IMG/VR virus record: IMGVR_UViG_3300022853_001508
Location: 1-64,000 of that record
DNA length: 64,000 nt
Direction: 5' to 3' (one strand)
Source of the DNA: a virus
Made by a program: the position numbers and the translations under genes. Below the pieces are notes generated by a model. That model made no database searches. It saw nothing but the letters and a program-made list of their open reading frames with translations, and had not been told where the DNA came from. Shown one piece after another: positions 1-64,000 of this stretch; within the stretch, counting starts at the first letter, position 1; the number at the start of each line of letters is the position of its first letter.

Positions 1-1654
1 CTGATTCCGACGGAACATTGTTCGATAAGTCATCTTCTCGGAAAGGAACTGAGTCCGTTTCCAAGTCTGATTCCGACGGAACATTGTTCGATAAGTCATC
101 TTCTCGGAAAGGAACTGAGTCCGTTTCTAGGTCTGATTCCGACGGAACATTGTTCGATAAGTCATCTTCTCGGAAAGGAACTGAGTCCGTTTCCAAGTCT
201 GATTCCGACGGAACATTGTTCGATAAGTCATCTTCTCGGAAAGGAACTGAGTCCGTTTCCAGGTCTGATTCCGACGGAACATTGTTCGATAAATCATCTT
301 CTCGGAAAGGAACTGAGTCCGTTTCCAGGTCTGATTCCGACGGAACATTGTTCGATAAATCATCTTCTCGGAAGGGAATTGAGTCCGTTTCCAGGTCTGA
401 TTCTGATGGAACATTGTTCGATAAGCCGTCTTGTCGGAAGGGAATTGAGTCCGTTTCCAAGTCTGATTCCGACGGAACATTGTTCGATAAATCATCTTCT
501 CGGAAGGGAATTGAGTCCGTTTCCAGGTCTGATTCTGATGGAACATTGTTCGATAAGCCGTCTTGTCGGAAAGGAATTGAGTCCGTTTCCAAGTCTGATT
601 CTGACGGAACATTGTTCGATAAGCCGTCTTGTCGGAAGGGAATTGAGTCCATTTCCAAGTCTGATTCTGACGGAACATTCTTAGCGAGTTGGTCATCTCG
701 AAGTGATGCTGTGTCTGCTTCAAGGTCTGATTCTGACGGAACATTGTTTGATAAGCCGTCTTCTCGGAAGGGAGCTGAGTCCGTTTCCAAGTCTGATTCT
801 GACGGAACATTGTTTGATAAGCCGTCTTCTCGGAAGGGAACTGAGTCCGTTTCCAAGTCTGATTCTGACGGAACATTCTTAGCGAGTTGGTCATCTCGAA
901 GCGATGCTGTGTCTGCTTCAAGGTCTGATTCTGACGGAACATTCTTAGCGAGTTGGTCATCTCGAAGCGATGCTGTGTCTGCTTCAAGGTCTGATTCTGA
1001 CGGAACATTGTTCGATAAGCCGTCTTCTCGGAAGGGAACTGAGTCCGTTTCTAGGTCTGATTCTGACGAAACATTTTTTGATAGCTGTCCATCTCTAAAG
1101 TCTTGAGTATCCTCGATTACATCTGATGTGTTCGACACATTCTTAGCAAGTTGGTCATCTCGAAGCGATGCTGTGTCTGCTTCTAAGTCTGATTCCAACG
1201 GAACATTTTTAGACAGCATTTGCTCTCTAAAGTCTTTTGATTTTTTTAAATGAGGTTCTGTGCTAATTGTTTCATTTTTAGCGAGTTGTTCAAGTCGATA
1301 TTTTTTAGATATCTCTAAAACAGAGGTCTCGCTAATAATGTTCCTTGTAAGCTGAGCTGCTCGATATGTTTCAGACAACTCTTTAATATCGGAGATAGCT
1401 GGAACAATTTTAGCTAAAGCTGCTTGACGATAAACCTCAGTATCTTCAATGATATCTGTGTTTTTTGGTACGTTTTTAGAAAGAAGATTTTCTCTCGCCT
1501 CTGGATACAAAACGTCATATACAGACGTTGGTATCTGCACATTTCTTGACTGCATATCCTCGCGAACATCGTCTGAAAACTCACCATAGTACTTAGTGAA
1601 TTTCTCGAATAATCTTTCCTTATCGTCGTTTGGGTCCCAAAGTGTGTTGTACAT
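1..1654 (-). CDS. 22-residue-repeat protein, 3' end outside window
   Basis: Starts with ATG at 1654 (MYNTLWDPNDDKERLF) and reads leftwards off the window without a stop. After about 60 unique residues it is a string of 22-residue repeats of form R-x-x-x-L-[AS]-[KN]-N-V-P-x-E-S-D. The N-terminal half dozen copies are degenerate. From about 1100 leftwards the 66-bp units are nearly identical and of two types, one with LETDSVPFREDDLSNNVPSE and one with LEADTASLRDDQLAKNVPSE. Twenty-two residues fit two 11-residue turns of an amphipathic helix, so a long fibrous spacer is possible; this is inference. It follows the tape measure gene and has its own late-type promoter. Because 66 is divisible by three, other frames are also open here but are not coding. 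I recognise no family. Confidence 0.75.
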   Translation of the reverse strand, partial: MYNTLWDPNDDKERLFEKFTKYYGEFSDDVREDMQSRNVQIPTSVYDVLYPEARENLLSKNVPKNTDIIEDTEVYRQAALAKIVPAISDIKELSETYRAAQLTRNIISETSVLEISKKYRLEQLAKNETISTEPHLKKSKDFREQMLSKNVPLESDLEADTASLRDDQLAKNVSNTSDVIEDTQDFRDGQLSKNVSSESDLETDSVPFREDGLSNNVPSESDLEADTASLRDDQLAKNVPSESDLEADTASLRDDQLAKNVPSESDLETDSVPFREDGLSNNVPSESDLETDSAPFREDGLSNNVPSESDLEADTASLRDDQLAKNVPSESDLEMDSIPFRQDGLSNNVPSESDLETDSIPFRQDGLSNNVPSESDLETDSIPFREDDLSNNVPSESDLETDSIPFRQDGLSNNVPSESDLETDSIPFREDDLSNNVPSESDLETDSVPFREDDLSNNVPSESDLETDSVPFREDDLSNNVPSESDLETDSVPFREDDLSNNVPSESDLETDSVPFREDDLSNNVPSESDLETDSVPFREDDLSNNVPSES

Positions 1655-1667
1655 GCCTTGCTAATAT

Positions 1668-1685
1668 CTTTCCCATAAATAACTG
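1668..1685 (-). promoter_or_regulatory. late-type promoter motif for the repeat protein
   Basis: On the gene strand it reads CAGTTATTTATGGGAAAG, ending about 14 nt before the ATG at 1654. It matches the motif found before many structural genes here. Confidence 0.6.
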
Positions 1686-1695
1686 GGAGAAAAAA

Positions 1696-4600
1696 TCATC
1701 GACCACTTTGAGTAGCAGTGTCTTTAAGGATTTTGTGTTTAATTTCTCTACCATTTTCTCCAATGAGTTTAATTTCGATTTTTCTAACATCTCCACTAGC
1801 TCCTCCAGAGCCTCCAGACACAGCACTACTAAGTGCTGCAGCTAAAGCGTTTAAAGAGTTTGCGCTAGACGATGTCGACATTGCATCTGCTATTTTCTGC
1901 ATTTCCTCAAGCTTCTTTGTGTCAATTTGGCCCAAAGTGGCTTTTAATTCCTTCATAGAATCTGCAAACTTACTCATTGCTTCGGCTGCTCTTTCTAGAT
2001 TTGTAGCCAACGGGTCCAGCGCATGGCCCATCATTAATATACTACCTGCCATTGCCATCATACCTAATAACACTAATGGGTTAGCAAAAACTAAAGAAGC
2101 AAGACCAAACGCAGCTATTCCTGGGGCTGCACTCAATAATGCACCGCCCATTGCTGAGATGCCATCCCAATTTACATTTGCTAATCGCTCAAATGCTACC
2201 GCAGCTATCATTAAAGACACAGCCATAAGAACCATCATTCCGCCAATAGCGAGAATCACCCCTATCCCTATTGCTAAAAGGATTGCTTGAGGACCTGCTA
2301 ATAGAGCTCCTATGGCAAATACCATCCCTATTGATGCAGCCATAAAAACAAGAGATGCTATCACAGCGGGCCATTTCACATCACTCATCATTTGTAGAGC
2401 AAATGCAAACGGTACCATAGCTGCGCCGATTATAAACATCGCCAAAGAACCTCTAACAACTCCTTTCATGTCAGTCTTTGCACCAATTGCAGCCATCGCA
2501 GCTACACCTCCCGCCAGTATCAAAAGAGATACAGCAGATGTAGCCATTTGGTCTGCAGATGCCTCCCCGCCCCATTGAGCCATTGCTGCTGAAAAACCAA
2601 CAACAGCGCCGCCAATTAAGACTACAGCAAGAGCAAACCTCGCTACGCCTGGTATACTAATTTTAACTTTTGAAAGTGCGCCAAGACTTTTAGCTAGCGC
2701 TGTTATACCTGAGCCAGCGCTTTTTGACATCTTGCCAGCAAACGCAATACTTATACCTCTTCCTATGATTAAGCCAATCAACGGCACTGCTACCACAAGA
2801 GCTGCTGTAATTGACTTTGTAAAAGTGCCACCTAAAGAGCTAAACCAGCTAATAGCTTGAGTCATCCATTCCAGCATTGGTTGAAACACGGTTATAGTGT
2901 TTGTCAGGCTTGCAATAAAAGCGTCCATTGACTGTCTGAAAGACATATTAGAAGCTGCTTGGGCGTCAATGTTTTTTTGGTCTTCTTTCTTTTGCTGGAA
3001 AGCCGCTGCTAAATTTGTAGAGTTTACATTAGCTAAGCTATTGATATCGTTCTTATCCAAAAATGCTTGACCATCAGTTGTTAATTTAAACCCTCCTTTA
3101 CCGTCTGATTCCATCATGTCGGCAAAAGAGCTTCTTAACGCTTCTGGGTCCATATCTAAGCCTTTAGCCATTTCAGTAAAGTCTAATCCACCGTTAAACA
3201 TTTTAAGCTTCTCCATATCAAGAGCGTTTCTTTCGATTATAGAAAACATTTCTTCATATTCTAAACCAACAGCCTGAGCTGCTATCCTTAGCCTGTCTCC
3301 ATCAATTGGGTCAAGACTGAATTTACCATCGTTATTCACTCTTCCAATGTCCGCGCCCATTGTTGCAATAATTTTTTGCAACTCTTTTGGCCCTTTACGC
3401 GACGCAGCCAACAAGTCCATCGGGTTTAAATTTGAAAATGAGCCAGCAGCAAGTTGTAAGTCAGCCGCCATTTGCATCGCTCCCTCTATTGTTCTTGCTT
3501 TTTCTGCAACATTAAAAATGCTATCAACACTAATTCTTAATTGTTCAGCTCTTGCAGCCATTTTTGCAAGAGACTCTTCTCCGTCAGTAAAGCCAAAAGA
3601 CTTCATTTTTGTGAGATTCTTATTAATAGACTGAAGCACGTTTTTTGAATTAACCCCAAGCATCCTAGCTTCGCTGTTTGCTTCTTCAAAATATTCTTTT
3701 ACCCCTTCTGTGCTATAACCCATTTTGATTAGGTTAGCTCCCAGCTCGGCTACTTCCTTTGTAGCTACTCCTGTAGCCATAGAGATTGCTCCCCAAGAAA
3801 GCGCCATGTCCTTAGTGGCCATGCTAGTGGTTTGAAGCTCCTCCCCGATTTCTCCAACCATTTGGCCTGCATCTGCTAAAGACATTCCAAACTCAGCCAT
3901 ACCTGATGTGAAATCAGCATTGGCTACTGAATCCATTTCAGAAAGCAGTATACCAGAATCTCTCTGGATGCCATTTGAGACTTTGTCCCACTCAAACAAC
4001 CCTTTAATCATTGAGTTTCTGAAATTCTCAGACATCTCATTGAGTCCACCCATTATGTCTAGCCCTTTCTCGCTGGTCTTGTTTGCCTCTAAAAGTGCTT
4101 CATTGTACTCAAGTTGAACGTTGATTAAGTTTTCGTGCCCATTACTCAAAGAACTTAGTAGGCCCGTGTTTAAAAGTATGGACTCTCTTGTCTCTTCAGA
4201 ATAACCTGCAATAGCTTCTCCATTTGAGCTAGCAAGGTCTTCAAGCACTCTAAACTGCTCCTCTAGGGTGTTAAATCCTTCAAGAGTTTCCGCTAATGAG
4301 CCTCCGCTTCTAGATATTTTGTCAATCTCATCCTGAAGCTTAGTTAGGTTAACATCTTCAAACTTTTCACCAAGCGCACCAGCGTCATATAAAAGACTAG
4401 CTGAGTTATCAGATATGACTTTTAGACTGCCTTGCAATTGAGCCGTAATATCCCTGCCTAGAGCTAGTTTAGCGTCTTCTAGGTTGCCTTTTAGTTTGTT
4501 AGACTCCTTTGCAAGTGTCTCCATCGTTTCAGCAGAGCGCTCTATTTCGCCAAAAAAAGCAGCCCCAGAAACACCGAACACCTCACTTGTAATCGACTTC

Positions 4601-4704
4601 CATACATTCAATAAAGCGTTAGAGTCCTGTTTCTGCTTTCGCTGAAACTCTTCATACTTTTTGAAACTATCTTCGTTAAATACTTCTCCCGTGTTGTCGG
4701 CCAT
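1696..4704 (-). CDS. probable tail tape measure protein
   Basis: About 1002 residues from the ATG at 4704 (MADNTGEVFNEDSF). The frame is open to 4749, but the upstream part contains the late-type promoter, so the inner start is chosen. Residues 1-600 are mostly helical and polar with coiled-coil character. Residues about 610-900 hold several long hydrophobic helices rich in Gly, Ala and Met, and the C-terminus returns to charged helix. A long helical protein with a membrane-like block, beside baseplate genes, is typical of tape measure proteins, which set tail length and help DNA enter the cell. Assigned by architecture and position, not by a specific motif. Confidence 0.65.
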   Translation of the reverse strand: MADNTGEVFNEDSFKKYEEFQRKQKQDSNALLNVWKSITSEVFGVSGAAFFGEIERSAETMETLAKESNKLKGNLEDAKLALGRDITAQLQGSLKVISDNSASLLYDAGALGEKFEDVNLTKLQDEIDKISRSGGSLAETLEGFNTLEEQFRVLEDLASSNGEAIAGYSEETRESILLNTGLLSSLSNGHENLINVQLEYNEALLEANKTSEKGLDIMGGLNEMSENFRNSMIKGLFEWDKVSNGIQRDSGILLSEMDSVANADFTSGMAEFGMSLADAGQMVGEIGEELQTTSMATKDMALSWGAISMATGVATKEVAELGANLIKMGYSTEGVKEYFEEANSEARMLGVNSKNVLQSINKNLTKMKSFGFTDGEESLAKMAARAEQLRISVDSIFNVAEKARTIEGAMQMAADLQLAAGSFSNLNPMDLLAASRKGPKELQKIIATMGADIGRVNNDGKFSLDPIDGDRLRIAAQAVGLEYEEMFSIIERNALDMEKLKMFNGGLDFTEMAKGLDMDPEALRSSFADMMESDGKGGFKLTTDGQAFLDKNDINSLANVNSTNLAAAFQQKKEDQKNIDAQAASNMSFRQSMDAFIASLTNTITVFQPMLEWMTQAISWFSSLGGTFTKSITAALVVAVPLIGLIIGRGISIAFAGKMSKSAGSGITALAKSLGALSKVKISIPGVARFALAVVLIGGAVVGFSAAMAQWGGEASADQMATSAVSLLILAGGVAAMAAIGAKTDMKGVVRGSLAMFIIGAAMVPFAFALQMMSDVKWPAVIASLVFMAASIGMVFAIGALLAGPQAILLAIGIGVILAIGGMMVLMAVSLMIAAVAFERLANVNWDGISAMGGALLSAAPGIAAFGLASLVFANPLVLLGMMAMAGSILMMGHALDPLATNLERAAEAMSKFADSMKELKATLGQIDTKKLEEMQKIADAMSTSSSANSLNALAAALSSAVSGGSGGASGDVRKIEIKLIGENGREIKHKILKDTATQSGR

Positions 4705-4714
4705 TCTGTAGCTC

Positions 4715-4730
4715 TTTGCTATAAATAACC
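4715..4730 (-). promoter_or_regulatory. late-type promoter motif for tape measure gene
   Basis: Gene-strand GGTTATTTATAGCAAA, ending about 10 nt before the ATG at 4704. It lies inside the longer open frame and so decides the start. Confidence 0.65.
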
Positions 4731-4736
4731 AATAAA

Positions 4737-4772
4737 GAAAAAAAGCCACCTTGGAGGGTAGCCTTTTTTCTT
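4737..4772 (-). terminator. intrinsic terminator upstream of tape measure gene
   Basis: On the minus strand AAGGCTACC, loop CTCCAA, then GGTGGCTTTTTTTC: a 9-bp stem with two wobble pairs and a T run. It ends the 8.6-4.8 kb unit just before the next promoter. An A run on the other side makes it possibly bidirectional. Confidence 0.6.
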
Positions 4773-4790
4773 TTCACGTAAACATTTTCA

Positions 4791-4997
4791 CTAAGCGAAT
4801 TCTATTTCTTTTAAAAACATAGCTTGTATAATAGCTTCCTTGCACTGTTTAAGTGTTCTGCAGGGCCACACAAGCTTTTGAGTATTCATCAAAATACTAA
4901 CTCTGTATTTGTTGCCGTTTTTAAATTTACCACGGCGAAAAGCTAGCTCATTATCAGCACATTCTTTTTTAATACAGTCTATCGTTAGTCGACTCAT
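4791..4997 (-). CDS. small hypothetical protein, 68 aa
   Basis: MSRLTIDCIKKECADNELAF start; basic, no recognised domain. It begins 2 nt after the stop of the membrane protein upstream and ends just before a terminator, so it is the last gene of the 8.6-4.8 kb baseplate unit. The pattern (two helices flanking a short strand) is compatible with a small nucleic-acid-binding or virion accessory protein, but nothing in the sequence decides this. Confidence 0.5.
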   Translation of the reverse strand: MSRLTIDCIKKECADNELAFRRGKFKNGNKYRVSILMNTQKLVWPCRTLKQCKEAIIQAMFLKEIEFA

Positions 4998-4999
4998 GT

Positions 5000-5557
5000 T
5001 TAATCTTTTTGATTCATCAAGAACTTTAAACCATCGCTCTGCCCCATTGCTCCTAATCTAGAATTTAGATTTGAAGCAGCTCTCTTAGAATTATGCCCTT
5101 GATAAGCTCCAGATGATATAGCATCTAGCATTGATGTTTTAACTAATATTTCCGCAGCCTCACTTTGACTCACCGCACCCATTTTTGACTCTCTAAAAGC
5201 AATCACTCGATTAATGTTGTAATAAGAAGTTGGTCCTAAGTTTCTACCTGAGCCTTGTTGTAACATCATTGCCTGATTTCTTATAAAGTTTCCAAATGAG
5301 CCCTGATTAAAATAAATATGAAACTTACCTGTCAAAGCGTTATTTATATGTAGAAAAAAAATTACAATTTGCCAAACTACGTAAAGAGTTAAGCCATGAC
5401 GAATCATTTCTCCTGCTAAGTCCCCGAATGTTCCAGTGAGCCATTTGTCTAGTTTGTAATGCTCAACAGGGCCCATCCAAAACAGCCAAATCCCGACTAC
5501 GGCGGCATGCCACAGTGCGTAAATAAACTTTTCTATTCTCCAGCTTAAAGGCATCAT
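5000..5557 (-). CDS. membrane protein with two hydrophobic segments
   Basis: Start taken at the first of two tandem ATGs (MMPLSWRIEKF), 1 nt after the upstream stop; an in-frame extension to 5584 overlaps the upstream gene. Length is about 185 aa. Two hydrophobic stretches rich in Trp and Phe occur near residues 10-30 and 55-80. The C-terminal half is polar with many Ser, Gln and Gly. It lies between an unrecognised probable virion gene and the tape measure. A role in the tail tip or in DNA entry through the inner membrane is possible by position only. Family not recognised. Confidence 0.6.
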   Translation of the reverse strand: MMPLSWRIEKFIYALWHAAVVGIWLFWMGPVEHYKLDKWLTGTFGDLAGEMIRHGLTLYVVWQIVIFFLHINNALTGKFHIYFNQGSFGNFIRNQAMMLQQGSGRNLGPTSYYNINRVIAFRESKMGAVSQSEAAEILVKTSMLDAISSGAYQGHNSKRAASNLNSRLGAMGQSDGLKFLMNQKD

Positions 5558-5558
5558 A

Positions 5559-6551
5559 TTAAAATTTGATTTTTTGTGGAACAAATCCTGACTCTTTGTC
5601 TACAGCTTTTAAAGTTGGCAACTCAGGCTTATCGTTTGATATAACAATCTCTTGGATATCATTCATAATGTTATCCTGAAACAGTTTTGGGATTCTCATC
5701 TCCGCTCCTATTCGGATGCTAGAGCGAGCTTCGAAGTCTATGGGGTTATAATCTGAAATCGTGCTTACTCTAAAATGATTCCAAGTCAACTTAACCTCAT
5801 TCCCATCGTGCGTTAATTCTTTTAGAGCAATTGATTTCCCAGAGCTTTTATAAGACTGTAGAACTCGAAAAGAAAACACTCTTTCTTCGGTGTCTTTAAA
5901 TGTTACATACTGCCCTGAATTCAAGCTAAACATTGACACTATTAAGTTAGAAGACCTATTGTCTACTTTCTTAACTCCAGATACTGGAATCCCAAATGTA
6001 GAGAGATTCATTTGACGATTGAGCATTTGAGCAACTCTTGACGCAGGGAATGACTTTATGTTCTTGGCCTCATATGTCCCTTCAGTGAATGCTATTTCAT
6101 CTTTCAATGAAAACATGCTAGGAGTTCCTAGAGTCCCTGAAACAGATGCTCCAGGACTGATTTTGTCAAATATAGAAGAATTATTAATCACTCCCTCAAC
6201 AGTTCCTCCTTTGATTGTGTCGACAAAATTATCACAAACAAGATTTCCTTGCTCCCACACACCATTAAACATTTTAACTTTATATTCGGAAGAACCATGC
6301 TCAATAGGCGCAATAGTCATTCTATGTGCGGAGTATTTTCCGTTCTTTAGAAAAGCTAATGAACCGTTATCAAAGTCATGCGCTACAAAACCTTTTAAGT
6401 CCGCCCCATTTACAAAACGAACAGTTTTAGTTTGATTATCACCTATTGTTATAGAGTCTCCTTGAACAACCGCATTGGTATTGATTGGTTCAACTACTGG
6501 AGCTTCTGTATCGCTTAAAACCTTCTCTAATATACGTTGAATGAATCCCAT
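5559..6551 (-). CDS. unrecognised probable virion protein, 330 aa
   Basis: MGFIQRILEKVLSDTEAPVV start. After a short helix the protein is mostly predicted strand with many Gly, Asn and Ser, and about residues 75-150 have an alternating pattern of beta-solenoid or barrel type. The 3' end abuts the membrane protein gene. A late-type promoter motif lies about 70 nt upstream. It sits downstream of the two gp26/gp51-like genes, so a baseplate or tail-hub role is a reasonable inference from position. No motif gives a function. Confidence 0.6.
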   Translation of the reverse strand: MGFIQRILEKVLSDTEAPVVEPINTNAVVQGDSITIGDNQTKTVRFVNGADLKGFVAHDFDNGSLAFLKNGKYSAHRMTIAPIEHGSSEYKVKMFNGVWEQGNLVCDNFVDTIKGGTVEGVINNSSIFDKISPGASVSGTLGTPSMFSLKDEIAFTEGTYEAKNIKSFPASRVAQMLNRQMNLSTFGIPVSGVKKVDNRSSNLIVSMFSLNSGQYVTFKDTEERVFSFRVLQSYKSSGKSIALKELTHDGNEVKLTWNHFRVSTISDYNPIDFEARSSIRIGAEMRIPKLFQDNIMNDIQEIVISNDKPELPTLKAVDKESGFVPQKIKF

Positions 6552-6620
6552 AATTTATGTTTGTCTTATTAACAATATACGGCAGAATCTGTATTTTGTT
6601 ACAATACAAAGATTTTATAA

Positions 6621-6637
6621 GTTTATCATAAATAGTT
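6621..6637 (-). promoter_or_regulatory. late-type promoter motif
   Basis: Gene-strand CTATTTATGATAAAC, identical over 15 nt to the pair at 9574-9623. It is about 70 nt before the ATG at 6551 and inside the intergenic gap. Confidence 0.55.
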
Positions 6638-6676
6638 TTGAATTGAAACCAACGAATTGTACGAATAAAACTAGCT

Positions 6677-7564
6677 CTAGCGATTGCTTTTGCTTGCAGC
6701 CTTTCTTTCTTGTGAATTTCTGTCATCAATTGCCTTTTTCAATCTATTCATCAGCCACATACGCTCAACTGTCGGCATTTTTACTGCCTCTGACCAAGAA
6801 ACCCCGCCCTGGGAATGGTAGGAAATATTGAATATTTGCTCCATCATTCCTTGACGATAACTGTTTGGTAATTTAAGGAAATTATGGTCTGTAGAAAATT
6901 TTTGTTTAAACTCGTGATGACAACTTTCACACTCATGGTCCACTTCTGTTTTTACGCCTGGTGTGTTTTTCTCTAAAAAGTCTTTTAGAAACCTAGAATC
7001 CTTTATAGGCATGTTGGGAACCACTCCTTTTATTTCACGAGGGTCTTTGAGGCCTCCAATCTCCACTATAATTCGTCCGAGCTTATTAGTAAACCCTATT
7101 TTTCCTTCGCGCTCAGCCTCTACCTCTTCGACGTATGTTGGAACTCGAAGCTTTACATTCTTTTTAGAAACGGGGAGCTCTAAATTGAAAATCTGACCTT
7201 TATCTGGAAATTGCTCAACCTCTTTCATTTTAAATTGAGAGATGTAAGCATTTGCCTCTTGTTCTTTTTTACATTTAGGGCAACGAATATTAAGGTCAAG
7301 CTTATCTCCAAAAGCTGTGGACCTTAAAAACATAGAAATGGCTTGCACATCTCCAGGGACAAGTTTGTTTATATCAAAATCATCTATTATTACCGCTTCA
7401 AGAACTTTTCTAAGACCATCTCCATTTTCCATGATGGTTTGGTCTGTAAGAATGTACTCTTCTTCATACGAAAGGTATCTGACGTAAAAGAATGATTTAT
7501 TTTCTGGGTAATATAATCCTTGCGATGGAACATTCACCATAGAGTATGGTCGATAATTTTCCAT
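6677..7564 (-). CDS. baseplate hub assembly protein, T4 gp26/gp51 family
   Basis: 295 aa. The N-terminal pattern PSQGLYYPENKSFFYVRYLS followed by EEYILT is typical of the T4 baseplate (gp26/gp51) family. Two zinc-ribbon-like pairs, CPKC (about residue 95) and CESCHH (about residue 212), mark the family's metal-binding insert. The gene starts 2 nt downstream of a homologous gene, so two related hub proteins are co-transcribed. Family members build or chaperone the central hub of the baseplate. Which of the two corresponds to gp26 and which to gp51 cannot be told by eye. Confidence 0.75.
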   Translation of the reverse strand: MENYRPYSMVNVPSQGLYYPENKSFFYVRYLSYEEEYILTDQTIMENGDGLRKVLEAVIIDDFDINKLVPGDVQAISMFLRSTAFGDKLDLNIRCPKCKKEQEANAYISQFKMKEVEQFPDKGQIFNLELPVSKKNVKLRVPTYVEEVEAEREGKIGFTNKLGRIIVEIGGLKDPREIKGVVPNMPIKDSRFLKDFLEKNTPGVKTEVDHECESCHHEFKQKFSTDHNFLKLPNSYRQGMMEQIFNISYHSQGGVSWSEAVKMPTVERMWLMNRLKKAIDDRNSQERKAASKSNR

Positions 7565-7566
7565 CG

Positions 7567-8622
7567 TTAGAATTCTGCGTCTGGATAAAATAGTTTAAGA
7601 GTAATTGGGATTGGCTTGGTTTCTACTGTTCCACAACTTGGGCATTCGAAATCATAATCCATATTTAGTCCTGGCTCAATTTTCTTGAGTTCATCTCGGA
7701 AATACTTAGAGTCTTGCATTGGCATAGCCTCCACATAGCTTTTGATATACACCTTGTCGCGCTTCCCATTTACTTCCATGATGTGAAGAAGATATTTGTG
7801 GGTAAGTGATTTTGAAATCTTAAATCTACCTTTTTTAAAATCCTGCTGTGCATACTTGTTGATTATGGATTCATCTGCTCCTGTCAACAGTCTAAACTTG
7901 ATTGGGACTTTAAGTTGCTTCATTTGAAGTGAAAACTCTCCCATATCATCTGGCTTATGTTTTACTTCGTTTGCTTTTAACTTTGATAAATCCACTATTG
8001 GAGCATGTGCCTTGCCGCAGCTGCCACATGCTCTTGGGCCTGGCTCATAATCGTCGCCAAGTCCAGTTCTTCTAAGTTGAATCAAAACATAATTGCGGTC
8101 GCCCGTTAGCATGTCTATTGGTCTGATGTCTTTATCTATGACAGATGCATCGAGGAGCGCATCTAATTGTTCGTTAGCTCGAATCAAACCTATATCATAA
8201 AGGATGTCATCTTCTGTTGCTGTAAGATGCTTTATTGTGACGGTAGATTTTCCTCCTTTGTAAAAGTATCCACGAGACGGGAGGTCAATTTCTTCGGTTG
8301 GTGCCTGGAAGAAATCCCCAACGTCTTCTGCTCGAATGTTGTTTCTAGTTGCGACCTGTGCTTTTTCCGCCTCTTCCTCTTGTTTCTTATCTGCTGACTC
8401 CGCTTTTGAAATCATTAGATACTTTTCAGCTTGGTCTTTAGGGATTCCCATTTTGGTTAACAAAGTAGGAATGTCTTTGTCTTCTGTTCCTTGGTCTTTT
8501 AAAGCTTGAATTATAGCTCTAACCTCTCCTGGGTCAACATTTCTTTCAGAGAGATTTTCAAATGTATCATCGGTCTTGACAGGGTTGTCTTTTCTTTTGC
8601 CAATTTCTATTTTCTCACTCAT
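7567..8622 (-). CDS. second T4 gp26/gp51-like baseplate protein
   Basis: 351 aa. The first 100 residues are charged and helical. The family domain then starts with IDLPSRGYFYKGGKSTVTIK and an E-D-x-I-L-Y segment. It has two Cys pairs, CGSCGKAH (about residue 200) and CPSCG near the C-terminus. It is a paralogue of the next gene downstream and probably heterodimerises or acts successively with it in baseplate hub assembly (inference). A late-type promoter lies about 20 nt upstream, making this the first gene of the unit. Confidence 0.75.
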   Translation of the reverse strand: MSEKIEIGKRKDNPVKTDDTFENLSERNVDPGEVRAIIQALKDQGTEDKDIPTLLTKMGIPKDQAEKYLMISKAESADKKQEEEAEKAQVATRNNIRAEDVGDFFQAPTEEIDLPSRGYFYKGGKSTVTIKHLTATEDDILYDIGLIRANEQLDALLDASVIDKDIRPIDMLTGDRNYVLIQLRRTGLGDDYEPGPRACGSCGKAHAPIVDLSKLKANEVKHKPDDMGEFSLQMKQLKVPIKFRLLTGADESIINKYAQQDFKKGRFKISKSLTHKYLLHIMEVNGKRDKVYIKSYVEAMPMQDSKYFRDELKKIEPGLNMDYDFECPSCGTVETKPIPITLKLFYPDAEF

Positions 8623-8641
8623 TAATTGAATATTTATGTTC

Positions 8642-8656
8642 AGCTATAAATATGGA
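8642..8656 (-). promoter_or_regulatory. late-type promoter motif for baseplate unit
   Basis: Gene-strand CCATATTTATAGCT about 20 nt before the ATG at 8622. A variant with A in place of the usual C or T before TATTTAT. Confidence 0.5.
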
Positions 8657-8684
8657 GTTCTAAAAAAAATAAAATAAAGGTTTT

Positions 8685-9107
8685 TTAAGTATTGGTTATA
8701 CTTGAATCCAAATCTACTTGAGAAGATGTTTGTGACATCTGGTTGACCCTGTCTTTATAGTCTTTATTTTGCTGATTCATCTTCCCCATTGTGGCAAGAA
8801 CTCTGCCAAGTTCTTCTTCCTGGTCATCAGTTGACTCAATTTCGTCTTCAATGCCATCCATTTTTGTTTTATCAGTTTTTTTCATCATTGTGTTGATTGA
8901 CTTATCTGGATGCACTTGAATACCCTGCTGCTTCTTTAAGCTGTTGAGACTTTTTTCTTGGTCTTTTTTTCGCTGCTGAGCCACAGCAATTAAATCCTCA
9001 ATTGATTCTGGAGAATATTCTAGCTCCTCGCCATTATCTGCCCCAATATTAGAATACTCCAATAAGTATTTGCGAATTTCGCTTCGTATGTATGACTCGT
9101 TGTTCAT
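8685..9107 (-). CDS. hypothetical charged helical protein, 140 aa
   Basis: MNNESYIRSEIRKYLLEY start; the rest is Gln-, Lys- and Glu-rich helix, probably coiled coil, with a Ser/Thr-rich tail. Its ATG overlaps the stop of the upstream nuclease gene as TAATG, so translation is probably coupled. The short amphipathic N-terminus (RSEIRKYLLE) resembles the start of the protein at 63388-63699 (FRDILRESLQ) and may be a prohead or virion targeting helix, which is speculative. Function unknown. Confidence 0.55.
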   Translation of the reverse strand: MNNESYIRSEIRKYLLEYSNIGADNGEELEYSPESIEDLIAVAQQRKKDQEKSLNSLKKQQGIQVHPDKSINTMMKKTDKTKMDGIEDEIESTDDQEEELGRVLATMGKMNQQNKDYKDRVNQMSQTSSQVDLDSSITNT

Positions 9108-9565
9108 TATTGTTCTTTATTGTATTGTTCAAAATGCTCACACACAGAACTGTAATTTTCATTGATGTCTTTTTCCCATACTCTTTCCAGAACGTAACCC
9201 AACCCCCGTGCAAGGCTGTCTTTATAGAGGTCGTTCTTTTTGTTCTTAATTTGCATATGATTTAGCTCCCCCTCGGTATAGACTTTTGGATTTCCATGGT
9301 AGTAATCTCCATCAATCTCCACTAAAACATTATAGTCTGGTAGGTAAAAATCATAAATCACATCGTTAAGAATTCTTTGAGGTTCGCAATTCACACCCAT
9401 CTTCTTCATCATCTTTTCAAATTTCTTTTCTGGGGCGGTCATCTTTTTGGTCATTGCCGCAGCTTGCCCTTCCATATATTTTTTCTTGTTTATCTCATGC
9501 TGGTCTTTATACAAGTCTTTATACATCTGCTTCTTTAACCACGCGGCTTTCTTCTGCATGCTCAT
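9107..9565 (-). CDS. Vsr-like (PD-(D/E)XK) endonuclease, probably homing
   Basis: 152 aa. A basic helical N-terminus is followed by a compact nuclease core: YDFYLPDYNVLVEIDGDYYH then a C-terminal LERVWEKDI. The E-x2-G-D-x2-H and W-E-x-D signatures are the same as in the three other Vsr-like nucleases of this window (13559-14548, 16201-17265 and the remnant at 58884-59270). This small form lacks the long N-terminal recognition region of those proteins. It is translationally coupled to the downstream gene by TAATG and has a late-type promoter about 10 nt upstream. A free-standing homing endonuclease is most likely; a repair-type Vsr enzyme is less so. Confidence 0.7.
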   Translation of the reverse strand: MSMQKKAAWLKKQMYKDLYKDQHEINKKKYMEGQAAAMTKKMTAPEKKFEKMMKKMGVNCEPQRILNDVIYDFYLPDYNVLVEIDGDYYHGNPKVYTEGELNHMQIKNKKNDLYKDSLARGLGYVLERVWEKDINENYSSVCEHFEQYNKEQ

Positions 9566-9573
9566 CGTTCTGT

Positions 9574-9590
9574 GTTTATCATAAATAGGG
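9574..9590 (-). promoter_or_regulatory. late-type promoter motif, minus member of divergent pair
   Basis: Gene-strand CCCTATTTATGATAAAC ending 8 nt before the ATG at 9565. Fifteen bases (CTATTTATGATAAAC) are repeated on the plus strand at 9609-9623. Confidence 0.7.
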
Positions 9591-9607
9591 CAAAATGGTT
9601 TCGTTTG

Positions 9608-9623
9608 CCTATTTATGATAAAC
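9608..9623 (+). promoter_or_regulatory. late-type promoter motif, plus member of divergent pair
   Basis: CCTATTTATGATAAAC about 28 nt before the ATG at 9652. It is the mirror copy of the motif at 9574-9590, so the same word faces outward to both divergent genes. Confidence 0.7.
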
Positions 9624-9651
9624 CTTTAAATTAAAAAATAGTTTGCCGTTT

Positions 9652-10878
9652 ATGGAGAGCAATATTAACATAGAACTTCTTAAATCACTCACGGAAAAAC
9701 TTAATCGACGCGACAAAGATATTCTTGATTCAGAAAAAATGTTTAGAGGTTTTTTTGAAAACTCTTCAGCTGGAATGTGTATAGCAAATGTTGAAGATGA
9801 AATGTTTATTAAAGTTAATTCTGTTTTTTGCAAGTGGTTAGGATACTCTGAAGAGGAATTGCTATCATCTCCTATATTGTCTTTTATTTCTCCGAACAGT
9901 GTTGATAAAACTAAAGCTGTTTTGACTAAGCTAAAAAAAGGTATTGAGAGTGTTATTGAAGGATTTGTGAATGAATATCTCCATAAGGATGGTCATAGCG
10001 TTTGGTTAAAATGGAATTCTTCAATTCCTGATAATAATGGGATTAATTACAGCGTTTGTGCGAACATAACAACAGAAATTCAACAAGCTATAAAAATTAG
10101 TAAACAAGATAAAATTTACAAAGTTTTAACTGAAAGTAGTCACGAAGCTATTTGCTTGCATGACACCAAAGGAAATTATATATACGTTTCTCCTTCTTAC
10201 GAAAAGCTTTTTGGATACAGTCAAAGTGACATGGTTGAAAAAAATGCTTATGATTTTGTGTTGCCTGAAGATGTTGAAAGAATAAAAAAAGAATCACACA
10301 AACCTTTGATGAAAAATAAAGATTTTCAAATTGCAAGGTTTCGACTTCGACATAAAAAAGGGTATTATGTGTGGGTAGAGTCTTGTTCGAAGCCGATACT
10401 TGAAAATGGAGAAATTACTGAAATAAGGACTAGCACTAAGGTGATTACAGAAGTTATAAAATCTGAAAAAGAAGCTTTTATAAACAGGGAAATATATGAG
10501 AAAATTCTTCATAACACTCGTGAACTTGTGAAAGTGTATAAAATAAACGATGGCCCTCCGTCTTTGGTTTACATATCTCCCTCTTGTTTAGAATATACTG
10601 GATATGCTCCTGAAGAGCATGTAAAACAAAGTTTATCAGAATTGATTCATCCAGAAGATGAAGAAAAAACAATGAAAAAAATGTTAAGTGTTTTGAATAC
10701 AAAAAAAACACTTATTGTAAAGTACAGAGGGAAGCATAAAACAAAAGGTTATAAGCTAGCAAGCAGCATAGTAAGTCCAATATTGAATGAAGAGGGAGAA
10801 GTGAGCTATATTGTTTTGTCTAGCAAGGTAATCCAAGAGTTAAATAACGATAAACATAACAGTGAAGATGTCGGATAA
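9652..10878 (+). CDS. triple PAS-domain protein without output domain
   Basis: 408 aa from ATG 9652; a TTG three codons earlier is less likely. Three PAS domains in tandem lie at about residues 25-135, 150-255 and 285-395. Each shows the typical pattern of a residue block ending in Y-x-x-E-x-[LM/H], a D-G or K-G-x-x-x-W-V strand and a closing G-x-I-x strand (for example HKKGYYVWVESCSKPILENG). Short helical linkers join them. No histidine kinase, GGDEF, HTH or other output domain follows. PAS domains bind ligands or partners, so this is a sensor or scaffold. The 3' end overlaps by 11 nt the gene for a membrane-anchored coiled-coil protein, its likely partner. It is probably expressed late from the divergent promoter. 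Confidence 0.8.
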   Translation: MESNINIELLKSLTEKLNRRDKDILDSEKMFRGFFENSSAGMCIANVEDEMFIKVNSVFCKWLGYSEEELLSSPILSFISPNSVDKTKAVLTKLKKGIESVIEGFVNEYLHKDGHSVWLKWNSSIPDNNGINYSVCANITTEIQQAIKISKQDKIYKVLTESSHEAICLHDTKGNYIYVSPSYEKLFGYSQSDMVEKNAYDFVLPEDVERIKKESHKPLMKNKDFQIARFRLRHKKGYYVWVESCSKPILENGEITEIRTSTKVITEVIKSEKEAFINREIYEKILHNTRELVKVYKINDGPPSLVYISPSCLEYTGYAPEEHVKQSLSELIHPEDEEKTMKKMLSVLNTKKTLIVKYRGKHKTKGYKLASSIVSPILNEEGEVSYIVLSSKVIQELNNDKHNSEDVG

Positions 10879-11299
10879 CCAAGAAAAAAATGGATGGAAC
10901 GAATGGTCAAAGCACATCATTCGTGAATTAGAACGTTTAAATGAAAGCTCTGAAAAACTTCGTGAAGGCATTCAAGATAGTAATTTAGAGATAACAAAAC
11001 TTAAAGGACTAGAGAAAGAAATTGTTGAGCTAAAATCAGGAGTAACGTCAATTAAAAATGAGATAGAAAAATCCTCTTACAAATTTCAAGCCCGTGTAGA
11101 TGAAAGAATAAAGACTCTGATTAAAGAAATTAACGAAAATGTAGTTGAAGTTAAAAATTCAACAGACAGCCTCATTGAAAGAATTTCTAAACTTGAAGAC
11201 TACAAAAGCTACATAGTAGGGATTGGAGTTGCTGTCGGTATAATAATAACCTTTATTATATCAGTATTAGCGCTTTTTGACTGGGGTTCTATCACTTAA
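10868..11299 (+). CDS. coiled-coil protein with C-terminal membrane anchor
   Basis: 143 aa, started at ATG 10868 (MSDNQEKNGWNEWSKHIIRE) inside the end of the PAS gene; a GTG two codons earlier is an alternative. Residues 15-110 are a continuous heptad-like coiled coil rich in Glu, Lys, Ile and Leu. About residues 116-140 form one hydrophobic helix (IVGIGVAVGIIITFIISVLA) followed by a short tail. It would be an inner-membrane tail-anchored protein with a cytoplasmic coiled coil. The gene overlap with the triple-PAS protein implies they act together (inference). No match to a holin or spanin is evident. Confidence 0.65.
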   Translation: MSDNQEKNGWNEWSKHIIRELERLNESSEKLREGIQDSNLEITKLKGLEKEIVELKSGVTSIKNEIEKSSYKFQARVDERIKTLIKEINENVVEVKNSTDSLIERISKLEDYKSYIVGIGVAVGIIITFIISVLALFDWGSIT

Positions 11300-11349
11300 T
11301 ATTTGTCGTCTTTGACTAAAACCACAGTGTGTTGAATAGCGTATGATTC

Positions 11350-12072
11350 TTAGCAACCAGGGCCGCTCTTTGCTTTGAGTGGAAATGAGAGGAATGCTAA
11401 AAAGTTTGGCTCAACGGTAATGAATAAGTTTTTCCACCAGTATCCGTATCCGAATTTCTCTTTCATTATTTCTCCCACAACTTTCCTAGCTTTTTTAGGT
11501 ACTATTACAGTCTTTACAGAAGTGCCCTCAATTATGTGTGCAGCTCTTTTTCGGCCTTTTATTCTTTCAATGTAATTCATCTTCTCCCACCATTGTATTA
11601 GCGTTTGAGATTGGGTTCTGCTAATTTCTAATTCATTGGAAATAAGCGTTACAGACATGCTCACAAATTCTCCCTTAATTTCAGTACGATTTTCTTTATT
11701 CACTTCATTGAAGCGGTTGCTAATCTCGTTCTTAAGGCTAGAGTGGACGTGATGTATCTGTCTTGCTTTGTACTCAACTAATTTTAGAAGCAGCAGCTTC
11801 TTCATTTCAGACACAGTGGTGATATTTCTACCTTGTGTATCTATCGTGCATCGATGTTTAACTATGAGCCCGTTAATTGGCTTTTCTACTTTGTTATGAG
11901 AGACCATTTGGAGGTTGCCGTGGTGAAATTTAGCAAGACCCCATTTAATCATCGTTGGAACACATCTCCTAAGGATTGAAACGGATATACCAAGCTTTTC
12001 CGAAGCAGACCTCCAGGAAAAATTATAAATTACAGGGGATTTTTTGAATCGCCCTCGAATTAGGTAATACAA
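11350..12072 (-). CDS. winged-helix DNA-binding protein (start uncertain)
   Basis: 240 aa from a TTG at 12072. Two helix-turn-helix-like regions can be seen, about residues 20-50 (SASEKLGISVSILRRCVPTM) and 125-165 (LISNELEISRTQSQTLIQWW), separated by a basic helical part. The same frame continues upstream of the TTG for about 30 protein-like codons to a stop near the end of the preceding gene, but contains no ATG, GTG or TTG there. The true start may therefore be a rare codon (ATT at about 12162) or reached by coupling. It ends the polymerase operon. A replication-initiator or regulator role is inferred from the two HTH units. Confidence 0.6.
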   Translation of the reverse strand: MYYLIRGRFKKSPVIYNFSWRSASEKLGISVSILRRCVPTMIKWGLAKFHHGNLQMVSHNKVEKPINGLIVKHRCTIDTQGRNITTVSEMKKLLLLKLVEYKARQIHHVHSSLKNEISNRFNEVNKENRTEIKGEFVSMSVTLISNELEISRTQSQTLIQWWEKMNYIERIKGRKRAAHIIEGTSVKTVIVPKKARKVVGEIMKEKFGYGYWWKNLFITVEPNFLAFLSFPLKAKSGPGC

Positions 12073-12151
12073 AGCCAGAGCGTCTAAAGCATTCCTGTAA
12101 TGGAAATGACCTATAACGCCTTCATTTGTCTTGATATAATATCTCGTTTTC

Positions 12152-12508
12152 CTAATTGTCGTAAAATTGAGAGTTGTCCTCTTGTTGTTTTATATGTGGG
12201 CACACGACGATGGTCTGTTGTAAAACATTTAACACCCTCATCATAGCTCCTAAATCGTACATCTTATATTCTCGACAAAGCTTATGAAAATCATTTTCAC
12301 AAACGTATCTAAATGTTGGTTGTCCGTCGATTTCAAGTCGAAGAGGAAAATAATCCCATCCGTCTTGCATCATGCTGTTTTTGTACAATAACGTGCCATT
12401 GGCTCGCATTCGCCGAGTTGTCCCTATTGATGCGATTATACCGCCTGATTCTTTTGATTCCTCCAAGTTATTCAAGAGGTGTTTGTCAAACCAATAATGT
12501 TTCTTCAT
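12152..12508 (-). CDS. hypothetical protein in polymerase operon, 118 aa
   Basis: Start at ATG 12508 (MKKHYWFDKHLLNNLEESKE), overlapping the end of the polymerase C-terminal gene by 23 nt; an ATG two codons earlier is possible. The protein is mixed alpha/beta and ends in a polar Gln/Asp/Asn-rich tail (HIKQQEDNSQFYDN). No domain recognised. The overlap places it in the same transcript as the polymerase pieces and the HTH gene, so a replication-associated job is plausible. Confidence 0.55.
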   Translation of the reverse strand: MKKHYWFDKHLLNNLEESKESGGIIASIGTTRRMRANGTLLYKNSMMQDGWDYFPLRLEIDGQPTFRYVCENDFHKLCREYKMYDLGAMMRVLNVLQQTIVVCPHIKQQEDNSQFYDN

Positions 12509-13577
12509 ATGCATGCATTACTGTTGTTAATTTAACTCTTCCGTTAAAGTTTAAAAATCCTTTTTCGTTTCGTTTGAATTTGCCTACGTATACAGCTTGT
12601 TTCTGTAGCTGAGGAAGAAGTTTTTCACTAATTGGAGAAAATATATTGAACTTTACAGTGTCAATACCATCGCTTCCATGTATAGAGATAAAGTCTTTTC
12701 CTTTTTTAGTTTTCTTAAATAAGATATCATTGATAATAAACCAGTAAAAACCTTCTTCAGCATAATGTGGTAGTGGAAGAATAGCTTCTTTCGACTTGTC
12801 ACTCATTTCCCCCATTCGGGTGTGAATAATTGAAACTCGATTAATTTCTTCCATATCAAAACCACATACTCCCATAAATTCATCTTGCTTTTCAATATCG
12901 GAAGTTGCTGCGTATTTTAAATGGTCTATTCTATGAGTGTACTCGATATCATCCATGTCGAACATTGCAAACTGCGAAGCGTCTTTAGGTTTTTTCTTCC
13001 TGTTTTTATCTCTTAGAAACATTAAATATTCTCTAGAAGTGCTCCAGTCATCAAACATTCCCGCTTGTAAACAAGAACGAAAAGAAGTCTTGTTGAATTT
13101 AGTGAAGGGTATATCAAAAAAAGCAGCCATAGATATTTCGCTAAATTTCTTCCCTTTTATTGCTAAATTATCTTTCAACTCTTTATAAGCAATATCTCCC
13201 ATCCCAGTCATGCTAGAGAAACCCATTGTGATTTCGTTGGGGCCAGTCATCGACCATCTCCATATTGAGAATCTAGTCGGAGGTTTTATAGTGATTCCTC
13301 TAGATATTGCAGCGGTGATTGTCTGAGTCAGCCATTGTTTTTCTTTCTCCTTTCCAGCGTTTGAAGACTTTTGCTCGTTCAATAGCGCTGTATAAAAGTA
13401 TACTGGGTAGTAATGCTTTAAGTATAAAGTTTGCATAGCGATGTATGCGTATGAAACCGAGTGACTATTTGAAACACAGATATCATTTGCATAGAAGTTG
13501 TGATGTTCATTATCGATTTCTAAATCGTAAGTATCTACCACTCCTATTTCTTCAACTTCTATAATAGATTCAAACAT
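12486..13577 (-). CDS. dnaE: DNA polymerase III alpha, C-terminal piece with split-intein C half
   Basis: 363 aa. The first 37 residues are an intein C-terminal half (VVDTYDLEIDNEHHNFYAND then ICVSN). The C-extein begins SHSVSYAYIAMQTLYLKHYY, the conserved DnaE segment after the catalytic palm (family form FNKSH..AYA..AYQTAYLKAHYP). The remaining about 325 residues correspond to the helix-hairpin-helix and OB-fold part of PolIII alpha. The protein becomes functional only when the partner ending FNK + intein N half (14582-16204) is spliced to it. The gene start overlaps the upstream endonuclease by 19 nt. The penultimate intein residue is Ser instead of the usual His. Confidence 0.85.
   Translation of the reverse strand: MFESIIEVEEIGVVDTYDLEIDNEHHNFYANDICVSNSHSVSYAYIAMQTLYLKHYYPVYFYTALLNEQKSSNAGKEKEKQWLTQTITAAISRGITIKPPTRFSIWRWSMTGPNEITMGFSSMTGMGDIAYKELKDNLAIKGKKFSEISMAAFFDIPFTKFNKTSFRSCLQAGMFDDWSTSREYLMFLRDKNRKKKPKDASQFAMFDMDDIEYTHRIDHLKYAATSDIEKQDEFMGVCGFDMEEINRVSIIHTRMGEMSDKSKEAILPLPHYAEEGFYWFIINDILFKKTKKGKDFISIHGSDGIDTVKFNIFSPISEKLLPQLQKQAVYVGKFKRNEKGFLNFNGRVKLTTVMHAYEETLLV
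13467..13577 (-). mobile_element. split intein 2 of DnaE, C half (37 aa)
   Basis: Residues 1-37 of the C-terminal polymerase piece. Block F is YDLEIDNEHHNFYAND and block G is ICVSN followed by Ser+1. It pairs with the N half at 14585-14866; an endonuclease gene lies between the halves. Confidence 0.8.
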
Positions 13578-14548
13578 TTTATTTTGTTTTTTATAATTGA
13601 CTCGTTATTAATTATATCATTCTCCCACAATTCTATAAGCTGAAAACTCCCGTCACTTTCAACTGCATGCCTTTTTTTTATATCTCTTTTCTTGTTCTTT
13701 ATTTGAACATCATGAGTACACCCGCTATGTCTTGTATTTTGATTACTATGAAAAAAATCTCCCTGTACTTCTATTAAAATGCTTCCTATTCTAAAGTCAA
13801 AAGAATAACCATAACAAGAAAACTCTTCTTCCCATGTACCTTTGAATTCTTTAGCGTGATTTGATTCAGAATAAGTATCTTTTCCAAATCGTTCACTTAG
13901 CATTCTCTTTACCTCAAGATGAGGTTTTGATTGACCATGAGAATAGACACCACTTTTGTATCTAGCTATCGTTATATCTCTAAGGCGCTGTTTAGTTTCT
14001 TCTGAATGTTTAAATCCAGTATGACCATGTATTTCTCTTTTTTTAGCACTCTCTGACATGCGCTCAAGTGTTTCATTGCTGAATTCAACGCCTTTTCTGC
14101 GCTCAGAAAGCTTTTTCATGACTTCATTATTATCTTTAGTTTTTCCTTTGTTCCAAGCTTTTATACCGTACATAGGGTTTCCTTTTCCTTTGCGTTCTTC
14201 CTTCATTCTTTCGACGTGAAGTTTATATTCTTTATTATTTTCCGCCACGTACTTAGCAGTTTCTGTTGTAGTACAATTATTCGAAAATTTACCGAAAACA
14301 ATAGAGCCTTGAAGTTTGTAACTAGGCTTATCTCCTGTAATCGGACACAAAGGAGTTGTAATGGATTCTGGAAGCAAATCTACCAAACTCTTCCCATAAA
14401 CACTTTTGTGATAATAATTTGATATCTCAGAATTGTAGTAGTTGTTGTTTTGTCTAATTAAAACTAATGACAACTTTGCCCTCCATTTTTTCATATCAAT
14501 ATCTTCGCCATTCACTATATCCTTTTTGAAATCGATTTTTACTTTCAT
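13559..14548 (-). CDS. Vsr-like homing endonuclease with NUMOD3 repeats
   Basis: 329 aa. The middle carries NUMOD3-type DNA-binding modules (MYGIKAWNKGKTK; GHTGFKHSEETKQRL). The C-terminal 110 residues are a Vsr-like nuclease with DFRIGSILIEVQGDFFH and a closing LIELWENDI, matching E-x2-G-D-x2-H and W-E-x-D. It lies exactly between the two halves of a split intein in dnaE and overlaps the start of the downstream half. This is the fractured-gene arrangement known from phage metagenomes, in which the nuclease cuts the uninterrupted allele and spreads the break. It is transcribed within the polymerase operon. Confidence 0.85.
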   Translation of the reverse strand: MKVKIDFKKDIVNGEDIDMKKWRAKLSLVLIRQNNNYYNSEISNYYHKSVYGKSLVDLLPESITTPLCPITGDKPSYKLQGSIVFGKFSNNCTTTETAKYVAENNKEYKLHVERMKEERKGKGNPMYGIKAWNKGKTKDNNEVMKKLSERRKGVEFSNETLERMSESAKKREIHGHTGFKHSEETKQRLRDITIARYKSGVYSHGQSKPHLEVKRMLSERFGKDTYSESNHAKEFKGTWEEEFSCYGYSFDFRIGSILIEVQGDFFHSNQNTRHSGCTHDVQIKNKKRDIKKRHAVESDGSFQLIELWENDIINNESIIKNKIKCLNLL

Positions 14549-14581
14549 AATATATAGTATATAGACTGAGATTTGTTAAAA

Positions 14582-16204
14582 CTAGTTTATTTTTACAGAA
14601 AGCTTTTGTTCAATAATATCTTTCAGAGGTAACATACCTTGTTCAGTCATTATTTTATGGTCCAAAGTGCATTCTAAAATTTTCCCACTACTTGTCTTAA
14701 TTCGATAAACTTTCTTTTTACCGTTGTTATGACGAGCTTTCACTGGAACCCATTCATTTTTTTTCGTGTCTGGATTATAACCTAAAATCATATCTCCTGG
14801 CCTAGTTTTTAAAAGAGATATTTTTCCCTTTTCCTTTTCTGTGACTTCACAGTTTTCAGATAAACATTTGTTAAACGAATACCCTAGATAATCAGAAAGG
14901 TATAAAAGGATTTTATCAACCTCTTCTTTCGGAACACCATTTTCCTCTGCTCCAGATACAAACTTACTCCAATACTCTTCGTAAGCTTTATAGTTCTTAC
15001 TTTCCTTTTCGTCCTGAGTGAGTTCTTCTCCTTGGTTTGTTTTTTTTATAAGCTTCGCAGCTTTATCAAGTGCACGACGCAAGTTATCACCCTCTCCTAA
15101 ATCCATTCCCGCTATCTCTTTTGCGATAAATTGAATTTGCTCCTGAAACACCAGTACACCGTTAGTTTTTTCTAATATTGGCTTTATCAAATCAGATGGA
15201 AATTCAATCTGTCCTGGGAACCTCTTGTTATCAACGTATTGACGGTGGGCTCCAATTCCCATTGGGCCTGGTCGATAAAGAGCATTACAAGCAGCCATTT
15301 CTTCAAAGTTCTCAACGTTGAGTCCTCGAATCAAAGCGTTCATGCCTGGCGATTCAAATTGGAATATACCGTGGTTCTGACCAAGCATTAACTCCTTGTA
15401 AAGGTTTTGGTCATCAAACTGCTCATCAATATTCATTATTGTATCGAACAAATCAATCTTTTCACCATCCTTAACCATCTTGATACAATCCATGATGATA
15501 TTAATTGTTGACACTTTCAAACGGTCAAGCTTCAATATCCCAAGATAACTCAAGTCTTTTCCAGAGCGGTCCCCCTCTTGATATGCTGATACAATTGATT
15601 TATTAGAGACAATCATATTTGTTGGGAGGTAGTCCCAAGAAGGCCCAGGAGTAATAACAACTCCAGCGGCGTGTTTACCAAAACCTCTCACTTGACCCTG
15701 AAGAGCCAGTGTTTGTTCTATAATTACTTTGTTGGATGAATCAGTAAGCCATCTTTGTACGAGTGGACTGCAATCATCTGACTGAGCATGGTTTTCTAAC
15801 CACCAAGCCAAGTTGTATTCGACTTTGTCGAACTTCGGCATCTCTTTAGTGATTTGAGCTACATCCGATTCAGTTCCTGTTGCTTCTGGCCCACGGTGTG
15901 CACGAACAACGTCCTTCAAACATCCTCTTTCATTCCATTTAGAAAAAGTACCAACACTCATTACTCGTTCTCTACCATATTTTTTGTAAAGGAAGTCATC
16001 AGTTTCATGGTCTGTTCCTGTTTGAAAATCAATATCTAAATCGGGAGGGCTATTGTGTATGATTATCAGTGAGTTACACTCTTTATTTAAAGCTTTACTA
16101 GAAGTAGATTTGACCATAAAATATGGGTCCCCTTCAAAAGATAAGTCATAAACTGGCCCGTCGTACTGTATCTTGCGTATTGACTTTATGCTGACTGTCT
16201 TCAT
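14582..16204 (-). CDS. dnaE: DNA polymerase III alpha, middle piece with intein halves at both ends
   Basis: 540 aa from ATG 16204, whose TGA/ATG overlap with the upstream endonuclease (ATGA) fixes the start. Residues 1-51 are an intein C half ending LIIIHN. The extein begins SPPDLDIDFQTGTDHETDDF, containing the catalytic PDxDxDF aspartates. It continues with KYGRERVMSVGTF and ALYRPGPMG, all PolIII alpha palm/finger motifs. After YLGYSFNK the last 94 residues are the N half of a second intein (starts CLSENCEVT; block B CTLDHKI). This central polypeptide must therefore be trans-spliced at both ends, giving about 395 residues of final enzyme. Confidence 0.9.
   Translation of the reverse strand: MKTVSIKSIRKIQYDGPVYDLSFEGDPYFMVKSTSSKALNKECNSLIIIHNSPPDLDIDFQTGTDHETDDFLYKKYGRERVMSVGTFSKWNERGCLKDVVRAHRGPEATGTESDVAQITKEMPKFDKVEYNLAWWLENHAQSDDCSPLVQRWLTDSSNKVIIEQTLALQGQVRGFGKHAAGVVITPGPSWDYLPTNMIVSNKSIVSAYQEGDRSGKDLSYLGILKLDRLKVSTINIIMDCIKMVKDGEKIDLFDTIMNIDEQFDDQNLYKELMLGQNHGIFQFESPGMNALIRGLNVENFEEMAACNALYRPGPMGIGAHRQYVDNKRFPGQIEFPSDLIKPILEKTNGVLVFQEQIQFIAKEIAGMDLGEGDNLRRALDKAAKLIKKTNQGEELTQDEKESKNYKAYEEYWSKFVSGAEENGVPKEEVDKILLYLSDYLGYSFNKCLSENCEVTEKEKGKISLLKTRPGDMILGYNPDTKKNEWVPVKARHNNGKKKVYRIKTSSGKILECTLDHKIMTEQGMLPLKDIIEQKLSVKIN
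14585..14866 (-). mobile_element. split intein 2 of DnaE, N half (94 aa)
   Basis: Starts at Cys after FNK, with block A CLSENCEVT and block B around ECTLDHKIMTEQG, and ends at the stop codon. Partner half at 13467-13577. Insertion is three residues C-terminal to the classical cyanobacterial DnaE split-intein point (Y/CFNKSH). Confidence 0.8.
16052..16204 (-). mobile_element. split intein 1 of DnaE, C half (51 aa)
   Basis: Residues 1-51 of the middle piece: VYDLSFEGDPYFMVKS (block F) and SLIIIHN followed by Ser+1 (block G), with an extra segment between them. Pairs with the N half at 17594-17881. Confidence 0.8.
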
Positions 16205-17265
16205 TGAATTGCTTTTTTTAAGGTAGCTTTTACTTCTTCTCTGTTTTTGTCCCAATCATGTTCCCATATGATAAAAACACGATATCCTGTTATCTTTTTA
16301 ATTTGCTTAATTCTCTGTTCGTCAATCTCCCAAAGTTGTCCTGCTGTTTTCTTTTTATGAGGATGAAAGTAATCTGCTTTAAACTTTAATGGATTACAGT
16401 GCCAATAGTCTCCATAAAATTCTACTATAATACGGTTTTTAGGATTATAAAAATCTACATGATATGCTTTTTTGTTTTCAACATCAGCAACTATAATTTG
16501 TTGATTTTCACTTTCATCATAAAAACTCGAATCAATAAGCTTTAAATCAGAAACAAGGTATTCAACGAGTTTTTGCTCTTTTTTAGAACTCCCACTTCCA
16601 AAGTTGACTTGGATTTCATGTTGCACATTATCACTGTGGAATATATTCTCAACTCCATATTTTTCCATCATTGTTTCAGTCACAGCACTATAATGACTTC
16701 CTCTGTTTAAAAACCAAGGCACCCCGTATTTGTCTTGAATGGATTTAGATATCTTATCTCTAACTTCTTGTATTTGTACTGGAGAAGTTAACCCTGTTGT
16801 TCCATAAGTTTCATTTAATCCTTTTTGATATTTTTCTCTATAACCTTTTGTTCGATAGTATATTTTTTTGTAATCACCGTGCTTCATATAAAACCCATGC
16901 TCCCAAAAAAACTTTCCCCCTCTAGAAGGATGGAGTTTGTGACGTATTTTTTTGTTATAAATTTTTGTAAAATATTCAACTTGACTCCCAGTTAAAGGGT
17001 AGTTTTTAGTATCCACCTCCAATCTCATCTGCGTCTTACCACGGTCAATGATGTAATGAAAACCAGTGATGACACCAGTTTTTTTATTATCTCTAATTAA
17101 CATAGCTCCAATAATGCAAGAAGGAGAAACAGCTAAACCACACTTATATGGCCACTCTTTGATTTCTTTTTTTGTTGGAACAGCATGAATAAGAGAAGTC
17201 TCACGAAGTCTTTGGTCGAGTTCCGCTTTTGTAATATCTTCTATGCTTAATAATAAATCTATCAT
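16201..17265 (-). CDS. Vsr-like homing endonuclease in first DnaE break
   Basis: 354 aa. The first about 230 residues are a recognition region with short motifs such as EKYGVENIFHSDNVQ and QDKYGVPWFLNRGS. These occur in homing nucleases and phage endonuclease-associated domains. The C-terminal 120 residues form the Vsr-like core: VDFYNPKNRIIVEFYGDYWH with CNPLK after it, then VFIIWEHDW. The same GDYWHCNPLK is found in the remnant at 58884-59270, so the two are close relatives. It overlaps its neighbours by ATGA on both sides, between the halves of split intein 1. Probable role: cutting intein-free dnaE alleles. Confidence 0.85.
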   Translation of the reverse strand: MIDLLLSIEDITKAELDQRLRETSLIHAVPTKKEIKEWPYKCGLAVSPSCIIGAMLIRDNKKTGVITGFHYIIDRGKTQMRLEVDTKNYPLTGSQVEYFTKIYNKKIRHKLHPSRGGKFFWEHGFYMKHGDYKKIYYRTKGYREKYQKGLNETYGTTGLTSPVQIQEVRDKISKSIQDKYGVPWFLNRGSHYSAVTETMMEKYGVENIFHSDNVQHEIQVNFGSGSSKKEQKLVEYLVSDLKLIDSSFYDESENQQIIVADVENKKAYHVDFYNPKNRIIVEFYGDYWHCNPLKFKADYFHPHKKKTAGQLWEIDEQRIKQIKKITGYRVFIIWEHDWDKNREEVKATLKKAIQ

Positions 17266-17594
17266 TTTAGAAAGTCTTTATCTATAGATAGGCTCGGATT
17301 TTTAAACTCCAGTTCATACAGCCCCCAAAGCGCTTCTGCAATCTCATTTCCTCTTTCATCAATATTGTCAAACCACCCCTTCTCATTAGAGGGTATTTTG
17401 TGGGTATCTCTCGCGTTAATTCTTCCAATATCATGAGAGCCTTTATTGGAAGACATTGACATTATAATGTGGTCTAAGAATATTCTCACCTGCTTATCCC
17501 ATTCTGTTGGTTTTTGCCAAGCTGGAATTATAAGTTTAGAACCTTCTTGACACATACCTTTAAAATTAATATCTCTACTTCCTTGTACTATCAT
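17262..17594 (-). CDS. hypothetical 110-aa protein inside DnaE break
   Basis: MIVQGSRDINFKGMCQEGSK start. Acidic C-terminal half, no recognised domain; one possible helix EIAEALWGLYELEF. The start overlaps the stop of the N-terminal polymerase piece, and its stop overlaps the endonuclease start, so it is translationally coupled. It travels with the endonuclease in the break and may be cargo or a nuclease accessory protein. That is inference from position only. Confidence 0.55.
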   Translation of the reverse strand: MIVQGSRDINFKGMCQEGSKLIIPAWQKPTEWDKQVRIFLDHIIMSMSSNKGSHDIGRINARDTHKIPSNEKGWFDNIDERGNEIAEALWGLYELEFKNPSLSIDKDFLK

Positions 17595-19780
17595 AATTTT
17601 CGTATTAACATTTTATCTGTCTCTAATAACTCATCCACGCGAATATCAACACGCTCTCCTTTGCGCATCACAGGTACAATGTGATTCCCCGTCAATTTTA
17701 CAATGATGGAATCTTCAGTTTCAATCTCAAACACCTCATCAGCTGGTGTGATATCTCGCTTATGCACTTGAACCAAAACGCCGTTGCCTGATTCTGTTTC
17801 AACTGGGTCCCCAGGAACAATATCTCCGATAGGTTTCAGTGAGCCATCTTTCATCAACACCAGCCCATCTTCAGTAACGCAATTACGTGCTGGATTCAAA
17901 AAACGCTCAAAATACAGCCCGAATTGAATAGGGTCAATCTTAGTGATGTCAAGACACCATGCTAATAAAGAACCAGCTGCAGAGCCTCTTCCACTTCCAA
18001 TTTCAAAACCTCTTTTCTTATAATCTCGAATAATTTCCCAGTTTACAAGGAAGTAGTCAAGCATCTTCTTGTCCTTAATTACTTTTAACTCGTAATGGAG
18101 TCTATTTGTGTACTCATCTACAACCTCTTGTGTTTGTTGTAATTTTCCTTTGGTAAACTTACGTCCGAGCTTTTGCTTGAGTTTCGCAAAAGCCATCTTT
18201 GTGATAATGGTTTCCGTGTCCTCTGCTCCTGCCCAATCTATAATGTCTTTCGTTGGTTCGTAACGAGGGTATTTTTCAACCCCTACTTCAAATTCAAAAT
18301 TGCAACGCTCAGCCAGCTTCAAAGTGTTATCCATGAATATCTGTAGAATGTTGTGCGGGTAATTGTATCCAAATTTTGAATTCAGAACATAGTAGTCTTT
18401 TCTCGACAAATAATACAGATTTCTTCGTTCCTCTAAACGACACTTATCCATCCCTATTTGTTGTTTTATAGCGGAAACAGTGTCTTGCAAAGACGCTTCT
18501 TTTTGCTTAACATAATGAACATCATTATCTAAAATCACCATTGCCTTCGTGGCGGATGCCATTTTTAAAACAAAGTTGTTAAATCGCTTTTGCTCACCAA
18601 TCTCTGAAAACTTAATTTCTGCGATATAATCTGGGCCAAATGCTTTTTGTAATCGTTCCCAATATTTAGAAGCTGCCGTCTTTTGTCCTTTAAAAAACAA
18701 ACTTGCGAGATATCCTTGGTAGTTTCCAGTGGTAACAATCAAACCTTCTTTGTTCTCAATTAACCAATCAGTGTGAATACGAGAATACATCCCATCAAAA
18801 CCTTCTGAATGAGATTTAAATATCAGCTTATTAAGGTTTACAAAACCCACTTGGTTTTTAACAATGATTTTTATTGGGTATCCACCTTTTTCTGACTCTT
18901 CGGAGCCAACAGTATCGTTGAGATAGATTTCAATTCCAAATATTGGCTTGATTCCGTATTTTTCAGCTTTCTGTGACAACTCTAGACTGCCTGACATGGT
19001 TTCGACATCAATAACAGCGAGAGATGTGTGCCCTAGTTCTTTAGCACGCTTAAGATAATTATCAATACTACCTGAGCCACGAAGCAAGCTATAGTGAGTG
19101 TGACAAGAGAAATGAACTAACGGCTTAGCTTCCTCTTCTGGGGATACCGATACGTGGGCAACACTCTCAGAAGAAAACCCATTAGAGGAATCGGAAGGAA
19201 GTTCTTTAAATCCGAAAATGCCAAGCCGTTGAAGTTCAAAAAAACATTTAGCGGTTGCTTGCACATCGAAAAATGCGTTGTGAGCACCTAAAAAGTCTTT
19301 CCCAAAAAGCTTATTATGGAGCTCAATAAGTTTTGGAAATTTATAACCCCGACGACCCCTTAATTTACAAAAGTCAATTGTAAGCTTCATCGTGTCAACG
19401 GGAAATATTGAAGCTAGATTGTGACTCATCGATGCTCGATGAAATTCACACCCCATAATTCCAAGGTCAAAATTGATATTATGTGCTATGAGGTAATAGT
19501 TACGCTCTAGAGCAATTTTAAACTGATTTAAGGCATCAAGCATAGAAATTCCTTCTGCGTGCGCCTTTTCGTTTGATATGCCGTGTATTTGAACGACTTC
19601 GTGAGGAATGTTGTATCCTTCAGGTTTAATTATAAGGTCGTGCCTGGATATTTCGCTGCCGTCTTGTGCATATTCAACCCAGGCTAACTGTACTAGTCGA
19701 GGCCAGTTATCTGCATCTGTCCAAGGTGCGTTAAACCGTTTTGGCCTGCCAGTAGTCTCTGTATCGAAGACTATATACAT
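17591..19780 (-). CDS. dnaE: 3'-5' exonuclease-PHP-DNA polymerase III alpha, N-terminal piece with intein N half
   Basis: 729 aa. Residues 1-190 are a DnaQ/DEDD exonuclease (YIVFDTETTG, HNINFDLGIMG, HNAFFDVQAT). Residues about 225-300 start the PHP domain (HFSCHTHYSLLRGSGS). The polymerase part follows, with GSGRGSAAGSLLAWCLDITK and ERFLNPARN. The last 96 residues, from Cys634 (CVTEDGLVLMKDG; block B TGNHIVPV), are a split-intein N half. Exonuclease fused in front of PHP-polymerase recalls PolC-like arrangement, though the order of motifs is DnaE type. After both splices the enzyme would be about 1350 aa. It would be the phage replicative polymerase. No late promoter motif precedes it. Confidence 0.9.
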   Translation of the reverse strand: MYIVFDTETTGRPKRFNAPWTDADNWPRLVQLAWVEYAQDGSEISRHDLIIKPEGYNIPHEVVQIHGISNEKAHAEGISMLDALNQFKIALERNYYLIAHNINFDLGIMGCEFHRASMSHNLASIFPVDTMKLTIDFCKLRGRRGYKFPKLIELHNKLFGKDFLGAHNAFFDVQATAKCFFELQRLGIFGFKELPSDSSNGFSSESVAHVSVSPEEEAKPLVHFSCHTHYSLLRGSGSIDNYLKRAKELGHTSLAVIDVETMSGSLELSQKAEKYGIKPIFGIEIYLNDTVGSEESEKGGYPIKIIVKNQVGFVNLNKLIFKSHSEGFDGMYSRIHTDWLIENKEGLIVTTGNYQGYLASLFFKGQKTAASKYWERLQKAFGPDYIAEIKFSEIGEQKRFNNFVLKMASATKAMVILDNDVHYVKQKEASLQDTVSAIKQQIGMDKCRLEERRNLYYLSRKDYYVLNSKFGYNYPHNILQIFMDNTLKLAERCNFEFEVGVEKYPRYEPTKDIIDWAGAEDTETIITKMAFAKLKQKLGRKFTKGKLQQTQEVVDEYTNRLHYELKVIKDKKMLDYFLVNWEIIRDYKKRGFEIGSGRGSAAGSLLAWCLDITKIDPIQFGLYFERFLNPARNCVTEDGLVLMKDGSLKPIGDIVPGDPVETESGNGVLVQVHKRDITPADEVFEIETEDSIIVKLTGNHIVPVMRKGERVDIRVDELLETDKMLIRKL
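17594..17881 (-). mobile_element. split intein 1 of DnaE, N half (96 aa)
   Basis: Begins at Cys after FLNPARN and runs to the stop. Block A CVTEDGLVLMKDG, block B KLTGNHIVPV. It lies just N-terminal to the catalytic PDLDIDF motif, so no active polymerase exists before splicing. Confidence 0.8.
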
Positions 19781-20016
19781 GTTGTTGAATTAGTGTGTTG
19801 CCGAAGCAAATATAATTCAATTTTAAGTTATAATCCAACTTTAGTTTAAAACTAATTCATTGAATCTATGAGGATTGAAGGGTTAATTATACTAATTAAC
19901 AGCTGTTTAGCCTGTCGTGAGACTACTTAAATTTATTGTTGGATAGCCGTTGTAATCCCAGTTTGGAGCTCGTGTTGTCATTCATCAACATAATCATACC
20001 GACGTTGATTGACAAG
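19781..20016. other. 236-bp gap upstream of dnaE
   Basis: No convincing gene. It contains an AT-rich palindrome (TTAATTATACTAATTAA) and, on the minus strand, a 24-codon open frame starting MIMLMNDNTSSK. No late-type motif or terminator is seen. It presumably holds the dnaE promoter. Confidence 0.4.
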
Positions 20017-20271
20017 TTATTCGTAATCTGAGTCGTAGTCTTGTCGTTGCTTCAGAATGTCTCTAGATAAATCTTTTAAAGCAGCATGTATACGCCGAAG
20101 GCGGGAACGACTTCTCGTTCCCGCCGATTTCGTTTTTCGGTAGCTGTAAAATTTAGTTACATCAGTGGAATAAAGGTCCTCTAGTTCCTCTATAATCTTC
20201 GCTAGTTTACGCTTTACACTGTACGTGTCATTAACATTTGAGTGTTCATCAAACTTACTCTTCCTCGTCAT
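20017..20271 (-). CDS. small basic protein after portal, 84 aa
   Basis: ATG 20271 (MTRKSKFDEHSNVNDTYSVK) overlaps the last codons of the portal gene; a TTG upstream at 20283 is less likely. Residues 15-40 are an acidic helix, and residues about 45-65 are Arg/Ser-rich (KSAGTRSRSRLRR). In T4 small prohead-core proteins follow gp20, but this basic protein does not visibly match gp67 or gp68. The Arg-rich codons contain an unusually strong GC-rich inverted repeat. Confidence 0.55.
   Translation of the reverse strand: MTRKSKFDEHSNVNDTYSVKRKLAKIIEELEDLYSTDVTKFYSYRKTKSAGTRSRSRLRRIHAALKDLSRDILKQRQDYDSDYE
20096..20132. other. GC-rich inverted repeat inside coding sequence
   Basis: GGCGGGAACGA at 20100-20110, loop CTTC, then TCGTTCCCGCC: an 11-bp perfect stem, with CGAA and TTCG able to extend it past a 3-nt bulge. 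It is very GC-rich in an AT-rich genome. Confidence 0.7.
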
Positions 20272-23200
20272 AGTCTTCTTCAATTATTTCCATATCAGAA
20301 TTTTGCCCAGTTTCAGATATTATTTGGTCAATCTCATCCATTATATCTCTAGCTTTTCTTGCTAAATCATTACTGGTAGAGACAAGAGGGTTTCCTTGAA
20401 CTCTTTCTTTTATTACTCCTTTTGGTATAATGTAATTTTCAATATTTTTCTCAGATTCTTTTAAATTTCCCTTTATCTCACTAATCATTTTATCAGTCTG
20501 ACTGATAAATTCTTCGTTTGATTTAAACAAAACGTTTTTTTCTCTGTCTTTCTTTTCTTCCTCGCTTTCTTCCGTAAATACTTCTTCATCGGTTTCCTCA
20601 AGCTCTTTAAGCAAGTCATCAATTGCACTATCAACACGCTTGTTGTGACCTTCCCAAATGCGTTCTCTTTTAGTTTCTGATATAGGCTCGCTATCACTTA
20701 CTGGAGGCGCTCCTCCTGCATCGCCTCCAACTTCATCTCCACCTCCCATATCAAGGTCTCCAGATGGGTCTCCAGCCAGCGAGTCTCCTCCTCCGCCAAA
20801 GCCTCCGCCGCCGCCGCCGCCGTCATCTCCCATTAAATCTTCGTTCTCAGCGTTTTGGAGTGCTTCTGCTGCTCCTGGGATTTCAAATTTATCATCCAAA
20901 TCTTTGAACAATCCAATCTTTTTGTATGTCTGCGGAGCAAATTCAATCTCCGTAAACAGTTTCCTTTCAACTTTTTTCTGACGAAGCATTTTCTTGATAT
21001 CCTTTTCAGAAAATCCAAGAATGTATTTCATACCCCAAGTGTAAGAAGCAGGTGAGTAGATATCTTGTGACACAAACAATGTAAATACTTCAAGTCGAGA
21101 TTTCATCGTCTCTAGCTTCAACAGCTCTTGTTGAGTAGAAGGGTTTGTGAGTTTTAAATCAAAATCATTAATCTCGTCTTCATGCCCAAGAAACGCTAAG
21201 TGAATTTTACCAATTCGACGAAGTTCCATTAGAACTTGCTCCTGGATTCTATTAATGGTCCTAGCAAATCTTAAATCTGCTTGAGACAGTGTTGGCCCCC
21301 CAGGTAAATTCTCAGCATAATTCAAATAAGTTTTTGGAACCTTTAACGCCGCGAATAGTTTATTTTCTAAATATTCAATATCTTGAATGTCACCTAGATT
21401 GCTATTTTGTGTAAAAACTCCGACAGAAAGTGCAAAATTATGGTGGTCATGTAGTTCATGATTTCCATCTACAGTTATTGTGCCTGTGTCTTGAGGTGTT
21501 TCTAGCCACTCAATCGATGCCACTTTATGATTAAATAATTCGGCTTTTTTCGTGAAATCTCTCCAGTTAGAATACCCAAATGACTTCATCATCTTCACTA
21601 AGTTATTGTGGGTGAAAGATGACATTTTCTTCAATTGCTTGTTCCCTTTGTTTATGTTGTTAAATTCAGACATAAACCCAGAATTAGAGACATTAATGTC
21701 TCGTAGAATGTTGGTGGCACTCATGCCGTCTTGAAAACGAGAGACCACAAACTCCAACATTACATCGTTGTAATTTATTTCTTGTTTTTCTTGAATGGCT
21801 TCACGCAGAGAACCATCGGCCCATTGTTTAGAAGCGGCAATAGATGATTTTAGACGAGAAGAAGATGTTTTTCTTGCTTTACGATATCCAGCTATTCGTT
21901 TCTTTTCAAAATCAGCTTTAAAATCTTCATCTTGCAGTAGCTCTTGAATTCGTTCTGTTGCTTTTTCTAAGTTGATTCGTGCTACTACTCTTTTAGATTC
22001 TAATTCTTTCTCAGAGATATTATCCCAATACTTATTTCTACCTTCTTTACGCTCTTTTTTATAAGAAGCATACATAGATTGATGAAGCATAACATGGTCA
22101 TGGAAATTCATTAATTTTAAATTCTCTGGAGAATTATTGTATCGGTCAAAATCATAATGATGAATCACGTTTTTGTTTTCCACATTTTTTTGATAAACAT
22201 GTTCCTTGTGCAAATTGCGCTCATACATGTAATTATGAACCATACGATGTGTATACTCCCAGGATTTGCTTTGGTGGTCCCACACTTGTTCATATGTTTT
22301 AGCTTTAGGTTTGTTTTTGAAAATCTTCTGAAACCTCTTCTCAAAACTCCACATAGAATCTCCTTCTTCAAGATTTTGTGCTTCTTGTATACCTTTAAAA
22401 CGAGTAGGGAACTTGTGGTCAGGTGTAACAATAACAGACTCTCCGTTGTCAAAAGTCAATTTCATTACTTTAGCGTCTTTACGAGTAACTCCAGCCCATG
22501 TAATTTTTCCTGGAACTATTACTCCAGTTTCTGGATTTATACTGTAAGTCCAAAGCTGTTTTCCTTCATCACGCTCTTTAATGATTTCCTGAAGCTCAAG
22601 GCTTCGACCATCAAGAAGGTTGATTTTAGTATCTAGAGCCAAACAAGCTCCAGGAAGTGTGTCAATTTTTGTGCTCTTGTCACCACGAACTGGAATAAAA
22701 TAATCTTCCGAGATATTCATTGGGTCATAACGATAACTCATATTGCCGTCGTTCTGATTCACAATAGGCTGTTTTTTAACTTGCTTTTGGATACGCTGCA
22801 TGTATTGCTTAACATCAGCATCCTCCAAGTTGCCTACCTCAATGTAGAATATTCTACGCTCTGGAGCTCTTGTGATTCTATAGACCAACATTGAGTCCTC
22901 AGCGAGCTGTAGTTGCTTCCAAAGTTTTCTAGCAGGGTCTAAGATAGAGTTGTGAACGACTATCCCATTCGCATAGAAATTATGGTGTTCATGCTCTACG
23001 TGGATATCATAAACCTGCTCTGCTTTTTCAGAGTTCTCAATAGAGATGATTGGAGATAAGATGAAACCACTATTAATCCTATTTGATAACTCATGTTTTG
23101 CTGCTTGTTTAATTTTAGAGTCATAAAAGTAGAAGTAGAAACTTTTCTTTCTTTTGTATTCTTTTCCCCAAAAAACAACAGAACTTCTATCTCTTGAACA

Positions 23201-24718
23201 GATTTTGCCAGTCTTTCTACCTATTGATTGTAATAGCGTTTTTAAGTCTTTTACTAAAATTTCATTTGCTAATTCTATTGTGTATCTTTTACAGTTCCAC
23301 TCGTCAATATTTACAGAACCATCAGCGTCTATAATGCCTTCTATTAAAGCTTCTCTTATTTCTAATGACGCCTCAAAAATCCAACTAGGCAATCTTTTAA
23401 TATAAACATTTCCTTTAAACCCGTTATTTTCGAGAATATAAGAAAGCAACTTTGAGTTACATACTGTTTGAGAAAATTCTAAACTACCCTCTAAATTTGC
23501 GTTTTTAAGGTTTATAGTGTCTTTTCCTGAAAACTTCTTCAAAAGTGAAGCGTATTTTTTATTTAAAGATTCGTCAATACCTCGTGCAAAAAAAACAGAA
23601 TCGTTAAAAACCCATCCATCTCCTAGTAAAAAACCCCATAGCCTTGCAAAATCAACATCAACAACATCAGGGATTAAATCAATGTTGTTTTTATATCCGT
23701 TGAAGTTTCTCTCTTCTTTTAGTTCTTTATTTAAAAAAATATCTACCCCTGAAGGGTTTTCTCCAGAATCTATAACAAGCAGATTTCCTAATCTTAAATC
23801 GTCAACTTGTTTGTATACGAACCCACCATCCTCGTACACCATAAAACTGTGCTCCTCAGAGGTTTCTATTTCATTATTCTTTGTTCTAATCTTTATAATT
23901 TCTTTTTCACCAGAACAAATTGTATCTAAGACTTTTGTGACTTCTTTTTTTTGTGTGTCAGAGTTAAATGAAAAAACTAAATCTCCTTTCTCTATATCTT
24001 TTATAAACTTATACCCTGTACTTGTCTCTATATAAGTGTCGTGCTTCAAGCACCGTCCGTAAGGAAGTTTTCTAGTATCCTCAATAAGCCTGAAATGGGC
24101 AACCTGCCACGATTCAAAGTAATCTTGCGTTGTTTCCCAGCGGAAACGTACAGAACTTGCTGTTCCATCGAATCCTTCTTCACGGTGAATTTCTTCTTGA
24201 GGAAGAGTCATGAAGTCATAAATACCTTCGTCTTTATGGACATGTAAGTGAACGAAATAATCTCCATACTTAATAAGGTCTCTAATCCATAAACTCAAAT
24301 TGTAATCGATATTCATTCTGTTATGGAATAAATCATCTAACTTAGATTTGATTCTATCATTGGAGCTATAAACCTCTAAAATGTTTCCACGCTCGTTTCT
24401 TGTGAGACATTCGTCTCGAATTATATCTAATGCGGCAGACACCTCTGGAGACTGGTCCATTGCACGATAATCATGATAAGAATTGACACGGTCTGTGTCA
24501 TAATAAATAGTTCTGGTGTATAGGTCATGACTGATTTTATTTACTTGCCAATCAAGGTACTGCTGTTGAAAATCCTCTAATGAACCAAAAAGACCTTGCG
24601 AGGGAGTGGATATTCCAGGCGGTTGCCCTTGTGCGTCCATAGGAGGAGTGCGTCGCTTGTTATTGTTAACAGCGTCATAGACTCTTTGAAATATACTATT
24701 ATTGCTTTCTTGTGCCAT
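20255..24718 (-). CDS. gp20: portal vertex protein (T4 gp20-like) with two inteins
   Basis: 1487 aa precursor, about 705 aa after removal of inteins at residues 223-590 and 692-1105. Extein motifs fit gp20: YDTDRVNSYHDYRAMDQSPE near residue 73, LIKYGDYFVHLHV, YRITRAPERRIFYIEVGNLE at 613, SNLGDIQDIEYLENKLFAAL after intein 2, then LPGGPTLSQADLRFARTI. The portal is a dodecamer at the packaging vertex that nucleates the prohead and docks the terminase. The C-terminus is longer than in T4, with a Gly-rich acidic stretch at about 1280-1330 and charged helices. It sits immediately downstream of terL, the T4-like order. Confidence 0.9.
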   Translation of the reverse strand: MAQESNNSIFQRVYDAVNNNKRRTPPMDAQGQPPGISTPSQGLFGSLEDFQQQYLDWQVNKISHDLYTRTIYYDTDRVNSYHDYRAMDQSPEVSAALDIIRDECLTRNERGNILEVYSSNDRIKSKLDDLFHNRMNIDYNLSLWIRDLIKYGDYFVHLHVHKDEGIYDFMTLPQEEIHREEGFDGTASSVRFRWETTQDYFESWQVAHFRLIEDTRKLPYGRCLKHDTYIETSTGYKFIKDIEKGDLVFSFNSDTQKKEVTKVLDTICSGEKEIIKIRTKNNEIETSEEHSFMVYEDGGFVYKQVDDLRLGNLLVIDSGENPSGVDIFLNKELKEERNFNGYKNNIDLIPDVVDVDFARLWGFLLGDGWVFNDSVFFARGIDESLNKKYASLLKKFSGKDTINLKNANLEGSLEFSQTVCNSKLLSYILENNGFKGNVYIKRLPSWIFEASLEIREALIEGIIDADGSVNIDEWNCKRYTIELANEILVKDLKTLLQSIGRKTGKICSRDRSSVVFWGKEYKRKKSFYFYFYDSKIKQAAKHELSNRINSGFILSPIISIENSEKAEQVYDIHVEHEHHNFYANGIVVHNSILDPARKLWKQLQLAEDSMLVYRITRAPERRIFYIEVGNLEDADVKQYMQRIQKQVKKQPIVNQNDGNMSYRYDPMNISEDYFIPVRGDKSTKIDTLPGACLALDTKINLLDGRSLELQEIIKERDEGKQLWTYSINPETGVIVPGKITWAGVTRKDAKVMKLTFDNGESVIVTPDHKFPTRFKGIQEAQNLEEGDSMWSFEKRFQKIFKNKPKAKTYEQVWDHQSKSWEYTHRMVHNYMYERNLHKEHVYQKNVENKNVIHHYDFDRYNNSPENLKLMNFHDHVMLHQSMYASYKKERKEGRNKYWDNISEKELESKRVVARINLEKATERIQELLQDEDFKADFEKKRIAGYRKARKTSSSRLKSSIAASKQWADGSLREAIQEKQEINYNDVMLEFVVSRFQDGMSATNILRDINVSNSGFMSEFNNINKGNKQLKKMSSFTHNNLVKMMKSFGYSNWRDFTKKAELFNHKVASIEWLETPQDTGTITVDGNHELHDHHNFALSVGVFTQNSNLGDIQDIEYLENKLFAALKVPKTYLNYAENLPGGPTLSQADLRFARTINRIQEQVLMELRRIGKIHLAFLGHEDEINDFDLKLTNPSTQQELLKLETMKSRLEVFTLFVSQDIYSPASYTWGMKYILGFSEKDIKKMLRQKKVERKLFTEIEFAPQTYKKIGLFKDLDDKFEIPGAAEALQNAENEDLMGDDGGGGGGGFGGGGDSLAGDPSGDLDMGGGDEVGGDAGGAPPVSDSEPISETKRERIWEGHNKRVDSAIDDLLKELEETDEEVFTEESEEEKKDREKNVLFKSNEEFISQTDKMISEIKGNLKESEKNIENYIIPKGVIKERVQGNPLVSTSNDLARKARDIMDEIDQIISETGQNSDMEIIEEDYDEEE
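21404..22645 (-). mobile_element. portal intein 2 with HNH endonuclease
   Basis: Residues 692-1105 of the portal precursor, 414 aa. Begins at Cys (CLALDTKINLLDGRS), block B VTPDHKFPTRF, ends GVFTQN before Ser+1. The central domain has an HNH_3-like segment VIHHYDFDRYNNSPENLKLM with HDHVMLHQ, followed by basic DNA-binding helices. The penultimate residue is Gln, not His. Confidence 0.85.
22949..24052 (-). mobile_element. portal intein 1 with LAGLIDADG endonuclease
   Basis: Residues 223-590, 368 aa. Begins CLKHDTYIETSTGYKFIKD, block B ETSEEHSFMV, block F YDIHVEHEHHNFYANG, ends IVVHN before Ser+1. Dodecapeptide motifs LWGFLLGDGWV and LIEGIIDADGS mark a LAGLIDADG nuclease. Confidence 0.9.
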
Positions 24719-24747
24719 TTTTATTTTTTATTTCATGCCTCTTTGCA

Positions 24748-26505
24748 TCACCCAACCAGCCATGAAAGGTCGTTTGGGTCGTCTTCATCAGCTTCATCGT
24801 CGCTTCCTAACCATAATCCTCCTGCTCCTGGAGGGATAAAATTTTCATCAAAATCTTTTTTATCCCGCAACCTTTGTGTTTTCTCGTCTGGAGTTTCTTC
24901 TGCCCCTTCGGAAGAACTAGCGTTGAAAGTCATGGCTTCAAGCATAGATTTGTACATATTCTTAGCATTAACCACATTATAATACTCTGTCTGTCTAATA
25001 TAAAGGGCAATACCATAAGCCATAACTAAGTCATCGTGATATCCTTTCTCAGCTTCCTCTTTTCCGTTCTTTTTGAGATTTCTAACAAACGTTTCCATCT
25101 CGCCAATTAACCGAATTGAGTTCACAGTGGCTGTGGTTTCTCTAAATGCTTCACGCATAGCGTTTACTAATCCTGGTCTAGATTGTGCTGTCGTCTGAAA
25201 CCCTGGAATCCCATCGCCTGGATTTACTTTATAATCAATCCATCGAACATGGATTTCTTTGATAGATTTTGATTCATAAAGTCTTGGATATTTAAGTTGA
25301 TTTCTCAGTTCAAAACATGTTACGAGGCCGTGATTGTTGGCCTCGACAACCACAAACGCCGTATTGTAGTACATTGCAATTTTCTCAATGTAACGAGCGA
25401 ACACATCTGGGTCACATTTACCCTGGTATTCCGCTACTTGATTAAGAGTGTCTACATCTAAAACTTGAATAGTTGAATAATCATCTCCTCTATAAGCAAC
25501 GTCGCAAGCCACAATATATTTAGCCTGTAGTTTTGGTGCTTCGAAAATATGACAAGGCTGGACAGTCCCAACTAGATTATGACTTTCTGCTGTCACATCA
25601 AAATACACGACGGGCCTGATGTTTTCAGTCTCAATTCGCTGTCGTTGTCTGGCAATTAAATCTGGGTCCAACGCTAACAACTTGGAACCTTCAAATGATA
25701 AGTCAAGCTCCTGTGCTATTTTAACTCCATCATACTGAACTTCTTTACATCGCTTTTCATACCAAGGGCTCCAAGGTTTTAAAATACCTTTTGAGTCTTC
25801 TCTATACTCTAAATCAATAGCTGATTTTGGGTTTTCGGTCCAGTGAACCTTAATTGGGTTGAAGGCACCATCTCCGCGTGCGGCGTCGACCCAGAACTTG
25901 TGATATAGATTACCTGTTCCGTTTGGTGTTGAAATAACAATACAGTCTCCTTCTGTTTGCGATAAAGAAGGGGCTGCGGCTGTCCAGATATCATCGTCGT
26001 CTTTAACAAACGCCCACTCATCTAATATTAAGAGAGTAGGAGCGTCTCCACGACCTGCGTTTTTACCAGCTGCCTTAGCGATTGCAATATTCCCATTGGC
26101 GTGCTCGATTTTCATCGTAGCCATAGAAACTTCATCGCGGTTTTTACTATAAATAAAATCAGGAAGATTGATAAAAACATTCTTGACGTGTTTTAGAAAT
26201 CTAACTGCGCCGTCTTGGTTGTTGGCGATAATTACGATTGTCTCATCCAGACCAAATATCATTCTCCAGGCAACATAACATGCGGTAATTACTGATAAAC
26301 CAGTTTGACGTGACTTTAAAATCACATTCCATTTGTGGTCCATGTATGAATCCAGAACTCTCTCTTGATAATCAAAACACTTAATGTTGGCTTGCTGGTC
26401 TTTTAGTACATCATAGGCATAACAAAAACTGTTAATAAAGTAAATAGGGTCCATCGAACACTCCATTAATTCAGCTTCCTTGTCTAATATCTTAGTTTGT
26501 TCCAT
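24748..26505 (-). CDS. terL: large terminase subunit (T4 gp17-like)
   Basis: 585 aa from ATG 26505; a GTG six codons upstream is less likely. ATPase: adenine motif around DYQER (46-50), Walker A KSRQTGLS at 64-71, Walker B LLILDEW at about 158-164. C-terminal RNase H-type nuclease: ACDVAYRGDD, VVVEANNHG and GYHDDLVMA carry the acidic residues. It packages DNA through the portal encoded next in the operon and cuts headful ends. The acidic C-terminal tail is DDEADEDDPND. No small terminase is visible next to it. Confidence 0.95.
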   Translation of the reverse strand: MEQTKILDKEAELMECSMDPIYFINSFCYAYDVLKDQQANIKCFDYQERVLDSYMDHKWNVILKSRQTGLSVITACYVAWRMIFGLDETIVIIANNQDGAVRFLKHVKNVFINLPDFIYSKNRDEVSMATMKIEHANGNIAIAKAAGKNAGRGDAPTLLILDEWAFVKDDDDIWTAAAPSLSQTEGDCIVISTPNGTGNLYHKFWVDAARGDGAFNPIKVHWTENPKSAIDLEYREDSKGILKPWSPWYEKRCKEVQYDGVKIAQELDLSFEGSKLLALDPDLIARQRQRIETENIRPVVYFDVTAESHNLVGTVQPCHIFEAPKLQAKYIVACDVAYRGDDYSTIQVLDVDTLNQVAEYQGKCDPDVFARYIEKIAMYYNTAFVVVEANNHGLVTCFELRNQLKYPRLYESKSIKEIHVRWIDYKVNPGDGIPGFQTTAQSRPGLVNAMREAFRETTATVNSIRLIGEMETFVRNLKKNGKEEAEKGYHDDLVMAYGIALYIRQTEYYNVVNAKNMYKSMLEAMTFNASSSEGAEETPDEKTQRLRDKKDFDENFIPPGAGGLWLGSDDEADEDDPNDLSWLVG

Positions 26506-26519
26506 AAAGGGTTGTATCA

Positions 26520-26535
26520 ACACTAAATAGCTTAG
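26520..26535 (-). promoter_or_regulatory. weak late-type promoter motif before terL
   Basis: Gene-strand AAGCTATTTAGTGTTG, 14 nt before ATG 26505. Matches the core CTATTTA but diverges after it. Confidence 0.4.
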
Positions 26536-26565
26536 AATTAGTCATTTTTGCCTTACTTTCAGCTA

Positions 26566-26874
26566 TTAGGAACCTATATAGATGCTTGTCGATATATTTT
26601 CAGAAGATTTAAAGCTGAATATACCAGACATGTAAATTGTGTTTGTTGTGATGTTATTAAAATATATTTGATATTCTCCAATGGTTGAAGCTGAAAAACT
26701 TGCTGTATAAACTCCTCTTGGAGCATCAGATATGGCAAAATTAAGAGTGGCGCCAGCATATAAAGAGCCATTTCGATAAAGCTTGTTAACGAAAGTTGCC
26801 CCAGACTCCACATTATTACTGGAATCGGTTGAAACAATGTTTTGATAGATAGTGTCTCCTGTTCTATATGCCAT
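26566..26874 (-). CDS. small beta-rich probable virion protein, 102 aa
   Basis: MAYRTGDTIYQNIVSTDSSN start; alternating hydrophobic strands with Ser, Thr, Asn and Gly, and a strand pair GVYTASFSASTIGEYQIYFN. This looks like one immunoglobulin-like or BppU-like beta domain. The small proteins at 28571-28972 and 28972-29331 have the same style. A virion decoration or tail-fibre accessory role is inferred. It has its own late-type promoter. Confidence 0.6.
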   Translation of the reverse strand: MAYRTGDTIYQNIVSTDSSNNVESGATFVNKLYRNGSLYAGATLNFAISDAPRGVYTASFSASTIGEYQIYFNNITTNTIYMSGIFSFKSSENISTSIYIGS

Positions 26875-26883
26875 TTTAAGAGC

Positions 26884-26901
26884 TTTTTTTATAAATAGGC
26901 G
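26884..26901 (-). promoter_or_regulatory. late-type promoter motif
   Basis: Gene-strand CGCCTATTTATAAAAAAA, ending about 10 nt before ATG 26874. Confidence 0.65.
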
Positions 26902-26903
26902 AG

Positions 26904-27827
26904 TTATTCTATCTCACGTATTACATTCCGTTTAGAAAGTTTATACTGTCTCATATTCCCCTCCTTTGCGAATTCATAACCTTCTTCCCACCATTTTAAC
27001 ATTTGTTCTTTGTCAAAAACGAGCGAATTTTCAGTTAGTCGATAAGGCGTGTATATAATGTTTATTTTAACATCTCTCTTATTAGCTTCTAATTGAGCCA
27101 TTTCAACATTCGTTTGTGATATTTTACGTTGCATCATTCGAATTAGTTTATTTGAGAGATGAATGACATTTTTTGTCTTGTTTTTAGCTGTTGCACCAAA
27201 TTTTTCAGGACGTAATACAATAACATCTATTTCAGTGGCTCCCGCATCAATAGCAGCTTGTATAGGGATGTGTTGCAAAATTGCACCATCAACATATTCC
27301 TTCCCTTGATGTTCAAAAAGAGTCATAAAAGGAGGGGTATTGGCGGATGCCCACAACCACTTGCAAAACATTTCATATCCCCAATCTTTTGATGACATGT
27401 ATTCAATTTTTTCATCAGTAATATTTGCGACTGCAGCAATTACTTCCTTTCCCTCACTAGTGAGTTTGTCATAGTGTTTTTCTTTGAAAAACTTTTTAAT
27501 AAGTTCTAATAAACCCTCGCTCTCGCCTAAAGTTGTTTTTAAAGTAGCTATTCTATAAGCCATTTTAAGATAACTGGGACTTCCGTCTTTTCTAAATGGA
27601 TTATAAGAGAATATGTCATCAGCGCTTACGCTGGTGTAACCTTCTTTTAAAGTGCTTATTTCACGAATAGAAGTAAGCGGAGCTAACAAGCTTCCAGTGG
27701 ATGTTCCGACGTAAAGGTCGTAGTCGAGCTTTAAGTCCTCAGTAAGATATTGAATCACACCTCCTGCCCAAGCTCCTTTTGAACCTCCACCAGAAAGACA
27801 AAGAGCTCTTTTTATTTTACGTTCCAT
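26904..27827 (-). CDS. patatin-like phospholipase
   Basis: 307 aa. The patatin hallmarks are all present: oxyanion loop GGGSKG (13-18), nucleophile elbow GTSTG (41-45, Ser43) and the catalytic aspartate in DGA (180-182). The family hydrolyses lipid acyl chains with a Ser-Asp dyad. There is no signal peptide, so it would act inside the cell or be packaged. It stands alone between two late-type promoters and ends 30 nt before the next minus gene. Possible roles are membrane damage at lysis or lipid remodelling during infection. A defence or counter-defence role cannot be read from the sequence. Confidence 0.9.
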   Translation of the reverse strand: MERKIKRALCLSGGGSKGAWAGGVIQYLTEDLKLDYDLYVGTSTGSLLAPLTSIREISTLKEGYTSVSADDIFSYNPFRKDGSPSYLKMAYRIATLKTTLGESEGLLELIKKFFKEKHYDKLTSEGKEVIAAVANITDEKIEYMSSKDWGYEMFCKWLWASANTPPFMTLFEHQGKEYVDGAILQHIPIQAAIDAGATEIDVIVLRPEKFGATAKNKTKNVIHLSNKLIRMMQRKISQTNVEMAQLEANKRDVKINIIYTPYRLTENSLVFDKEQMLKWWEEGYEFAKEGNMRQYKLSKRNVIREIE

Positions 27828-27931
27828 TTGTGTAACTATTAAAACCTTGCTTATATAAGCTTAAAAATGATAATGGTAAATACCTATTTAGATTAATCTA
27901 AAAATGTATTATAAACACACTCTTAAGTACT

Positions 27932-27950
27932 CTTTTTAATAAATAGGTAA
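27932..27950 (-). promoter_or_regulatory. late-type promoter motif upstream of patatin gene
   Basis: Gene-strand TTACCTATTTATTAAAAAG, about 105 nt before ATG 27827, divergent from the gp19 promoter. Confidence 0.5.
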
Positions 27951-27988
27951 ACTAATATCTCAAGCCGCTACAAAACTTTTTTCTGCCA

Positions 27989-28007
27989 GCTATTTATAGG
28001 AAATAAC
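27989..28007 (+). promoter_or_regulatory. late-type promoter motif for tail tube gene
   Basis: GCTATTTATAGGAAATAAC, ending 16 nt before ATG 28024, in the gap between divergent genes. Confidence 0.7.
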
Positions 28008-28023
28008 AATAAAAGCTACAATA

Positions 28024-28512
28024 ATGGCAGATATGTTTCGACCTGTTCCTATCGAGCAGGAACCAAAATTAAAAAATCGATTTGTGCTAGAGTTCCCAAC
28101 GGAGCTTGCTATCGATTCGTATATGGTTCAAACTACGAAAGCGCCTTCACTGAACATCAAATCAGTTGAGATACCATACATGAATACTTCGACATTCGTC
28201 GCTGGTAGAGCCGTATGGCAAACAATGGAGGTTTCATTCATTGACGTGATTGGTCCCTCTACGACTCAAAAATTGATGGAGTGGGTACGACTTCACTTTG
28301 AATCAGCTACGGGACGTGGCGGATACGCAGTTGGATACAAAAAGAACCTTGTACTGAAAGGGGTAGACGGACCTGGAGTTGAAATTCAAAAATGGACCCT
28401 TATCGGATGCCAAATAGTAGACGCAAGCTTTGGAGATTACGATTATAGTTCTGATGATTTGATTATGCCTACCCTGACCCTCCAACCAGACAGGTGTATT
28501 CTCAGTAATTAA
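28024..28512 (+). CDS. gp19: tail tube protein (T4 gp19-like)
   Basis: 162 aa, the size of T4 gp19 (163). The pattern NRFVLEFPTELAIDSYMVQT, with APSLNIKSVEIPYMN after it, then the conserved W-x-x-M-x-V-S-F-x-D strand (WQTMEVSFIDVIG) and the C-terminal GDYDYSSDDLIMPTLTLQPD, fit the tube family. Hexamer rings stack to form the inner tube through which DNA passes. Unlike in T4 it is on the opposite strand to the sheath gene, with its own promoter and a strong terminator right after it, suiting very high expression. Confidence 0.85.
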   Translation: MADMFRPVPIEQEPKLKNRFVLEFPTELAIDSYMVQTTKAPSLNIKSVEIPYMNTSTFVAGRAVWQTMEVSFIDVIGPSTTQKLMEWVRLHFESATGRGGYAVGYKKNLVLKGVDGPGVEIQKWTLIGCQIVDASFGDYDYSSDDLIMPTLTLQPDRCILSN

Positions 28513-28528
28513 GAAATTCACAACAAAA

Positions 28529-28565
28529 CACACAAAAACCCTCACAGTAGGGTTTTTTGTGTGAT
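28529..28565 (+). terminator. intrinsic terminator after gp19
   Basis: CACACAAAAACCCT, loop CACAG, then TAGGGTTTTTTGTGTG: a long stem whose 3' arm contains the T run. Next gene starts 6 nt later. Confidence 0.8.
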
Positions 28566-28570
28566 ATATT

Positions 28571-28972
28571 ATGGCTGGAGTTATAAAGATATACCGACGA
28601 TTCAGAGTACTCACGTTTTCAAACAGTGGGGGTACAAACATCGAGTCATATACAGTTATAAACCCAGCATCTCTTACTGCTGATGTATACAACGCATCGA
28701 CTGGTGATTCCCTTGTGGAATCAGGAGCAACAATAACAAATCAAGAAGTAGGATTCTATTTCGCAGACCTCGACGAGATTCTCTATAACACAGATGATAA
28801 TTACGAGATTTATTGGAGAGTTAAGTACACTGCTGATTCCCCAGTAAAGTTACAGTATACCCGATTCAAGTTTAAGATGTCTCCGACAGTGGGACGAGAA
28901 ATAGAAGTAGAAATGCTTAACAACAAACCACTAGATTTTACAGTAGTTAGTAACCAATTCACAACGTCATAA
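28571..28972 (+). CDS. beta-sandwich probable virion protein, 133 aa
   Basis: MAGVIKIYRRFRVLTFSNSG start. Alternating strands and a segment ITNQEVGFYFADLDEILYNT suggest an Ig-like or jelly-roll domain, similar in style to the products at 26566-26874 and 28972-29331. The stop overlaps the start of the next gene (TAATG), so the two are translated together. Probably tail-fibre or baseplate-associated; this is inferred from fold type and proximity to gp19. Confidence 0.6.
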   Translation: MAGVIKIYRRFRVLTFSNSGGTNIESYTVINPASLTADVYNASTGDSLVESGATITNQEVGFYFADLDEILYNTDDNYEIYWRVKYTADSPVKLQYTRFKFKMSPTVGREIEVEMLNNKPLDFTVVSNQFTTS

Positions 28973-29331
28973 TGCCTTTAAGTCAAAGAGATTTCATCAT
29001 CAAGCAAAACGATACTCTGCCAGTGTTGCGAATTTGTGTGTTTGATTACTCCAATCTCACGACTAGGATACCATTCAACATGACTGGGGCTACCGCTGTT
29101 ACATTTTCAATGGTGGATAGACATGGGAATTACAAAGTAGCTGGAGCCGCTGGCTCGCTACAATCTATATCAGGCGGAACAATCCAATACAATTGGGCGG
29201 CTGTGGATACAAACGAAGCTGGTAAATACAGAGGAGAATTTCAGCTTTATTACAACGGTGGAAATAGATTATCCATTCCTCAGCAAGGATACATCAACAT
29301 CGAAATACCGCCAGACATCATTCCAAATTAA
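28972..29331 (+). CDS. BppU N-terminal-like structural protein, 119 aa
   Basis: MPLSQRDFIIKQNDTLPVLR start: the K-Q-N-D-T-x-P-x-L opening, then V-T-F-S-M and a closing G-x-Y-x-G-E-F-Q-L-Y-Y, is the pattern of the small beta-sandwich at the N-terminus of baseplate upper proteins (BppU/DUF2479) of Gram-positive phages. Here it stands alone. Coupled to the preceding gene by TAATG. The 3' end overlaps the convergent gene by 14 nt. Confidence 0.6.
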   Translation: MPLSQRDFIIKQNDTLPVLRICVFDYSNLTTRIPFNMTGATAVTFSMVDRHGNYKVAGAAGSLQSISGGTIQYNWAAVDTNEAGKYRGEFQLYYNGGNRLSIPQQGYINIEIPPDIIPN

Positions 29332-29647
29332 GATACGTCTTAATATAATCTGAGTTGAATATAAAATGAGTCGCCACACTCCTAAGCCCGTCAACTTTTT
29401 TATAAAACCCAAAACTTATTTGAGTTTTTTTTCGGTCCTCTTCAAAAAAGCTGAGACGAATACTTGGAAGATATTCATTGCTGTCAATTCCTAGCCCTTC
29501 CGAAAGAGTTTTTTGAGAATTTAGTATAAGATTTTCTACATTATCTCCACCTTTATCAAGCAATGTATTATATGCCAAAATATTTATAGACACGACAAAA
29601 ACTGAATTCCTTAGGGTTTCTAAATCTATTTTTCTATGCCACTTCAT
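29318..29647 (-). CDS. hypothetical protein, 109 aa
   Basis: MKWHRKIDLETLRNSVFVVS start; helical first half, then strands (SIRLSFFEEDRKKTQISFGF). Start overlaps the end of the next gene upstream by 14 nt, so it is the last gene of a three-gene minus-strand unit (31105-29318). No family recognised. Confidence 0.55.
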   Translation of the reverse strand: MKWHRKIDLETLRNSVFVVSINILAYNTLLDKGGDNVENLILNSQKTLSEGLGIDSNEYLPSIRLSFFEEDRKKTQISFGFYKKVDGLRSVATHFIFNSDYIKTYLNLE

Positions 29648-30527
29648 CCTGCTTGACTATAGGCCCTTTTCCTTTTATCCACATCCTCAACTCCTCAACA
29701 GTAAACCAGCCATAATTAACAATTCTTTGTTCAGTTGGATTCAGCCAAAAAATGACGCTGAATTTGGTTTTATGTTTTTCCATATCCTCCTTATTCAGTT
29801 TTTTTGGAGATAAAGCAAACCAACTCTTACCAGCTTTCTTCAAACGCTTTTCAATCATTGTGAGTCGCGCATATTCTAACATGTTGATGTGGTTCAGGTC
29901 TGCTTGAGCCATTTCCTTAACATCATCTTCTGAATAAGCTCTAAAATCCAAGATATATAATCCCGCTCCTGCAAATGGGTTTAAACTACCTCCTAATCCT
30001 ACAAGTAAATTTTTTGATTTAATCACATCCTTTAGGGCGTCAAAAATATCTTCATTGGTAAACACTGCTCTGAGATTGTTTTCATCCCACTCAGACCAAA
30101 GAAACCCTTCTGGTGGCTCTTCTCTTTCTAGTTCATAATAAGAAAGCATATTACATCGCCCTTCCCTTAAAGCACTTTCTTGGTCATCAGCATAAATCGA
30201 TATGCCTTTTGTTTCGAGAAAAAAAGCAATTTTCTTTTTGTATCCATTTTTTTTCTCGTGACTTATTTGAGTCCCTTTTCGATGCCAATAATCAAACTTA
30301 CCCAACACAATGTTTTCGTAGTTGTGAACCATCCTGGTTTCTGCCCCTAAAACACTTTTAGTGACAATACCCAGGGTTTTATTATAAACCCTGTCGTTTT
30401 GCTCTAGTTTTCTTCGAATGCCCTTTATTCCCCATTCATGTTCGGAGCAATGGTCATATCCAAGGCATAAGCCTTGTATTTTACTATCTTCGCCAATCAC
30501 TGTGACTTCACTATATGCTTTTCTCAT
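29634..30527 (-). CDS. hypothetical protein, 297 aa
   Basis: MRKAYSEVTVIGEDSKIQGL start. Mixed alpha/beta with a central Gly-rich hydrophobic stretch (LLVGLGGSLNPFAGAGLYIL, about residues 170-190) and a basic C-terminus. The stretch is too mixed to be a membrane segment and has no Walker motif. Start overlaps the stop of the upstream gene (ATGA). No family recognised. Confidence 0.55.
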   Translation of the reverse strand: MRKAYSEVTVIGEDSKIQGLCLGYDHCSEHEWGIKGIRRKLEQNDRVYNKTLGIVTKSVLGAETRMVHNYENIVLGKFDYWHRKGTQISHEKKNGYKKKIAFFLETKGISIYADDQESALREGRCNMLSYYELEREEPPEGFLWSEWDENNLRAVFTNEDIFDALKDVIKSKNLLVGLGGSLNPFAGAGLYILDFRAYSEDDVKEMAQADLNHINMLEYARLTMIEKRLKKAGKSWFALSPKKLNKEDMEKHKTKFSVIFWLNPTEQRIVNYGWFTVEELRMWIKGKGPIVKQDEVA

Positions 30528-31105
30528 TTTCTGTGTCTAAAAGATTTCTTTTTATCGAACCCTGCGTTCAATAATTTTGTGGCATCATCTCGTGTGTCGG
30601 TGGTGTCGGGTTCGTTGCGAGCACTCATCCAACTATAAATTTCTTGAAACATCTCTTCTGCAGGAATATAACCAGCGAAATTCACAACCTCAAGTTTTGG
30701 CCAATTCTTAGTATCTTGACTACTATAGCCCGTAACCCAAACAACAGCACAATTTTCTCTCGCGTTAAGGTCAGTTGGAGCTGGTTTGGGGTCAATTCGG
30801 TCTTTCCGTTTTAAACCAGCATCAAAATAAAGCATTTTCAACCCATCATCCAGCCAACTTTTTGAACGCATTTTTCCGAAAGGAATAGCACTGTCTCCCC
30901 AGTGAATTACACCTTTATGGTCAATAAGCCCTGAGTGAAGCATTCCGCACACAGCTACTTGAGCCACGCTGAATTCGCCTTCTCGCGTTGGGTTTGAAAC
31001 AAAAGGCACAAAGCCTTTGGTTCGGTCGATTGTGACTTTTTCATCTATCCCGTAATGGTCTACAAGATAATCATAATAGTCTTTATACTTGCTAATAATT
31101 TTCAT
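30524..31105 (-). CDS. hypothetical protein, 193 aa
   Basis: ATG 31105 (MKIISKYKDYYDYLVDHYGI); an in-frame TTG six codons upstream is rejected for lack of context. A Y/D-rich opening is followed by VDHYGIDEKVTIDRTKGFVP, and the rest is mixed. Similar KYKDYYDYL... openings occur in uncharacterised large-phage proteins as far as I recall, without known function. First gene of the unit. Confidence 0.55.
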   Translation of the reverse strand: MKIISKYKDYYDYLVDHYGIDEKVTIDRTKGFVPFVSNPTREGEFSVAQVAVCGMLHSGLIDHKGVIHWGDSAIPFGKMRSKSWLDDGLKMLYFDAGLKRKDRIDPKPAPTDLNARENCAVVWVTGYSSQDTKNWPKLEVVNFAGYIPAEEMFQEIYSWMSARNEPDTTDTRDDATKLLNAGFDKKKSFRHRK

Positions 31106-31162
31106 GTTACCATATATACGCAAGATTGAGAGTTTGGTTTCATGTAACTCTTATTTGTTTTC

Positions 31163-31172
31163 CCCGTATATT
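31163..31172 (+). promoter_or_regulatory. candidate second-class promoter (CGTATATT)
   Basis: CCCGTATATT ends 5 nt before ATG 31178. If TATATT is a -10 box the transcript would be leaderless or nearly so. The same word occurs before other accessory plus-strand genes. Confidence 0.4.
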
Positions 31173-31177
31173 AAAGC

Positions 31178-31726
31178 ATGTATCCAATATCTAGAGAAAC
31201 CGTTAAATCAATCGCCTCCATTGTACCTGGCGTATTCGACTCTCTTGCGTCAAATCGCAAGAGGATACCGAAAGATGTTACAATATCCACAATCGCCTCC
31301 ATACTGTCTGAGCATGGATATAAAGGCGAAGCATTAGAGCTCGCGAAAAAAAGAATGGAAGATAGTTTCAAAATACCTTTTGGAGAAGCAAAGTCGTACC
31401 CCAAAGATAGGCTTGCAGATGAAGTCCATCACATTCTTAATTTTCTCCACCTAGCTCCTTTTATGAAAACATTTGTGTTTGTGGACAATCTGACTGAAGA
31501 CATCACCTATAGAGAGATTGAAGTCAACACCACGCTGACTTCGGAGGAGATACAAGATATCTTGCCGACCAAAGTTACTCAGGAAAAATTTGAGAGGATT
31601 TTGAAAGACTCACCATACCAGTTTTCACTTCGTTGGTACAAAACTCTTTTTACCCCAATGAGTAGACTGGCTCAGTTCGAAAAGATATATGCAAATATAG
31701 CGGAAAAAAATCTCAACACAGATTAG
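31178..31726 (+). CDS. hypothetical protein, 182 aa
   Basis: MYPISRETVKSIASIVPGVF start. Helical with a conserved-looking central block (LADEVHHILNFLHLAPFMKT) and a C-terminal helix. No family recognised. Alone on the plus strand between two minus-strand units, preceded by a CGTATATT motif. Confidence 0.55.
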   Translation: MYPISRETVKSIASIVPGVFDSLASNRKRIPKDVTISTIASILSEHGYKGEALELAKKRMEDSFKIPFGEAKSYPKDRLADEVHHILNFLHLAPFMKTFVFVDNLTEDITYREIEVNTTLTSEEIQDILPTKVTQEKFERILKDSPYQFSLRWYKTLFTPMSRLAQFEKIYANIAEKNLNTD

Positions 31727-31744
31727 GGAAAAGCTGCACGCACA

Positions 31745-31776
31745 AAAAAAGGGCTCACCGTGATGGCAAGCCCCTG
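31745..31776 (-). terminator. intrinsic terminator after tail sheath gene
   Basis: Minus strand GGGCTTGCCATCACGGTGAG then CCCTTTTTTT: GGGCT pairs with AGCCC and the inner TGCC/GGTG part helps, followed by a seven-T run. It closes the gp18 transcript. Confidence 0.7.
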
Positions 31777-31816
31777 TATATTATGTAATCTTAAGTGGAT
31801 TATTACAAGTTAGTTA

Positions 31817-34213
31817 TCAAAAATCCTCAAATCGGGCCCCAGTCGGAAGGACTTGGAATATTAAGTCTATGAACTCTACCGCTCTTGTTGGCTTGATTTG
31901 AATCTTACCAATTAACATGTTTCTATCGACTGTGTCTGACGTATTGTTAGAATCATCCATTGTGACTTTAAAAGCTGAGATACCTCTTTGATTTTGTATT
32001 TGAAGCAAAATCGGCTCAACTTTCGCTAAGAACTGGTCTCTTACTGTCTGGTCGTTTTGTTCAAACAACAGTGTAAGTGATGCAGCTGCTACAAGCCTCT
32101 GAACTCTCAACATCAGCCTTCTTACATTGATTCTGTCAAGTGCAGACTCTCTAACTTGCAATGTTTTCTGGCCTTGAATTTGAACTCCACTCTGAGTAAA
32201 TGTCGCGATTGGGTTGATTCTACCTGCATATAGAGTATCACGCTGAGACTTTGTAAGCTTAACGTCTGCTCTGATAACGTTTCCTGGCATAACACCCCTA
32301 ATCTGACCTGCTGGTGCAAACCATGATTGATATTTGTTATCAGTAAAGGCCATTGCACGTACTACAGCGTATGTCGGAGACATGTATACGTAACGTCCAG
32401 TGTTGATGTCTTCAACTTGAATCCAAGGCCAGTATGTAGCTGCATATGAGCTATCAATTCCAGTTGATTCTAAGTTAGAAACAGCGGTTTCAGGGTCTCC
32501 TTTCACTGTGTCTACAGTAAGTCTTGGTGCGTCAATAACGTAGAGCAAATCAACTCTATCTTCAACAAGGTTAAGCGCATACTTAACAAGTGTTTCGTTA
32601 TTAGAATAATCAATTCCTGGTGTGGTAATCAAGTTGATATCAACAGCTTCTGACGACTCCATCGTGTCAATTGCTGTTTTAAATGCGGACACATTGCTTG
32701 TATAAGCATCTGTGAATTCAGAGTACAATGAACTTGAATCAAAAGTTAAGTACTTGTTAAATCCATCAAAACCACCATAAGGAAGAACTGTAAATTTCAA
32801 TTTAGCTCTGTCAACAACTGTTGAGTTTGTCTTTGTGTATGCTGAAAGCGCTGCTTTGTCTCCAGAAGAATAAAGCGCAGCAGGAGCTGTGCTCTCCATG
32901 TGGAATCCAAGAGTAGTAGTTTTGCTTGTTGCTGTTCCTCCTGGGTATTGAAAAATATCATGTTCAACGTTTTGAGCAGCATTTTTTACAGAAACCTGAG
33001 AAGCTGTAATAGATGTGTATCCTAATTCAGATACACCCATATATGTTTTAGAAACTGTGTCATCAGAAAGATAACTGGTTTTGAAGTATATATTTGGTGC
33101 AACTGTAGTTGAGCCAGAAGCCATACTTCTCAACGAGTACCCCTTAAACCCTGCTGGAAGAGCATCGCCTGGATAGCTCTCTGCAAGTTCTAATTTGATA
33201 AACATAGACCTAGATGGGTAATTTCCGTCCTGCGTTCCAACTATTTTCCCACAATACCTACTTGAAGCAGGATTCATAGATAGCCTTGAGAACCGTTCCA
33301 ACACACTAAAGCTATTAGCATCACTGTCTTCGTATTTCCTAATAATTAGGTCAAACAAACTATTTGTTGTGTCGAGGTTAGCAACTGAAACTTTAACTTC
33401 TCTGTTTGACGAGTTACCATCTGAGATAGTGTGAACCTTAAATAAATTATGAACATCTCCACCAATTACCTCAGATACAATCCAAGGAGTTACAGCGTGA
33501 GTGTAGTCGCTTGCGTAATCTGTCCACGCAGAAGTTGAGTTATAAATAAGCTCTGGGTGGATTCCATATATTTCTGCTCTAGCCTTTGCCTCTCTAATAA
33601 AGTGAGGATAGATAGATTCAACATAAAAATCATAAGCACCAACTGCAACCTCAGGAGATTTTCCAAGAAGTTTAGCGATGTAGTCATTTTTAGTCTCATC
33701 TAAAGATACAGTAATACTTGAGTTTGTTAGAGCTGTAAGTGGCCCAGTTGTCGCAGAAAGAGTAAATGAAGCCGACGTTGAACCAGAGGTAGTGTTACCT
33801 ATTATAATGTCTGTTTGCGTGTCATAAAATGCTACGCCAGCGTTTGACTTCTTTGAACGCAAAACCGCTAGCGTTGTTCCTGATTTACTCCCAGAAGTGC
33901 CATTACTGAAATCAGCTGTAATAATCCAAGCTGGACCATTTGTGAACCCACCTTCACCGAGAACTCTTGTCACGGTAAGGTCATTGGACTGGCTTAAGAA
34001 TGCATTGGCAACATAGGTGGAAGGATATTTAAAATCCGTTGCACCATATCTCAAAAGGAATTCATCTCCGCCATTAACACGAATCGCTTCGCCTGCGGGA
34101 CCCTTTGGAGTCTTGCCAACAATTCCAAGTCTGGTCAGACCAATTCTAGAAGCAAATGCTGTAAAGTCTTGTTCTCTTGTGTAAACTCCAGGTGATACGA
34201 AAATTGTTGCCAT
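31817..34213 (-). CDS. gp18: tail sheath protein (T4 gp18-like)
   Basis: 798 aa, longer than T4 gp18 (659). The N-terminal FVSPGVYTREQDFTAFASRI and a G-x-T-P-K-G-P-A-G motif are diagnostic. The C-terminal part, with the signature LYAGRINPIATFTQSGVQIQ and the following GQKTLQ..SALDRINVRRLM, is the conserved domain that binds the tube. The central 400 residues are variable surface domains rich in Ser and Thr. The contractile sheath drives the tube into the host. Its leader of about 180 nt holds one or two possible mini-ORFs. Confidence 0.92.
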   Translation of the reverse strand: MATIFVSPGVYTREQDFTAFASRIGLTRLGIVGKTPKGPAGEAIRVNGGDEFLLRYGATDFKYPSTYVANAFLSQSNDLTVTRVLGEGGFTNGPAWIITADFSNGTSGSKSGTTLAVLRSKKSNAGVAFYDTQTDIIIGNTTSGSTSASFTLSATTGPLTALTNSSITVSLDETKNDYIAKLLGKSPEVAVGAYDFYVESIYPHFIREAKARAEIYGIHPELIYNSTSAWTDYASDYTHAVTPWIVSEVIGGDVHNLFKVHTISDGNSSNREVKVSVANLDTTNSLFDLIIRKYEDSDANSFSVLERFSRLSMNPASSRYCGKIVGTQDGNYPSRSMFIKLELAESYPGDALPAGFKGYSLRSMASGSTTVAPNIYFKTSYLSDDTVSKTYMGVSELGYTSITASQVSVKNAAQNVEHDIFQYPGGTATSKTTTLGFHMESTAPAALYSSGDKAALSAYTKTNSTVVDRAKLKFTVLPYGGFDGFNKYLTFDSSSLYSEFTDAYTSNVSAFKTAIDTMESSEAVDINLITTPGIDYSNNETLVKYALNLVEDRVDLLYVIDAPRLTVDTVKGDPETAVSNLESTGIDSSYAATYWPWIQVEDINTGRYVYMSPTYAVVRAMAFTDNKYQSWFAPAGQIRGVMPGNVIRADVKLTKSQRDTLYAGRINPIATFTQSGVQIQGQKTLQVRESALDRINVRRLMLRVQRLVAAASLTLLFEQNDQTVRDQFLAKVEPILLQIQNQRGISAFKVTMDDSNNTSDTVDRNMLIGKIQIKPTRAVEFIDLIFQVLPTGARFEDF

Positions 34214-34253
34214 TTTTTATAGTTTGTCGTGTTGTATTTTTTTGTCGTTTTCC

Positions 34254-34319
34254 TTATCTTCCAGCGTTTGTTACGAAAACAAAAGCGCATACTTCACGCT
34301 GATATTTTATTAGTGCCAT
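34254..34319 (-). CDS. possible mini-ORF, 21 aa
   Basis: MALIKYQREVCAFVFVTNAG, stop one codon later. Lies in the leader of the sheath gene. Only its protein-like composition supports it; it could equally be non-coding leader. Confidence 0.2.
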   Translation of the reverse strand: MALIKYQREVCAFVFVTNAGR

Positions 34320-34346
34320 TATAGTTATAAGTGTAAACTCTTTATG

Positions 34347-34469
34347 CTATTGAGCTACTTTCACTCTTACTTTAGTGATTGTATTGCCCTGTGTTGTATA
34401 AATAGTCAGAGAATTTAGTTGTGAGCTCCTAAAGGGGTAAGAATTGTAACTTTCAGCAACCATCTGCAT
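34347..34469 (-). CDS. possible small protein, 40 aa
   Basis: MQMVAESYNSYPFRSSQLNS start, then LTIYTTQGNTITKVRVKVAQ: two good amphipathic strands. It fills most of the gap between the 96-aa gene and the sheath gene. It contains the late-type motif at 34392-34407, which weakens the case for one of the two. Confidence 0.35.
   Translation of the reverse strand: MQMVAESYNSYPFRSSQLNSLTIYTTQGNTITKVRVKVAQ
34392..34407 (-). promoter_or_regulatory. late-type promoter motif upstream of sheath gene
   Basis: Gene-strand CTGACTATTTATACAAC, about 180 nt before ATG 34213. It gives a long leader if used; no closer motif is seen. Confidence 0.4.
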
Positions 34470-34507
34470 GGTATTAAAAACCACACATTTTAACTTGTTG
34501 TTCGTTT

Positions 34508-34798
34508 TTAAGCTTCAATCTCCCAAGTCCCATTAGTTTGTCTTCCGACTTCTTTTAATGAATTAACCACGTGATTGTTAGCTAGCCCTGGAGTAGTAAC
34601 CTCTATAAAATTAGATTCTGCTGTACCAGTACCAGAAGTGGTCCTATTCACAATGTATTGGCGAGATAAAACCTGGTCCGCATGCGTTAAATTAGGAAGT
34701 GTTCGCTTTTCATATGCAGCAAATTTTTCTTTTTGAGTCGTATTGCTCCATTTGTACATAAAAATAGCAGCTGTAGACCTGTTGTTGGTGATTTTCAT
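34508..34798 (-). CDS. small hypothetical virion-region protein, 96 aa
   Basis: MKITNNRSTAAIFMYKWSNT start; polar helical first half, then Thr/Ser/Asn-rich strands and a WEIEA end. It has its own late-type promoter 10-15 nt upstream, so it is probably expressed at high level late and may be a structural component. Family not recognised. Confidence 0.55.
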   Translation of the reverse strand: MKITNNRSTAAIFMYKWSNTTQKEKFAAYEKRTLPNLTHADQVLSRQYIVNRTTSGTGTAESNFIEVTTPGLANNHVVNSLKEVGRQTNGTWEIEA

Positions 34799-34810
34799 TT
34801 CTAATTAAGT

Positions 34811-34826
34811 TTCCTATAAATAGGAC
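34811..34826 (-). promoter_or_regulatory. late-type promoter motif
   Basis: Gene-strand TCCTATTTATAGGAAA, 12 nt before ATG 34798; one of the closest matches to the consensus. Confidence 0.7.
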
Positions 34827-34848
34827 AGAAAAGCACCAAGACTTTATA

Positions 34849-37641
34849 TTAATAATGAGTTCTTATACCGAAAATATTAGTAATTCTGTGACCAAACCCA
34901 GAGCCACCCGCTTTTGTTTGGTCTATAGTTAATTCAGGAGCCGAACTGTCAAACCCAAACATAGCTTCTGTCGCATTTTCGCTTTCACCTAAAAGGCAAT
35001 ACATTCTGTTATCGCTTCTTTCCCCATTAAAGAATTCTCCAGCCCAATCATATAAACCCGCCGTTAGAAAAGCGCCCATAGGACCTATGGTCATCTCATT
35101 AACGCTGTAAGGTCTCCAGTTTGAAAATCCTGAATAAGAAAAGACTTTTAAATAATCAATCCAACTTTCCCAACTGGCCCCGTCTGATGTTGTTGTATTC
35201 ATGTTAAAAGCGCTTCCGCTAGTTATGTAATTTAAATACATGCCTACACCTGTAAAATGGTCAATAACATAGTTATTTATTGCTCCCGTGTAATTATGAC
35301 CATTAAAATCAACATGCGCCCACAAGCTAGAGGCGCTTGAATCACTTTTGTTTCCAAGACTATCTGTGAATCTAAACTTGTTGCCAAAAAAATTATTGTT
35401 TGACAAATAAGTCGGAGCAATAAGGTCAGTGCCATCTCCTATAGTTCCATGATAAGTTTCTCTAACGTCACTCTCGGTAGCAGTGTAACTTAGAGCAGCA
35501 GCAACAACTGTGCTAGCGGTAACTGCATTGAAATCATACGAACCATTTTTAGCATGCCACTCCGTATCGCCTGTTCGATAAACGGTCCCATCTATAAAAG
35601 GAGAGGGTCTTTGATAAATTATTTGAGTCCCACTCCCGCCTCCTGAAAAATTAGTATGAACTTGGTTATTATAGGCAAAAGTTGTCCCTGATTGGCCATC
35701 AGAATTTATAATGGAAAATTGAGGGATTTGTATTTGTCCGTTTAAAGGGTAAATGCTTGGCATGAAAGCTAAAGTTCCACCAGTAGAGTTCCTATAAACT
35801 ACATCTCCAATCGTATAAGCAGAAACTGCTGGCCACGTATCTACTGTTCCACCAGAAGAATTTAAAATGCTTATGTCTGATAATGGATAAGTCCCAAAAC
35901 TAGTATACCCAGTTACAAAGCTGCTATTTGAGTTTTCTACTGTAACTATTCCTGAAAAATTTGTATAAACAGTTCCAGACAAAACCGTATTAGCAGACAT
36001 CCCTGAAGAGTCGATTATGTCAATATTAGGGGCAGTCATTTCTAAATCATAATAGATGGGCAAAAATGACAAAGACGCTCCATCGCTATTAATCCATGAT
36101 ATATCATCTAAGAAAAAGCTGGAACCTCCACCAGAAATTGAGAATATCTGTTTAGGTCTGTTATTTGAAATTTTTAAATCTGAGACAACATATGCAAAGC
36201 TATCACCAGGACCAAGCGTAGTATCGAGTTTTAAAACTCCAGCAGAGTTTGATACAACACCTGTAGCAGCTGCTACGGTAAACACTCCGTTTGGAGCCAA
36301 GTTCGCAAGAGTTCCTCCTGAAAAATTAAATACTACACCCGCAGACAAACTTCTAGTCTGACCCTGTTCGGCGTCATTAAAAACTGTTCCACCAGTGTGA
36401 TTAAGAACTGTAACAGCCTCTAACGGGTATGAACTCGAAGGCCCTAGTGTTGCTACTGTTCCGCCTGATGACCATAAAATATTAACAGCTTCCACTGTAA
36501 ATCTTCCACTCGGCGCCAAGCTCGCAAGAGTTCCTCCTGAGTAATCGAAAACAGTAGAATCAGGAGCAAGGAACGCGCCTTGTGCCGTTACTGTCCCAAC
36601 TGTTCCACCAGTGGAATTAAATATTGTTGAATCTGTAATTGTTCCGCTTAGCCCGCCAGAAATTAAAGCTAGTGTACCACCTGTAGAATCTAATACAGTC
36701 GCATTAGCGCCTGCAGGCACAACATAAATTTCCCCTGGAGCCAGCGTTGCAAGAGTAGTCCCAGACACATTTAATACAGTCGATGCTGAGATTATGTAGC
36801 TCTGACCAGCTGCGACGGAAGATAATAAGAAATTATTGTAACTGTACACATTAACTGGGTCGCAGCTATTTCTAAATGGTCTAGCTGAGCTTTGACCGCC
36901 AAAAGTTTTTGCTACCCCCTGATTCTCAGAGCCGTCCTCACACATTTTAACGACAACCTTATTGATTGTGGTCTTTTTTTCGTGGTCAGATGGGTCAAAA
37001 AGTTTTCCATGCACCACAAGTGGAGCAGAAATCTGAAATACTCTTTCATCATCAATGCTTGATACCTGATTGTCTTCTGATGGTTCTCCTAGGATTGAAC
37101 GAATCTGATGACCATTAATATTCATATATCCTTGCCCATCTGAGAAGCCATCTCTGAGAATTTCTTGATAGAAAACGTTTACGTCTACCATGTAAGAGGT
37201 GACAAGTCGAATTTCATAGTCACAATCTACCCAAGTAGCTTGTCTAACCATATACTTGTCGTACCCCATTAAGGTTCCATCAAAAGTCCTAGGTCTTGTG
37301 AACCCAAATTTTTTCATCCATGGAATAGTTCTTCTGTTGGGTGATGTACCCTGCTTAATTCCTTTTCTAGATACTGCTATAAACGGTCTTTGAATTTCTT
37401 CTCCGTTTTCATTAGTCAAGCTTTCCCAGTAATTCTTTCGCTGAGCAAACAACTCTTGATTAAGCCAAATAATAGGGACGCGACGTTGACGACCACTCTG
37501 GTCCATCATCGTGATGTTGAGACCTTCAAAAAAGTTTTTTACACCAAGGTCAATATCCTCTAACTCAATTTTCTGAGGCAGGAAGTTATGGTTCTCGTGC
37601 TGACTATCTAAGTTGTCTCCAATATTGTCCAGAATTGACAT
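34849..37641 (-). CDS. large structural protein with 25-30-residue repeats and a lectin-like end
   Basis: 930 aa in three parts. Residues 1-260 are a globular domain (QRRVPIIWLNQELFAQRKNY, then FIAVSRKGIKQGTSPNRRTI), which resembles N-terminal domains of T4-like virion proteins. Residues about 275-640 hold many copies of a 25-30 residue unit, [ST]-x-G-G-T-[VL]-x-x-L-A-P-x-G-x-[FY]-x-V-x-x-x-x-[IV], broken by more diverged copies. The last about 170 residues, with SYSGFSNWRPYSVNEMTIGP and WAGEFFNGERSDN, look like the Lcl_C/DUF1566 domain, often a C-type-lectin-like binding end. Probably a tail or neck fibre. It starts the unit with a late-type promoter. Confidence 0.7.
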   Translation of the reverse strand: MSILDNIGDNLDSQHENHNFLPQKIELEDIDLGVKNFFEGLNITMMDQSGRQRRVPIIWLNQELFAQRKNYWESLTNENGEEIQRPFIAVSRKGIKQGTSPNRRTIPWMKKFGFTRPRTFDGTLMGYDKYMVRQATWVDCDYEIRLVTSYMVDVNVFYQEILRDGFSDGQGYMNINGHQIRSILGEPSEDNQVSSIDDERVFQISAPLVVHGKLFDPSDHEKKTTINKVVVKMCEDGSENQGVAKTFGGQSSARPFRNSCDPVNVYSYNNFLLSSVAAGQSYIISASTVLNVSGTTLATLAPGEIYVVPAGANATVLDSTGGTLALISGGLSGTITDSTIFNSTGGTVGTVTAQGAFLAPDSTVFDYSGGTLASLAPSGRFTVEAVNILWSSGGTVATLGPSSSYPLEAVTVLNHTGGTVFNDAEQGQTRSLSAGVVFNFSGGTLANLAPNGVFTVAAATGVVSNSAGVLKLDTTLGPGDSFAYVVSDLKISNNRPKQIFSISGGGSSFFLDDISWINSDGASLSFLPIYYDLEMTAPNIDIIDSSGMSANTVLSGTVYTNFSGIVTVENSNSSFVTGYTSFGTYPLSDISILNSSGGTVDTWPAVSAYTIGDVVYRNSTGGTLAFMPSIYPLNGQIQIPQFSIINSDGQSGTTFAYNNQVHTNFSGGGSGTQIIYQRPSPFIDGTVYRTGDTEWHAKNGSYDFNAVTASTVVAAALSYTATESDVRETYHGTIGDGTDLIAPTYLSNNNFFGNKFRFTDSLGNKSDSSASSLWAHVDFNGHNYTGAINNYVIDHFTGVGMYLNYITSGSAFNMNTTTSDGASWESWIDYLKVFSYSGFSNWRPYSVNEMTIGPMGAFLTAGLYDWAGEFFNGERSDNRMYCLLGESENATEAMFGFDSSAPELTIDQTKAGGSGFGHRITNIFGIRTHY

Positions 37642-37650
37642 CTACAAAGT

Positions 37651-37668
37651 GTTTCTTGTAAATAGGTT
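37651..37668 (-). promoter_or_regulatory. late-type promoter motif
   Basis: Gene-strand AACCTATTTACAAGAAAC, ending 9 nt before ATG 37641. Confidence 0.65.
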
Positions 37669-37732
37669 GCGAAAAGAAAGCGGATGTGCGTTATAACTCA
37701 AAAAAAAGGATTATATATTGAATCAATATTAA

Positions 37733-38092
37733 TTATTTGTAAGAGTCTTTCTTCTGAAACCCTTCGGCAATCATTAAGTCAGTATAACTGCTTCCGTCTT
37801 CCATAAACACCTCGGCTACGTATCGATACTTCCCTTTTTTTGCAGACCTCAACACTACTTTTTTTCCTTCCAGCAATTCTTTAGCTCTAGCCTTAGCTGC
37901 TTCACCATGAGCTTCTTCCGCCTCTGTTTTAGGTCTCCAGGTTTCAGGAGTGTCAAAATAAGCTTCGTCATCTTTGATTCTAAACCTGATTCTGTTTGTT
38001 GTGTTAAACCCTAAATCAACCAAGCAGTCAATCGTGTCTCCGTCTACTACGTTTTCAACCGTAGCGTTGTATATGTATTCTGGCACCTTCAT
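37733..38092 (-). CDS. thermonuclease (staphylococcal-nuclease fold)
   Basis: 119 aa. VVDGDTIDCLVDLGF (about residues 15-29), the RIRFRI strand and DTPET at 47-51 are the SNase core, supplying the calcium-binding Asp residues and catalytic Arg and Glu. LMIAEGF near the end matches the usual N-x-x-L-V-x-x-G-x-A position. Family enzymes cleave DNA and RNA. No signal peptide, so it acts in the cytoplasm or virion. Its ATG overlaps the stop of the upstream connector-like gene. A host DNA-degrading role is possible. Confidence 0.85.
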   Translation of the reverse strand: MKVPEYIYNATVENVVDGDTIDCLVDLGFNTTNRIRFRIKDDEAYFDTPETWRPKTEAEEAHGEAAKARAKELLEGKKVVLRSAKKGKYRYVAEVFMEDGSSYTDLMIAEGFQKKDSYK

Positions 38093-38661
38093 TATCTAGC
38101 GTTAAATTGGTCTTCATCGACTTCTTTTGCTTTTATGGTGATGTAGAATCTTCTATCACCAGCCCAAGAGTTTTGGTTGTTTATTTGAGCGTACCCATCC
38201 TCATGAATTTTGAAAAACTGACCTTTAAATTCCAGGTAGTCCCCCACTTTTAAATCCATAACGACATCTTGGTCATTCTCTAGAACAACTAAACCAAGTT
38301 CTTGTAAGTGTTCAAGGTATAAATGAGCTTCCATTGTGGCATGACCACGTTTAATTGGTCCCCCATCAATATGCATCGTTGTATCCTCGGATTGAGTATT
38401 TATCCGTCCGAACACCTCAACAGACTCTTTATAAACTTTATGTTTGGTTTCACCATAAAGAGGGTGAACAGAGGTTTGCTGCAGGTCTATCCTGTAGAGC
38501 AAGAAACTCTCCTGCAACCATCCCTCTGTGATTTCGCGACCTAAAGAAGAAAACAACTCTGCCTCTTCCTTTCCAAAAAACATTCTTACACCTTTCTGGG
38601 TAGAATTATGGTCCTCTACTTCTTGAGGTTTTCTTCCAATATCGTTTAAATCGTCGCTCAT
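38092..38661 (-). CDS. probable head-tail connector or neck protein, 189 aa
   Basis: MSDDLNDIGRKPQEVEDHNS start; mostly strands, with YLEFKGQFFKIHEDGYAQIN and a conserved-looking end RRFYITIKAKEVDEDQFNA. Between a gp13-like gene (39162-40340) and the tail genes, the T4 order would put gp14 or another neck protein here. No diagnostic motif is seen, so the call rests on size, beta content and position. Overlaps both neighbours by 1-4 nt. Confidence 0.45.
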   Translation of the reverse strand: MSDDLNDIGRKPQEVEDHNSTQKGVRMFFGKEEAELFSSLGREITEGWLQESFLLYRIDLQQTSVHPLYGETKHKVYKESVEVFGRINTQSEDTTMHIDGGPIKRGHATMEAHLYLEHLQELGLVVLENDQDVVMDLKVGDYLEFKGQFFKIHEDGYAQINNQNSWAGDRRFYITIKAKEVDEDQFNAR

Positions 38662-39092
38662 TTCTTATTATAGTTTTCCTTTGTTTTCTTTTTATGACAC
38701 ACAGTGCACAGGGTTTGAAAGTTATCTAGTGTGCATCCGCCACCACCATGTCTAACCTCAATGATATGGTCTGCTTGCCACACATCAGCTGGCTCGTTAC
38801 ATTCGGCGCAAACGTCCTTGTCTCGTTTCTGTATTTCCTCTCGGATAACCTTAGTGTCACCTTTGATTATCTTAAACTCTTTAACGACCTTGTTTGTACA
38901 TTTTGTGCTTGCCCACCGTTTCTGTCTCCCTGATAGCTCTTGTCCGCATCCGCAGTCACAAAAACCGTCTTTTTTTGCAGGGTACAAATGATGAACTCGA
39001 AGCTGAGTCTGATAGCGTTTGAATTTATCAATCTCTACTATTTCTTTACTCTTCCTGCTCGCCCTCCTGCGGCCCTTCTTTCTTTTTGCCAT
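38658..39092 (-). CDS. HNH endonuclease
   Basis: 144 aa from ATG 39092 (MAKRKKGRRRASRKSKEIVE); the frame is open further upstream but lacks a good start. N-terminal region very basic. CDCGCGQ and a C-terminal CAECNEP zinc pair lead into WQADHIIEVRHGGGGCTLDN with CTVCH after it, the complete HNH motif. Free-standing HNH proteins in phages are homing nucleases or packaging-linked nickases. Position within the neck-gene cluster favours homing, but cofactor-type HNH proteins near terminase genes also exist. Confidence 0.85.
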   Translation of the reverse strand: MAKRKKGRRRASRKSKEIVEIDKFKRYQTQLRVHHLYPAKKDGFCDCGCGQELSGRQKRWASTKCTNKVVKEFKIIKGDTKVIREEIQKRDKDVCAECNEPADVWQADHIIEVRHGGGGCTLDNFQTLCTVCHKKKTKENYNKK

Positions 39093-39161
39093 TAACTTTT
39101 TCCTTCTCTGATGCTTTAAGGATACTATCCGCAATCCACCTGCTGTATTCCCCTGGCTCCA

Positions 39162-40340
39162 TTAGTATATCCAGATATCAAGCGGTCCGAAACTTTGAGA
39201 TTTGTTGAGATTTTCTTGAATCGATGCCCTGTCTTCCATAATCTTTCGGAAGGAGAGTCTTTCGAGTTCATCCTCTAGTTTTTTATATAACCTATCCATC
39301 TCACGATTGGATATGTCAAGCAGTGTATTTGAGTTTAATCGGAGCTCCGCGTCTGGGATAGGCAATTGTCCGTCAAACTTTCCTCGAATCATTGGCCCAA
39401 GTGTTCTTGCGGCCAAAGCGAACGTATAATCCAGAACCCACTTCTTTGACTTGTCGTTTAATTGGTCATAATTTAGATTATGGAATCCTGCATCAGCAAA
39501 AGAACTAACAAGCCCGTTTCCTTGTTCAGTGCTTGTCGATGCAGTGTAACCAGGGTTTGCTGAAGTTCCAGAATATTCTGGGTTTCCATTTCCTGAAGTC
39601 CTATCGTAGTATCTATAGTAACATGTTCCTGGTGTTCCAGCACCACCTCCAATACCAACACTAGACCCAGCGGTCGATGTGTTTCTTGGAATTGGATATA
39701 GTCGTACTCGTTTTGTTCCATCTGGCCCTGGGTGTATACTGTACGAGTATTCGTGCCCACGAACCCTGTTCCTCATTTCCGCAGCCTGCGCAGTCATGAT
39801 AGTGTCAAACACAGGCATTACGTGATACATTGAATGTCCAGCGAAAGATGCGCCGAATTCTGAAAATGCAATATTAGTATTAGCGAACGGGTCAAGACCA
39901 AACAAATTGATAAACGACGGAGTAAACCAAAGAATCTCGATAACTTCTCGATTCGCTTGTATAAGGTAGTCTTGAGTTCCCCCAGTAAGCTCTATAACCC
40001 CTGTTTTAAGCTCTCTATTTCCATTAGCACCTAATCCAATCTGTTCACCAATAGAAGATGCCCAAGAGCGTTCAAAATACTGCGTGTTTGCTACATATTT
40101 TAATGTCAAATCAATTTCACTAGGTACACCTAAAATTTCAGCAAGCTGATTTTGAAGAAACCAGTCTGCAACGTGTACAGAATATTCTTCAATACTATGA
40201 CATACCATCGCTTCAAATTGCTCATCACGAAGTTCAACCTTAACAACAGGCGCACCCAGCAACATCTTAATCCTGTTGTATATTCTACTCTTTTCTGATG
40301 ATGTGACCCCTGTTAGGCAGCCGATTATTGATGCGCTCAT
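39162..40340 (-). CDS. probable neck protein (gp13-like candidate)
   Basis: 392 aa. MSASIIGCLTGVTSSEKSRI start. The N-terminal 90 residues are helical with a pattern (YNRIKMLLGAPVVKVELRDE, then IEEYSVHVADWFLQ) common to neck/connector proteins of T4-like phages. A Gly/Ser/Thr-rich insert sits at about residues 225-275. The C-terminus is a long helix pair (REMDRLYKKLEDELERLSFR). It has no specific catalytic motif. In T4 gp13 and gp14 close the filled head. Assigned by position and architecture. Confidence 0.45.
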   Translation of the reverse strand: MSASIIGCLTGVTSSEKSRIYNRIKMLLGAPVVKVELRDEQFEAMVCHSIEEYSVHVADWFLQNQLAEILGVPSEIDLTLKYVANTQYFERSWASSIGEQIGLGANGNRELKTGVIELTGGTQDYLIQANREVIEILWFTPSFINLFGLDPFANTNIAFSEFGASFAGHSMYHVMPVFDTIMTAQAAEMRNRVRGHEYSYSIHPGPDGTKRVRLYPIPRNTSTAGSSVGIGGGAGTPGTCYYRYYDRTSGNGNPEYSGTSANPGYTASTSTEQGNGLVSSFADAGFHNLNYDQLNDKSKKWVLDYTFALAARTLGPMIRGKFDGQLPIPDAELRLNSNTLLDISNREMDRLYKKLEDELERLSFRKIMEDRASIQENLNKSQSFGPLDIWIY

Positions 40341-40350
40341 TTGTTTTTTA

Positions 40351-40629
40351 TTATCCTAGTAATCTATTTCCTCTATTTGCTAGTGCCCTAAAGCCAACAA
40401 AAGCTCCTGAACCAACATTAACACTGCTACATAGAACATTCACATACTGTCCAGCAGCTAAAGTCACAGTTAAATTTCCTCCTCCGAGTGCTACAATTGT
40501 TACAGCGCCCCCTGATGTGCAGTATACTTGGTGCACAGTAGATGCGGAGACGCCATCTCCGCAGATGTGCTTCCCATTTGCCCCTGAAGCAAAAGGGACT
40601 ATTGTGTAATTTGCGTTGTGTTGTGCCAT
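40351..40629 (-). CDS. small beta-rich virion protein, 92 aa
   Basis: MAQHNANYTIVPFASGANGK start; Gly/Ala/Val/Thr-rich strands with VTIVALGGGNLTVTLAAGQY typical of a small beta-barrel or trimeric spike/decoration domain. Ends 10 nt before the neck-like gene, with its own late-type promoter. Family not recognised. Confidence 0.55.
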   Translation of the reverse strand: MAQHNANYTIVPFASGANGKHICGDGVSASTVHQVYCTSGGAVTIVALGGGNLTVTLAAGQYVNVLCSSVNVGSGAFVGFRALANRGNRLLG

Positions 40630-40638
40630 TTTATAAGT

Positions 40639-40655
40639 CTTTCTATTAAATAGGT
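40639..40655 (-). promoter_or_regulatory. late-type promoter motif
   Basis: Gene-strand ACCTATTTAATAGAAAG, 9 nt before ATG 40629; divergent from the plus-strand copy at 40697. Confidence 0.6.
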
Positions 40656-40696
40656 TGAAAATAAGCTTCTACAGAGGGTTTGCGTTAGCAAAACCT

Positions 40697-40709
40697 GACC
40701 TATTTATGG
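40697..40709 (+). promoter_or_regulatory. late-type promoter motif overlapping a start
   Basis: GACCTATTTATGG on the plus strand. The motif's ATG is the first candidate start of the next gene, so if it is used as a promoter the real start is further downstream, or translation comes from an upstream transcript. Confidence 0.4.
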
Positions 40710-41353
40710 ACATGGTGCATTTCGAGAGAAAAGATTTTAATAATAAATCTAAGCGGGAAAAAAAGGATTTTATAGACAATCTCCTAGAAAAGGGCATTCG
40801 TTTGAATAAAGACGAAACTGTTGCAGCTACGAAAGCGCAAAAAAAGTGCTATATTAATGTTTTAATTGCACAAATAAAAGAGCTTGAACGCCACGAAATT
40901 GAAGCTGCTACTCATTCTCAAATGGAGAAATACATCGAAAAAAAGCGGTGGGTATCTATAGCTGAGTTCGGTCAATTGCCTTTCAACCTAAAAAAACTGT
41001 ATATTGATGTGGTTTTGTCAAAAAAAACAGGACTTTCTGATGCTGAGTTTGATGCAGCTCCTCATAAATTAAAAAAATACTATTGCAATAAAACGCTAGA
41101 ACTTGGGCGTGAAATGGGTCCTAAAATGTTTTCTTTCTTATCTAAAAAAGACCAATGTACATACATTGATATGACTTTAGCTGACGGAAGAAAGTTAACA
41201 ATAGAGTATGAGATTTTTATGAAAGTCCCAGCAAAGCTTCATTACAAGAAGGCCGTGCAGGCTCATCCTTTTATTTGGGAAACCCAAATTAGAAATCAAA
41301 TTAGAAAAATACTATTGGAGGCTGGTAAAAAAAATACCCTTGCTGGAAGCTAG
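40706..41353 (+). CDS. helical-repeat protein, about 215 aa
   Basis: Start at ATG 40706 (MDMVHFERKDFNNKSKREKK) or 40712; a TTG at 40655 would add 17 residues. The protein is built of seven degenerate units of about 27 residues with pattern x-x-x-E-F-x-x-x-P-x-x-L-K-K-x-Y-I-[DN]-x-x-L-x-x-x-[RK], for example SDAEFDAAPHKLKKYYCNKT and SIAEFGQLPFNLKKLYIDVV. Helix-pair repeats of this kind usually bind proteins. No family recognised. Confidence 0.6.
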   Translation: MDMVHFERKDFNNKSKREKKDFIDNLLEKGIRLNKDETVAATKAQKKCYINVLIAQIKELERHEIEAATHSQMEKYIEKKRWVSIAEFGQLPFNLKKLYIDVVLSKKTGLSDAEFDAAPHKLKKYYCNKTLELGREMGPKMFSFLSKKDQCTYIDMTLADGRKLTIEYEIFMKVPAKLHYKKAVQAHPFIWETQIRNQIRKILLEAGKKNTLAGS

Positions 41354-41434
41354 CAAAAATATTACTGAGTTGCTAAGAAATGTAATGTAAGTTATTCCAA
41401 CATTGGAAATGATTATAATTGTAAAATAAAAAAT

Positions 41435-41815
41435 ATGGAAAAAGCAACATATATACTGAACCAAGACGATACAAATGCAATCCAGGAGGCAGTTGAAACT
41501 TATGTATATGACAGTCCGTGGCAAAAAACAGTACTCAAAGTTTACAAAAAAACCCTAGCAAAAAACTGGGTCAAAGCAGTTTTTATTTTGATTTGGCTAA
41601 TTGACAGCATTCTTTATATGAGCGGTAAATCTGGAGGGTGGGGATTATGGGTTTCTATAACTTATTTTGTGAGCCTATTTTTTGCTCTACTAGTAAGTCA
41701 TTTAGTTCAAGGCTTTAGATGGAGAGCTGCTTATAGAGATTTTAAAAGAAACACTGAAATTTTTCACATTCCCTTAATAGACTTCAGAATCATGGGTCGT
41801 CGCTTTATAAAGTGA
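41435..41815 (+). CDS. membrane protein with two transmembrane helices, 126 aa
   Basis: MEKATYILNQDDTNAIQEAV start. Hydrophobic helices at about residues 48-66 (VKAVFILIWLIDSILYMS) and 74-93 (WVSITYFVSLFFALLVSHLV) flanked by basic residues; the N-terminal 45 residues and the C-terminal basic tail would both be cytoplasmic. Size and topology would allow a holin, but no lysis gene is adjacent. Function unknown. Confidence 0.55.
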   Translation: MEKATYILNQDDTNAIQEAVETYVYDSPWQKTVLKVYKKTLAKNWVKAVFILIWLIDSILYMSGKSGGWGLWVSITYFVSLFFALLVSHLVQGFRWRAAYRDFKRNTEIFHIPLIDFRIMGRRFIK

Positions 41816-41895
41816 AACTTTATATGGTTAAAATCGTAATAATTCTGCGTATTGTAATATTTTATCTATATACTTGCAACTGACTTCAAAAGACA
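41816..41895. other. 80-bp gap, probable promoter of the asnS leader
   Basis: AT-rich. TATACTTG at 41869-41876 resembles the Bacteroidetes -7 element TAnnTTTG with one mismatch. Nothing else seen. Confidence 0.35.
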
Positions 41896-41973
41896 ATGAC
41901 AACATTTTCTCTAAATAACAATTTTAATAACATCGCCAATCGGCTGATGAATAAGGTTGTTATGTCCAATTAA
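41896..41973 (+). CDS. asparagine-rich leader peptide of asnS, 25 aa
   Basis: MTTFSLNNNFNNIANRLMNK then VVMSN: eight Asn in 25 residues, six of them at positions 7-15. It lies between a possible promoter and an intrinsic terminator directly in front of asnS. This is the arrangement of leader peptides in transcription attenuation (as in trp, his and some aminoacyl-tRNA synthetase operons). Shortage of charged tRNA-Asn would stall the ribosome at the Asn codons. Confidence 0.6.
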   Translation: MTTFSLNNNFNNIANRLMNKVVMSN

Positions 41974-42023
41974 GGGATAGAAAAACATCGATATTCAAAA
42001 GCCGCTACTAAGCGGTTTTTTTT
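41931..42023 (+). promoter_or_regulatory. predicted attenuator of asnS
   Basis: Four segments can be drawn. 1: CATCGCC at 41931-41937. 2: CGGCTGATG at 41941-41949. 3: AGCCG at 42000-42004. 4: AGCGG at 42011-42015. 1 pairs with 2 (CATCGCC/GGCTGATG with one bulge), CGGCT of 2 pairs with AGCCG of 3, and 3 pairs with 4 in the terminator. A ribosome stalled on the Asn codons covers 1 and would leave 2 free to pair with 3, preventing termination. Confidence 0.5.
41997..42023 (+). terminator. intrinsic terminator in front of asnS
   Basis: AAAAGCCGCT, loop ACTA, AGCGGTTTT and further T to 42023: ten-pair stem (one wobble) with an eight-T run. It stands 27 nt before the asnS ATG, so it must be passed by readthrough. 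Confidence 0.85.
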
Positions 42024-42050
42024 GTGCCCAAACTTTTTTAAAATAAACAA

Positions 42051-43247
42051 ATGAAAACAAGACAAGGATGGATTCGTTCCGTGCGTAAATCCAAAGCATT
42101 AACATTCTTAGCCGTCACGGACGGGCAAGAGGAATTTCAAGTAACAATAAAACACTCAGACTGCGAAGTCTCCCTAGGGTTATCTGCTGGAGCGTCTATT
42201 CAAATGCAGGGTGAAGATGGGAGAACCCCCAGGGGAGATTATGAATTCAAAGCAACTTCAATTGAGGTTCTTGGCGAGTCTGGAGAAGATTACCCAGTTC
42301 AGCCTAAATTTCACTCTTCAAGCTTTCTTAGAACGATTCCTCAGACACGAGGGCGAGACCGACGCATGTGCGCTATTATGCACGCACGAAGCGAAACAAG
42401 CTTTGCATTACACTCGTTTATGCATGAGGAGTCAGTATCTCAATATCACACACCGATTATGACCAGCTCAGATTGTGAGGGTGCTGGAGAACAGTTTTCA
42501 GCCGAATCAGAATGGCTCAAACGACATTTAACGGTTTCGGGTCAGCTTCATGGAGAAGTTGGTATGATGGCGTTGGGGAAAATCTACACTTTTGGTCCAT
42601 GTTTTCGAGCTGAAAAATCATCAACCAGAAAGCATTTGTCTGAGTTCTGGATGATTGAACCTGAGCTGGCTCATTATGACTTAGAGCAAATAATGGATTT
42701 TGCCGAGTCTATGCTGAGAATGACAATTGCCAAAGTGGCTGTTTCACTTGGTAAAAGTGGCCATCAAAAAGAGTTGGGAGTAACCTTGGAATCACTTAAA
42801 TCTGAGGTTGGTGCCAGGTATTCTCGAATAACATATCAAGAAGTATGTGATGAGTTTGGTTTGTCATATGGAGAAGATGTAGGAACTGAACTAGAGCGTG
42901 AAATAGTTGCGCACCACAAAGGCCCTGTGTTTATCACTCACTGGCCACAGGACCTCAAACCATTTTATATGAAGAGAGAAGGTGGAAAGGCAATTTGTTT
43001 TGACCTGGTGTTCCCAGAAGTTGGAGAGTTGATTGGAGGCTCTGTTCGAGAAGAGGACCACGATACGCTAAAAACTCAAATGGAAGAAGCTGGCGTGGAT
43101 TCAAAATCTATGCAATGGTATCTAGACACTCGTAAATGGGGGACGGTTCCACATGCTGGGTTCGGAATGGGATTTGAGCGCCTGGTTATGTTCTTGACGA
43201 AAGCGGAGAAGATTCACGATGTGATTCCTTTTCCCGTTAGTTACTAA
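42051..43247 (+). CDS. asnS: asparaginyl-tRNA synthetase
   Basis: 398 aa, slightly shorter than bacterial AsnRS (about 430-470). N-terminal OB-fold anticodon-binding domain (WIRSVRKSKALTFLAVTDG). Class II motif 1 region HTPIMTSSDCEGAGEQF, motif 2 FRAEKSSTRKHLSEFWMIEP (about 185-204) and motif 3 GFGMGFERLVMF (370-381) are intact. GGSVREE and RKWGTVPHAGFG are the AsnRS rather than AspRS forms. The N-terminal domain is short. It should charge tRNA-Asn during infection. Expression is probably attenuated through the Asn-rich leader upstream. No tRNA gene is seen nearby. Confidence 0.92.
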   Translation: MKTRQGWIRSVRKSKALTFLAVTDGQEEFQVTIKHSDCEVSLGLSAGASIQMQGEDGRTPRGDYEFKATSIEVLGESGEDYPVQPKFHSSSFLRTIPQTRGRDRRMCAIMHARSETSFALHSFMHEESVSQYHTPIMTSSDCEGAGEQFSAESEWLKRHLTVSGQLHGEVGMMALGKIYTFGPCFRAEKSSTRKHLSEFWMIEPELAHYDLEQIMDFAESMLRMTIAKVAVSLGKSGHQKELGVTLESLKSEVGARYSRITYQEVCDEFGLSYGEDVGTELEREIVAHHKGPVFITHWPQDLKPFYMKREGGKAICFDLVFPEVGELIGGSVREEDHDTLKTQMEEAGVDSKSMQWYLDTRKWGTVPHAGFGMGFERLVMFLTKAEKIHDVIPFPVSY

Positions 43248-43268
43248 TGTAACCCTTATTGAAAATTA

Positions 43269-43279
43269 ACGTATATTTT
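43269..43279 (+). promoter_or_regulatory. candidate second-class promoter before paralog array
   Basis: ACGTATATTTT, 55 nt before the first array ATG; no late-type motif is present there. Confidence 0.4.
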
Positions 43280-43295
43280 TTCATAAACACAGCGA

Positions 43296-43337
43296 TGTTT
43301 GGATTGGACCAATACAATAATACTTAAATTGGTATGA
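43296..43337 (+). pseudogene. 3' remnant of a paralog unit at array start
   Basis: The frame ending TGA at 43337 encodes LDWTNTIILKLV, the conserved C-terminus of the array proteins, directly before unit 1 with the usual ATGA overlap. Upstream sequence does not match a unit, so an older copy was cut at about 43300. Confidence 0.75.
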
Positions 43338-43594
43338 AACTGAAAACGGCACAAACAGATGCATGCAAAAAGCAATTGCTTCGTCGTGGGTTCAAAGACG
43401 ATAAGTACAGCTCGCAGGTTTTGCGTCTTGGTGGAGACAAGCCAGGTGAAGTGGTTTATGATGCGTGGTTCCCTAATGATGGATACCCCAGTGATTGGTC
43501 TGTTGAAATCGACAAAGGGACTGCTGGCCCCAAAAACAGCATCGGTTGGTATGATTGGGATTGGACCAACACAATAAAACTTAGATTGGTATGA
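43334..43594 (+). CDS. paralog array unit 1, 86 aa
   Basis: First full member of eleven consecutive genes, each overlapping the next by ATGA. The shared protein plan is: MKLKT, a polar N-terminal helix around TDACKEALIRGGF, a variable 10-18 residue loop, LRLGGDKPGEVYD, W-F-P-x-D-G-Y, a segment F-V-R-I-x-K-G-T, a variable part, and a C-terminus W-D-W-T-N-T-I-I-L-R-L-V. It looks like a small one-helix plus beta-sheet fold, with no signal peptide, membrane helix or catalytic motif. This copy has RRGF and WSVEIDKGT. It is preceded by a remnant of another unit. Family not recognised; see the finding on the array. Confidence 0.85.
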   Translation: MKLKTAQTDACKKQLLRRGFKDDKYSSQVLRLGGDKPGEVVYDAWFPNDGYPSDWSVEIDKGTAGPKNSIGWYDWDWTNTIKLRLV

Positions 43595-43833
43595 GACTGA
43601 AAACGGCAAAAGATGCATGCAAAGAACAATTGATTCGTAGTGGGTTTAAAACCAAGTACAGCTCGCAGTGGTTGAGTCTTGGAGGAGACAAGCCAGGTGA
43701 GGTTTATGATGTGTGGTTCCCTCGTGGATACCGTTGGGATTGGTTCGTTCGAATCACCAAAGGGACTGTTGTTGGCTACAAAGACAACGGTGATTGGGAT
43801 TCTTCCAGTACAATAATACTTACATTTGTATGA
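43591..43833 (+). CDS. paralog array unit 2, 80 aa
   Basis: Shortest member. N-terminus reduced to MRLKTAKDACKEQLIRSGF; WFPRGYRWDWFVRITKGTVV in the middle. The C-terminus has diverged (WDSSSTIILTFV instead of WDWTN). The end of this copy matches unit 9 more than its neighbours, suggesting shuffling between units. Confidence 0.85.
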   Translation: MRLKTAKDACKEQLIRSGFKTKYSSQWLSLGGDKPGEVYDVWFPRGYRWDWFVRITKGTVVGYKDNGDWDSSSTIILTFV

Positions 43834-44105
43834 GACTAAAAACAGAAAAAACAAATGCAAAAGATGCAACAGATGCATGCAAAGAGGCACTGATTCGTGG
43901 TGGGTGTGAAACCATGACGAACAGCACAGAGGGGCTGCATCTTGGAGGAGACAAGCCAGGCGAGGTTTATGATGTGTGGTTCTATTGTGATGGACACCTT
44001 GAGGGTGAATTTGTTCGAATTTACAAAGGGACCGCTGCCTCCAAAACCAGCATTGGCTTTGTTTTTTGGGATAGGACCAACAAAATAATACTTAGATTGG
44101 TATGA
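43830..44105 (+). CDS. paralog array unit 3, 91 aa
   Basis: Start set at the ATGA overlap at 43830, not at the longer open frame from 43794. N-terminus extended (MRLKTEKTNAKDATDACKEA); GGCE replaces GGFE as in unit 5, and GHLEGEFVRIYKGTAASKTS resembles unit 5 in the middle. Confidence 0.85.
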   Translation: MRLKTEKTNAKDATDACKEALIRGGCETMTNSTEGLHLGGDKPGEVYDVWFYCDGHLEGEFVRIYKGTAASKTSIGFVFWDRTNKIILRLV

Positions 44106-44368
44106 AACTGAAAACGGCACAAACAAAAGACGCAACAGACGCATGCAAAGAGGTATTGCTTCGTGGTGGGTTTGAAAACGTGACGTACAGCGTGCGTCTG
44201 TTGCGTCTTGGAGGAGACAAGCCAGGCGAGGTTTGTGAAGCGTTGTTCCCTCCTGATGGATACCGTTGGGATTTGTTTGTTACAATCCACAAAGGGACCA
44301 TTTGGCCTGCCCCCAACGGTTTGGGTAATTGGGATTGGACCAACACAATAATACTTAGATTGGTATGA
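44102..44368 (+). CDS. paralog array unit 4, 88 aa
   Basis: MKLKTAQTKDATDACKEVLL start, identical over 16 residues to unit 5. The middle is distinctive: a VCEALFPPDGYRWDLFVTIH segment and a Pro-rich IWPAPNG before the standard WDWTNTIILRLV end. Confidence 0.85.
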   Translation: MKLKTAQTKDATDACKEVLLRGGFENVTYSVRLLRLGGDKPGEVCEALFPPDGYRWDLFVTIHKGTIWPAPNGLGNWDWTNTIILRLV

Positions 44369-44634
44369 AACTGAAAACGGCACAAACAAAAGACGCAACA
44401 GATGCATGCAAAGAGGCATTGATTCGTGGTGGGTGTGAAACCACGACGTACAGCTCGCAGGCTTTTGAGTTGCGTCTTGGAGGAGACAAGCCAGGCGAGG
44501 TTTATGATTTGTGGTTCCCTAATGATGGATACCTTGAGGGTGAATTTGTTCGAATCTACAAAGGGACTGTTGTTGGCTACAAAGACAACGGTGATTGGGA
44601 TTTTTCCAATAGAATAATCCTAATATTGGTATGA
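44365..44634 (+). CDS. paralog array unit 5, 89 aa
   Basis: Has the longer variable loop TTYSSQAFELRLGGDKPGEV shared with unit 7. GYLEGEFVRIYKGTVVGYKD combines a unit 3-like and a unit 2-like part, and the end is WDFSNRIILILV: a mosaic of other copies. Confidence 0.85.
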   Translation: MKLKTAQTKDATDACKEALIRGGCETTTYSSQAFELRLGGDKPGEVYDLWFPNDGYLEGEFVRIYKGTVVGYKDNGDWDFSNRIILILV

Positions 44635-44882
44635 AACTAAAAACGGCAAAAGATGCATGCCAAGAGGCACTGATTCGTCGTGGGTTCAAAAAACACAATG
44701 GGGACATGTGGCGGTTGCGTCTTGGAAACAAATCAGGTGAGGTTTATGAAGCGTGGTTTCCTGGCGATGGATACCGTAGGAGCGGATTCGTTCGAATCTA
44801 CAAGGGGACCGTTGGGGGCTCCAAAACCATCAGCGGGGTTGATTGGGATTGGACCAGTACAATAAGACTTAGATTGGTATGA
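44631..44882 (+). CDS. paralog array unit 6, 83 aa
   Basis: Short N-terminus (MKLKTAKDACQEALIRRGFK). The GG-D-KPGEV motif is altered to LGNKSGEV, and the loop contains NGDMWRLRL, a change shared in part with unit 9 (HLWRLWLGEKKSGE). Confidence 0.85.
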   Translation: MKLKTAKDACQEALIRRGFKKHNGDMWRLRLGNKSGEVYEAWFPGDGYRRSGFVRIYKGTVGGSKTISGVDWDWTSTIRLRLV

Positions 44883-45157
44883 AACTGAAAACGACAACAA
44901 AAGATGCATGCGATGCAAGCGATGCATGCCAAGAGGCATTGATTCGTGGTGGGTTCGAAGACACGACGTACAGCTCGCGGGCTTTTGAGTTGCGTCTTGG
45001 AGGAGACAAGCCAGGTGAGGCTTATGATGTGTGGTTCCCTCGCGATGGATACCGTTGGTATTTATTTTTTCGAATCCACAAAGGGACCATTGGGCCTGCC
45101 TCCAACAGTTCGGTTGATTGGGATTGGACCAGTGAAATAAGGCTTAAATTGATATGA
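44879..45157 (+). CDS. paralog array unit 7, 92 aa
   Basis: Longest member: the DAC element is duplicated (DACDASDACQEALIRGGFED), as in unit 11. Middle FFRIHKGTIGPASNSSVDWD; the end is WTSEIRLKLI. Confidence 0.85.
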   Translation: MKLKTTTKDACDASDACQEALIRGGFEDTTYSSRAFELRLGGDKPGEAYDVWFPRDGYRWYLFFRIHKGTIGPASNSSVDWDWTSEIRLKLI

Positions 45158-45420
45158 GACTGAAAACGACAACAGCAAACGCATGCCAAGAGACATTGCT
45201 TCGTGGCGGGTTCGAAGACGCGAACAACCCACAGTGTTTGGTTTTGCAACTTGGTGGAGAAAAGCCAGGTCCAGTGATTTATCAAGTGTGGTTTCCTCAC
45301 GATGGAGACCGAAGGGATTGGTTCGTTCGAATCCGCAAAGAAACCGTTGCTGGCCCCAAAATCAGCGATGGTTGGGTTGATTGGGATTGGACCAATGTAA
45401 TAACACTTATATTGGTATGA
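45154..45420 (+). CDS. paralog array unit 8, 88 aa
   Basis: Lacks the TDA element (MRLKTTTANACQETLLRGGF); GGEKPGPVIYQVWFPHDGDR and RKETVAGPK are unusual among the units. C-terminus WDWTNVITLILV. Confidence 0.85.
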   Translation: MRLKTTTANACQETLLRGGFEDANNPQCLVLQLGGEKPGPVIYQVWFPHDGDRRDWFVRIRKETVAGPKISDGWVDWDWTNVITLILV

Positions 45421-45680
45421 GACTAAAAACAGCAACAGATGCATGCCAAAAAGCATTGATTCGTGGTGGGTTCGAAGCCTCGATAAGGCACCTCTGGCGG
45501 TTGTGGCTTGGTGAAAAAAAGTCAGGTGAGGCTTATGAAGTGTGGCTCTCTCCTGATGGATACCGCAGTGATTGGTTCGTTCGAATCCATAAAGGGTCTT
45601 TAGTTACGCTTGCCTCTAAAGACCATCGTGGCTTTATTGAATGGGATTCTTCTAATCCTATAACACTTATATTTGTATGA
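45417..45680 (+). CDS. paralog array unit 9, 87 aa
   Basis: Start set at the ATGA at 45417 although the frame is open from 45381. The most diverged member: LWLGEKKSGEAYEVWLSPDG replaces the GGDKPGEV block, and the end reads WDSSNPITLIFV. Confidence 0.85.
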   Translation: MRLKTATDACQKALIRGGFEASIRHLWRLWLGEKKSGEAYEVWLSPDGYRSDWFVRIHKGSLVTLASKDHRGFIEWDSSNPITLIFV

Positions 45681-45937
45681 GACTGAAAACGGCAAAAACG
45701 ACATCAACAGAGGCATGCAAAGAACAATTGATTCGTGGTGGGTTTAAAACTATCAGCCCGTGGCAGTTGCGGCTTCAAAATAAGCCAGGTGAAGTGGTTT
45801 ATGGAGCGCACTTCCATTCTTATGGATACCTTGGGGATAGATTCGTTCGAATCGACAAAGGGACCGTTGTTGGCCCCAAAACCATCAGCTTTGTTTCTTG
45901 GGATTGGACCAATACAATAATATTTAGTTTGGTATGA
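45677..45937 (+). CDS. paralog array unit 10, 86 aa
   Basis: MRLKTAKTTSTEACKEQLIR start with a TTSTE insert. LQNKPGEVVYGAHFHSYGYL lacks the GGD and the WFP of other units. End WDWTNTIIFSLV. Confidence 0.85.
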   Translation: MRLKTAKTTSTEACKEQLIRGGFKTISPWQLRLQNKPGEVVYGAHFHSYGYLGDRFVRIDKGTVVGPKTISFVSWDWTNTIIFSLV

Positions 45938-46197
45938 GACTGAAAACAGCACAAACAGATGCATGTAATGCAAGTGATGCATGCAAAGACGCATTGATTC
46001 GTGGTGGGTTTGAACCCACGAAGCGGTACCCATATTTGGTAGCGTTGCGTCTTCAAAACAGGCCAGGTGAGGTTTATGAAGTGTGGTTTCCTGATGGATT
46101 CCCTGGGGATTGGTTCGTTGAAATCCACAAGGGGACCGCTAGGCCTGTCCCCTGGATTGAATGGGATTGGACTACAATAAGACTTATATTGGCATGA
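45934..46197 (+). CDS. paralog array unit 11, 87 aa
   Basis: Last full member; DACNASDACKDALIRGGFEP duplicates the DAC element as in unit 7. LQNRPGEVYEVWFPDGFPGD is like unit 10 in the LQN part. Followed by two truncated headers in one frame. Confidence 0.85.
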   Translation: MRLKTAQTDACNASDACKDALIRGGFEPTKRYPYLVALRLQNRPGEVYEVWFPDGFPGDWFVEIHKGTARPVPWIEWDWTTIRLILA

Positions 46198-46259
46198 GAC
46201 TAAAGACAACAAAAATTGATATGAGACTAAAAACGACAACACAACAAAATGTAACTTGA
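46194..46259 (+). pseudogene. two truncated unit headers at array end
   Basis: After the last full unit an ATGA start leads into MRLKTTKIDMRLKTTTQQNV and a stop. It contains the N-terminal MRLKT twice, so two collapsed units remain. It mirrors the C-terminal remnant at the left edge of the array. Confidence 0.75.
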
Positions 46260-46278
46260 AACTTTTTCTGGTTTATTG

Positions 46279-46288
46279 CGTATATTGG
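46279..46288 (+). promoter_or_regulatory. candidate second-class promoter
   Basis: GCGTATATTGG region, TATATTGG at 46281-46288, about 45 nt before ATG 46333. Same core as at 31163, 43269 and 57056. Confidence 0.35.
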
Positions 46289-46332
46289 TTATGCTATTAA
46301 AAACAACCCGTTACATATCTAAATACTAGTTT

Positions 46333-46734
46333 ATGATGAAATGGAATCAAAATGATGGAGGTCGAGTCGAGGCTGGCTTCGAACCCACAGATGGAGCTTG
46401 TGTTTATCGAGCTGTAGCTATTGTTACTAAGGAGCCATACCAAAAAGTTCATGATGTTCTGCTTAAACTAAGCTTGGATGATGACCCCAAGCATGAGGGT
46501 AGTGGAGTTCAGTTCCACGTACTCGATAAGTATATGGCTGAGCATGGATGGAAATGGACAAATATGCGTCGTCCAGTGCCACCACAGAATGAATTAATGC
46601 CAAAAAGAACAATTGCAGCCTTGGCAACAGACCATTTGGTTGCATGTGTTGACGGAGTATTCCAAGACACGCATGACTTCACAGCTGGAGCAGGAGCAAA
46701 AAGACAAATCGAAGGATATTACGAACAGGCTTAA
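46333..46734 (+). CDS. papain-like-fold protein with Cys-His-Asp residues, 133 aa
   Basis: MMKWNQNDGGRVEAGFEPTD start. GACVYRAVAIVTKEPYQKVH (Cys23), then DHLVACVDGVFQDTHD (His101, Asp112) is the pattern of a small phage and bacterial family I know only as hypothetical proteins of papain-like arrangement (C-x2-R-A-[IV]-A-I-x-x-x-x-x-Y-x-x-V...H-L-x-A-V-x-D-G-x-x-x-D-T). Catalysis is not proven. Follows the array and ends at a shared terminator. Confidence 0.6.
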   Translation: MMKWNQNDGGRVEAGFEPTDGACVYRAVAIVTKEPYQKVHDVLLKLSLDDDPKHEGSGVQFHVLDKYMAEHGWKWTNMRRPVPPQNELMPKRTIAALATDHLVACVDGVFQDTHDFTAGAGAKRQIEGYYEQA

Positions 46735-46738
46735 GCAA

Positions 46739-46776
46739 AAAAAAGGGCTCCCTTTTGGGAACCCTTCTTTATGGTA
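46739..46776. terminator. bidirectional terminator between array block and gp23
   Basis: AAAAAAAAGGGCTCCC TTTT GGGAACCCTTCTTT: AAGGG-TCCC pairs with GGGA-CCCTT across one mismatch. T runs on both sides serve the plus gene at 46734 and the gp23 gene at 46807. Confidence 0.75.
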
Positions 46777-46806
46777 TTGTTGGTCAAACCAACCAATCTT
46801 TGCAGA

Positions 46807-48453
46807 TTAGTAAGTGTTGATATTGTCAACGTATACGACTCCGTAGAAACGGTTGTTAACCATCTTCTTGGCGTAACGAGTCATGATACCTTTACGAGGT
46901 GTAAAGTCGTTCGGGTCATAAATTGTTTGCGTCAATTGAAGAGGGATGTACGGCGCGTAGATATAACCTGCTTCCAAGAAGGTGTTACCCTTGTGTCCTA
47001 GAAGAACGATTTGTGCTGGCAAATATGGGTCTTTGTAGACAACATATCTGTTAGCCAAGTTACCGATTTTCTCAACACCCAAGTTGTACTTTTCAGCTTC
47101 TGGTGAAGCAGAACCGTCAACGTGGAAGTATTCGAGGTCATCGAAAATAGCACCTGCCTCTGCAGAACATACAATCCAGTTAGCACCACCTCTCAATGTC
47201 GCCTTGTGAATTTGAGCTGATAGCTCATTTACACGAGTGATGAGAGTTTGATTCCAATCTTTTTGTGTTCCAAAGAAGTTGGCGTTGTTAGCCAATCCGT
47301 TGTAATCCCAACGAGCTTTAAACGGCGCACCGTTAATAAGGTCGATAATGATTTCTCTGTCGATTTCCGCTGCAACGTGCTCAGAAAGAAGAGCTGTAAG
47401 CTCAGCTTCTGCATCAATTGAGTGGTAAGCCTCAAGGTCTTGAGCAAGCTCAGGAGTCCAGTGTGCTCTCAACTTTCTAGTAACAGTGTTAACTGTAACA
47501 GAAGAGAAACGGATTGTGATTTCAGCCATCTCACTTTTCGCCTCTAGGTCGTTGAAGATTTCGTAAGCTGGAGTGATGGTGAACCTCACGGCTGCGCCGA
47601 ATTCAGTTCCACCTGAGTTCAAGTTGGCAACTGCGAAGTCAGAACCGTAAACACCTGCTGGACGAAGGTCAAGGACCACATCAGCATTGTTTCCAGCGTA
47701 CTGGTCTTCTGTCCAAGTTTGAATTTGGCTAAAGAATGGTACTGAGCCACCAGCTGCTACTACAAGCGTGTTCGAAGAACCAGCAGAGTAATAGATTTCC
47801 GTAGTAGATGAATAACGTAATGTTGCAGACGATTGCTGCTTCGACACGTCGAATCCAGTGTCCAATGCAAACGTTATATTAGAAAGACCACCTACAAACG
47901 AACTACCTGAAATTATTTGAAACGTACCTGTAACAGTTTCACCCGTTCCAAAGGAAAGGTCAAACCCGTGATTGTTGTAAAAACGTTCGTATGCAGTAGT
48001 GTCAGCAAAATTAGGCCCTACGTTTTGGTTGGCTGTGTTTTTTGGTGCAGTTTTAGATGCTCCAGCAACTTCGGCAGTTCTACCGATTTCATTGTTAAAT
48101 GTATTGTCACTATTGTTAAAGGAAACTCTAGCATCCATGTAGAACAGTAGTCCAGATGGAAGTGCGAGTGGTTGTACAGATACAAGCTCATTAGCAAGTA
48201 GTCGAGAGAATACCCTTCTTACGATAGGGAAAGCAACTGTGTCGAAACGACCAGCTGATGCATCGAGTGTTACCTCGTTAAGCATCGCCTGTGCTTGATT
48301 CTCAAGAAGCTGTGCTACGTTCGATTTCTGTGTACCACGCAAACCTTCCAATAGACCTGAGTCATCCCAGTTCTTCACGATAGCTGTGCGTTGTTCAGCA
48401 AGGTTCTTGAATGTTGTCATTCCAACCTTACCACTTCTTAGCAATTCGCTCAT
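46807..48453 (-). CDS. gp23: major capsid protein (T4 gp23-like)
   Basis: 548 aa. AHWTPELAQDLEAYHSIDAE with the following AELTALLSEHVAAEIDREII is the gp23 signature. The HK97-like N-terminal region holds an LLENQ segment and FPIVRRVFSRLLANELVSVQ. Part of the N-terminus (about 60 residues) is likely removed by gp21 during prohead maturation, as in T4. It assembles the capsid hexamers around the core. It is the third gene in gp21-gp22-gp23 order. No clear late-type motif directly precedes it; expression probably runs from the motifs before gp22 and gp21. Confidence 0.93.
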   Translation of the reverse strand: MSELLRSGKVGMTTFKNLAEQRTAIVKNWDDSGLLEGLRGTQKSNVAQLLENQAQAMLNEVTLDASAGRFDTVAFPIVRRVFSRLLANELVSVQPLALPSGLLFYMDARVSFNNSDNTFNNEIGRTAEVAGASKTAPKNTANQNVGPNFADTTAYERFYNNHGFDLSFGTGETVTGTFQIISGSSFVGGLSNITFALDTGFDVSKQQSSATLRYSSTTEIYYSAGSSNTLVVAAGGSVPFFSQIQTWTEDQYAGNNADVVLDLRPAGVYGSDFAVANLNSGGTEFGAAVRFTITPAYEIFNDLEAKSEMAEITIRFSSVTVNTVTRKLRAHWTPELAQDLEAYHSIDAEAELTALLSEHVAAEIDREIIIDLINGAPFKARWDYNGLANNANFFGTQKDWNQTLITRVNELSAQIHKATLRGGANWIVCSAEAGAIFDDLEYFHVDGSASPEAEKYNLGVEKIGNLANRYVVYKDPYLPAQIVLLGHKGNTFLEAGYIYAPYIPLQLTQTIYDPNDFTPRKGIMTRYAKKMVNNRFYGVVYVDNINTY

Positions 48454-48501
48454 TGTGTTGTGTTTTTGTGTTTATTATTAATTAGTTAATTCGTCAGTCA
48501 A

Positions 48502-49887
48502 TTATGATTCGCGACGACTGATTCCTGCGAGTTTTTTCATCCTCTTCATCTCAGCACTTTCATGAAGAACTACATGCTCAGACTGGTTCTGCGGTCTCGC
48601 AGCTCTCGAAGGAGTTGCTGAAATCTCAGACTTGATGTCTTTTACAGTTAGTTTGTTTTCAGAAATAATACTGTTGTACAGCTTCTTTGCATCATCAGCG
48701 TTAGCTGCTTTATCAAAAGACTCTGCGATTTGAAGTTTCTCTTTCTCGGAGAATCCACCATTTGCAAACAATTTGTTAGCGTAAGCAAGTTTGGCGTTAA
48801 AAGTCTGCATCTCGTTGAATTGACTTCTGAGTTCAACAAACGACTGATGGAATTTCTTAATTTCACCTTTCTGTTCGTTGACTTTTGCTTTTAAACTCTC
48901 GTTTTCCTTATTAAGCTCAGCGATATTCGCCTCATTATGAGCTGTATTCTTGTTTCCCTTTTGGGAAGTAGATTCTTTTACTGCGGCTTTGCGGCTTCTG
49001 TTTTTAACAGCAACCTCAGGACCTGCACTTGTGCCAGTACTTCTTTGCACTGAATGGCTGTGTCCCATCATCTTCACTTCGTCGAGTTCATCTTCCTCTT
49101 CATCTAAATCAAGAGCGATTTCATATAACTCGTCTTCGTCCTCCATGATATCGTCCATTGTGATATCATCGTCATTCGGACCAACTCTGTCTTTCGCACC
49201 AAATCTTCCATCCATACCTAGATATTCATCATCTTCGGCATCCATTTCATCAATGATTTCGAAAATCTCTTCCATGTCAAACTCTTCTGCCACTGGAGGA
49301 GCCATTGCTGCCTCTGGCGCATCGTCTACGATGTCGATTTCTCCACCCGCTGCTGGGTCCGCCCCTAACTCTCCTCCGCTTTGAGCAATCAAAGCTTTTA
49401 TTCCGCTAATGATTTGGTCTTCTGGCTGCCCTTCTCCCATTTCTGGCTCTGGCACAGCTTCTGGTGCTGGTGCTGGTGCTGGTGCTGGTGCCGCCTCAGG
49501 AGCCGCCCCCATTTCTGGTGCCAATGGCTCTTGTTCGTCGAGGTAATTCATTTCGTTTTTAATTTGATATGATTCGGCGTCATCTGAGATTTCAAACATC
49601 TCATCTGCGTCTTCTTCTGGTGCTGTTACTGTTTCCAAATCTTCGTCGCTTCCCGCATCTACTGATACGTCATCGCCATCGACATTTATTGTTACGGTTA
49701 CACCTTCACTTACTATTTCTTTGTCCTCTAGAGGAACGTCCTCTTGAATCTCCTCGTTCATAAGCGAAAGAATTCGTTCTTCTACTTTTTCTTCGAGTTG
49801 GTTCATGAGTTCAGCCTTAGCTGTGTCCTTCAAAGATTTGAAGTCCAAGAATGCTTTTTCTAATGATGTTTGCTCGTTTTGTGGCAT
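48502..49887 (-). CDS. acidic prohead core protein (gp22-like)
   Basis: 461 aa, extremely acidic. A Pro-Ala repeat (PAPAPAPAPE) and Asp/Glu runs fill residues 60-270, a coiled coil follows at about 330-380, and the C-terminus ends in the basic tag MKRMKKLAGIS. Scaffold core proteins of T4-like phages are acidic, helical and degraded by gp21. Its place between the protease and the major capsid gene is that of gp22. Identity is by position and composition. The terminal tag is shared with the protein at 63708-64000. Confidence 0.7.
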   Translation of the reverse strand: MPQNEQTSLEKAFLDFKSLKDTAKAELMNQLEEKVEERILSLMNEEIQEDVPLEDKEIVSEGVTVTINVDGDDVSVDAGSDEDLETVTAPEEDADEMFEISDDAESYQIKNEMNYLDEQEPLAPEMGAAPEAAPAPAPAPAPEAVPEPEMGEGQPEDQIISGIKALIAQSGGELGADPAAGGEIDIVDDAPEAAMAPPVAEEFDMEEIFEIIDEMDAEDDEYLGMDGRFGAKDRVGPNDDDITMDDIMEDEDELYEIALDLDEEEDELDEVKMMGHSHSVQRSTGTSAGPEVAVKNRSRKAAVKESTSQKGNKNTAHNEANIAELNKENESLKAKVNEQKGEIKKFHQSFVELRSQFNEMQTFNAKLAYANKLFANGGFSEKEKLQIAESFDKAANADDAKKLYNSIISENKLTVKDIKSEISATPSRAARPQNQSEHVVLHESAEMKRMKKLAGISRRES

Positions 49888-49902
49888 CGTTAATTTGGTT
49901 GC

Positions 49903-49920
49903 TTGTGAATAAATAATTCA
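49903..49920 (-). promoter_or_regulatory. late-type promoter motif before gp22-like gene
   Basis: Gene-strand TGAATTATTTATTCACAA, ending 15 nt before ATG 49887. Confidence 0.55.
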
Positions 49921-49931
49921 GAAAACGTGTT

Positions 49932-51749
49932 TTACGCTGATTGCCAGAAAGATTTCTGAGAAATAAGTTGTAAACGGTTAAGCTCTCCTATTGATTTAGC
50001 TTTTTCTTTAACCCCTTTAAGTGGTCTCATATAACCTTCTTTAAAAAGGTAAGCCCCTGGGGTTGATGGGTTTGATACATAATCAAAAGCGATTAGTTCA
50101 AAATCATCTTGCACAATGTCTTGTCCACCCTGAGACTTAACACTTCCTACTCCACGAGAAGAAATTCCTAATTTGAATCCAGTTTTTAGAAGACCCTTCA
50201 ACGTGTTGCCTGCATCTGTTTCAGCAATTTGCACTCGGCCCCATAATTCTTTTCCTTCCCACCACATCTCAACAACACGGTGTGAAACATTAGCGAGAGA
50301 TACAACTGCGGAGTTTCCAGTCCAATGGGATTTACCATTACGCATTACAAAGAAATTTCCGTTTTTAACTCTGACACAAGCTACTTTATCAAACGGGTTT
50401 TGGATTTGAGAGATTTTTAAAAATCTCTCATCCATGTAAATAAAATCTGTAGTGCTAACATTAAGGATGAATTTAGTTTTACTATTTTTAGCCTCAATCA
50501 ATCTTGGTTTTAAAATTTCTTCTTTAACCATCTCTACAGCCCCATCTGACATCACCACTTCTTTTTCAAGAACGACTACATCATTTATATATCTATCTAC
50601 AGGTTGTTCTTGAGTTATATTTCCGTGGAGCCCTATTTTTAACAGCACCTCACTAAAGTCTTTAATCATCTTTTCTGAAGTAGAAAAAATCTTTTTACAC
50701 ACATATCCTTTGTCTTTATGATAAGATGTTTTAGATGTTCCATCTCCCATGTGAAAATTTTCAAAAAGAATAGTCAGCAATTCTGAATTAGCTGCTTTTA
50801 TATCTTCTGGAATGTATTTTTCAGAACTATTCCCTAAAGGAAATAGATATTGCTTAAGTCGTGCATCGTAAATTTGAAAATCTATTTTCCCATCTCTATA
50901 AACACGTTCGTTATACTCTATCCCTAAATCATCAAATATTTTTCTAATTGCCTCAAAATTCTCAGACTTCTTCTGTGTAATTTTAACGAGGTTGTGTTTT
51001 GCTTTGCTCCCACACACTCCAGCAGAAGTTCCATCAGCTAGATACAAACCTAAAAAAGCAAACCACGCTTTTGCATTAACAACAAGGTTTTGAGAATATT
51101 TATCCTTAAGCTCATTGCTTATGTGTGGTTTAAACTCTTCGATTCCAGGGATTATATAGGAATCGTAATTAATTCCATCCCAATTTCCTTTTTTAGGAAT
51201 TCTCCACTTTCCGCTTCTATACTCAGACAGCTCAGATGCTGTCTTCTCAAAAGATACCCCATCAGATGTCTCAAGTATAAATCTATGATTTGGAGTAACC
51301 ATCAAATCAATTCCTTTACCCTTAAAGTGATACATCTTACCACTATAGGGTTCTAAGATTTTTTTATCAATCTTATGAGCCTCAATTTTATTAGTTTCCT
51401 GATTTAAAGTATATATAAACTCATCTTCTGCAATATCTATTAGCTTCTTCCAGCCGTTAATGGTTAAAATGCTAGTGTCTAATGAGTTGCAATCAGGATG
51501 GTCAAGTTCACCACCAGCCACGTTTTCCTTTACGAGCTCCATGTACTTATCAGCCTCGCGCTTTAAAATTTCGTATGGGTAAATTCGACCGTTTTTATTT
51601 AACGTATCTGCTATCTGAAGAATTCCAGACATCACGATAGGCTGATATTTTTTTTCAGCCTCTATAATCATTTCACGGGTTGGAGCATTAAATGTATAGT
51701 ACTCGGAAATGATATATTTATCTTGGTAATCGGAAATAAGTCCGCTCAT
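49932..51749 (-). CDS. gp21: prohead core protease (T4 gp21-like) with intein
   Basis: 605 aa precursor; removing the intein (87-479) leaves 212 aa, the exact size of T4 gp21. The extein NGRIYPYEILKREADKYM (residues 53-70), GGELDHPD and SAVVSLANVSHRVVEMWWEG are the conserved S78-like protease blocks. The H of ELDHP and the later NVSH are expected near the active site. It cleaves capsid and core proteins during head maturation. The intein sits between two active-site blocks, so the protease is inactive until splicing. Confidence 0.92.
   Translation of the reverse strand: MSGLISDYQDKYIISEYYTFNAPTREMIIEAEKKYQPIVMSGILQIADTLNKNGRIYPYEILKREADKYMELVKENVAGGELDHPDCNSLDTSILTINGWKKLIDIAEDEFIYTLNQETNKIEAHKIDKKILEPYSGKMYHFKGKGIDLMVTPNHRFILETSDGVSFEKTASELSEYRSGKWRIPKKGNWDGINYDSYIIPGIEEFKPHISNELKDKYSQNLVVNAKAWFAFLGLYLADGTSAGVCGSKAKHNLVKITQKKSENFEAIRKIFDDLGIEYNERVYRDGKIDFQIYDARLKQYLFPLGNSSEKYIPEDIKAANSELLTILFENFHMGDGTSKTSYHKDKGYVCKKIFSTSEKMIKDFSEVLLKIGLHGNITQEQPVDRYINDVVVLEKEVVMSDGAVEMVKEEILKPRLIEAKNSKTKFILNVSTTDFIYMDERFLKISQIQNPFDKVACVRVKNGNFFVMRNGKSHWTGNSAVVSLANVSHRVVEMWWEGKELWGRVQIAETDAGNTLKGLLKTGFKLGISSRGVGSVKSQGGQDIVQDDFELIAFDYVSNPSTPGAYLFKEGYMRPLKGVKEKAKSIGELNRLQLISQKSFWQSA
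50313..51491 (-). mobile_element. gp21 intein with LAGLIDADG-type endonuclease
   Basis: Residues 87-479, 393 aa. Starts CNSLDTSILTINGWKKLIDI, block B VTPNHRFILE, motifs LGLYLADGT and LFENFHMGDGT, ends KSHWTGN before Ser+1. The penultimate residue is Gly instead of His, which is unusual for a self-splicing intein and may mean slow or altered cleavage. Confidence 0.85.
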
Positions 51750-51760
51750 AGCATTCTGTG

Positions 51761-51777
51761 TTTCCCATAAATAGATT
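51761..51777 (-). promoter_or_regulatory. late-type promoter motif before gp21
   Basis: Gene-strand CAATCTATTTATGGGAAA, 11 nt before ATG 51749; near-consensus. Confidence 0.7.
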
Positions 51778-51800
51778 GGAAATTCGCAGAATGCAGCCCT

Positions 51801-52322
51801 TTAGACTTGAGATGCGGTTTTGAATATTTGGAAGTCTCCCTCACCTTGGAAGAAAGCTGAGTCGGCAAACACATTAGCTATGTCTAAGGCAGACTCGTAC
51901 AACCTTCTGTCTTTCTTAGAATGGAGCGGATAGCTCTCATTTTTGCTGTCGGTGTTTAGTGTGTGGAGATACAACTCTAGAGAGATGTAATTTCTTTTAG
52001 AGTTATAATTCAAGTTATCTGGAATATTCCAAATTGTGATATTGTCTTTTGGCTTTGTAAAATAATAATGCTGTTCAAGCTCTTTAGAAGCAGAGCTTTT
52101 AAAAGCTCTGTTTATGTTTTTATCAATAAGTCGATGTAACTCTTGATTTGACATGTTGACGTGCTTTGGTGCTGGTTTCGTCCAAAAACTTACTTGAATA
52201 TAAACCGTAGTTGGGGCATCACGTTTTTCAGTTGCTCCAATCTTTACTTTTACTTTAGAATTATTTAATTCCACTGATGGAACTGCTAACTCTCTTGCGG
52301 CTCTTTCAATTACTCTGCTCAT
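51801..52322 (-). CDS. hypothetical protein in head-gene block, 173 aa
   Basis: MSRVIERAARELAVPSVELN start; mixed alpha/beta, with a helical end (YESALDIANVFADSAF). Upstream of gp21 in the same direction. No domain recognised; a virion or assembly role is possible by position. Confidence 0.5.
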   Translation of the reverse strand: MSRVIERAARELAVPSVELNNSKVKVKIGATEKRDAPTTVYIQVSFWTKPAPKHVNMSNQELHRLIDKNINRAFKSSASKELEQHYYFTKPKDNITIWNIPDNLNYNSKRNYISLELYLHTLNTDSKNESYPLHSKKDRRLYESALDIANVFADSAFFQGEGDFQIFKTASQV

Positions 52323-52358
52323 TACATAATATAGTAATGAGTTTCTAAAAAATCAAAT

Positions 52359-53186
52359 TTATAATTTCTTAAGCGTCTGGTTTAAGTCTGCTACGTGAAA
52401 AATGTACTCGTCACTCACTAAAATTTCAGCCCCAACTTCTCGCATAAGCTTTTCTTTAAACGTCTCAAGCAAAGTGATGTCTTCTCTTAATGTGCACACA
52501 TCTAGTTTCCTTTGAAGATTTTTTCGAGTTTCCTCTCTAAGTGTTTTTATATAAGTTATTCTCTGCTCTCCTTCTGCAGTGAGAACCTTAAACAACTGTT
52601 GCTCGTCTTCATTTAAGTGAGAAAATCTTTCGTTAAAGTTTGATACAGCATTTTTTGTGATGTATTCCCAAGCTTTACCAAGTTTAGGATGAGTTGCTAT
52701 TTCGTCGCTCTTAGAAGATTCTTCTTTTACTTCTCGTGTAAGATGGGTAATTATTTCACTGTAAGCATTTGCTTCTGACTCAAAATCGTTGAAAGCAGTG
52801 TTTGTGTTAGATTCAATTAGTGTGTTAATTGCCTCATACAAACCTCTTTTGTCTTCGCGTGCTGTAACAGTTGATTTATCTGGAGCTCCAAGAAGATTTG
52901 TTCTAAGCTTTAAATTCTCAGCAGTAATCTTGTGCCACTTAAGGCTTTTAATTAAAGTTAAATTCTGATTAAGAAACCTCTCAGCAAGACTCTCTTTCTC
53001 AAACGGCTTAGCCATCTCAATGTTTTTATAAATAAAATGCTGTCTTTTCAGAGAAGGACTCTTTTTTACAGTTTCCATAAATCGCATAAGAGTGTCACCC
53101 TCGTATCCTCTAGATAGTTCGACAGATGCCTTTTTAGCGATTGATTCCTTTAATACTCCGAAGTTTAGTGAAGTCATCTTCATCAT
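52359..53186 (-). CDS. hypothetical helical protein, 275 aa
   Basis: Start at the first of two tandem ATGs (MMKMTSLNFGVLKESIAKKA), 4 nt after the late-type motif; an open extension to 53213 includes the motif and is rejected. Almost entirely helical and charged with a Leu-rich end (LETFKEKLMREVGAEILVSD). Could be a core or tail-assembly protein. Family not recognised. Confidence 0.55.
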   Translation of the reverse strand: MMKMTSLNFGVLKESIAKKASVELSRGYEGDTLMRFMETVKKSPSLKRQHFIYKNIEMAKPFEKESLAERFLNQNLTLIKSLKWHKITAENLKLRTNLLGAPDKSTVTAREDKRGLYEAINTLIESNTNTAFNDFESEANAYSEIITHLTREVKEESSKSDEIATHPKLGKAWEYITKNAVSNFNERFSHLNEDEQQLFKVLTAEGEQRITYIKTLREETRKNLQRKLDVCTLREDITLLETFKEKLMREVGAEILVSDEYIFHVADLNQTLKKL

Positions 53187-53190
53187 TGCG

Positions 53191-53208
53191 TGTTTTTCAT
53201 AAATAACT
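53191..53208 (-). promoter_or_regulatory. late-type promoter motif
   Basis: Gene-strand CAGTTATTTATGAAAAAC, ending 4 nt before ATG 53186; decides that start. Confidence 0.6.
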
Positions 53209-53318
53209 GACAAAAGAGAAAAAGAAAACCCATTGAAGCAATAGGGCTGCTTTGTGGATAAAAATATTGATTTTCGTTAGAATTATAACACACAAATTAA
53301 ACAAAATCAATACATCAC

Positions 53319-55616
53319 ATGGCTAATTATAAACACACTAAATTAAAGGATGGTCGATTTCTTTTGAGTGAAGAATTCACAACAGACACACCCAGGGACA
53401 TAAAGCCAACGGCGTCGCCTACTCACCATCTTTTTATAATCGACTGTTCAGGTTCGATGTGGAATGAATTATTGGAAATCAGAAAAGACCTATACAACAA
53501 AATCTCAACCCTACTAAGAGATACAGATTCGGTCTCAATCATCTGGTTTTCTGGAAAAGGGCAGTACGGCGTACTTGTTGAAGACTTCCAGGTCAAAAGC
53601 GACACAAGTCTTAAAAACCTTAAAAAACTTATTGATTCACAACTTACTTCACGTGGACTTACAACATTCTGTGAACCACTACAAGAAGCTCAGGCCCTAA
53701 TTAACAACGATAGAGAGAGAAATTCAGGCAAGCTTTACTCGCTATTCTTTTTGACAGATGGTTATGACAACGGATGGAGCGAGAGCCAAATTCTAGAATC
53801 AGTAAGTGAAATTGCTCCAAACCTGGCTTCGGCTACGATTGTTGAGTACGGTTACTACTGCAACAAAGACTTGTTAAACAAGATGGCTACTGAGGTTGGT
53901 GGAGCACACATCTTCGCAGAAGACTTCCAAGACTACGAGCCGTACATGGAAAAGCAGTTTACTCAGAAAATGATGTCAGCGAGAAAGTATGTTACTCTCT
54001 CAGAGAACGCCATTGATGGCTTTGCTTACTCGTATGACGACGAAGGAAATGTCATCTCTTACAAAGTAAACTCTGACAACGAAGTTTTCGTTGACCCAGA
54101 ATCAATCAGCACTGTATCTTACATGACAAGCTCAGCGCCGCGTACTTCGACGGAAATCGATACCGTGGACTATAAACTTGCATCAGGAACCCCAGATGCG
54201 TACTCTAACATCTTACAACCGATGTACGCTGGTATGATGGCTTACTCAAGAAGTAACGACTTCAACACAATCTCTGACATGCTTAGAGTAGTGGGTGACG
54301 CATATTTCATTGTAAGAAAAGCAAACACTTTTGGTACTCAGAAAATCAACGAGCTTGAAGCTGAGTTGATGGCAACGATGCAAGACCCTGAAAAAATGTT
54401 CAGGGATGGATATAACCCAGACTTGGAGCCTGCAGAAGATGCTTATTGTGTCATGGACATGATTGACGACTTAATGACTTCTGAGGACGCTAAATGGTAT
54501 CCTTCTCAAATGAAGTACAAGCGCATGTCTAGAAAAACTGAGCGCAAAGACGTTTCAGACACGGATAGAGAACAAGTTGACTTACTTCTCTCTGAGAATA
54601 AGATTGATGATGCAATGTCTATGTTGCAAAAAATCAAAGACAACAAAATTGGCTTCATCAACGAAGACAAAGACAAAGGCTTCCCAATTACTTCACTCAC
54701 GTGGAATAACAAAAGAGCAAACCTTTCTGTTCAAGTGACGTATAAAGGCTACGTAAGTCTTCCAACAAACAGTTTTGGTTTACCAGAAAGGTTTGACACG
54801 AACATATTTCGTAACTACAACATCATTAAAGACGGAGTGATTCACACATATATCCTTCCAGTATCATTGGATTCGGATACATTCGAAAAACTCCAGGACA
54901 ACGGACTCCTTAAAGATGAAATCTACAACGCTAATTCTGTTTATGACTTAGACTTTTCAAGTCTTCCAGTTATCAATCAGAAAATGGTTAGAGAAGCATC
55001 CGCCGAGGAGTTGTTCAGAAACCATTACGCTCTTACCAAGTTGAAAGCGAGAAACTCAGTATTCAACTACTACAAGAAGTGTTACCTAGACGGTGCATCG
55101 AAATCATTCGCTGACACTTATGGTGAAGAAGCTACTGCGTGGTTGAAAGAGATTGGAATTAGTTCTTATGGATTCAACCCTAAAGTAACTTTGACTCCAA
55201 CAACTGAGGAAGCGATGGTGAATACGATGGAGGTTAAAATCGACAAACTATCTTCTCTTCCTTCCGCTAAGGGAGTTGTTGAGAAGTTTGAGGCAAGCAA
55301 GCCGCTTACTGAGAGAGAAGAAATTCTCGAACCACACATCAAGGAGTTTTCTGAATTCTATAAAATGGTTGAATCGATGGATGACACAAAGCGCACAAAC
55401 ATGATTCAAGATTGGATTGACAACAAGTCGGAGTTAATCAGAAAGGAAAAACGTGACCTGGAGAACAGTATTTCTAGAACGAAGTTCTTGACTATTGTCG
55501 GAAAGAGCTGGTTCACGGATTTGGAGTCGAGAGACGACAAAGAGCTTACGCTTGAGGTGGACAACCAGGAGCGCAAGTTTATTCTTGAAGACAAGATGTC
55601 TGCAATCAAGATTTAA
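53319..55616 (+). CDS. VWA-domain protein, 765 aa
   Basis: MIDAS residues are complete: DCSGSMW at 42-48 (D-x-S-x-S), TT at 115-116 and LTDGYDNG at 146-153. The VWA domain ends at about residue 220. The remaining 540 residues are mixed, with a helical C-terminus; no second domain is recognised, and the region PYMEKQFTQKMMSARKYVTL follows VWA directly. VWA domains bind protein partners through a metal ion. There is no signal peptide. Related VWA proteins occur in large phages without assigned role as far as I recall. It stands alone on the plus strand and ends at a strong terminator. Confidence 0.75.
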   Translation: MANYKHTKLKDGRFLLSEEFTTDTPRDIKPTASPTHHLFIIDCSGSMWNELLEIRKDLYNKISTLLRDTDSVSIIWFSGKGQYGVLVEDFQVKSDTSLKNLKKLIDSQLTSRGLTTFCEPLQEAQALINNDRERNSGKLYSLFFLTDGYDNGWSESQILESVSEIAPNLASATIVEYGYYCNKDLLNKMATEVGGAHIFAEDFQDYEPYMEKQFTQKMMSARKYVTLSENAIDGFAYSYDDEGNVISYKVNSDNEVFVDPESISTVSYMTSSAPRTSTEIDTVDYKLASGTPDAYSNILQPMYAGMMAYSRSNDFNTISDMLRVVGDAYFIVRKANTFGTQKINELEAELMATMQDPEKMFRDGYNPDLEPAEDAYCVMDMIDDLMTSEDAKWYPSQMKYKRMSRKTERKDVSDTDREQVDLLLSENKIDDAMSMLQKIKDNKIGFINEDKDKGFPITSLTWNNKRANLSVQVTYKGYVSLPTNSFGLPERFDTNIFRNYNIIKDGVIHTYILPVSLDSDTFEKLQDNGLLKDEIYNANSVYDLDFSSLPVINQKMVREASAEELFRNHYALTKLKARNSVFNYYKKCYLDGASKSFADTYGEEATAWLKEIGISSYGFNPKVTLTPTTEEAMVNTMEVKIDKLSSLPSAKGVVEKFEASKPLTEREEILEPHIKEFSEFYKMVESMDDTKRTNMIQDWIDNKSELIRKEKRDLENSISRTKFLTIVGKSWFTDLESRDDKELTLEVDNQERKFILEDKMSAIKI

Positions 55617-55635
55617 AGTTGAAAAGTTTTAAAAT

Positions 55636-55668
55636 AAAAGGCCTTGCAGAAATGTGAGGCCTTTTTGT
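55636..55668 (+). terminator. intrinsic terminator after VWA gene
   Basis: AAAAGGCCTTGCAGAAATGT then GAGGCCTTTTTG: AAAGGCCT pairs with AGGCCTTTTT around a 12-nt loop. Confidence 0.8.
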
Positions 55669-55675
55669 TTTTCGC

Positions 55676-55683
55676 TATATTTG
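55676..55683 (+). promoter_or_regulatory. TATATTTG element (Bacteroidetes -7-like)
   Basis: TATATTTG matches TAnnTTTG exactly, 18 nt before ATG 55702 and directly after a terminator. No convincing -33 TTTG at the expected spacing. Confidence 0.45.
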
Positions 55684-55701
55684 AAAATTAATATTATAAA
55701 A

Positions 55702-56016
55702 ATGGACGCAACGAAGCATGCAGAACAAATTCTAGAGATTCTTGAGATAGCTGGAAAAAAAGGGAAGGATAAGACGAAAGTTTTAAATATGTGCCTGAAC
55801 AATTTCTTCGACCACGTCTCAGGAGAGTTGTTTGAGCAGAAAACGTTCGAAGCTCCAGATGTATTTTACAGACAACTAGAGGAAAATACCGTAAGCATGC
55901 TTGATGCTGGCGACGCTGACGATAAGCAAGAGTTTATGAAATCCGTTTCGGCCCTGAGAGTGCTTTTGAATAAGCCAGCGCCGAGGGAAGAGTCTATTGA
56001 GGAAGAACTTCAGTAA
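55702..56016 (+). CDS. small helical hypothetical protein, 104 aa
   Basis: ATG 55702 (MDATKHAEQILEILEIAGKK); the frame is open upstream but overlaps the promoter and terminator. Helical, acidic C-terminus. No family recognised. Confidence 0.55.
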   Translation: MDATKHAEQILEILEIAGKKGKDKTKVLNMCLNNFFDHVSGELFEQKTFEAPDVFYRQLEENTVSMLDAGDADDKQEFMKSVSALRVLLNKPAPREESIEEELQ

Positions 56017-56108
56017 CCTTTCCGTATACTTGTCGAGTCCACCCGTTTGTACCGCCTTTATTATTTCCAATCAAACAACCTTTTTGCGGGTCTAAAGCTT
56101 TGACCAGG

Positions 56109-56945
56109 TTAGGTTTTCTTTTTATAATACTTTTTATAAAAAACTTTAAAATGCTTACTGTCTTCTAATTTATAATTTAAGCAATCGTTCAAATTATCAA
56201 AAGTCACTAATTTTCTTTGATTTGTTTTTAGCTTTTCTAAGGCATGCTTTTTATCTCCAAGTGTTTCGAAAATTAGTTTATTTTTATTGTCATAAAAAAA
56301 CCAATATCGAGCACTGGGGTGAATGTCCATTATTTTTGGCCGTCTCCCTTTCATGGCGTCACTTCTTTTTTTATTACTTTCTTCACTATGTTTTCTTCCA
56401 GTGTGAAATCCGCTAATGCTTTTTCTTGATTTAATCCCTTTTTCTGTTTGAAAATACTTCTTTAGCGTATTACTAATTTTACCCTTACATTCATTGGATA
56501 CTTTTCTCCCTTTTAATGCTTTGCCTACCTTTTTACCTACTTCCTCAGCTGTTATATTGACGTATTTTCTTTTTTTTCCTTTTCTAATTTTAGAAAAAAG
56601 AGCCTTTAGCTCTTTCGCTTTCTTCTCTCCATAGTATTCTTCATAAGTTTTACCTTTTTTACCCTCAACAAGAACTAATTTACCACCAGTTCCGCCTTCA
56701 GATATATTGTATCCAATTTCCTTGTCAGTCGCTTTATAAAATTTAATCCAATATATTTCCTGCTTATTTAAACACTTTCTGTCGGAACAAACCTCTAGCA
56801 CTTCCTTTTTAAAATTATCTTTTCCATATTTCTTAATCGCTTTATGAAGAAGTAACCCCGACCCTAAATATTTAGGATTGTCATTTGAGTCTTGCCCTAT
56901 GTAGATTTTTTTATTTATTACGTTCGTTGTTTTGTAGATTATCAT
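56109..56945 (-). CDS. GIY-YIG homing endonuclease with NUMOD3 modules
   Basis: 278 aa. IIYKTTNVINKKIYIGQDSN is the GIY-YIG start, then LGSGLLLHKAIKKYGKDNF (catalytic-region pattern) and a conserved LNKQEIYWIKFY with Glu. The C-terminal half has NUMOD3-like repeats (KISNTLKKYF; SGFHTGRKHSEESNKKRSDA). Stand-alone Seg-type nuclease inserted between gene blocks, expressed from its own late-type promoter. Homing target not evident. Confidence 0.88.
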   Translation of the reverse strand: MIIYKTTNVINKKIYIGQDSNDNPKYLGSGLLLHKAIKKYGKDNFKKEVLEVCSDRKCLNKQEIYWIKFYKATDKEIGYNISEGGTGGKLVLVEGKKGKTYEEYYGEKKAKELKALFSKIRKGKKRKYVNITAEEVGKKVGKALKGRKVSNECKGKISNTLKKYFQTEKGIKSRKSISGFHTGRKHSEESNKKRSDAMKGRRPKIMDIHPSARYWFFYDNKNKLIFETLGDKKHALEKLKTNQRKLVTFDNLNDCLNYKLEDSKHFKVFYKKYYKKKT

Positions 56946-56953
56946 GCATGTAT

Positions 56954-56970
56954 TTTACCTATAAATAAGT
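56954..56970 (-). promoter_or_regulatory. late-type promoter motif before GIY-YIG gene
   Basis: Gene-strand ACTTATTTATAGGTAAA, 8-10 nt before ATG 56945. Confidence 0.55.
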
Positions 56971-57055
56971 AAAAATAACATGTAGTCGTCCTCGTACTTC
57001 ACAGTGAACAGTGCTGTAAATTTTTACACTCGTAGAAACTTTTTTCTAATAACCA

Positions 57056-57063
57056 CGTATATT
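57056..57063 (+). promoter_or_regulatory. candidate second-class promoter (CGTATATT)
   Basis: CGTATATT, 11 nt before ATG 57075. Same word as at 31165 and 43270. Confidence 0.4.
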
Positions 57064-57074
57064 AAAATAAAATC

Positions 57075-57170
57075 ATGAAAACATTAATATTTACAATTTT
57101 AACAGTACTGCTCTTTATAGGGTGCGAGCTTCTGGTTGAGATTATCGGATACCCTGGAGGAAGTTGGTGA
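57075..57170 (+). CDS. putative small lipoprotein, 31 aa
   Basis: MKTLIFTILTVLLFIGCELL start: Lys, a hydrophobic core and a lipobox-like L-F-I-G-C, then only 14 residues. Lipoprotein signal peptides of this type occur in outer-membrane spanin subunits, but no partner is evident. Start and following small ORFs overlap. Confidence 0.4.
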   Translation: MKTLIFTILTVLLFIGCELLVEIIGYPGGSW

Positions 57171-57267
57171 AAGAAATTCAGATAAGTTGAAAGTTGGAAT
57201 TTCTATAAACAGAGAATATCTAAGTGAGATATACGATAGTATGGACTATATCGAAGAAGGTTTTTAA
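57136..57267 (+). CDS. possible small ORF, 43 aa
   Basis: TTG start inside the previous ORF in another frame (LRLSDTLEEVGERNSDKLKV); acidic with ISINREYLSEIYDSMDYIEE. Its stop overlaps the next start as TAATG, which is the only support beyond composition. Confidence 0.3.
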   Translation: MRLSDTLEEVGERNSDKLKVGISINREYLSEIYDSMDYIEEGF

Positions 57268-57359
57268 TGAAACTCATAAGCCAAAAAAATAGAGAGAGCT
57301 TAGAGTACAGCTTTCATCGATGGAAGAAGGGCGGCGCACAAGAAGAGGGGAGAGTGTGA
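57267..57359 (+). CDS. possible small ORF, 30 aa
   Basis: MKLISQKNRESLEYSFHRWK start, basic; begins in the TAATG of the previous ORF and overlaps the 3' end of the convergent gene by 46 nt. Weak. Confidence 0.25.
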   Translation: MKLISQKNRESLEYSFHRWKKGGAQEEGRV

Positions 57360-57547
57360 TAATTTGTGTAAAGCCCTCCTCTTACTTTGCAATAGACAAT
57401 GTCGCCTACTTTTGCATTACTTAGTTCTAATGGAGCCAGGACGTGTTCTTGGTTTGAATGAATCAAAGGAACCATTGAGCTCCCTCGTTCTTTTGTGGTA
57501 AACGTTTCACCGTTCTCCAGCCTTTCTATTTTATAGTTTCTTCTCAC
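57314..57547 (-). CDS. S24/S26 peptidase-like fold protein, probably shortened
   Basis: 77 aa. GETFTTKERGSSMVPLIHSN then LELSNAKVGDIVYCKVRGGL resembles the G-x-S-M-x-P start and the G-D-I-V strand of LexA/signal-peptidase-type folds. After GGLYTNYH the sequence becomes Pro/Ser-rich (TLPSSCAPPFFHR) and lacks the expected final strands, so the 3' end may have been lost at a rearrangement junction. No catalytic Lys partner is visible, so peptidase activity is doubtful. Confidence 0.5.
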   Translation of the reverse strand: MRRNYKIERLENGETFTTKERGSSMVPLIHSNQEHVLAPLELSNAKVGDIVYCKVRGGLYTNYHTLPSSCAPPFFHR

Positions 57548-57604
57548 TAATCATTTTATTTTCTTATCTAAGCTGTATCTTTGTTCTCATGTAGTTATAC
57601 CTAA

Positions 57605-58894
57605 CTATACGATGATTTTGTCTTTTTGTTTCATTCCCTCGTAAACTTGCTCGTAGAAACTTGCTCTGATTCCATTAATTCTATCGATGGAATATTCATC
57701 CATCACCCAGTCGTGAAGATTGTCTGCAAGCTCCTGTCGGTACCCAGGGTCATCGACAACCTGCTTAATGGCGTTATACCACCCCTTTTTGTTGTTCTTA
57801 ACCAAAATACCCGTCTCGCCGTCTTTAATAGTCTTAGAATAGATTCCGAAATCTTGCGCGATTAGCGCTTTTCTTTTAACACCCGCTTCAATAACTTTCA
57901 ACTCAGATTTTACTTTGTTGAAAATGTGAGGTCGCTTAACTATTTTTGCCTTCTGGCCCTGACCTACTTGTTGAGTGTAATGGTCTACTAGAGGAGCTAA
58001 ACAAACATCACAATGGTCGTAATGGGTTGCATATGTTTTCAAAGGTAAAGTCCAGCGTCTCAAATATGGTTTTTCATCCATGTTTGGATACTTTTCATTT
58101 TTAATTTTATACAGCCAGTTAAAATACTCCTTGTCCTCTTTTAGAAGCTGGTAGTCTGCTGTAAATATTCTTTCGAATTGCATCCAAATCGTCTCGTGTG
58201 GTTGGATAGGTCTTTCGTGCCTGTTCCCATTGTCGTCGATGCTGGTCAGATTACCTCTGGTATCAAATCCACACATTACAATCTGTGTCTTATCCTTCAG
58301 CTCTTGGTCCTTATTAAGCATCTCCATTGAGTCACGCAGAAGAAACAAGTCATGTAAGTGAGATGACCCACCAATCCAAGCAACTCTTGTACGGTCAGTA
58401 GGGTTTGGAACCGCTTCACTCCTCCACATCTTAGCTTCGGGGTTTACAGCGTTCGGAATCACAACCACATTTTTATTGACCTCTTTGATTTTTTCTGCAA
58501 AAATCTCTGTGGTCGTAGTGACCCAATCAACAAGTTTCAAATTGTTCTCTATATGCTTGTCAATTTTTTCAGCTTTCACCAAATCATAAAGAGGGTGAGT
58601 TGGAGGCGGACTCCAGAAGTCGTCAATATCCATCACCAGCACAGTCCCTTTGGATTGAAGCTCCGCGAATAGTTTCTCAGATGCTTCAAATGGCCCAAGC
58701 TGTCTGTGGAAATGAATTATATCAAATGATGACAGGTAGTTTATATTGGTAAAATCAGGAGTGACATCAATCTTAATTTGGAGCTCCTCTTTGTGGGATT
58801 TCCTAAGTTGCTGAGCCATCCAGATTGAGCGAAAATGCCCGACGCCTTGCACATCTGACGGGCAAACTAGCAATTTAATTCTTTTATTCTCCAT
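57605..58894 (-). CDS. GT-B glycosyltransferase
   Basis: 429 aa. The N-terminal Rossmann half starts KLLVCPSDVQGVGHFRSIWM, with the mid-sequence VVVIPNAVNP typical of GT4-like enzymes. The C-terminal half has VAWIGGSSHLHD, LRRWTLPLKTYATHYDHCDV and a KVIEAGVKRKALIAQDFG donor-binding E-x7-like motif. Probably transfers sugar to DNA bases, a virion protein or a cell-surface acceptor. Which cannot be read from the sequence. Its start overlaps the stop of the HEN remnant upstream. Confidence 0.85.
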   Translation of the reverse strand: MENKRIKLLVCPSDVQGVGHFRSIWMAQQLRKSHKEELQIKIDVTPDFTNINYLSSFDIIHFHRQLGPFEASEKLFAELQSKGTVLVMDIDDFWSPPPTHPLYDLVKAEKIDKHIENNLKLVDWVTTTTEIFAEKIKEVNKNVVVIPNAVNPEAKMWRSEAVPNPTDRTRVAWIGGSSHLHDLFLLRDSMEMLNKDQELKDKTQIVMCGFDTRGNLTSIDDNGNRHERPIQPHETIWMQFERIFTADYQLLKEDKEYFNWLYKIKNEKYPNMDEKPYLRRWTLPLKTYATHYDHCDVCLAPLVDHYTQQVGQGQKAKIVKRPHIFNKVKSELKVIEAGVKRKALIAQDFGIYSKTIKDGETGILVKNNKKGWYNAIKQVVDDPGYRQELADNLHDWVMDEYSIDRINGIRASFYEQVYEGMKQKDKIIV

Positions 58895-59270
58895 ATGATA
58901 TCAGTGATTCTATTATTTTATTTTTATCTGCATTATATTCAGATTCCCAAATAGTAAGGTGATTGAATCCAGACTTAATTGCAAGCTTTTTCTTATTATC
59001 ATCAGCTTTCCAAAGTTCTTTAGCTGTTTTGTTTTTATGAGGATGAATAAAACTAGGTAAATATTTTAAAGGATTACAATGCCAATAGTCTCCATTATAT
59101 TCTATAAGAAGATTTTTATCAGGGATGTATATGTCGAACTTGAATGATTCTAACGAAAACTGAGATTCAGATTTTATGCTTTTTTCTCTGAGTCTATTTA
59201 CTATCTCTCTTTCAGCTTTTGATACTGGAGCACATTTTAGCCTTCCTTCTTTTTGACCTTGAATTGCATT
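58884..59270 (-). pseudogene. N-terminally truncated Vsr-like homing endonuclease
   Basis: The minus frame reads NAIQGQKEGRLKCAPVSKAE, then FDIYIPDKNLLIEYNGDYWH with CNPLK, and ends TIWESEYNADKNKIIESLI. It matches the last 125 residues of the nuclease at 16201-17265, including GDYWHCNPLK, but has no start: the recognition domain is missing. The IS605-like element at 59276-59504 sits at its broken end. Stop overlaps the glycosyltransferase start. Confidence 0.75.
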
Positions 59271-59275
59271 TTTAC

Positions 59276-59504
59276 ATTACGGAGCGTAAAGCCCACTCAT
59301 CACGTAGTGTGGGTGGGATGTAAGCGACCTTATCTTAATTATTTTAAATAAATTTTGTTATTTCTTTAAACTTTTGTATTTTTGTACATTAAGAAATATT
59401 TTGTCAGGAACTGACAGAAAAAATCAAGGTAAGTTGCCAACACTAGTTGGAGCGTTGACCCTTGAAGCCCATCCCATCGCCTCTGGCGTGGGTGGGTAGT
59501 TCAC
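59276..59504 (+). mobile_element. non-autonomous IS200/IS605-family element with omega-RNA-like end
   Basis: 229 bp without a gene. Left hairpin at 59292-59317 (CCCACTCAT, loop, GTGGGTGGG) after guide GTAAA. GTAAA is the exact complement of the TTTAC just outside the left end (59271-59275). Right end CTTGAAGCCCATCCCATCGC then CTCTGGCGTGGGTGGGTAGT and TTCAC, a long hairpin and cleavage site as in IS605 right ends and the 3' part of TnpB omega RNAs; TTGAA before it pairs 4 of 5 with TTCAC. No tnpA or tnpB in the window, so mobility needs helper functions in trans. Confidence 0.65.
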
Positions 59505-59776
59505 TTAGAGTAATCTTGAACTCGCTTCTGAGCGTACTCAGAATCCGACATCTTCATTACCTCTCCGATAACGATGTTGTCTACATTTTCAAATTCTTCA
59601 ATTGCCACGTAGCCTCTCTTGGCTTGGGCATCAAGCATTGTAGTCATTCTTTTTTGTGAAAGAATAAATTCGTCTTTCTTTAAGAATACTCCTGGAGATT
59701 TATTCGATGCGATAGCAACGGTGAACTTAATCTTGTCTAATCTTCCTGTGTTAGTTATTTTCCAAACTGTTTCCAT
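59501..59776 (-). CDS. hypothetical protein, 91 aa, stop supplied by inserted element
   Basis: METVWKITNTGRLDKIKFTV start; a helical acidic C-terminus ends MKMSDSEYAQKRVQDYSK. The stop TGA lies in the TTCAC of the element at 59500-59504. Deleting the element would restore TAA after the same Lys, so the insertion left the protein unchanged. Function unknown. Confidence 0.6.
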   Translation of the reverse strand: METVWKITNTGRLDKIKFTVAIASNKSPGVFLKKDEFILSQKRMTTMLDAQAKRGYVAIEEFENVDNIVIGEVMKMSDSEYAQKRVQDYSK

Positions 59777-59816
59777 GTTTTTATTTTATAATTAATAGTC
59801 AATTATCCTCTTAATA

Positions 59817-60908
59817 TCAAGGTTGACGATATGCTGTCTTTTCATTCTCATTAAAAACGACGTATCTTTTATCTTTAAATAAATACGTCGCATACTCTGA
59901 CGACTGACCTAAATACTCCACACGATTATCATTTTCGCCCAGAAGTCTATTTTGAATGGCCTCTGGTGTTTCAACTTTTTTAAACGTATTAATAACGTTC
60001 TCTTTCGTCTGTCTCTCATATACTGGCTGAGCAGCTGGAGCAGTTGGTACTTCGGTAGGCACAGTCGGCTCTTGCGCAACACCTAGTCCATCTTTTAAAA
60101 TGTCTTTCATTACCTTTAGCAAAACAGCCTCCAAATCGACAGATGACTCAATAGATTTTCTGAGGTCGATTTCTGTTGAAGGCTCATCTATATGAGGAGT
60201 GCTAGGTGTAGCATAAGGATTTTCTTGATACGAAGGCTTTATCACTTCTGGAGCTTCTTTGTCGTCTGTAAACAGTGCAGTGCCACTTCGGTAATCGTAC
60301 TTAACAATCCCTATTTGTTCAAACTTAGCGGCGTACACTTTAACATCAGTCTTACCCTCCTGCATCCAAAAGTCGTGAATAGTCTTCAAAGACTCTGGGT
60401 CATCCATTGTTCTAAATGGTTTGTTAGCTAACCCTTCGCCACTTACTGCTGCAACATCATTATAGTCAAACACAATTATCTCACCTGGCTCCTGGTTTTG
60501 TAATGGCTTGGGAACTTGTGCAGTATTTGCACGAACAGGAGTGTAAGGAACATTTGACACAGCCTCTCCAGCTGTCATCCCTATATCTTCCTGCTCAACG
60601 TCTTGCCCTGGTACAGCATTTGAGTCAATAAAATCATCTTCATAAGGAAACTGATTTGGACCACCTTGCACAGGCGGTCTAGTATCCGTTTCTTGAAGCC
60701 CATCTTCCTCTTCCTGAACTTCCTCTTGAAGCTCTTCTTGCGGTACGTCTTCAAATACAGACTTCTCAAGCTGCTGTTTGTACATGTGCTTAACTTTTTC
60801 TTGAATAGCAAGCACAACCTCCTCCCCAAAGATTCCGTCAAGACCTTCCTCTCTTATGGTGGTAACAATCTTGTGTTTAAGTTCTTCGTTGCTAATTTTT
60901 TCAGACAT
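59817..60908 (-). CDS. hypothetical virion-region protein, 363 aa
   Basis: MSEKISNEELKHKIVTTIRE start; residues 45-75 are a Glu/Gln-rich coil. Two beta-rich modules occur around IIVFDYNDVAAVSGEGL and at the C-terminus (YLGQSSEYATYLFKDKRYVV). Pro- and acidic-rich linkers separate them. It has its own late-type promoter. Unrecognised; multi-module layout suggests a structural or scaffold protein. Confidence 0.55.
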   Translation of the reverse strand: MSEKISNEELKHKIVTTIREEGLDGIFGEEVVLAIQEKVKHMYKQQLEKSVFEDVPQEELQEEVQEEEDGLQETDTRPPVQGGPNQFPYEDDFIDSNAVPGQDVEQEDIGMTAGEAVSNVPYTPVRANTAQVPKPLQNQEPGEIIVFDYNDVAAVSGEGLANKPFRTMDDPESLKTIHDFWMQEGKTDVKVYAAKFEQIGIVKYDYRSGTALFTDDKEAPEVIKPSYQENPYATPSTPHIDEPSTEIDLRKSIESSVDLEAVLLKVMKDILKDGLGVAQEPTVPTEVPTAPAAQPVYERQTKENVINTFKKVETPEAIQNRLLGENDNRVEYLGQSSEYATYLFKDKRYVVFNENEKTAYRQP

Positions 60909-60916
60909 CTATAAAA

Positions 60917-60936
60917 CGTTTCTTCTAAATAGCTTG
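60917..60936 (-). promoter_or_regulatory. late-type promoter motif
   Basis: Gene-strand CCAAGCTATTTAGAAGAAAC, ending 8 nt before ATG 60908. Confidence 0.6.
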
Positions 60937-61003
60937 GAATAATCCATTGATATTGAGAAGAGGGTTGATTACTCTTGATACACATGCCTGATAATAATGT
61001 TAA

Positions 61004-62863
61004 ATGAATAAAAACAGAAAAGTACAACGCCAAAAAACATCTCGTGAGATACAAAGCGACTTGGAAAAAATGGGCTTAGAGAGAGATAAGGAAGCTCAGA
61101 TGGATAGGCTTAATGCAATATCTCATTTTCAAATCAACAAAGATATTAAGCACAAAAACGCTAAGCAAAAGCTTCTGTGCAAAACTATCATGGAAAATGA
61201 AATCACATTTGTTGCTGGAGCTGCTGGGACAGGTAAGGCGCAACCACTAACTGAGCCTATATTAACGCCTGGCGGTTTTGTGGAAATCGGAAGCATTCGT
61301 CCTGGAGATAAAGTAATTTCGGTTGATGGAACACCTGTAAATGTCAACTCTATTCATCCACAAGGAGAAAAAGATGTCTATAAGGTGTCTTTTTCTGATG
61401 GAACGCATACACTATGCTGTGGTGAGCATTTATGGGAAACACAAACAGAAGCTGATAGAAATAATAGAAAAAAAAGGAATGGGGTTGCAATAAGAGAGCC
61501 GCTGTCAGGAGCAGTAAAAACTACTTTTGAAATAAAAGAGAGCTTACTGACTAACCGAGGCAGGAAAAACCACTCAATCCCCATCTGCAATCCTATACAG
61601 TTTGCAAATAAAGAACTAATAATTAACCCTTATCTAATGGGCTGTTTAATAGGCGACGGGTGCTACAGCCAACATTTTGTCTCGTTTAGCTCTGCGGACG
61701 AAGAAATTATTTGTGAGTTTAAGCAAAGCCTCCCTCACCCTGTTAAGATAAGTAAAAAACCTGGAGATAATTATGATTATTACATAACAACTAAGACAAG
61801 GTCAAATAAGGCGAATAATTTACTCCTCTTTGAGATGAGGGATTTAGGTTTAATGGGTCAAAAATCTCATGAGAAAATAATTCCTGATAAATATCTCTAC
61901 TCTTCTGTTGAAGATAGGGTGGAGTTACTAAGGGGTTTAATGGATACAGATGGGCATATCCCTAAAAATGGCTCTTCTATTGAATATTACACCACGTCGC
62001 AAATTTTAGCTAGTCAAGTCATGGAGCTAATTAGAAGCCTTGGTGGTATTTCTTCAATTAGAACTAAAAAACCCTTTTTTACAGATAAATTTGGAGAAAA
62101 AAAGCAAGGAAAGATATGCTATGTTGTCACTGTTTTATTTGAAACGCTTAACCCTTTTAAGTTATCAAGAAAAGCAGGACTATTTTCTGATAAAAAAAGA
62201 ATGAAAATAAAATATATTACTGGTGTCGAAAAACAAGGAGAAGAAGAGTGTGTTTGTATTCACATAGACCACCCAAGACATTTATATGTGACAAGAGATT
62301 ATAATGTTACTCACAACACCTTACTTAGTTTAAAAACTGCTTTAGAATTACTGAAAATTGACAACGAATATAGCCAGATTATACTCACAAAACCAATTGT
62401 AGAAGCTGGCGAATCAATAGGGTTCTTACCTGGAGACATAGACTCAAAAATAGACCCCTATATGGACTCATTTTTGGGAAATTTTAAAAAACTTGTAGGC
62501 TCAACAAAGACAAAGGACTTCATTCAGAATGACGTTGTTAAATATGTTCCTCTTGCATATCTTCGTGGTGAAACGTTTGAAAATTCAGTAGCAATAATTG
62601 ATGAAGCGCAGAATACAACAGTAGCTGGGTTAAAGCTTTGGATTTCTCGTAAAGGAGAAAGTTCAAAGCTTATAATTATCGGAGACACAGACCAAACAGA
62701 CCTTTATCTAAGAAATGGTCAGCGCTCAGGATTAGACGATGCTTTTAATAGGTTTCAAGGCCTTCCAAAAATTGGTTTTATACAATTCACAGAAGATGAA
62801 ATCGTTCGCTCAGGTATTCTAATAGATGTTATGAAGAGGTATAAACTTGAATTAAAAAGCTAA
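61004..62863 (+). CDS. phoH: PhoH-like ATPase with class 3 intein in the P-loop
   Basis: 619 aa precursor, about 259 aa after loss of the 360-aa intein. Extein: GAAGTGK at 72-78 joined to TLLSLKTALELL gives the Walker A GAAGTGKT. Also present are IILTKPIVEAGESIGFLPGD, VAIIDEAQNTT (Walker B) and IIIGDTDQTDLY, the PhoH family set. PhoH-like ATPases in phages are common and of uncertain role, possibly RNA or nucleotide linked. An extended basic N-terminus precedes the domain. No late-type motif in front. Confidence 0.92.
   Translation: MNKNRKVQRQKTSREIQSDLEKMGLERDKEAQMDRLNAISHFQINKDIKHKNAKQKLLCKTIMENEITFVAGAAGTGKAQPLTEPILTPGGFVEIGSIRPGDKVISVDGTPVNVNSIHPQGEKDVYKVSFSDGTHTLCCGEHLWETQTEADRNNRKKRNGVAIREPLSGAVKTTFEIKESLLTNRGRKNHSIPICNPIQFANKELIINPYLMGCLIGDGCYSQHFVSFSSADEEIICEFKQSLPHPVKISKKPGDNYDYYITTKTRSNKANNLLLFEMRDLGLMGQKSHEKIIPDKYLYSSVEDRVELLRGLMDTDGHIPKNGSSIEYYTTSQILASQVMELIRSLGGISSIRTKKPFFTDKFGEKKQGKICYVVTVLFETLNPFKLSRKAGLFSDKKRMKIKYITGVEKQGEEECVCIHIDHPRHLYVTRDYNVTHNTLLSLKTALELLKIDNEYSQIILTKPIVEAGESIGFLPGDIDSKIDPYMDSFLGNFKKLVGSTKTKDFIQNDVVKYVPLAYLRGETFENSVAIIDEAQNTTVAGLKLWISRKGESSKLIIIGDTDQTDLYLRNGQRSGLDDAFNRFQGLPKIGFIQFTEDEIVRSGILIDVMKRYKLELKS
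61238..62317 (+). mobile_element. PhoH intein, class 3 type, with LAGLIDADG endonuclease
   Basis: Residues 79-438, starting with Ala (AQPLTEPILTPGGFVEIGS), not Cys or Ser. Class 3 residues are present: Trp144 in block B (CGEHLW), Cys418 in block F (ECVCIHID), Thr436 in block G (YNVTHN), then Thr+1. Endonuclease motifs LMGCLIGDGCY and LLRGLMDTDGH. Confidence 0.85.
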
Positions 62864-62925
62864 CTCCGCCCCAGCAAGCACAGAAGTAGAGACTAACGGG
62901 TATAAGGTAATGTTTGTGAAAATCA

Positions 62926-62943
62926 GCCTATTTACATGAAAAC
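62926..62943 (+). promoter_or_regulatory. late-type promoter motif
   Basis: GCCTATTTACATGAAAAC, 5 nt before ATG 62949. Confidence 0.6.
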
Positions 62944-62948
62944 ACAAC

Positions 62949-63161
62949 ATGAACATTTTAGGTGCATATGGTTTTGCTGGACAACAGCAACCAGAAAAAG
63001 CTGAGAAGGCAAAAACACTTCATGACGGATTAATGAGTCAAGAAGACAGAGTGATGGAACAGAAGGAGAAATCATTTGGAATGGCCCATTCCGTAACAGA
63101 GTTACAAGAGAAGAAAAATTACAAAATTCAAACCCTTGACGGGAGAGAACTATTAACATAA
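62949..63161 (+). CDS. small protein ending DGRELLT, 70 aa
   Basis: MNILGAYGFAGQQQPEKAEK start, polar and helical, C-terminus IQTLDGRELLT. The next gene ends DGKELLT, so the two share a terminal tag. No family recognised. Confidence 0.55.
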   Translation: MNILGAYGFAGQQQPEKAEKAKTLHDGLMSQEDRVMEQKEKSFGMAHSVTELQEKKNYKIQTLDGRELLT

Positions 63162-63167
63162 ACAATC

Positions 63168-63317
63168 ATGAGCGACAAGAAAGACCTTATAAATCCAGAA
63201 GAAATTGAGTCTGGTTCTCTAAAGAAGATAACCAAAAAGGTAAAACGAAACAACGACATCGTCGAAAGAAGTGATGAAAAAATTATCACTGATGATGGAA
63301 AAGAGCTGTTGACCTAA
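63168..63317 (+). CDS. small protein ending DGKELLT, 49 aa
   Basis: MSDKKDLINPEEIESGSLKK start, six nt after the previous stop. Very charged, C-terminus TDDGKELLT identical in five of six final positions to the preceding gene's DGRELLT. Ends at a terminator. Confidence 0.55.
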   Translation: MSDKKDLINPEEIESGSLKKITKKVKRNNDIVERSDEKIITDDGKELLT

Positions 63318-63333
63318 GTTAATTTGTTCAAAC

Positions 63334-63368
63334 AAAAAAAGGCAACCCGTAAAGGTTGCCTTTTTTTT
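63334..63368. terminator. bidirectional intrinsic terminator
   Basis: AAAAAAAGGCAACC, loop CGTAAA, GGTTGCCTTTTTTTT: 10-bp perfect stem with A and T runs on both sides, between convergent genes. Confidence 0.85.
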
Positions 63369-63387
63369 GTTTCCATGTAAGAGAGTT

Positions 63388-63699
63388 CTATCCTGCCGCT
63401 GCTGCTCCATAGTCAACTGCGTCAATTGCCTCTCCCCTGCTTGCATCAAGCGTCTGAATCATCAACTGCTCCTTCCTAGCGTATAAAGGAATAAGCTTTT
63501 CGAGTTCCGAGATTCTACGATTTAAAGCCTCACTGTGTGCAGGTTGGTCCTCAGTATTCATATCCTTATCAGCCTTTTCAAGCGCACGCTCATGAGCGTC
63601 TATAAGAATATCAATTTCGCTTATCTTAGAGTCGAAATTAGCAGAAATAGCCTGCTCTTGTAGACTCTCTCTCAGTATATCCCGAAACTGTTTTTTCAT
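63388..63699 (-). CDS. helical hypothetical protein, 103 aa
   Basis: MKKQFRDILRESLQEQAISA start; two long helices (SEALNRRISELEKLIPLYAR) and an Ala/Gly end. The amphipathic N-terminus resembles that of the protein at 8685-9107. It follows 8 nt after the next gene's stop. Function unknown. Confidence 0.55.
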   Translation of the reverse strand: MKKQFRDILRESLQEQAISANFDSKISEIDILIDAHERALEKADKDMNTEDQPAHSEALNRRISELEKLIPLYARKEQLMIQTLDASRGEAIDAVDYGAAAAG

Positions 63700-63701
63700 G
63701 G

Positions 63702-63718
63702 TTATTATTAAATAAGAT
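63702..63718 (-). promoter_or_regulatory. late-type promoter motif overlapping upstream gene end
   Basis: Gene-strand AAATCTTATTTAATAATAA just before ATG 63699; covers the stop region of the upstream gene. Confidence 0.4.
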
Positions 63719-64000
63719 TTGCGAGTTTTCGCATTCTTTGAAGCTCTTCGTTGATAACCCTACTTCCTTTTGGATTAAGTCTAGAACCTCTGCCTTTACC
63801 AGCTCCCTCGTAGAGTTTGTCTGCCTCAGCGTTCTTGTTATCAACTTTACTCATGTTATCATTAACGGTGTCTTCTTTTGCAGCGTTAACCACAGTTTCT
63901 CCGTCTTGTTCGTCGATTGTGTCTTCGTCATCTTCATCAGAAACAATATCTTCCTCAGAAAAAGAATCATCGCCTCCTGCGACTGGTATTTGTGACTGCT
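63708..64000 (-). CDS. acidic protein, 5' end outside window, with basic C-terminal tag
   Basis: Runs in from the right edge without a start. Acidic (SFSEEDIVSDEDDEDT), then a Gly/Lys stretch and the end INEELQRMRKLANLI. The R-M-x-K-L-A end matches MKRMKKLAGIS of the gp22-like protein at 48502, suggesting a shared prohead targeting or docking tag. Probably an internal or core protein (inference). Confidence 0.6.
   Translation of the reverse strand, partial: QSQIPVAGGDDSFSEEDIVSDEDDEDTIDEQDGETVVNAAKEDTVNDNMSKVDNKNAEADKLYEGAGKGRGSRLNPKGSRVINEELQRMRKLANLI

Follow-up and report, generated by a model that had tools for sequence, protein, structure and literature searches.

The DNA analysed here is a stretch of 64,000 nt, referred to as the window, which belongs to a virus record of 92,165 bases. 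Two overlapping genes, gene A and gene B (Table 1), are located on its plus strand within a long minus-strand block that also holds a T4-type baseplate hub gene (7567-8622), and the same pair is present in four near-identical contigs of this virus, one of them 141 kb long. Gene A has an ATG start at 9652 and a stop codon at 10876-10878, gene B has an ATG start at 10868 and a stop codon at 11297-11299, and the two genes share 11 bp (10868-10878). A GTG at 10862 is a possible alternative start for gene B.

In gene A, all three PAS_3 stretches scored above the curated Pfam cut-off of 25.6 bits, placing its product among the PAS-domain proteins, and the Pfam search found no kinase, GGDEF, HTH or other output domain in it. 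A first reading, made from the sequence only, had described a protein of three PAS domains with no output module, and this description is confirmed. By the same search, the protein lacks the catalytic or DNA-binding output domain that defines a two-component sensor kinase, and HATPase_c was absent from all ten virus records searched with Pfam. PAS proteins of bacteria and archaea are similar to the gene A product. Its AlphaFold model, based on a shallow alignment, was not usable (pLDDT 44.8).

The gene B product was modelled by AlphaFold as a single unbroken helix (residues 2-142, mean pLDDT 80.6), and hydropathy revealed one hydrophobic segment followed by a C-terminal tail of 6 residues. The overlap of gene A with a gene for a coiled coil carrying one C-terminal membrane helix, also part of the sequence-only reading, is thus borne out by the 11 shared bp, by hydropathy and by AlphaFold. 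According to the charge rule, the coil is predicted to be cytoplasmic, with the N-terminus inside. Pfam matches of this protein (P0002) to CorA, GrpE and similar families were below the cut-offs, and were set aside as they look like coiled-coil noise. Several B proteins match phrog_1103 (best E 2.7e-4) and phrog_5211 (best E 2.5e-5); these are remote relatives of B, to which PHROGs assigns unknown function and for which it records no sensor partner.

Table 1. Features of the gene A/gene B locus (positions in the window)
Feature	Position	Strand	Description and basis
Inverted repeat TTTATCATAAATAGG.../...CCTATTTATGATAAA	9575..9622	.	Sequence; between gene A and the divergent gene 9107-9565
Gene A	9652..10878	+	408 aa; PAS_3 E=1.9e-42, three stretches (Pfam)
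Gene A N-terminal helix NINIELLKSLTEKLNRRDKDIL	9661..9726	+	22-residue model; segment common to partners of several sensor types
Gene A PAS domain 1	9808..10041	+	PAS_3, 35.0 bits
Gene A PAS domain 2	10180..10425	+	PAS_3, 63.2 bits
Gene A PAS domain 3	10567..10815	+	PAS_3, 55.0 bits
Gene B	10868..11299	+	143-aa coiled coil with one C-terminal membrane helix
Gene B conserved N-terminal motif NGWNEWSKHIIRELERL	10889..10939	+	Alignments A5 and A7; consensus of 119
Gene B predicted C-terminal membrane helix	11216..11278	+	Hydropathy

The divergent neighbour of the pair (9107-9565) is a Vsr/DUF559-like endonuclease gene. To judge from its letters, the inverted repeat between this gene and gene A is possibly a leader common to both genes that carries a pair of divergent promoters; it is not kept upstream of gene A in the relatives. 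Across the whole virus, 17 of 122 leaders contain the motif CTATTTA and 12 contain CGTATAT, against 1.9 and 1.2 expected, and both are possible phage promoter elements. Neither its orientation nor its conservation decides whether the leader repeat is a pair of T4-type late promoters. Farther along the minus-strand block, a DnaE-type polymerase (12486-17265) is split by an intein-like sequence, and a protein with a weak NUMOD3 motif (13559-14548) lies between the polymerase parts. The window also contains a tandem repeat at 43606-45171 (266 bp, six copies, 71% match) with reversed GC skew, in which the minus-strand ORFs look artefactual. Outside the window, the same virus carries a CRISPR-like array (L018:6547-8498, corresponding to about 26547-28498 of G002:C1) with at least 25 copies of the 36-nt repeat GTTGTGATTCCCTTGCAGAATGAGATGATAAACAGG at a 66-nt spacing.

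Relatives at the same genomic place

Relatives of the window's clade were obtained by a polymerase scan, which yielded contigs at 55-60% identity, and the comparison comprises those reaching far enough. At the corresponding position, again opposite in strand, the coil gene follows a single-PAS gene in L042, L043 and L045. It follows a gene for a helical protein of 56-62 aa in L034, L037, L038 and L047, in L039-L041 and, among contigs from the wider search described below, in L119-L121, and the same place is occupied by an unrelated protein with an N-terminal membrane helix in L014/L032 and L046. The order in L042 is 58-aa gene, PAS gene, coil gene, with a one-base overlap at each junction; in L039, a 56-aa homologue of this 58-aa gene sits immediately before the coil gene. 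Taken together with the 73% identity between the coils of L042 and L041, these gene orders indicate that the coil has stayed in place and that the PAS gene is a cassette which has been acquired or lost. The possibility that the 56-62-aa ORFs beside B represent gene A without its sensor was rejected, because the 58-aa gene coexists with the PAS gene in L042. As these helical proteins of the window's clade do not match the N-terminal helix model described below (E above 1), they are taken as a separate component.

The sequence-only reading had named conservation of the pair as a check, and separation of the two genes in relatives as evidence against it. The relatives give a divided answer: the coil is found without a PAS gene (L034 and L039 types), the PAS gene coming and going beside a coil that is kept, whereas no PAS gene without a coil was seen in the relatives' loci. 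As A and B recur together in diverged phages, their overlap is not a matter of chance.

A coil family with exchangeable sensor partners

IMG/VR was searched more widely with profiles and with a DNA pattern for the coil motif (W-x-E-W or W-x-E-Y). After near-duplicates were removed, the gene B family had 119 distinct members including that of the window, a number not to be read as independent events since de-duplication was at 92% only; owing to the motif-based sampling, both the module count and the range of module types are minimum estimates. The 119 coil proteins are 67-144 aa long. One membrane segment is present in 115 of them, followed by a median of five residues, and lysine plus arginine residues are more numerous before than after the segment in 112. 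A single membrane segment near the end, with such an excess before it, predicts a tail anchor with the coil in the cytoplasm. In 100 of the 119 loci, the upstream ORF ends within 30 nt of the coil start; in some phages B has a short partner only, or none. The pair, believed at first to have no known counterpart in phages, is therefore widespread. The window pair (9652-11299) is one of this kind, a W-x-E-[WY] coil with a C-terminal anchor beside a sensor with an N-terminal LxxLRxLTxxL helix.

The upstream partner may be a PAS protein (1-3 copies), a cupin, a GAF protein or a short helical protein. Among 110 upstream ORFs, Pfam detected PAS_3 in 21, Cupin_2 in nine and GAF_2 in one. Neither PAS nor cupin nor GAF was detected among 91 other neighbours in the best 25 of the 27 Pfam families (Fisher p=8.6e-10 for upstream ORFs versus other neighbours, kinship among ORFs being ignored). 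PAS-like ORFs numbered 46 among the 3,538 ORFs of the 119 loci (1.09 Mb), and all 46 adjoin a coil gene, 40 upstream and six downstream. As the PAS profile behind this count was built from the coil partners themselves, Pfam PAS_3 over ten whole virus records is a less biased check; PAS_3 was found in eight of the ten, and its sole location was the gene beside the coil. The flipped order, with the PAS gene downstream, is seen at L233:725-1147 and L136:4243-5109. The PAS-like partners encoded at L155:4562-5011 and L166:4577-5011 are small and have a conserved cluster of cysteines that may bind metal.

A 22-residue helix model was built from the N-termini of the PAS-type partners, which typically read SENIxKLRxLVxELxxRD. 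Among 72 sequences, this model matched short partners (E-values of 3e-8 for L208, 2e-7 for L177 and 3e-5 for L133) as well as cupin-type partners (2e-5 for L162, 4e-4 for L134, 8e-4 for L148, 9e-4 for L132, 2e-3 for L146 and 4e-3 for L130). When run over all ORFs it gave 78 matches, 53 of them in partner genes. Contact with the coil would most naturally be made by the helix common to the sensor types. The adjacency in 46 of 46 cases, the variety of sensor domains and the common N-terminal helix suggest, with high confidence on our part, that A and B belong together and that the sensors are exchangeable, i.e., that they form a modular sensor/tail-anchor system. For the signal to run from sensor to membrane, as had been supposed, is the most plausible course given this pairing and the sole PAS_3 protein in the eight records.

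Isolated phages and the literature

No close relative of A or B was found in 50,697 isolated phage records by tblastn against INPHARED, with P0003, P0002, short-type and EY-type B proteins, a cupin A and a PAS A as queries. An Aeromonas match at E=10 was dropped as it lies in ordinary small genes, and a Raoultella match was to an RNA polymerase subunit. The isolated Agrobacterium jumbo phage Atu_ph07 has a pair (AUZ94860/AUZ94861) in which an 81-aa membrane-plus-coil protein overlaps a 536-aa PAS protein without output domain, annotated as a hypothetical protein and a 'multi-sensor signal transduction histidine'. This pair resembles A/B in architecture, as overlapping genes in a plus-strand island within a minus-strand block, but its membrane helix is N-terminal and its gene order is reversed; we regard it as an independent look-alike. 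A description of the sensor/coil module was not found in the open-access literature searched. The pair seems to represent a common but hitherto undescribed module of two genes, present in uncultivated phages, that combines sensors of different types with one kind of membrane coil. That isolated phages apparently hold no close relatives of it would explain why the module has been missed so far. What appears to be new is the architecture, swappable sensors on one tail-anchored coil.

Discussion

We propose that the gene A product is a cytoplasmic sensor, in which interchangeable domains for sensing ligands or redox state, three PAS domains in this phage, would come after a conserved N-terminal helix, and that the gene B product is an inner-membrane tail-anchored coiled coil with the coil inside and hardly anything outside. 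The N-terminal helix of A is the proposed docking helix and would bind directly to the W-x-E-W/Y helix at the N-terminus of B. A change in the sensor domains of A, brought about by a ligand, could then alter the coil and thereby the assembly of B or its contacts with the membrane. Most likely, the output would be the timing of membrane permeabilisation for lysis, with B acting like the holin component XhlA and A coupling that step to the state of the infected cell. We give sensor-gated membrane permeabilisation with a role in lysis timing a probability of about 0.4. In general terms, and just as tentatively, uncultivated phages may share a plug-in device, in which one docking helix joins the coil to a PAS, GAF, cupin or minimal helical partner, and the coil uses this partner to time a membrane event, lysis being the likeliest, according to the metabolic or redox state of the infected cell.

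Lysis timing is the leading guess because of the endolysin genes beside cupin-type modules and the XhlA-like anatomy of the coil. XhlA of prophage PBSX and gp24.1 of SPP1 are small lysis-cassette proteins with a single C-terminal membrane helix; by themselves they are harmless, together with a second holin they bring about lysis, and late gp24.1 may set the tempo (PMC6316719, PMC5589764). The predicted anatomy of B is the same. At the same time, no sensor pairing is known for XhlA, whereas B is overlapped or abutted by a sensor gene, and the two differ in sequence: there was no XhlA family match among the matches listed for P0002 or alignment A5. Nor did B give a holin match above the cut-offs; the gene B product matched phrog_937 ('hemolysin') with E=0.4, and the holin family phrog_689 was matched weakly by two of six family members (E=6.7e-4). 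A match to a known holin would have spoken against the initial reading; B is not recognised as one, although in anatomy it is similar to a holin component.

The search for lysis genes, by pattern and PHROG matches, covered the neighbours only. In four of the nine cupin-type modules (L130, L137, L138 and L148), an endolysin gene lies about 1.3 kb or less beyond B on its downstream side, a setting like a lysis cassette; B of the window phage has no such setting. At L138:4198-4563, a response-regulator receiver-like ORF lies directly between the coil gene and the lysozyme gene. In L133, a peptidase-like ORF, noted by eye and with no PHROG match, is immediately downstream of the module. The neighbours of PAS-type modules vary, and by eye include head protease-like, DNA glycosylase-like and neck-like genes; ORFs for a membrane-anchored trypsin-like protease were seen by eye downstream of the coil gene at L252:1989-2708 and L247:1623-2372. 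No recognised lysis genes are next to the pair in the window phage and its T4-type relatives. Outside the window, the same virus encodes, by eye, a signal-peptide protein resembling a lytic transglycosylase (L020:6803-7573, plus strand) and an MscL-like channel (L020:3121-3567, minus strand). The candidate lysis genes on L020 are about 39 kb or more from the pair. The early suggestion that the pair times lysis has thus gained circumstantial support from the four cupin-type modules and from the anatomy of B, and the distance of the candidate lysis genes in the window phage weighs against it.

This distance from recognised lysis genes in the large T4-type phages is also a point in favour of the main rival explanation, namely that the same module has another output, as a monitor that watches the infected cell from the membrane and serves to block or delay superinfection, envelope damage, a host membrane defence or the like. 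The pairing and topology suit such a monitor too, and T4 RI is believed to detect the DNA of superinfecting phage at the envelope (PMC8385771). However, cytoplasmic PAS, GAF and cupin domains suggest sensing of small molecules, redox state or metals in the cell rather than of incoming DNA, and some cupin types are found in lysis cassettes. We consider this explanation unlikely, although it comes next after lysis timing.

Somewhat less probable still is that A is a decoy, competing for host PAS or coiled-coil partners, with B as a mere membrane tether. PAS domains dimerise and pair with kinases, and the phage proteins have no output domain, both of which would suit a decoy. There is also a phage precedent, VqmA of vibriophage VP882, a PAS receptor by which the phage reads a host signal (PMC8284805). 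VqmA is like A in being a phage-encoded PAS receptor, but its output domain, which binds DNA, is lacking in A, and the membrane partner of A is lacking in VqmA. If A were a decoy for one host partner, this would leave unexplained why the sensor can be exchanged for a cupin, or be missing, while B stays, and the N-terminal helix common to the sensor types points to B and not to a host protein.

A late structural or virion-delivered role for the pair, with B packaged or at the virion-membrane interface and A riding along, is improbable. In the window's clade the pair does lie within a structural block beside the baseplate hub gene, and a leader motif is common to the pair and other phage genes; yet the pair is on the strand opposite to that block, B has a predicted inner-membrane tail anchor, and the neighbours differ widely among phages. 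Finally, the resemblance of A to bacterial and archaeal PAS proteins, and the presence or absence of the PAS gene between neighbouring genes within the clade, could be taken to mean that a host-acquired PAS gene and B are unrelated cargo overlapping by accident, but the adjacency in all 46 cases, the flipped orders, the common N-terminal helix and the independent sensor types contradict this and make it very improbable.

Further systems for comparison are the T4 antiholins RI and RIII, phage regulators that make lysis dependent on a signal (PMC8385771). RI is periplasmic and RIII cytoplasmic. To our knowledge, neither of them has PAS, cupin or GAF domains or a coil-anchor partner of the B type. 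Should the output prove to be lysis, the module would represent a new type of holin regulator. Apart from T4 lysis inhibition and quorum-sensing prophages, little has been explained of how phages match the end of infection to the condition of the host, and a sensor that is modular, recurs among phages and keeps the same membrane partner offers a directly testable handle on this question. The module plausibly ties cell lysis, or another membrane event, to the condition of the host.

Follow-up and report, generated by a model that had tools for sequence, protein, structure and literature searches.

A Tandem Array of Eleven ATGA-Coupled Genes in a Phage with T4-Type Structural Genes: a Possible Recombining Repertoire of Small Binding Proteins

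Results and Discussion

Organization of the Locus

The window analyzed in this study (the whole stretch of 64,000 nucleotides, positions 1 to 64,000 of the IMG/VR record IMGVR_UViG_3300022853_001508) contains on its plus strand, at 43334–46197, eleven open frames of 80–92 codons each, belonging to a single family. The eleven tandem paralogous ORFs with ATGA overlaps described in the original prediction were all present, with coordinates and lengths in agreement. The 4-nt stop/start overlap ATGA is identical at every junction, each unit having ATGA at its start and the ATGA of the following unit at its end. Pairwise identities among the eleven units were 45–74% for the proteins and 66–86% for the DNA; this amino acid identity, together with ATGA at all the junctions, is in accordance with the proposal of one family in one coupled operon, and the conserved ends and variable middles proposed for the units were also supported. 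The longest ATGA chain outside the array in the whole window was 3, and in 20 shuffles it was 1; a chain of eleven genes is far longer than chance would give. The array lies in an accessory slot next to the major capsid gene, with the features listed below (haplotype B being the second version of the array).

40655–46734, plus strand: accessory slot flanked by conserved structural genes (40351–40629 and, at the opposite end, gp23); relatives have other genes or none here
40655–41353, plus strand: slot gene, function not assigned
41435–41815, plus strand: second slot gene, function not assigned
42051–43247, plus strand: AsnRS-like gene, in the slot
43299–43337, plus strand: C-terminal remnant of a lost unit by frame translation (DWTNTIILKLV, followed by a TGA that overlaps the unit 1 ATG), front absent; L005 has it too, 5′ of its haplotype B array
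43334–43594, plus strand: unit 1, 86 aa; replaced in haplotype B (L005)
43591–43833, plus strand: unit 2, 80 aa; replaced in haplotype B
43830–44105, plus strand: unit 3, 91 aa (103 aa from an upstream in-frame TTG); parts recur in unit B2 of haplotype B
44102–44368, plus strand: unit 4, 88 aa; in haplotype B either replaced or absent
44365–44634, plus strand: unit 5, 89 aa; parts recur in unit B3 of haplotype B
44631–44882, plus strand: unit 6, 83 aa; last replaced unit
44879–45157, plus strand: unit 7, 92 aa; common to both haplotypes
45154–45420, plus strand: unit 8, 88 aa; common to both haplotypes
45417–45680, plus strand: unit 9, 87 aa; common to both haplotypes, with one nonsynonymous difference at 45453
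45677–45937, plus strand: unit 10, 86 aa; common to both haplotypes
45934–46197, plus strand: unit 11, 87 aa; common to both haplotypes
46194–46259, plus strand: two unit starts, both truncated, in a single short frame (MRLKTTKID-MRLKTTTQQNVT, then stop), entered from the ATGA of unit 11, debris of lost units; also in L001 and L004
46333–46734, plus strand: phrog_3754 gene, in the slot, 3′ of the array
46807–48453, minus strand: major capsid protein gp23 (Pfam Gp23, E 5.7e-75), convergent neighbour, through which relatives were found

Long ORFs that cross the array on the minus strand were taken as shadows of the repeat, and a non-coding RNA reading was dismissed, no Rfam match being obtained.

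T4-type capsid, protease, terminase and sheath genes were found in the phage, as was a RecA-like gene. Its description as T4-like holds for these genes, the kinship with T4 itself being distant only. The best terminase match was to a Flavobacterium phage and Shine-Dalgarno sites were absent, which suggests, from these sequence traits, a host among the Bacteroidota; a search of genome contigs with the CRISPR repeat of the phage gave no match. Within or next to the array no gene for a homing endonuclease was recognised, the nearest recognised one being of the GIY-YIG type at 56109–56945.

Assembly Integrity and a Second Haplotype

Misassembly of the region had been named beforehand as the outcome that would speak against the array, and independent contigs agreed with the window. 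Contig IMGVR_UViG_3300022837_000012 has an identical stretch of 12,258 bases including the array, with zero differences; since the array recurs base for base in an independent assembly, it is not a product of misassembly. Two further contigs agree with the window as far as base 44986, that is 120 nt beyond the last haplotype difference (44866), and contigs would be expected to end here if those samples contain both haplotypes.

Two haplotypes only are known. The upstream flank of haplotype B (L005) showed 99.993% identity to the window over 42,029 nt, and the downstream flank (L004) 99.950% over 45,968 nt. The array of haplotype B comprises at least 10 units: units 7–11 are in common, and at least 5 different units stand in place of units 1–6, the best allele pairs between the haplotypes being only 77–82% identical in nucleotides, with re-convergence from about base 44867. 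Some haplotype B units keep the start of a window unit with a different middle, and one of them also keeps most of the end. Thus, unit 3 and B2 agree exactly over the first 56 nt and have 5 differences in the last 45 nt, and the first 70 nt and last ~18 nt of unit 5 recur in B3, the middle differing. The array turns over far more rapidly than the remaining genome changes. As for copy number and content among relatives, haplotype B differs in both unit set and number, and other relatives are without the array.

These data bear on two readings of the array as a fixed set or a simple multiplication. An obligate heteromeric assembly with a fixed place for each unit would profit from the equal co-translation that the ATGA junctions may provide, but haplotype B lacks 6 of the 11 units and carries a different number of others, which a fixed machine would not tolerate, and this reading is very improbable. 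Just as improbable is a dose-raising amplification of a single product. It has a precedent in T4, which raises TifA by tandem amplification (PMC9391042), but dose amplifications are near identical, and the units here are 45–74% identical and differ between the haplotypes. The original prediction had offered a diversified repertoire or a dose-raising amplification; the divergence of the units and the difference in the array between near-clonal phages argue against pure dosage, and the repertoire is the alternative that stands.

Recombination, Selection and Reading Frames

The units arose by tandem duplication and have been gained and lost, as seen from the stubs at both ends and the at least 10 units of haplotype B. 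They also recombine, the ends forming common tracts between which middles are exchanged. A PHI-type test gave p = 0.009 for the eleven window units and 0.046 with the haplotype B units included, and long exact tracts between units change partner; the mosaic units suspected from the window are borne out by both observations.

A diversity-generating retroelement or an assembly artefact would account for localised hypervariability, and both were rejected as exceedingly improbable: no reverse transcriptase (PF00078) was found in the contigs searched (92 kb, 141 kb and 56 kb), change is not adenine-biased, the majority-A columns being the least variable (0.43 versus 0.83 for G), and independent assemblies carry the same array.

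The frames are open in all 16 complete units (window and haplotype B) and every indel is a multiple of three, in place of the frequent frameshifts that neutral decay would have left. Under unconstrained substitution (star tree), open frames would be retained by chance with a probability of ~10^-11. The pN/pS of the array units was 0.92 (bootstrap 0.71–1.20), not significantly above 1, as compared with 0.25–0.27 for the capsid gene gp23; of the dN/dS comparison proposed, fast amino acid change is hence confirmed and a value above 1 is not. Variable columns are near-evenly distributed among the codon positions (45/39/42). The core residues A, C, L, R, G, I, K and W are invariant even among units with unrelated middles, and a strand-alternation test was weak (p = 0.03).

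A birth-and-death tandem repeat under weak constraint, in which reinitiation keeps the frames coupled with little selection on the middles, would agree with a pN/pS near 1, with the near-equal variation at all codon positions and with the decayed stubs at both array ends. It is rather unlikely in view of the 16 intact units of 16 (~10^-11 under neutrality) and of the core residues that are invariant despite unrelated middles; moreover, drift cannot give ~20–25% divergence between phages 3 bases apart in 42 kb.

Homologue Searches and Predicted Structure

Searches of Pfam, PHROGs, NCBIfam, PADLOC and PDB sequences with single units and with all 16 units gave isolated matches only (E > 0.02), and tblastn (E 10) against 50,697 phages and 72,556 plasmids gave only short chance matches. 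No relative of the family was found by a pattern scan of genome contigs; a profile search found nothing in 20 related phage records and nothing with E < 5 in 80 gp23-linked loci (1.0 Mb), and no comparable tandem paralogue array was found in the related loci. Scans of IMG/VR with two peptide pattern sets and a junction DNA pattern retrieved the same five contigs each time, the junction pattern having in addition single-site matches on 22 other contigs that were taken as chance. The array proteins have no homologue of known function and no known anti-defence gene adjoins them. No recognisable catalytic family was found, in line with the lack of a catalytic signature noted from the sequence, and for none of the 16 units did Pfam, NCBIfam or the PDB give a significant match, toxin-immunity families included.

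AlphaFold models of the array protein were of moderate confidence (pLDDT 72 and 69) and tentatively predict one helix on a four-stranded antiparallel sheet. Foldseek comparison of these models with the PDB and BFVD gave nothing at E < 0.5; a likeness to ubiquitin-conjugating enzymes (weak matches, probability about 0.1–0.2) was discarded as reflecting a common helix-plus-meander start. In the models the fold core is likely conserved and the loops and outer sheet face variable, as would be expected of a binding scaffold, and the variable face is rich in W, Y and G.

Such a face would also fit the binding surface of a virion decoration or adhesin (a capsid or tail accessory) diversified for attachment or for varied display on the particle. 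The array adjoins the major capsid gene, and many co-translated versions could give a mixed coat. However, it occupies an accessory slot on the strand opposite to gp23, which in relatives holds unrelated genes or is empty; no Pfam or PHROG match to Soc/Hoc-type T4 head decoration or other known decoration proteins was obtained for the units, and neither a signal peptide nor a coiled coil was apparent when the sequences were checked by eye. A decoration role is accordingly unlikely, though it has some chance of being right.

Comparison with Known Systems

The poxvirus K3L gene accordion and the African swine fever virus multigene families consist of small host-antagonist genes that are tandemly expanded, diverged and variable between isolates; these viruses, unlike the present one, are eukaryotic, and the likeness is by description only. 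K3L is mentioned in the T4 study PMC9391042, in which T4 was found to amplify tandemly tifA, encoding an 85-aa ToxN inhibitor (Srikant et al. 2022). The array resembles tifA in being a tandem array formed via recombination, encoding proteins of ~85 aa, in a T4-like phage, tifA being a counter-defence inhibitor. The tifA copies, however, are recent dose-raising amplifications whose repeat includes dmd and flanks, whereas the array units are gene-exact, ATGA-coupled and 45–74% (aa) or 66–86% (nt) identical instead of near-identical; the proteins are set apart from TifA by description, with no significant PHROG family match. In T6, a SegB-driven, UvsX/UvsY recombination-dependent tandem expansion of anti-defence loci has been described (PMC13096335). 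It shares with the array the proposed recombination-dependent tandem expansion of counter-defence genes, but not the lack of a recognised homing endonuclease gene in or beside it.

In homogeneous polyimmunity loci, paralogous genes for the immunity proteins of polymorphic toxin systems lie in tandem (Zhang et al. 2012, PMC3482391). Several of their published traits recur here: close-packed paralogues in tandem on the same strand, presumed to form a single message; small alpha+beta proteins (the fold of the array protein being predicted only); number and type varying between close strains, here between the window haplotype and haplotype B; no cognate toxin adjoining; and occurrence in Bacteroidetes, the suggested host of the phage being of the Bacteroidota. 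The array might then be a phage-borne locus of this type, each unit neutralising the exclusion factor or toxin of a competitor and not a host defence. This is unlikely, since no unit falls in any Pfam or described immunity family, no toxin gene was recognised adjoining the array, and the published loci are described in cellular and not phage genomes; the strict 4-nt ATGA at every junction and the mosaic middles between common ends are further differences.

Conclusions

The locus has diversified; that its products function as binding or inhibitor proteins is inferred. The array is a hypervariable multigene family, its units chained by ATGA into one tandem operon that would supply at least ten versions of a ~10 kDa protein at once. 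The reading preferred here, although the odds are somewhat below even, is that the units are expressed together and recombine as a repertoire of small binding proteins, which most likely inhibit variable defences of the host. The unit set would be a polyvalent mixture of inhibitors that act stoichiometrically on variable opponent proteins, most probably components of the anti-phage defence of a Bacteroidota host. Selection would favour novel unit sets, supplied by recombination with co-circulating phages, and the exchange is likely carried out by the RecA/UvsX-type recombinase that the phage itself encodes.

Phages are thought to meet diverse host defences with single inhibitors gained singly, or with crude rises in gene dose. 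More tentatively still, the array could represent a dedicated repertoire locus comparable to the antigen or resistance-gene clusters of eukaryotes, with a scaffold in about ten jointly translated versions, its middles swapped by recombination via the conserved ends, so that phages of one clonal lineage could change all their inhibitors at a single stroke. A scaffold in eleven divergent, co-translated versions, replaced as a block between near-identical phages, would be a step beyond the laboratory amplifications of tifA and those driven by SegB: amplification followed by divergence and exchange of the repertoire. Since the array proteins are without known relatives, they could reveal new defence targets, and the two haplotypes make the question of the repertoire directly testable.

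Organization of the Array

Eleven consecutive ORFs of 80–92 aa each occupy positions 43334-46197 (+) of the window, which forms the first 64 kb of a virus record of 92,165 bases. Each ORF ends in ATGA, the TGA stop overlapping the ATG of the next ORF. These ORFs (units 1–11) constitute one family with pairwise identities of 45–74% at the protein and 66–86% at the DNA level. In their alignment 18 columns do not vary, among them those of the N-terminal M-x-LKT, of the helix motif A-C-x3-L-x-R-x-G, and of I-x-K and WD. The ORF coordinates and pairwise identities agreed with the original prediction of eleven tandem paralogues joined by ATGA overlaps. The eleven-member chain is unique in the window; the longest other ATGA chain has three members, and the longest in shuffled sequence one. 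Debris at both array ends marks unit gain and loss.

43299-43337: unit C-terminus without its front, left array end
46194-46259: two truncated unit starts, right array end
46807-48453 (-): gp23, major capsid protein, convergent neighbour of the array

Misassembly, considered in the same prediction, was not the source of the array: IMG/VR contig 3300022837_000012 agreed with the window over 12,258 bases with zero differences, and contigs 3300005913_000014 and 3300007074_000083 matched it exactly, both terminating at base 44986.

A Second Haplotype

An alternative array (haplotype B; the window version is haplotype A) is reached from the left by contig 3300022843_000009 (L005) and from the right by 3300005918_000027 (L004). 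Upstream of the array, L005 was 99.993% identical to the window over 42,029 nt, with 3 mismatches in the alignment and one further mismatch at 43329, the array edge; downstream, L004 was 99.950% identical over 45,968 nt (23 mismatches). Outside the array, the contigs of both haplotypes represent nearly the same phage. Most of the few inter-haplotype SNPs fall into two clusters, one at 83305-86987, a part of the 92-kb record that lies past the window, and one at 57480-58147, in and immediately beside a glycosyltransferase gene.

Units 7–11 and the stubs are common to both haplotypes, with 2 base differences across them, and units 1–6 are exchanged in haplotype B for at least five other units, whose nearest window units showed merely 77–82% DNA identity. 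The ends of L005 and L004 overlap exactly by 69 nt within replacement unit B4; since this overlap coincides partly with a 62-nt repeat common to B4 and B5, the haplotype B array comprises 10 units or more, their exact number being uncertain. The last haplotype difference lies at 44866, and the two window-type contigs break off 120 nt later, at 44986. Assemblers based on k-mers break contigs where two coexisting variants merge, and this position of the contig ends therefore suggests that both haplotypes coexist. From their IMG taxon numbers, the samples presumably came from an Antarctic saline lake; the argument is independent of provenance.

Sequence Variation and Recombination

B2 shares its first 56 nt with unit 3 and closes with 45 nt that differ from unit 3 at only 5 bases, the middle being different; B3 likewise has its first 70 nt and its last ~18 nt in common with unit 5 around a different middle, and B4 and B5 diverge after their common 62 nt. 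A PHI-type test supported recombination (p = 0.009 within window units; 0.046 with B units added). Synonymous and nonsynonymous changes co-vary along the unit, the pattern that homogenisation of unit ends and exchange of middles would produce.

All 16 complete units (16/16) are open, and every length difference is a multiple of three; on a star tree, the chance of this openness without constraint is ~10^-11. The array pN/pS was 0.92 (bootstrap 0.71–1.20), with variable sites even across codon positions (45/39/42 of 67). For gp23, pN/pS was 0.25–0.27 and third positions dominate the variation. Since the frames stay open at such a ratio and with such an even spread, function is kept in the array, and its sequence can change very rapidly; omega > 1 is not proven for the family.

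A diversity-generating retroelement was excluded for the sequence at hand, in which no reverse transcriptase was found and the A-majority columns of the array alignment are the least variable. The same phage also carries the following gene:

G005:88112-88648: RecA-type gene

Predicted Protein Fold

Two AlphaFold models of different units (pLDDT 72 and 69) agreed on a fold in which a helix leads into an antiparallel sheet of four strands. Conserved positions fall on the helix, on one face of the sheet and on the GGDKPGE turn; variable ones lie after the helix, in segments 46–57 and 64–74, and on alternate strand residues (p = 0.03 for the alternation). Neither model matched a known structure. 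As judged from these models, of moderate quality only, the protein may resemble a small binding scaffold.

Genome Setting and Relatives

The phage carries genes for a gp23-type capsid protein, prohead protease, large terminase, sheath and tube, and its relatives among named phages are distant only (nearest terminase, 32%, from a Flavobacterium phage). Shine-Dalgarno sites are almost wholly missing from its genes and leaders are A-rich. Both are traits of Bacteroidota, so the host probably belongs to that phylum. The motif CTATTTAnnnGAAAC lies ~20 nt 5′ of several structural genes, e.g., at 34809, 37651, 51760 and 60918 (-); there are 22 sites at ≤2 mismatches across the window against 11 expected, and in this phage, which lacks Shine-Dalgarno sites, the motif is a candidate late promoter.

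The array occupies the accessory region between conserved 40351-40629 and gp23. In gp23-flanking loci of related phages, this stretch is empty in L025 and L027 and holds unrelated accessory genes in L022, L023, L024, L026 and L032; the slot after gp23 (L022–L032) is an accessory-gene hotspot with HD-type hydrolase-like, nuclease-like or unknown genes (types assigned by eye), or nothing. A profile search did not find the array family in the records of 20 relatives; a profile of like kind recovered the units in the window record and the five related contigs, in runs separate from this one. Other features were as follows.

1-1236: 66-nt repeats in tandem (22 codons each), with both strands open; the record starts within them and the long near-identical haplotype B match begins inside them, at base 182
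17591-19780 and 14582-16255 (-): DNA polymerase split into two genes
16201-17265: DUF7487 gene between the polymerase halves, weakly related to a gene inserted beside gp23 in L024
42051-43247 (+): asparaginyl-tRNA synthetase-like gene of class II, short at 398 aa, immediately 5′ of the array; a 53% relative occurs in an uncultured phage of 635 kb
49932-51749 (-): apparent intein with LAGLIDADG-type domain interrupting the prohead protease
61004-62863 (+): apparent intein with LAGLIDADG-type domain interrupting a PhoH-like gene
L140:5499-7510: CRISPR array in haplotype B contig IMGVR_UViG_3300022843_000009 (about 26.5–28.6 kb), about 27 repeats of GTTGTGATTCCCTTGCAGAATGAGATGATAAACAGG with 66-nt period
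L140:7598-8314: adjoining cas6 gene (PF01881, E 1.7e-11)

The 24 extracted CRISPR spacers gave zero matches among the loci compared, and the repeat GTTGTGATTCCCTTGCAGAATGAGATGATAAACAGG was not found in the genome contigs.

Possible Function

A search of open-licence papers found no phage described as having an array of this kind. Among described systems, the homogeneous polyimmunity locus (PMC3482391) comes closest in its layout and in how it behaves in populations; the array resembles one in these respects, but does not belong to that class in protein family and genome type.

Four features are considered together: joint and equal translation of numerous divergent versions, location in an accessory slot, replacement of a whole block between near-clonal phages, and a conserved core with one variable face. 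In combination they point to binding proteins that form a polyvalent set and face a variable opponent. Virion decoration and immunity against competitors are less probable alternative roles. Small stoichiometric inhibitors encoded in phage accessory regions often counter anti-phage defence. T4-type phages amplify counter-defence genes in tandem, as described for tifA (PMC9391042) and for SegB/UvsX-linked tandem amplification (PMC13096335). On these two grounds, the likeliest opponent of the array proteins would be host anti-phage defence.
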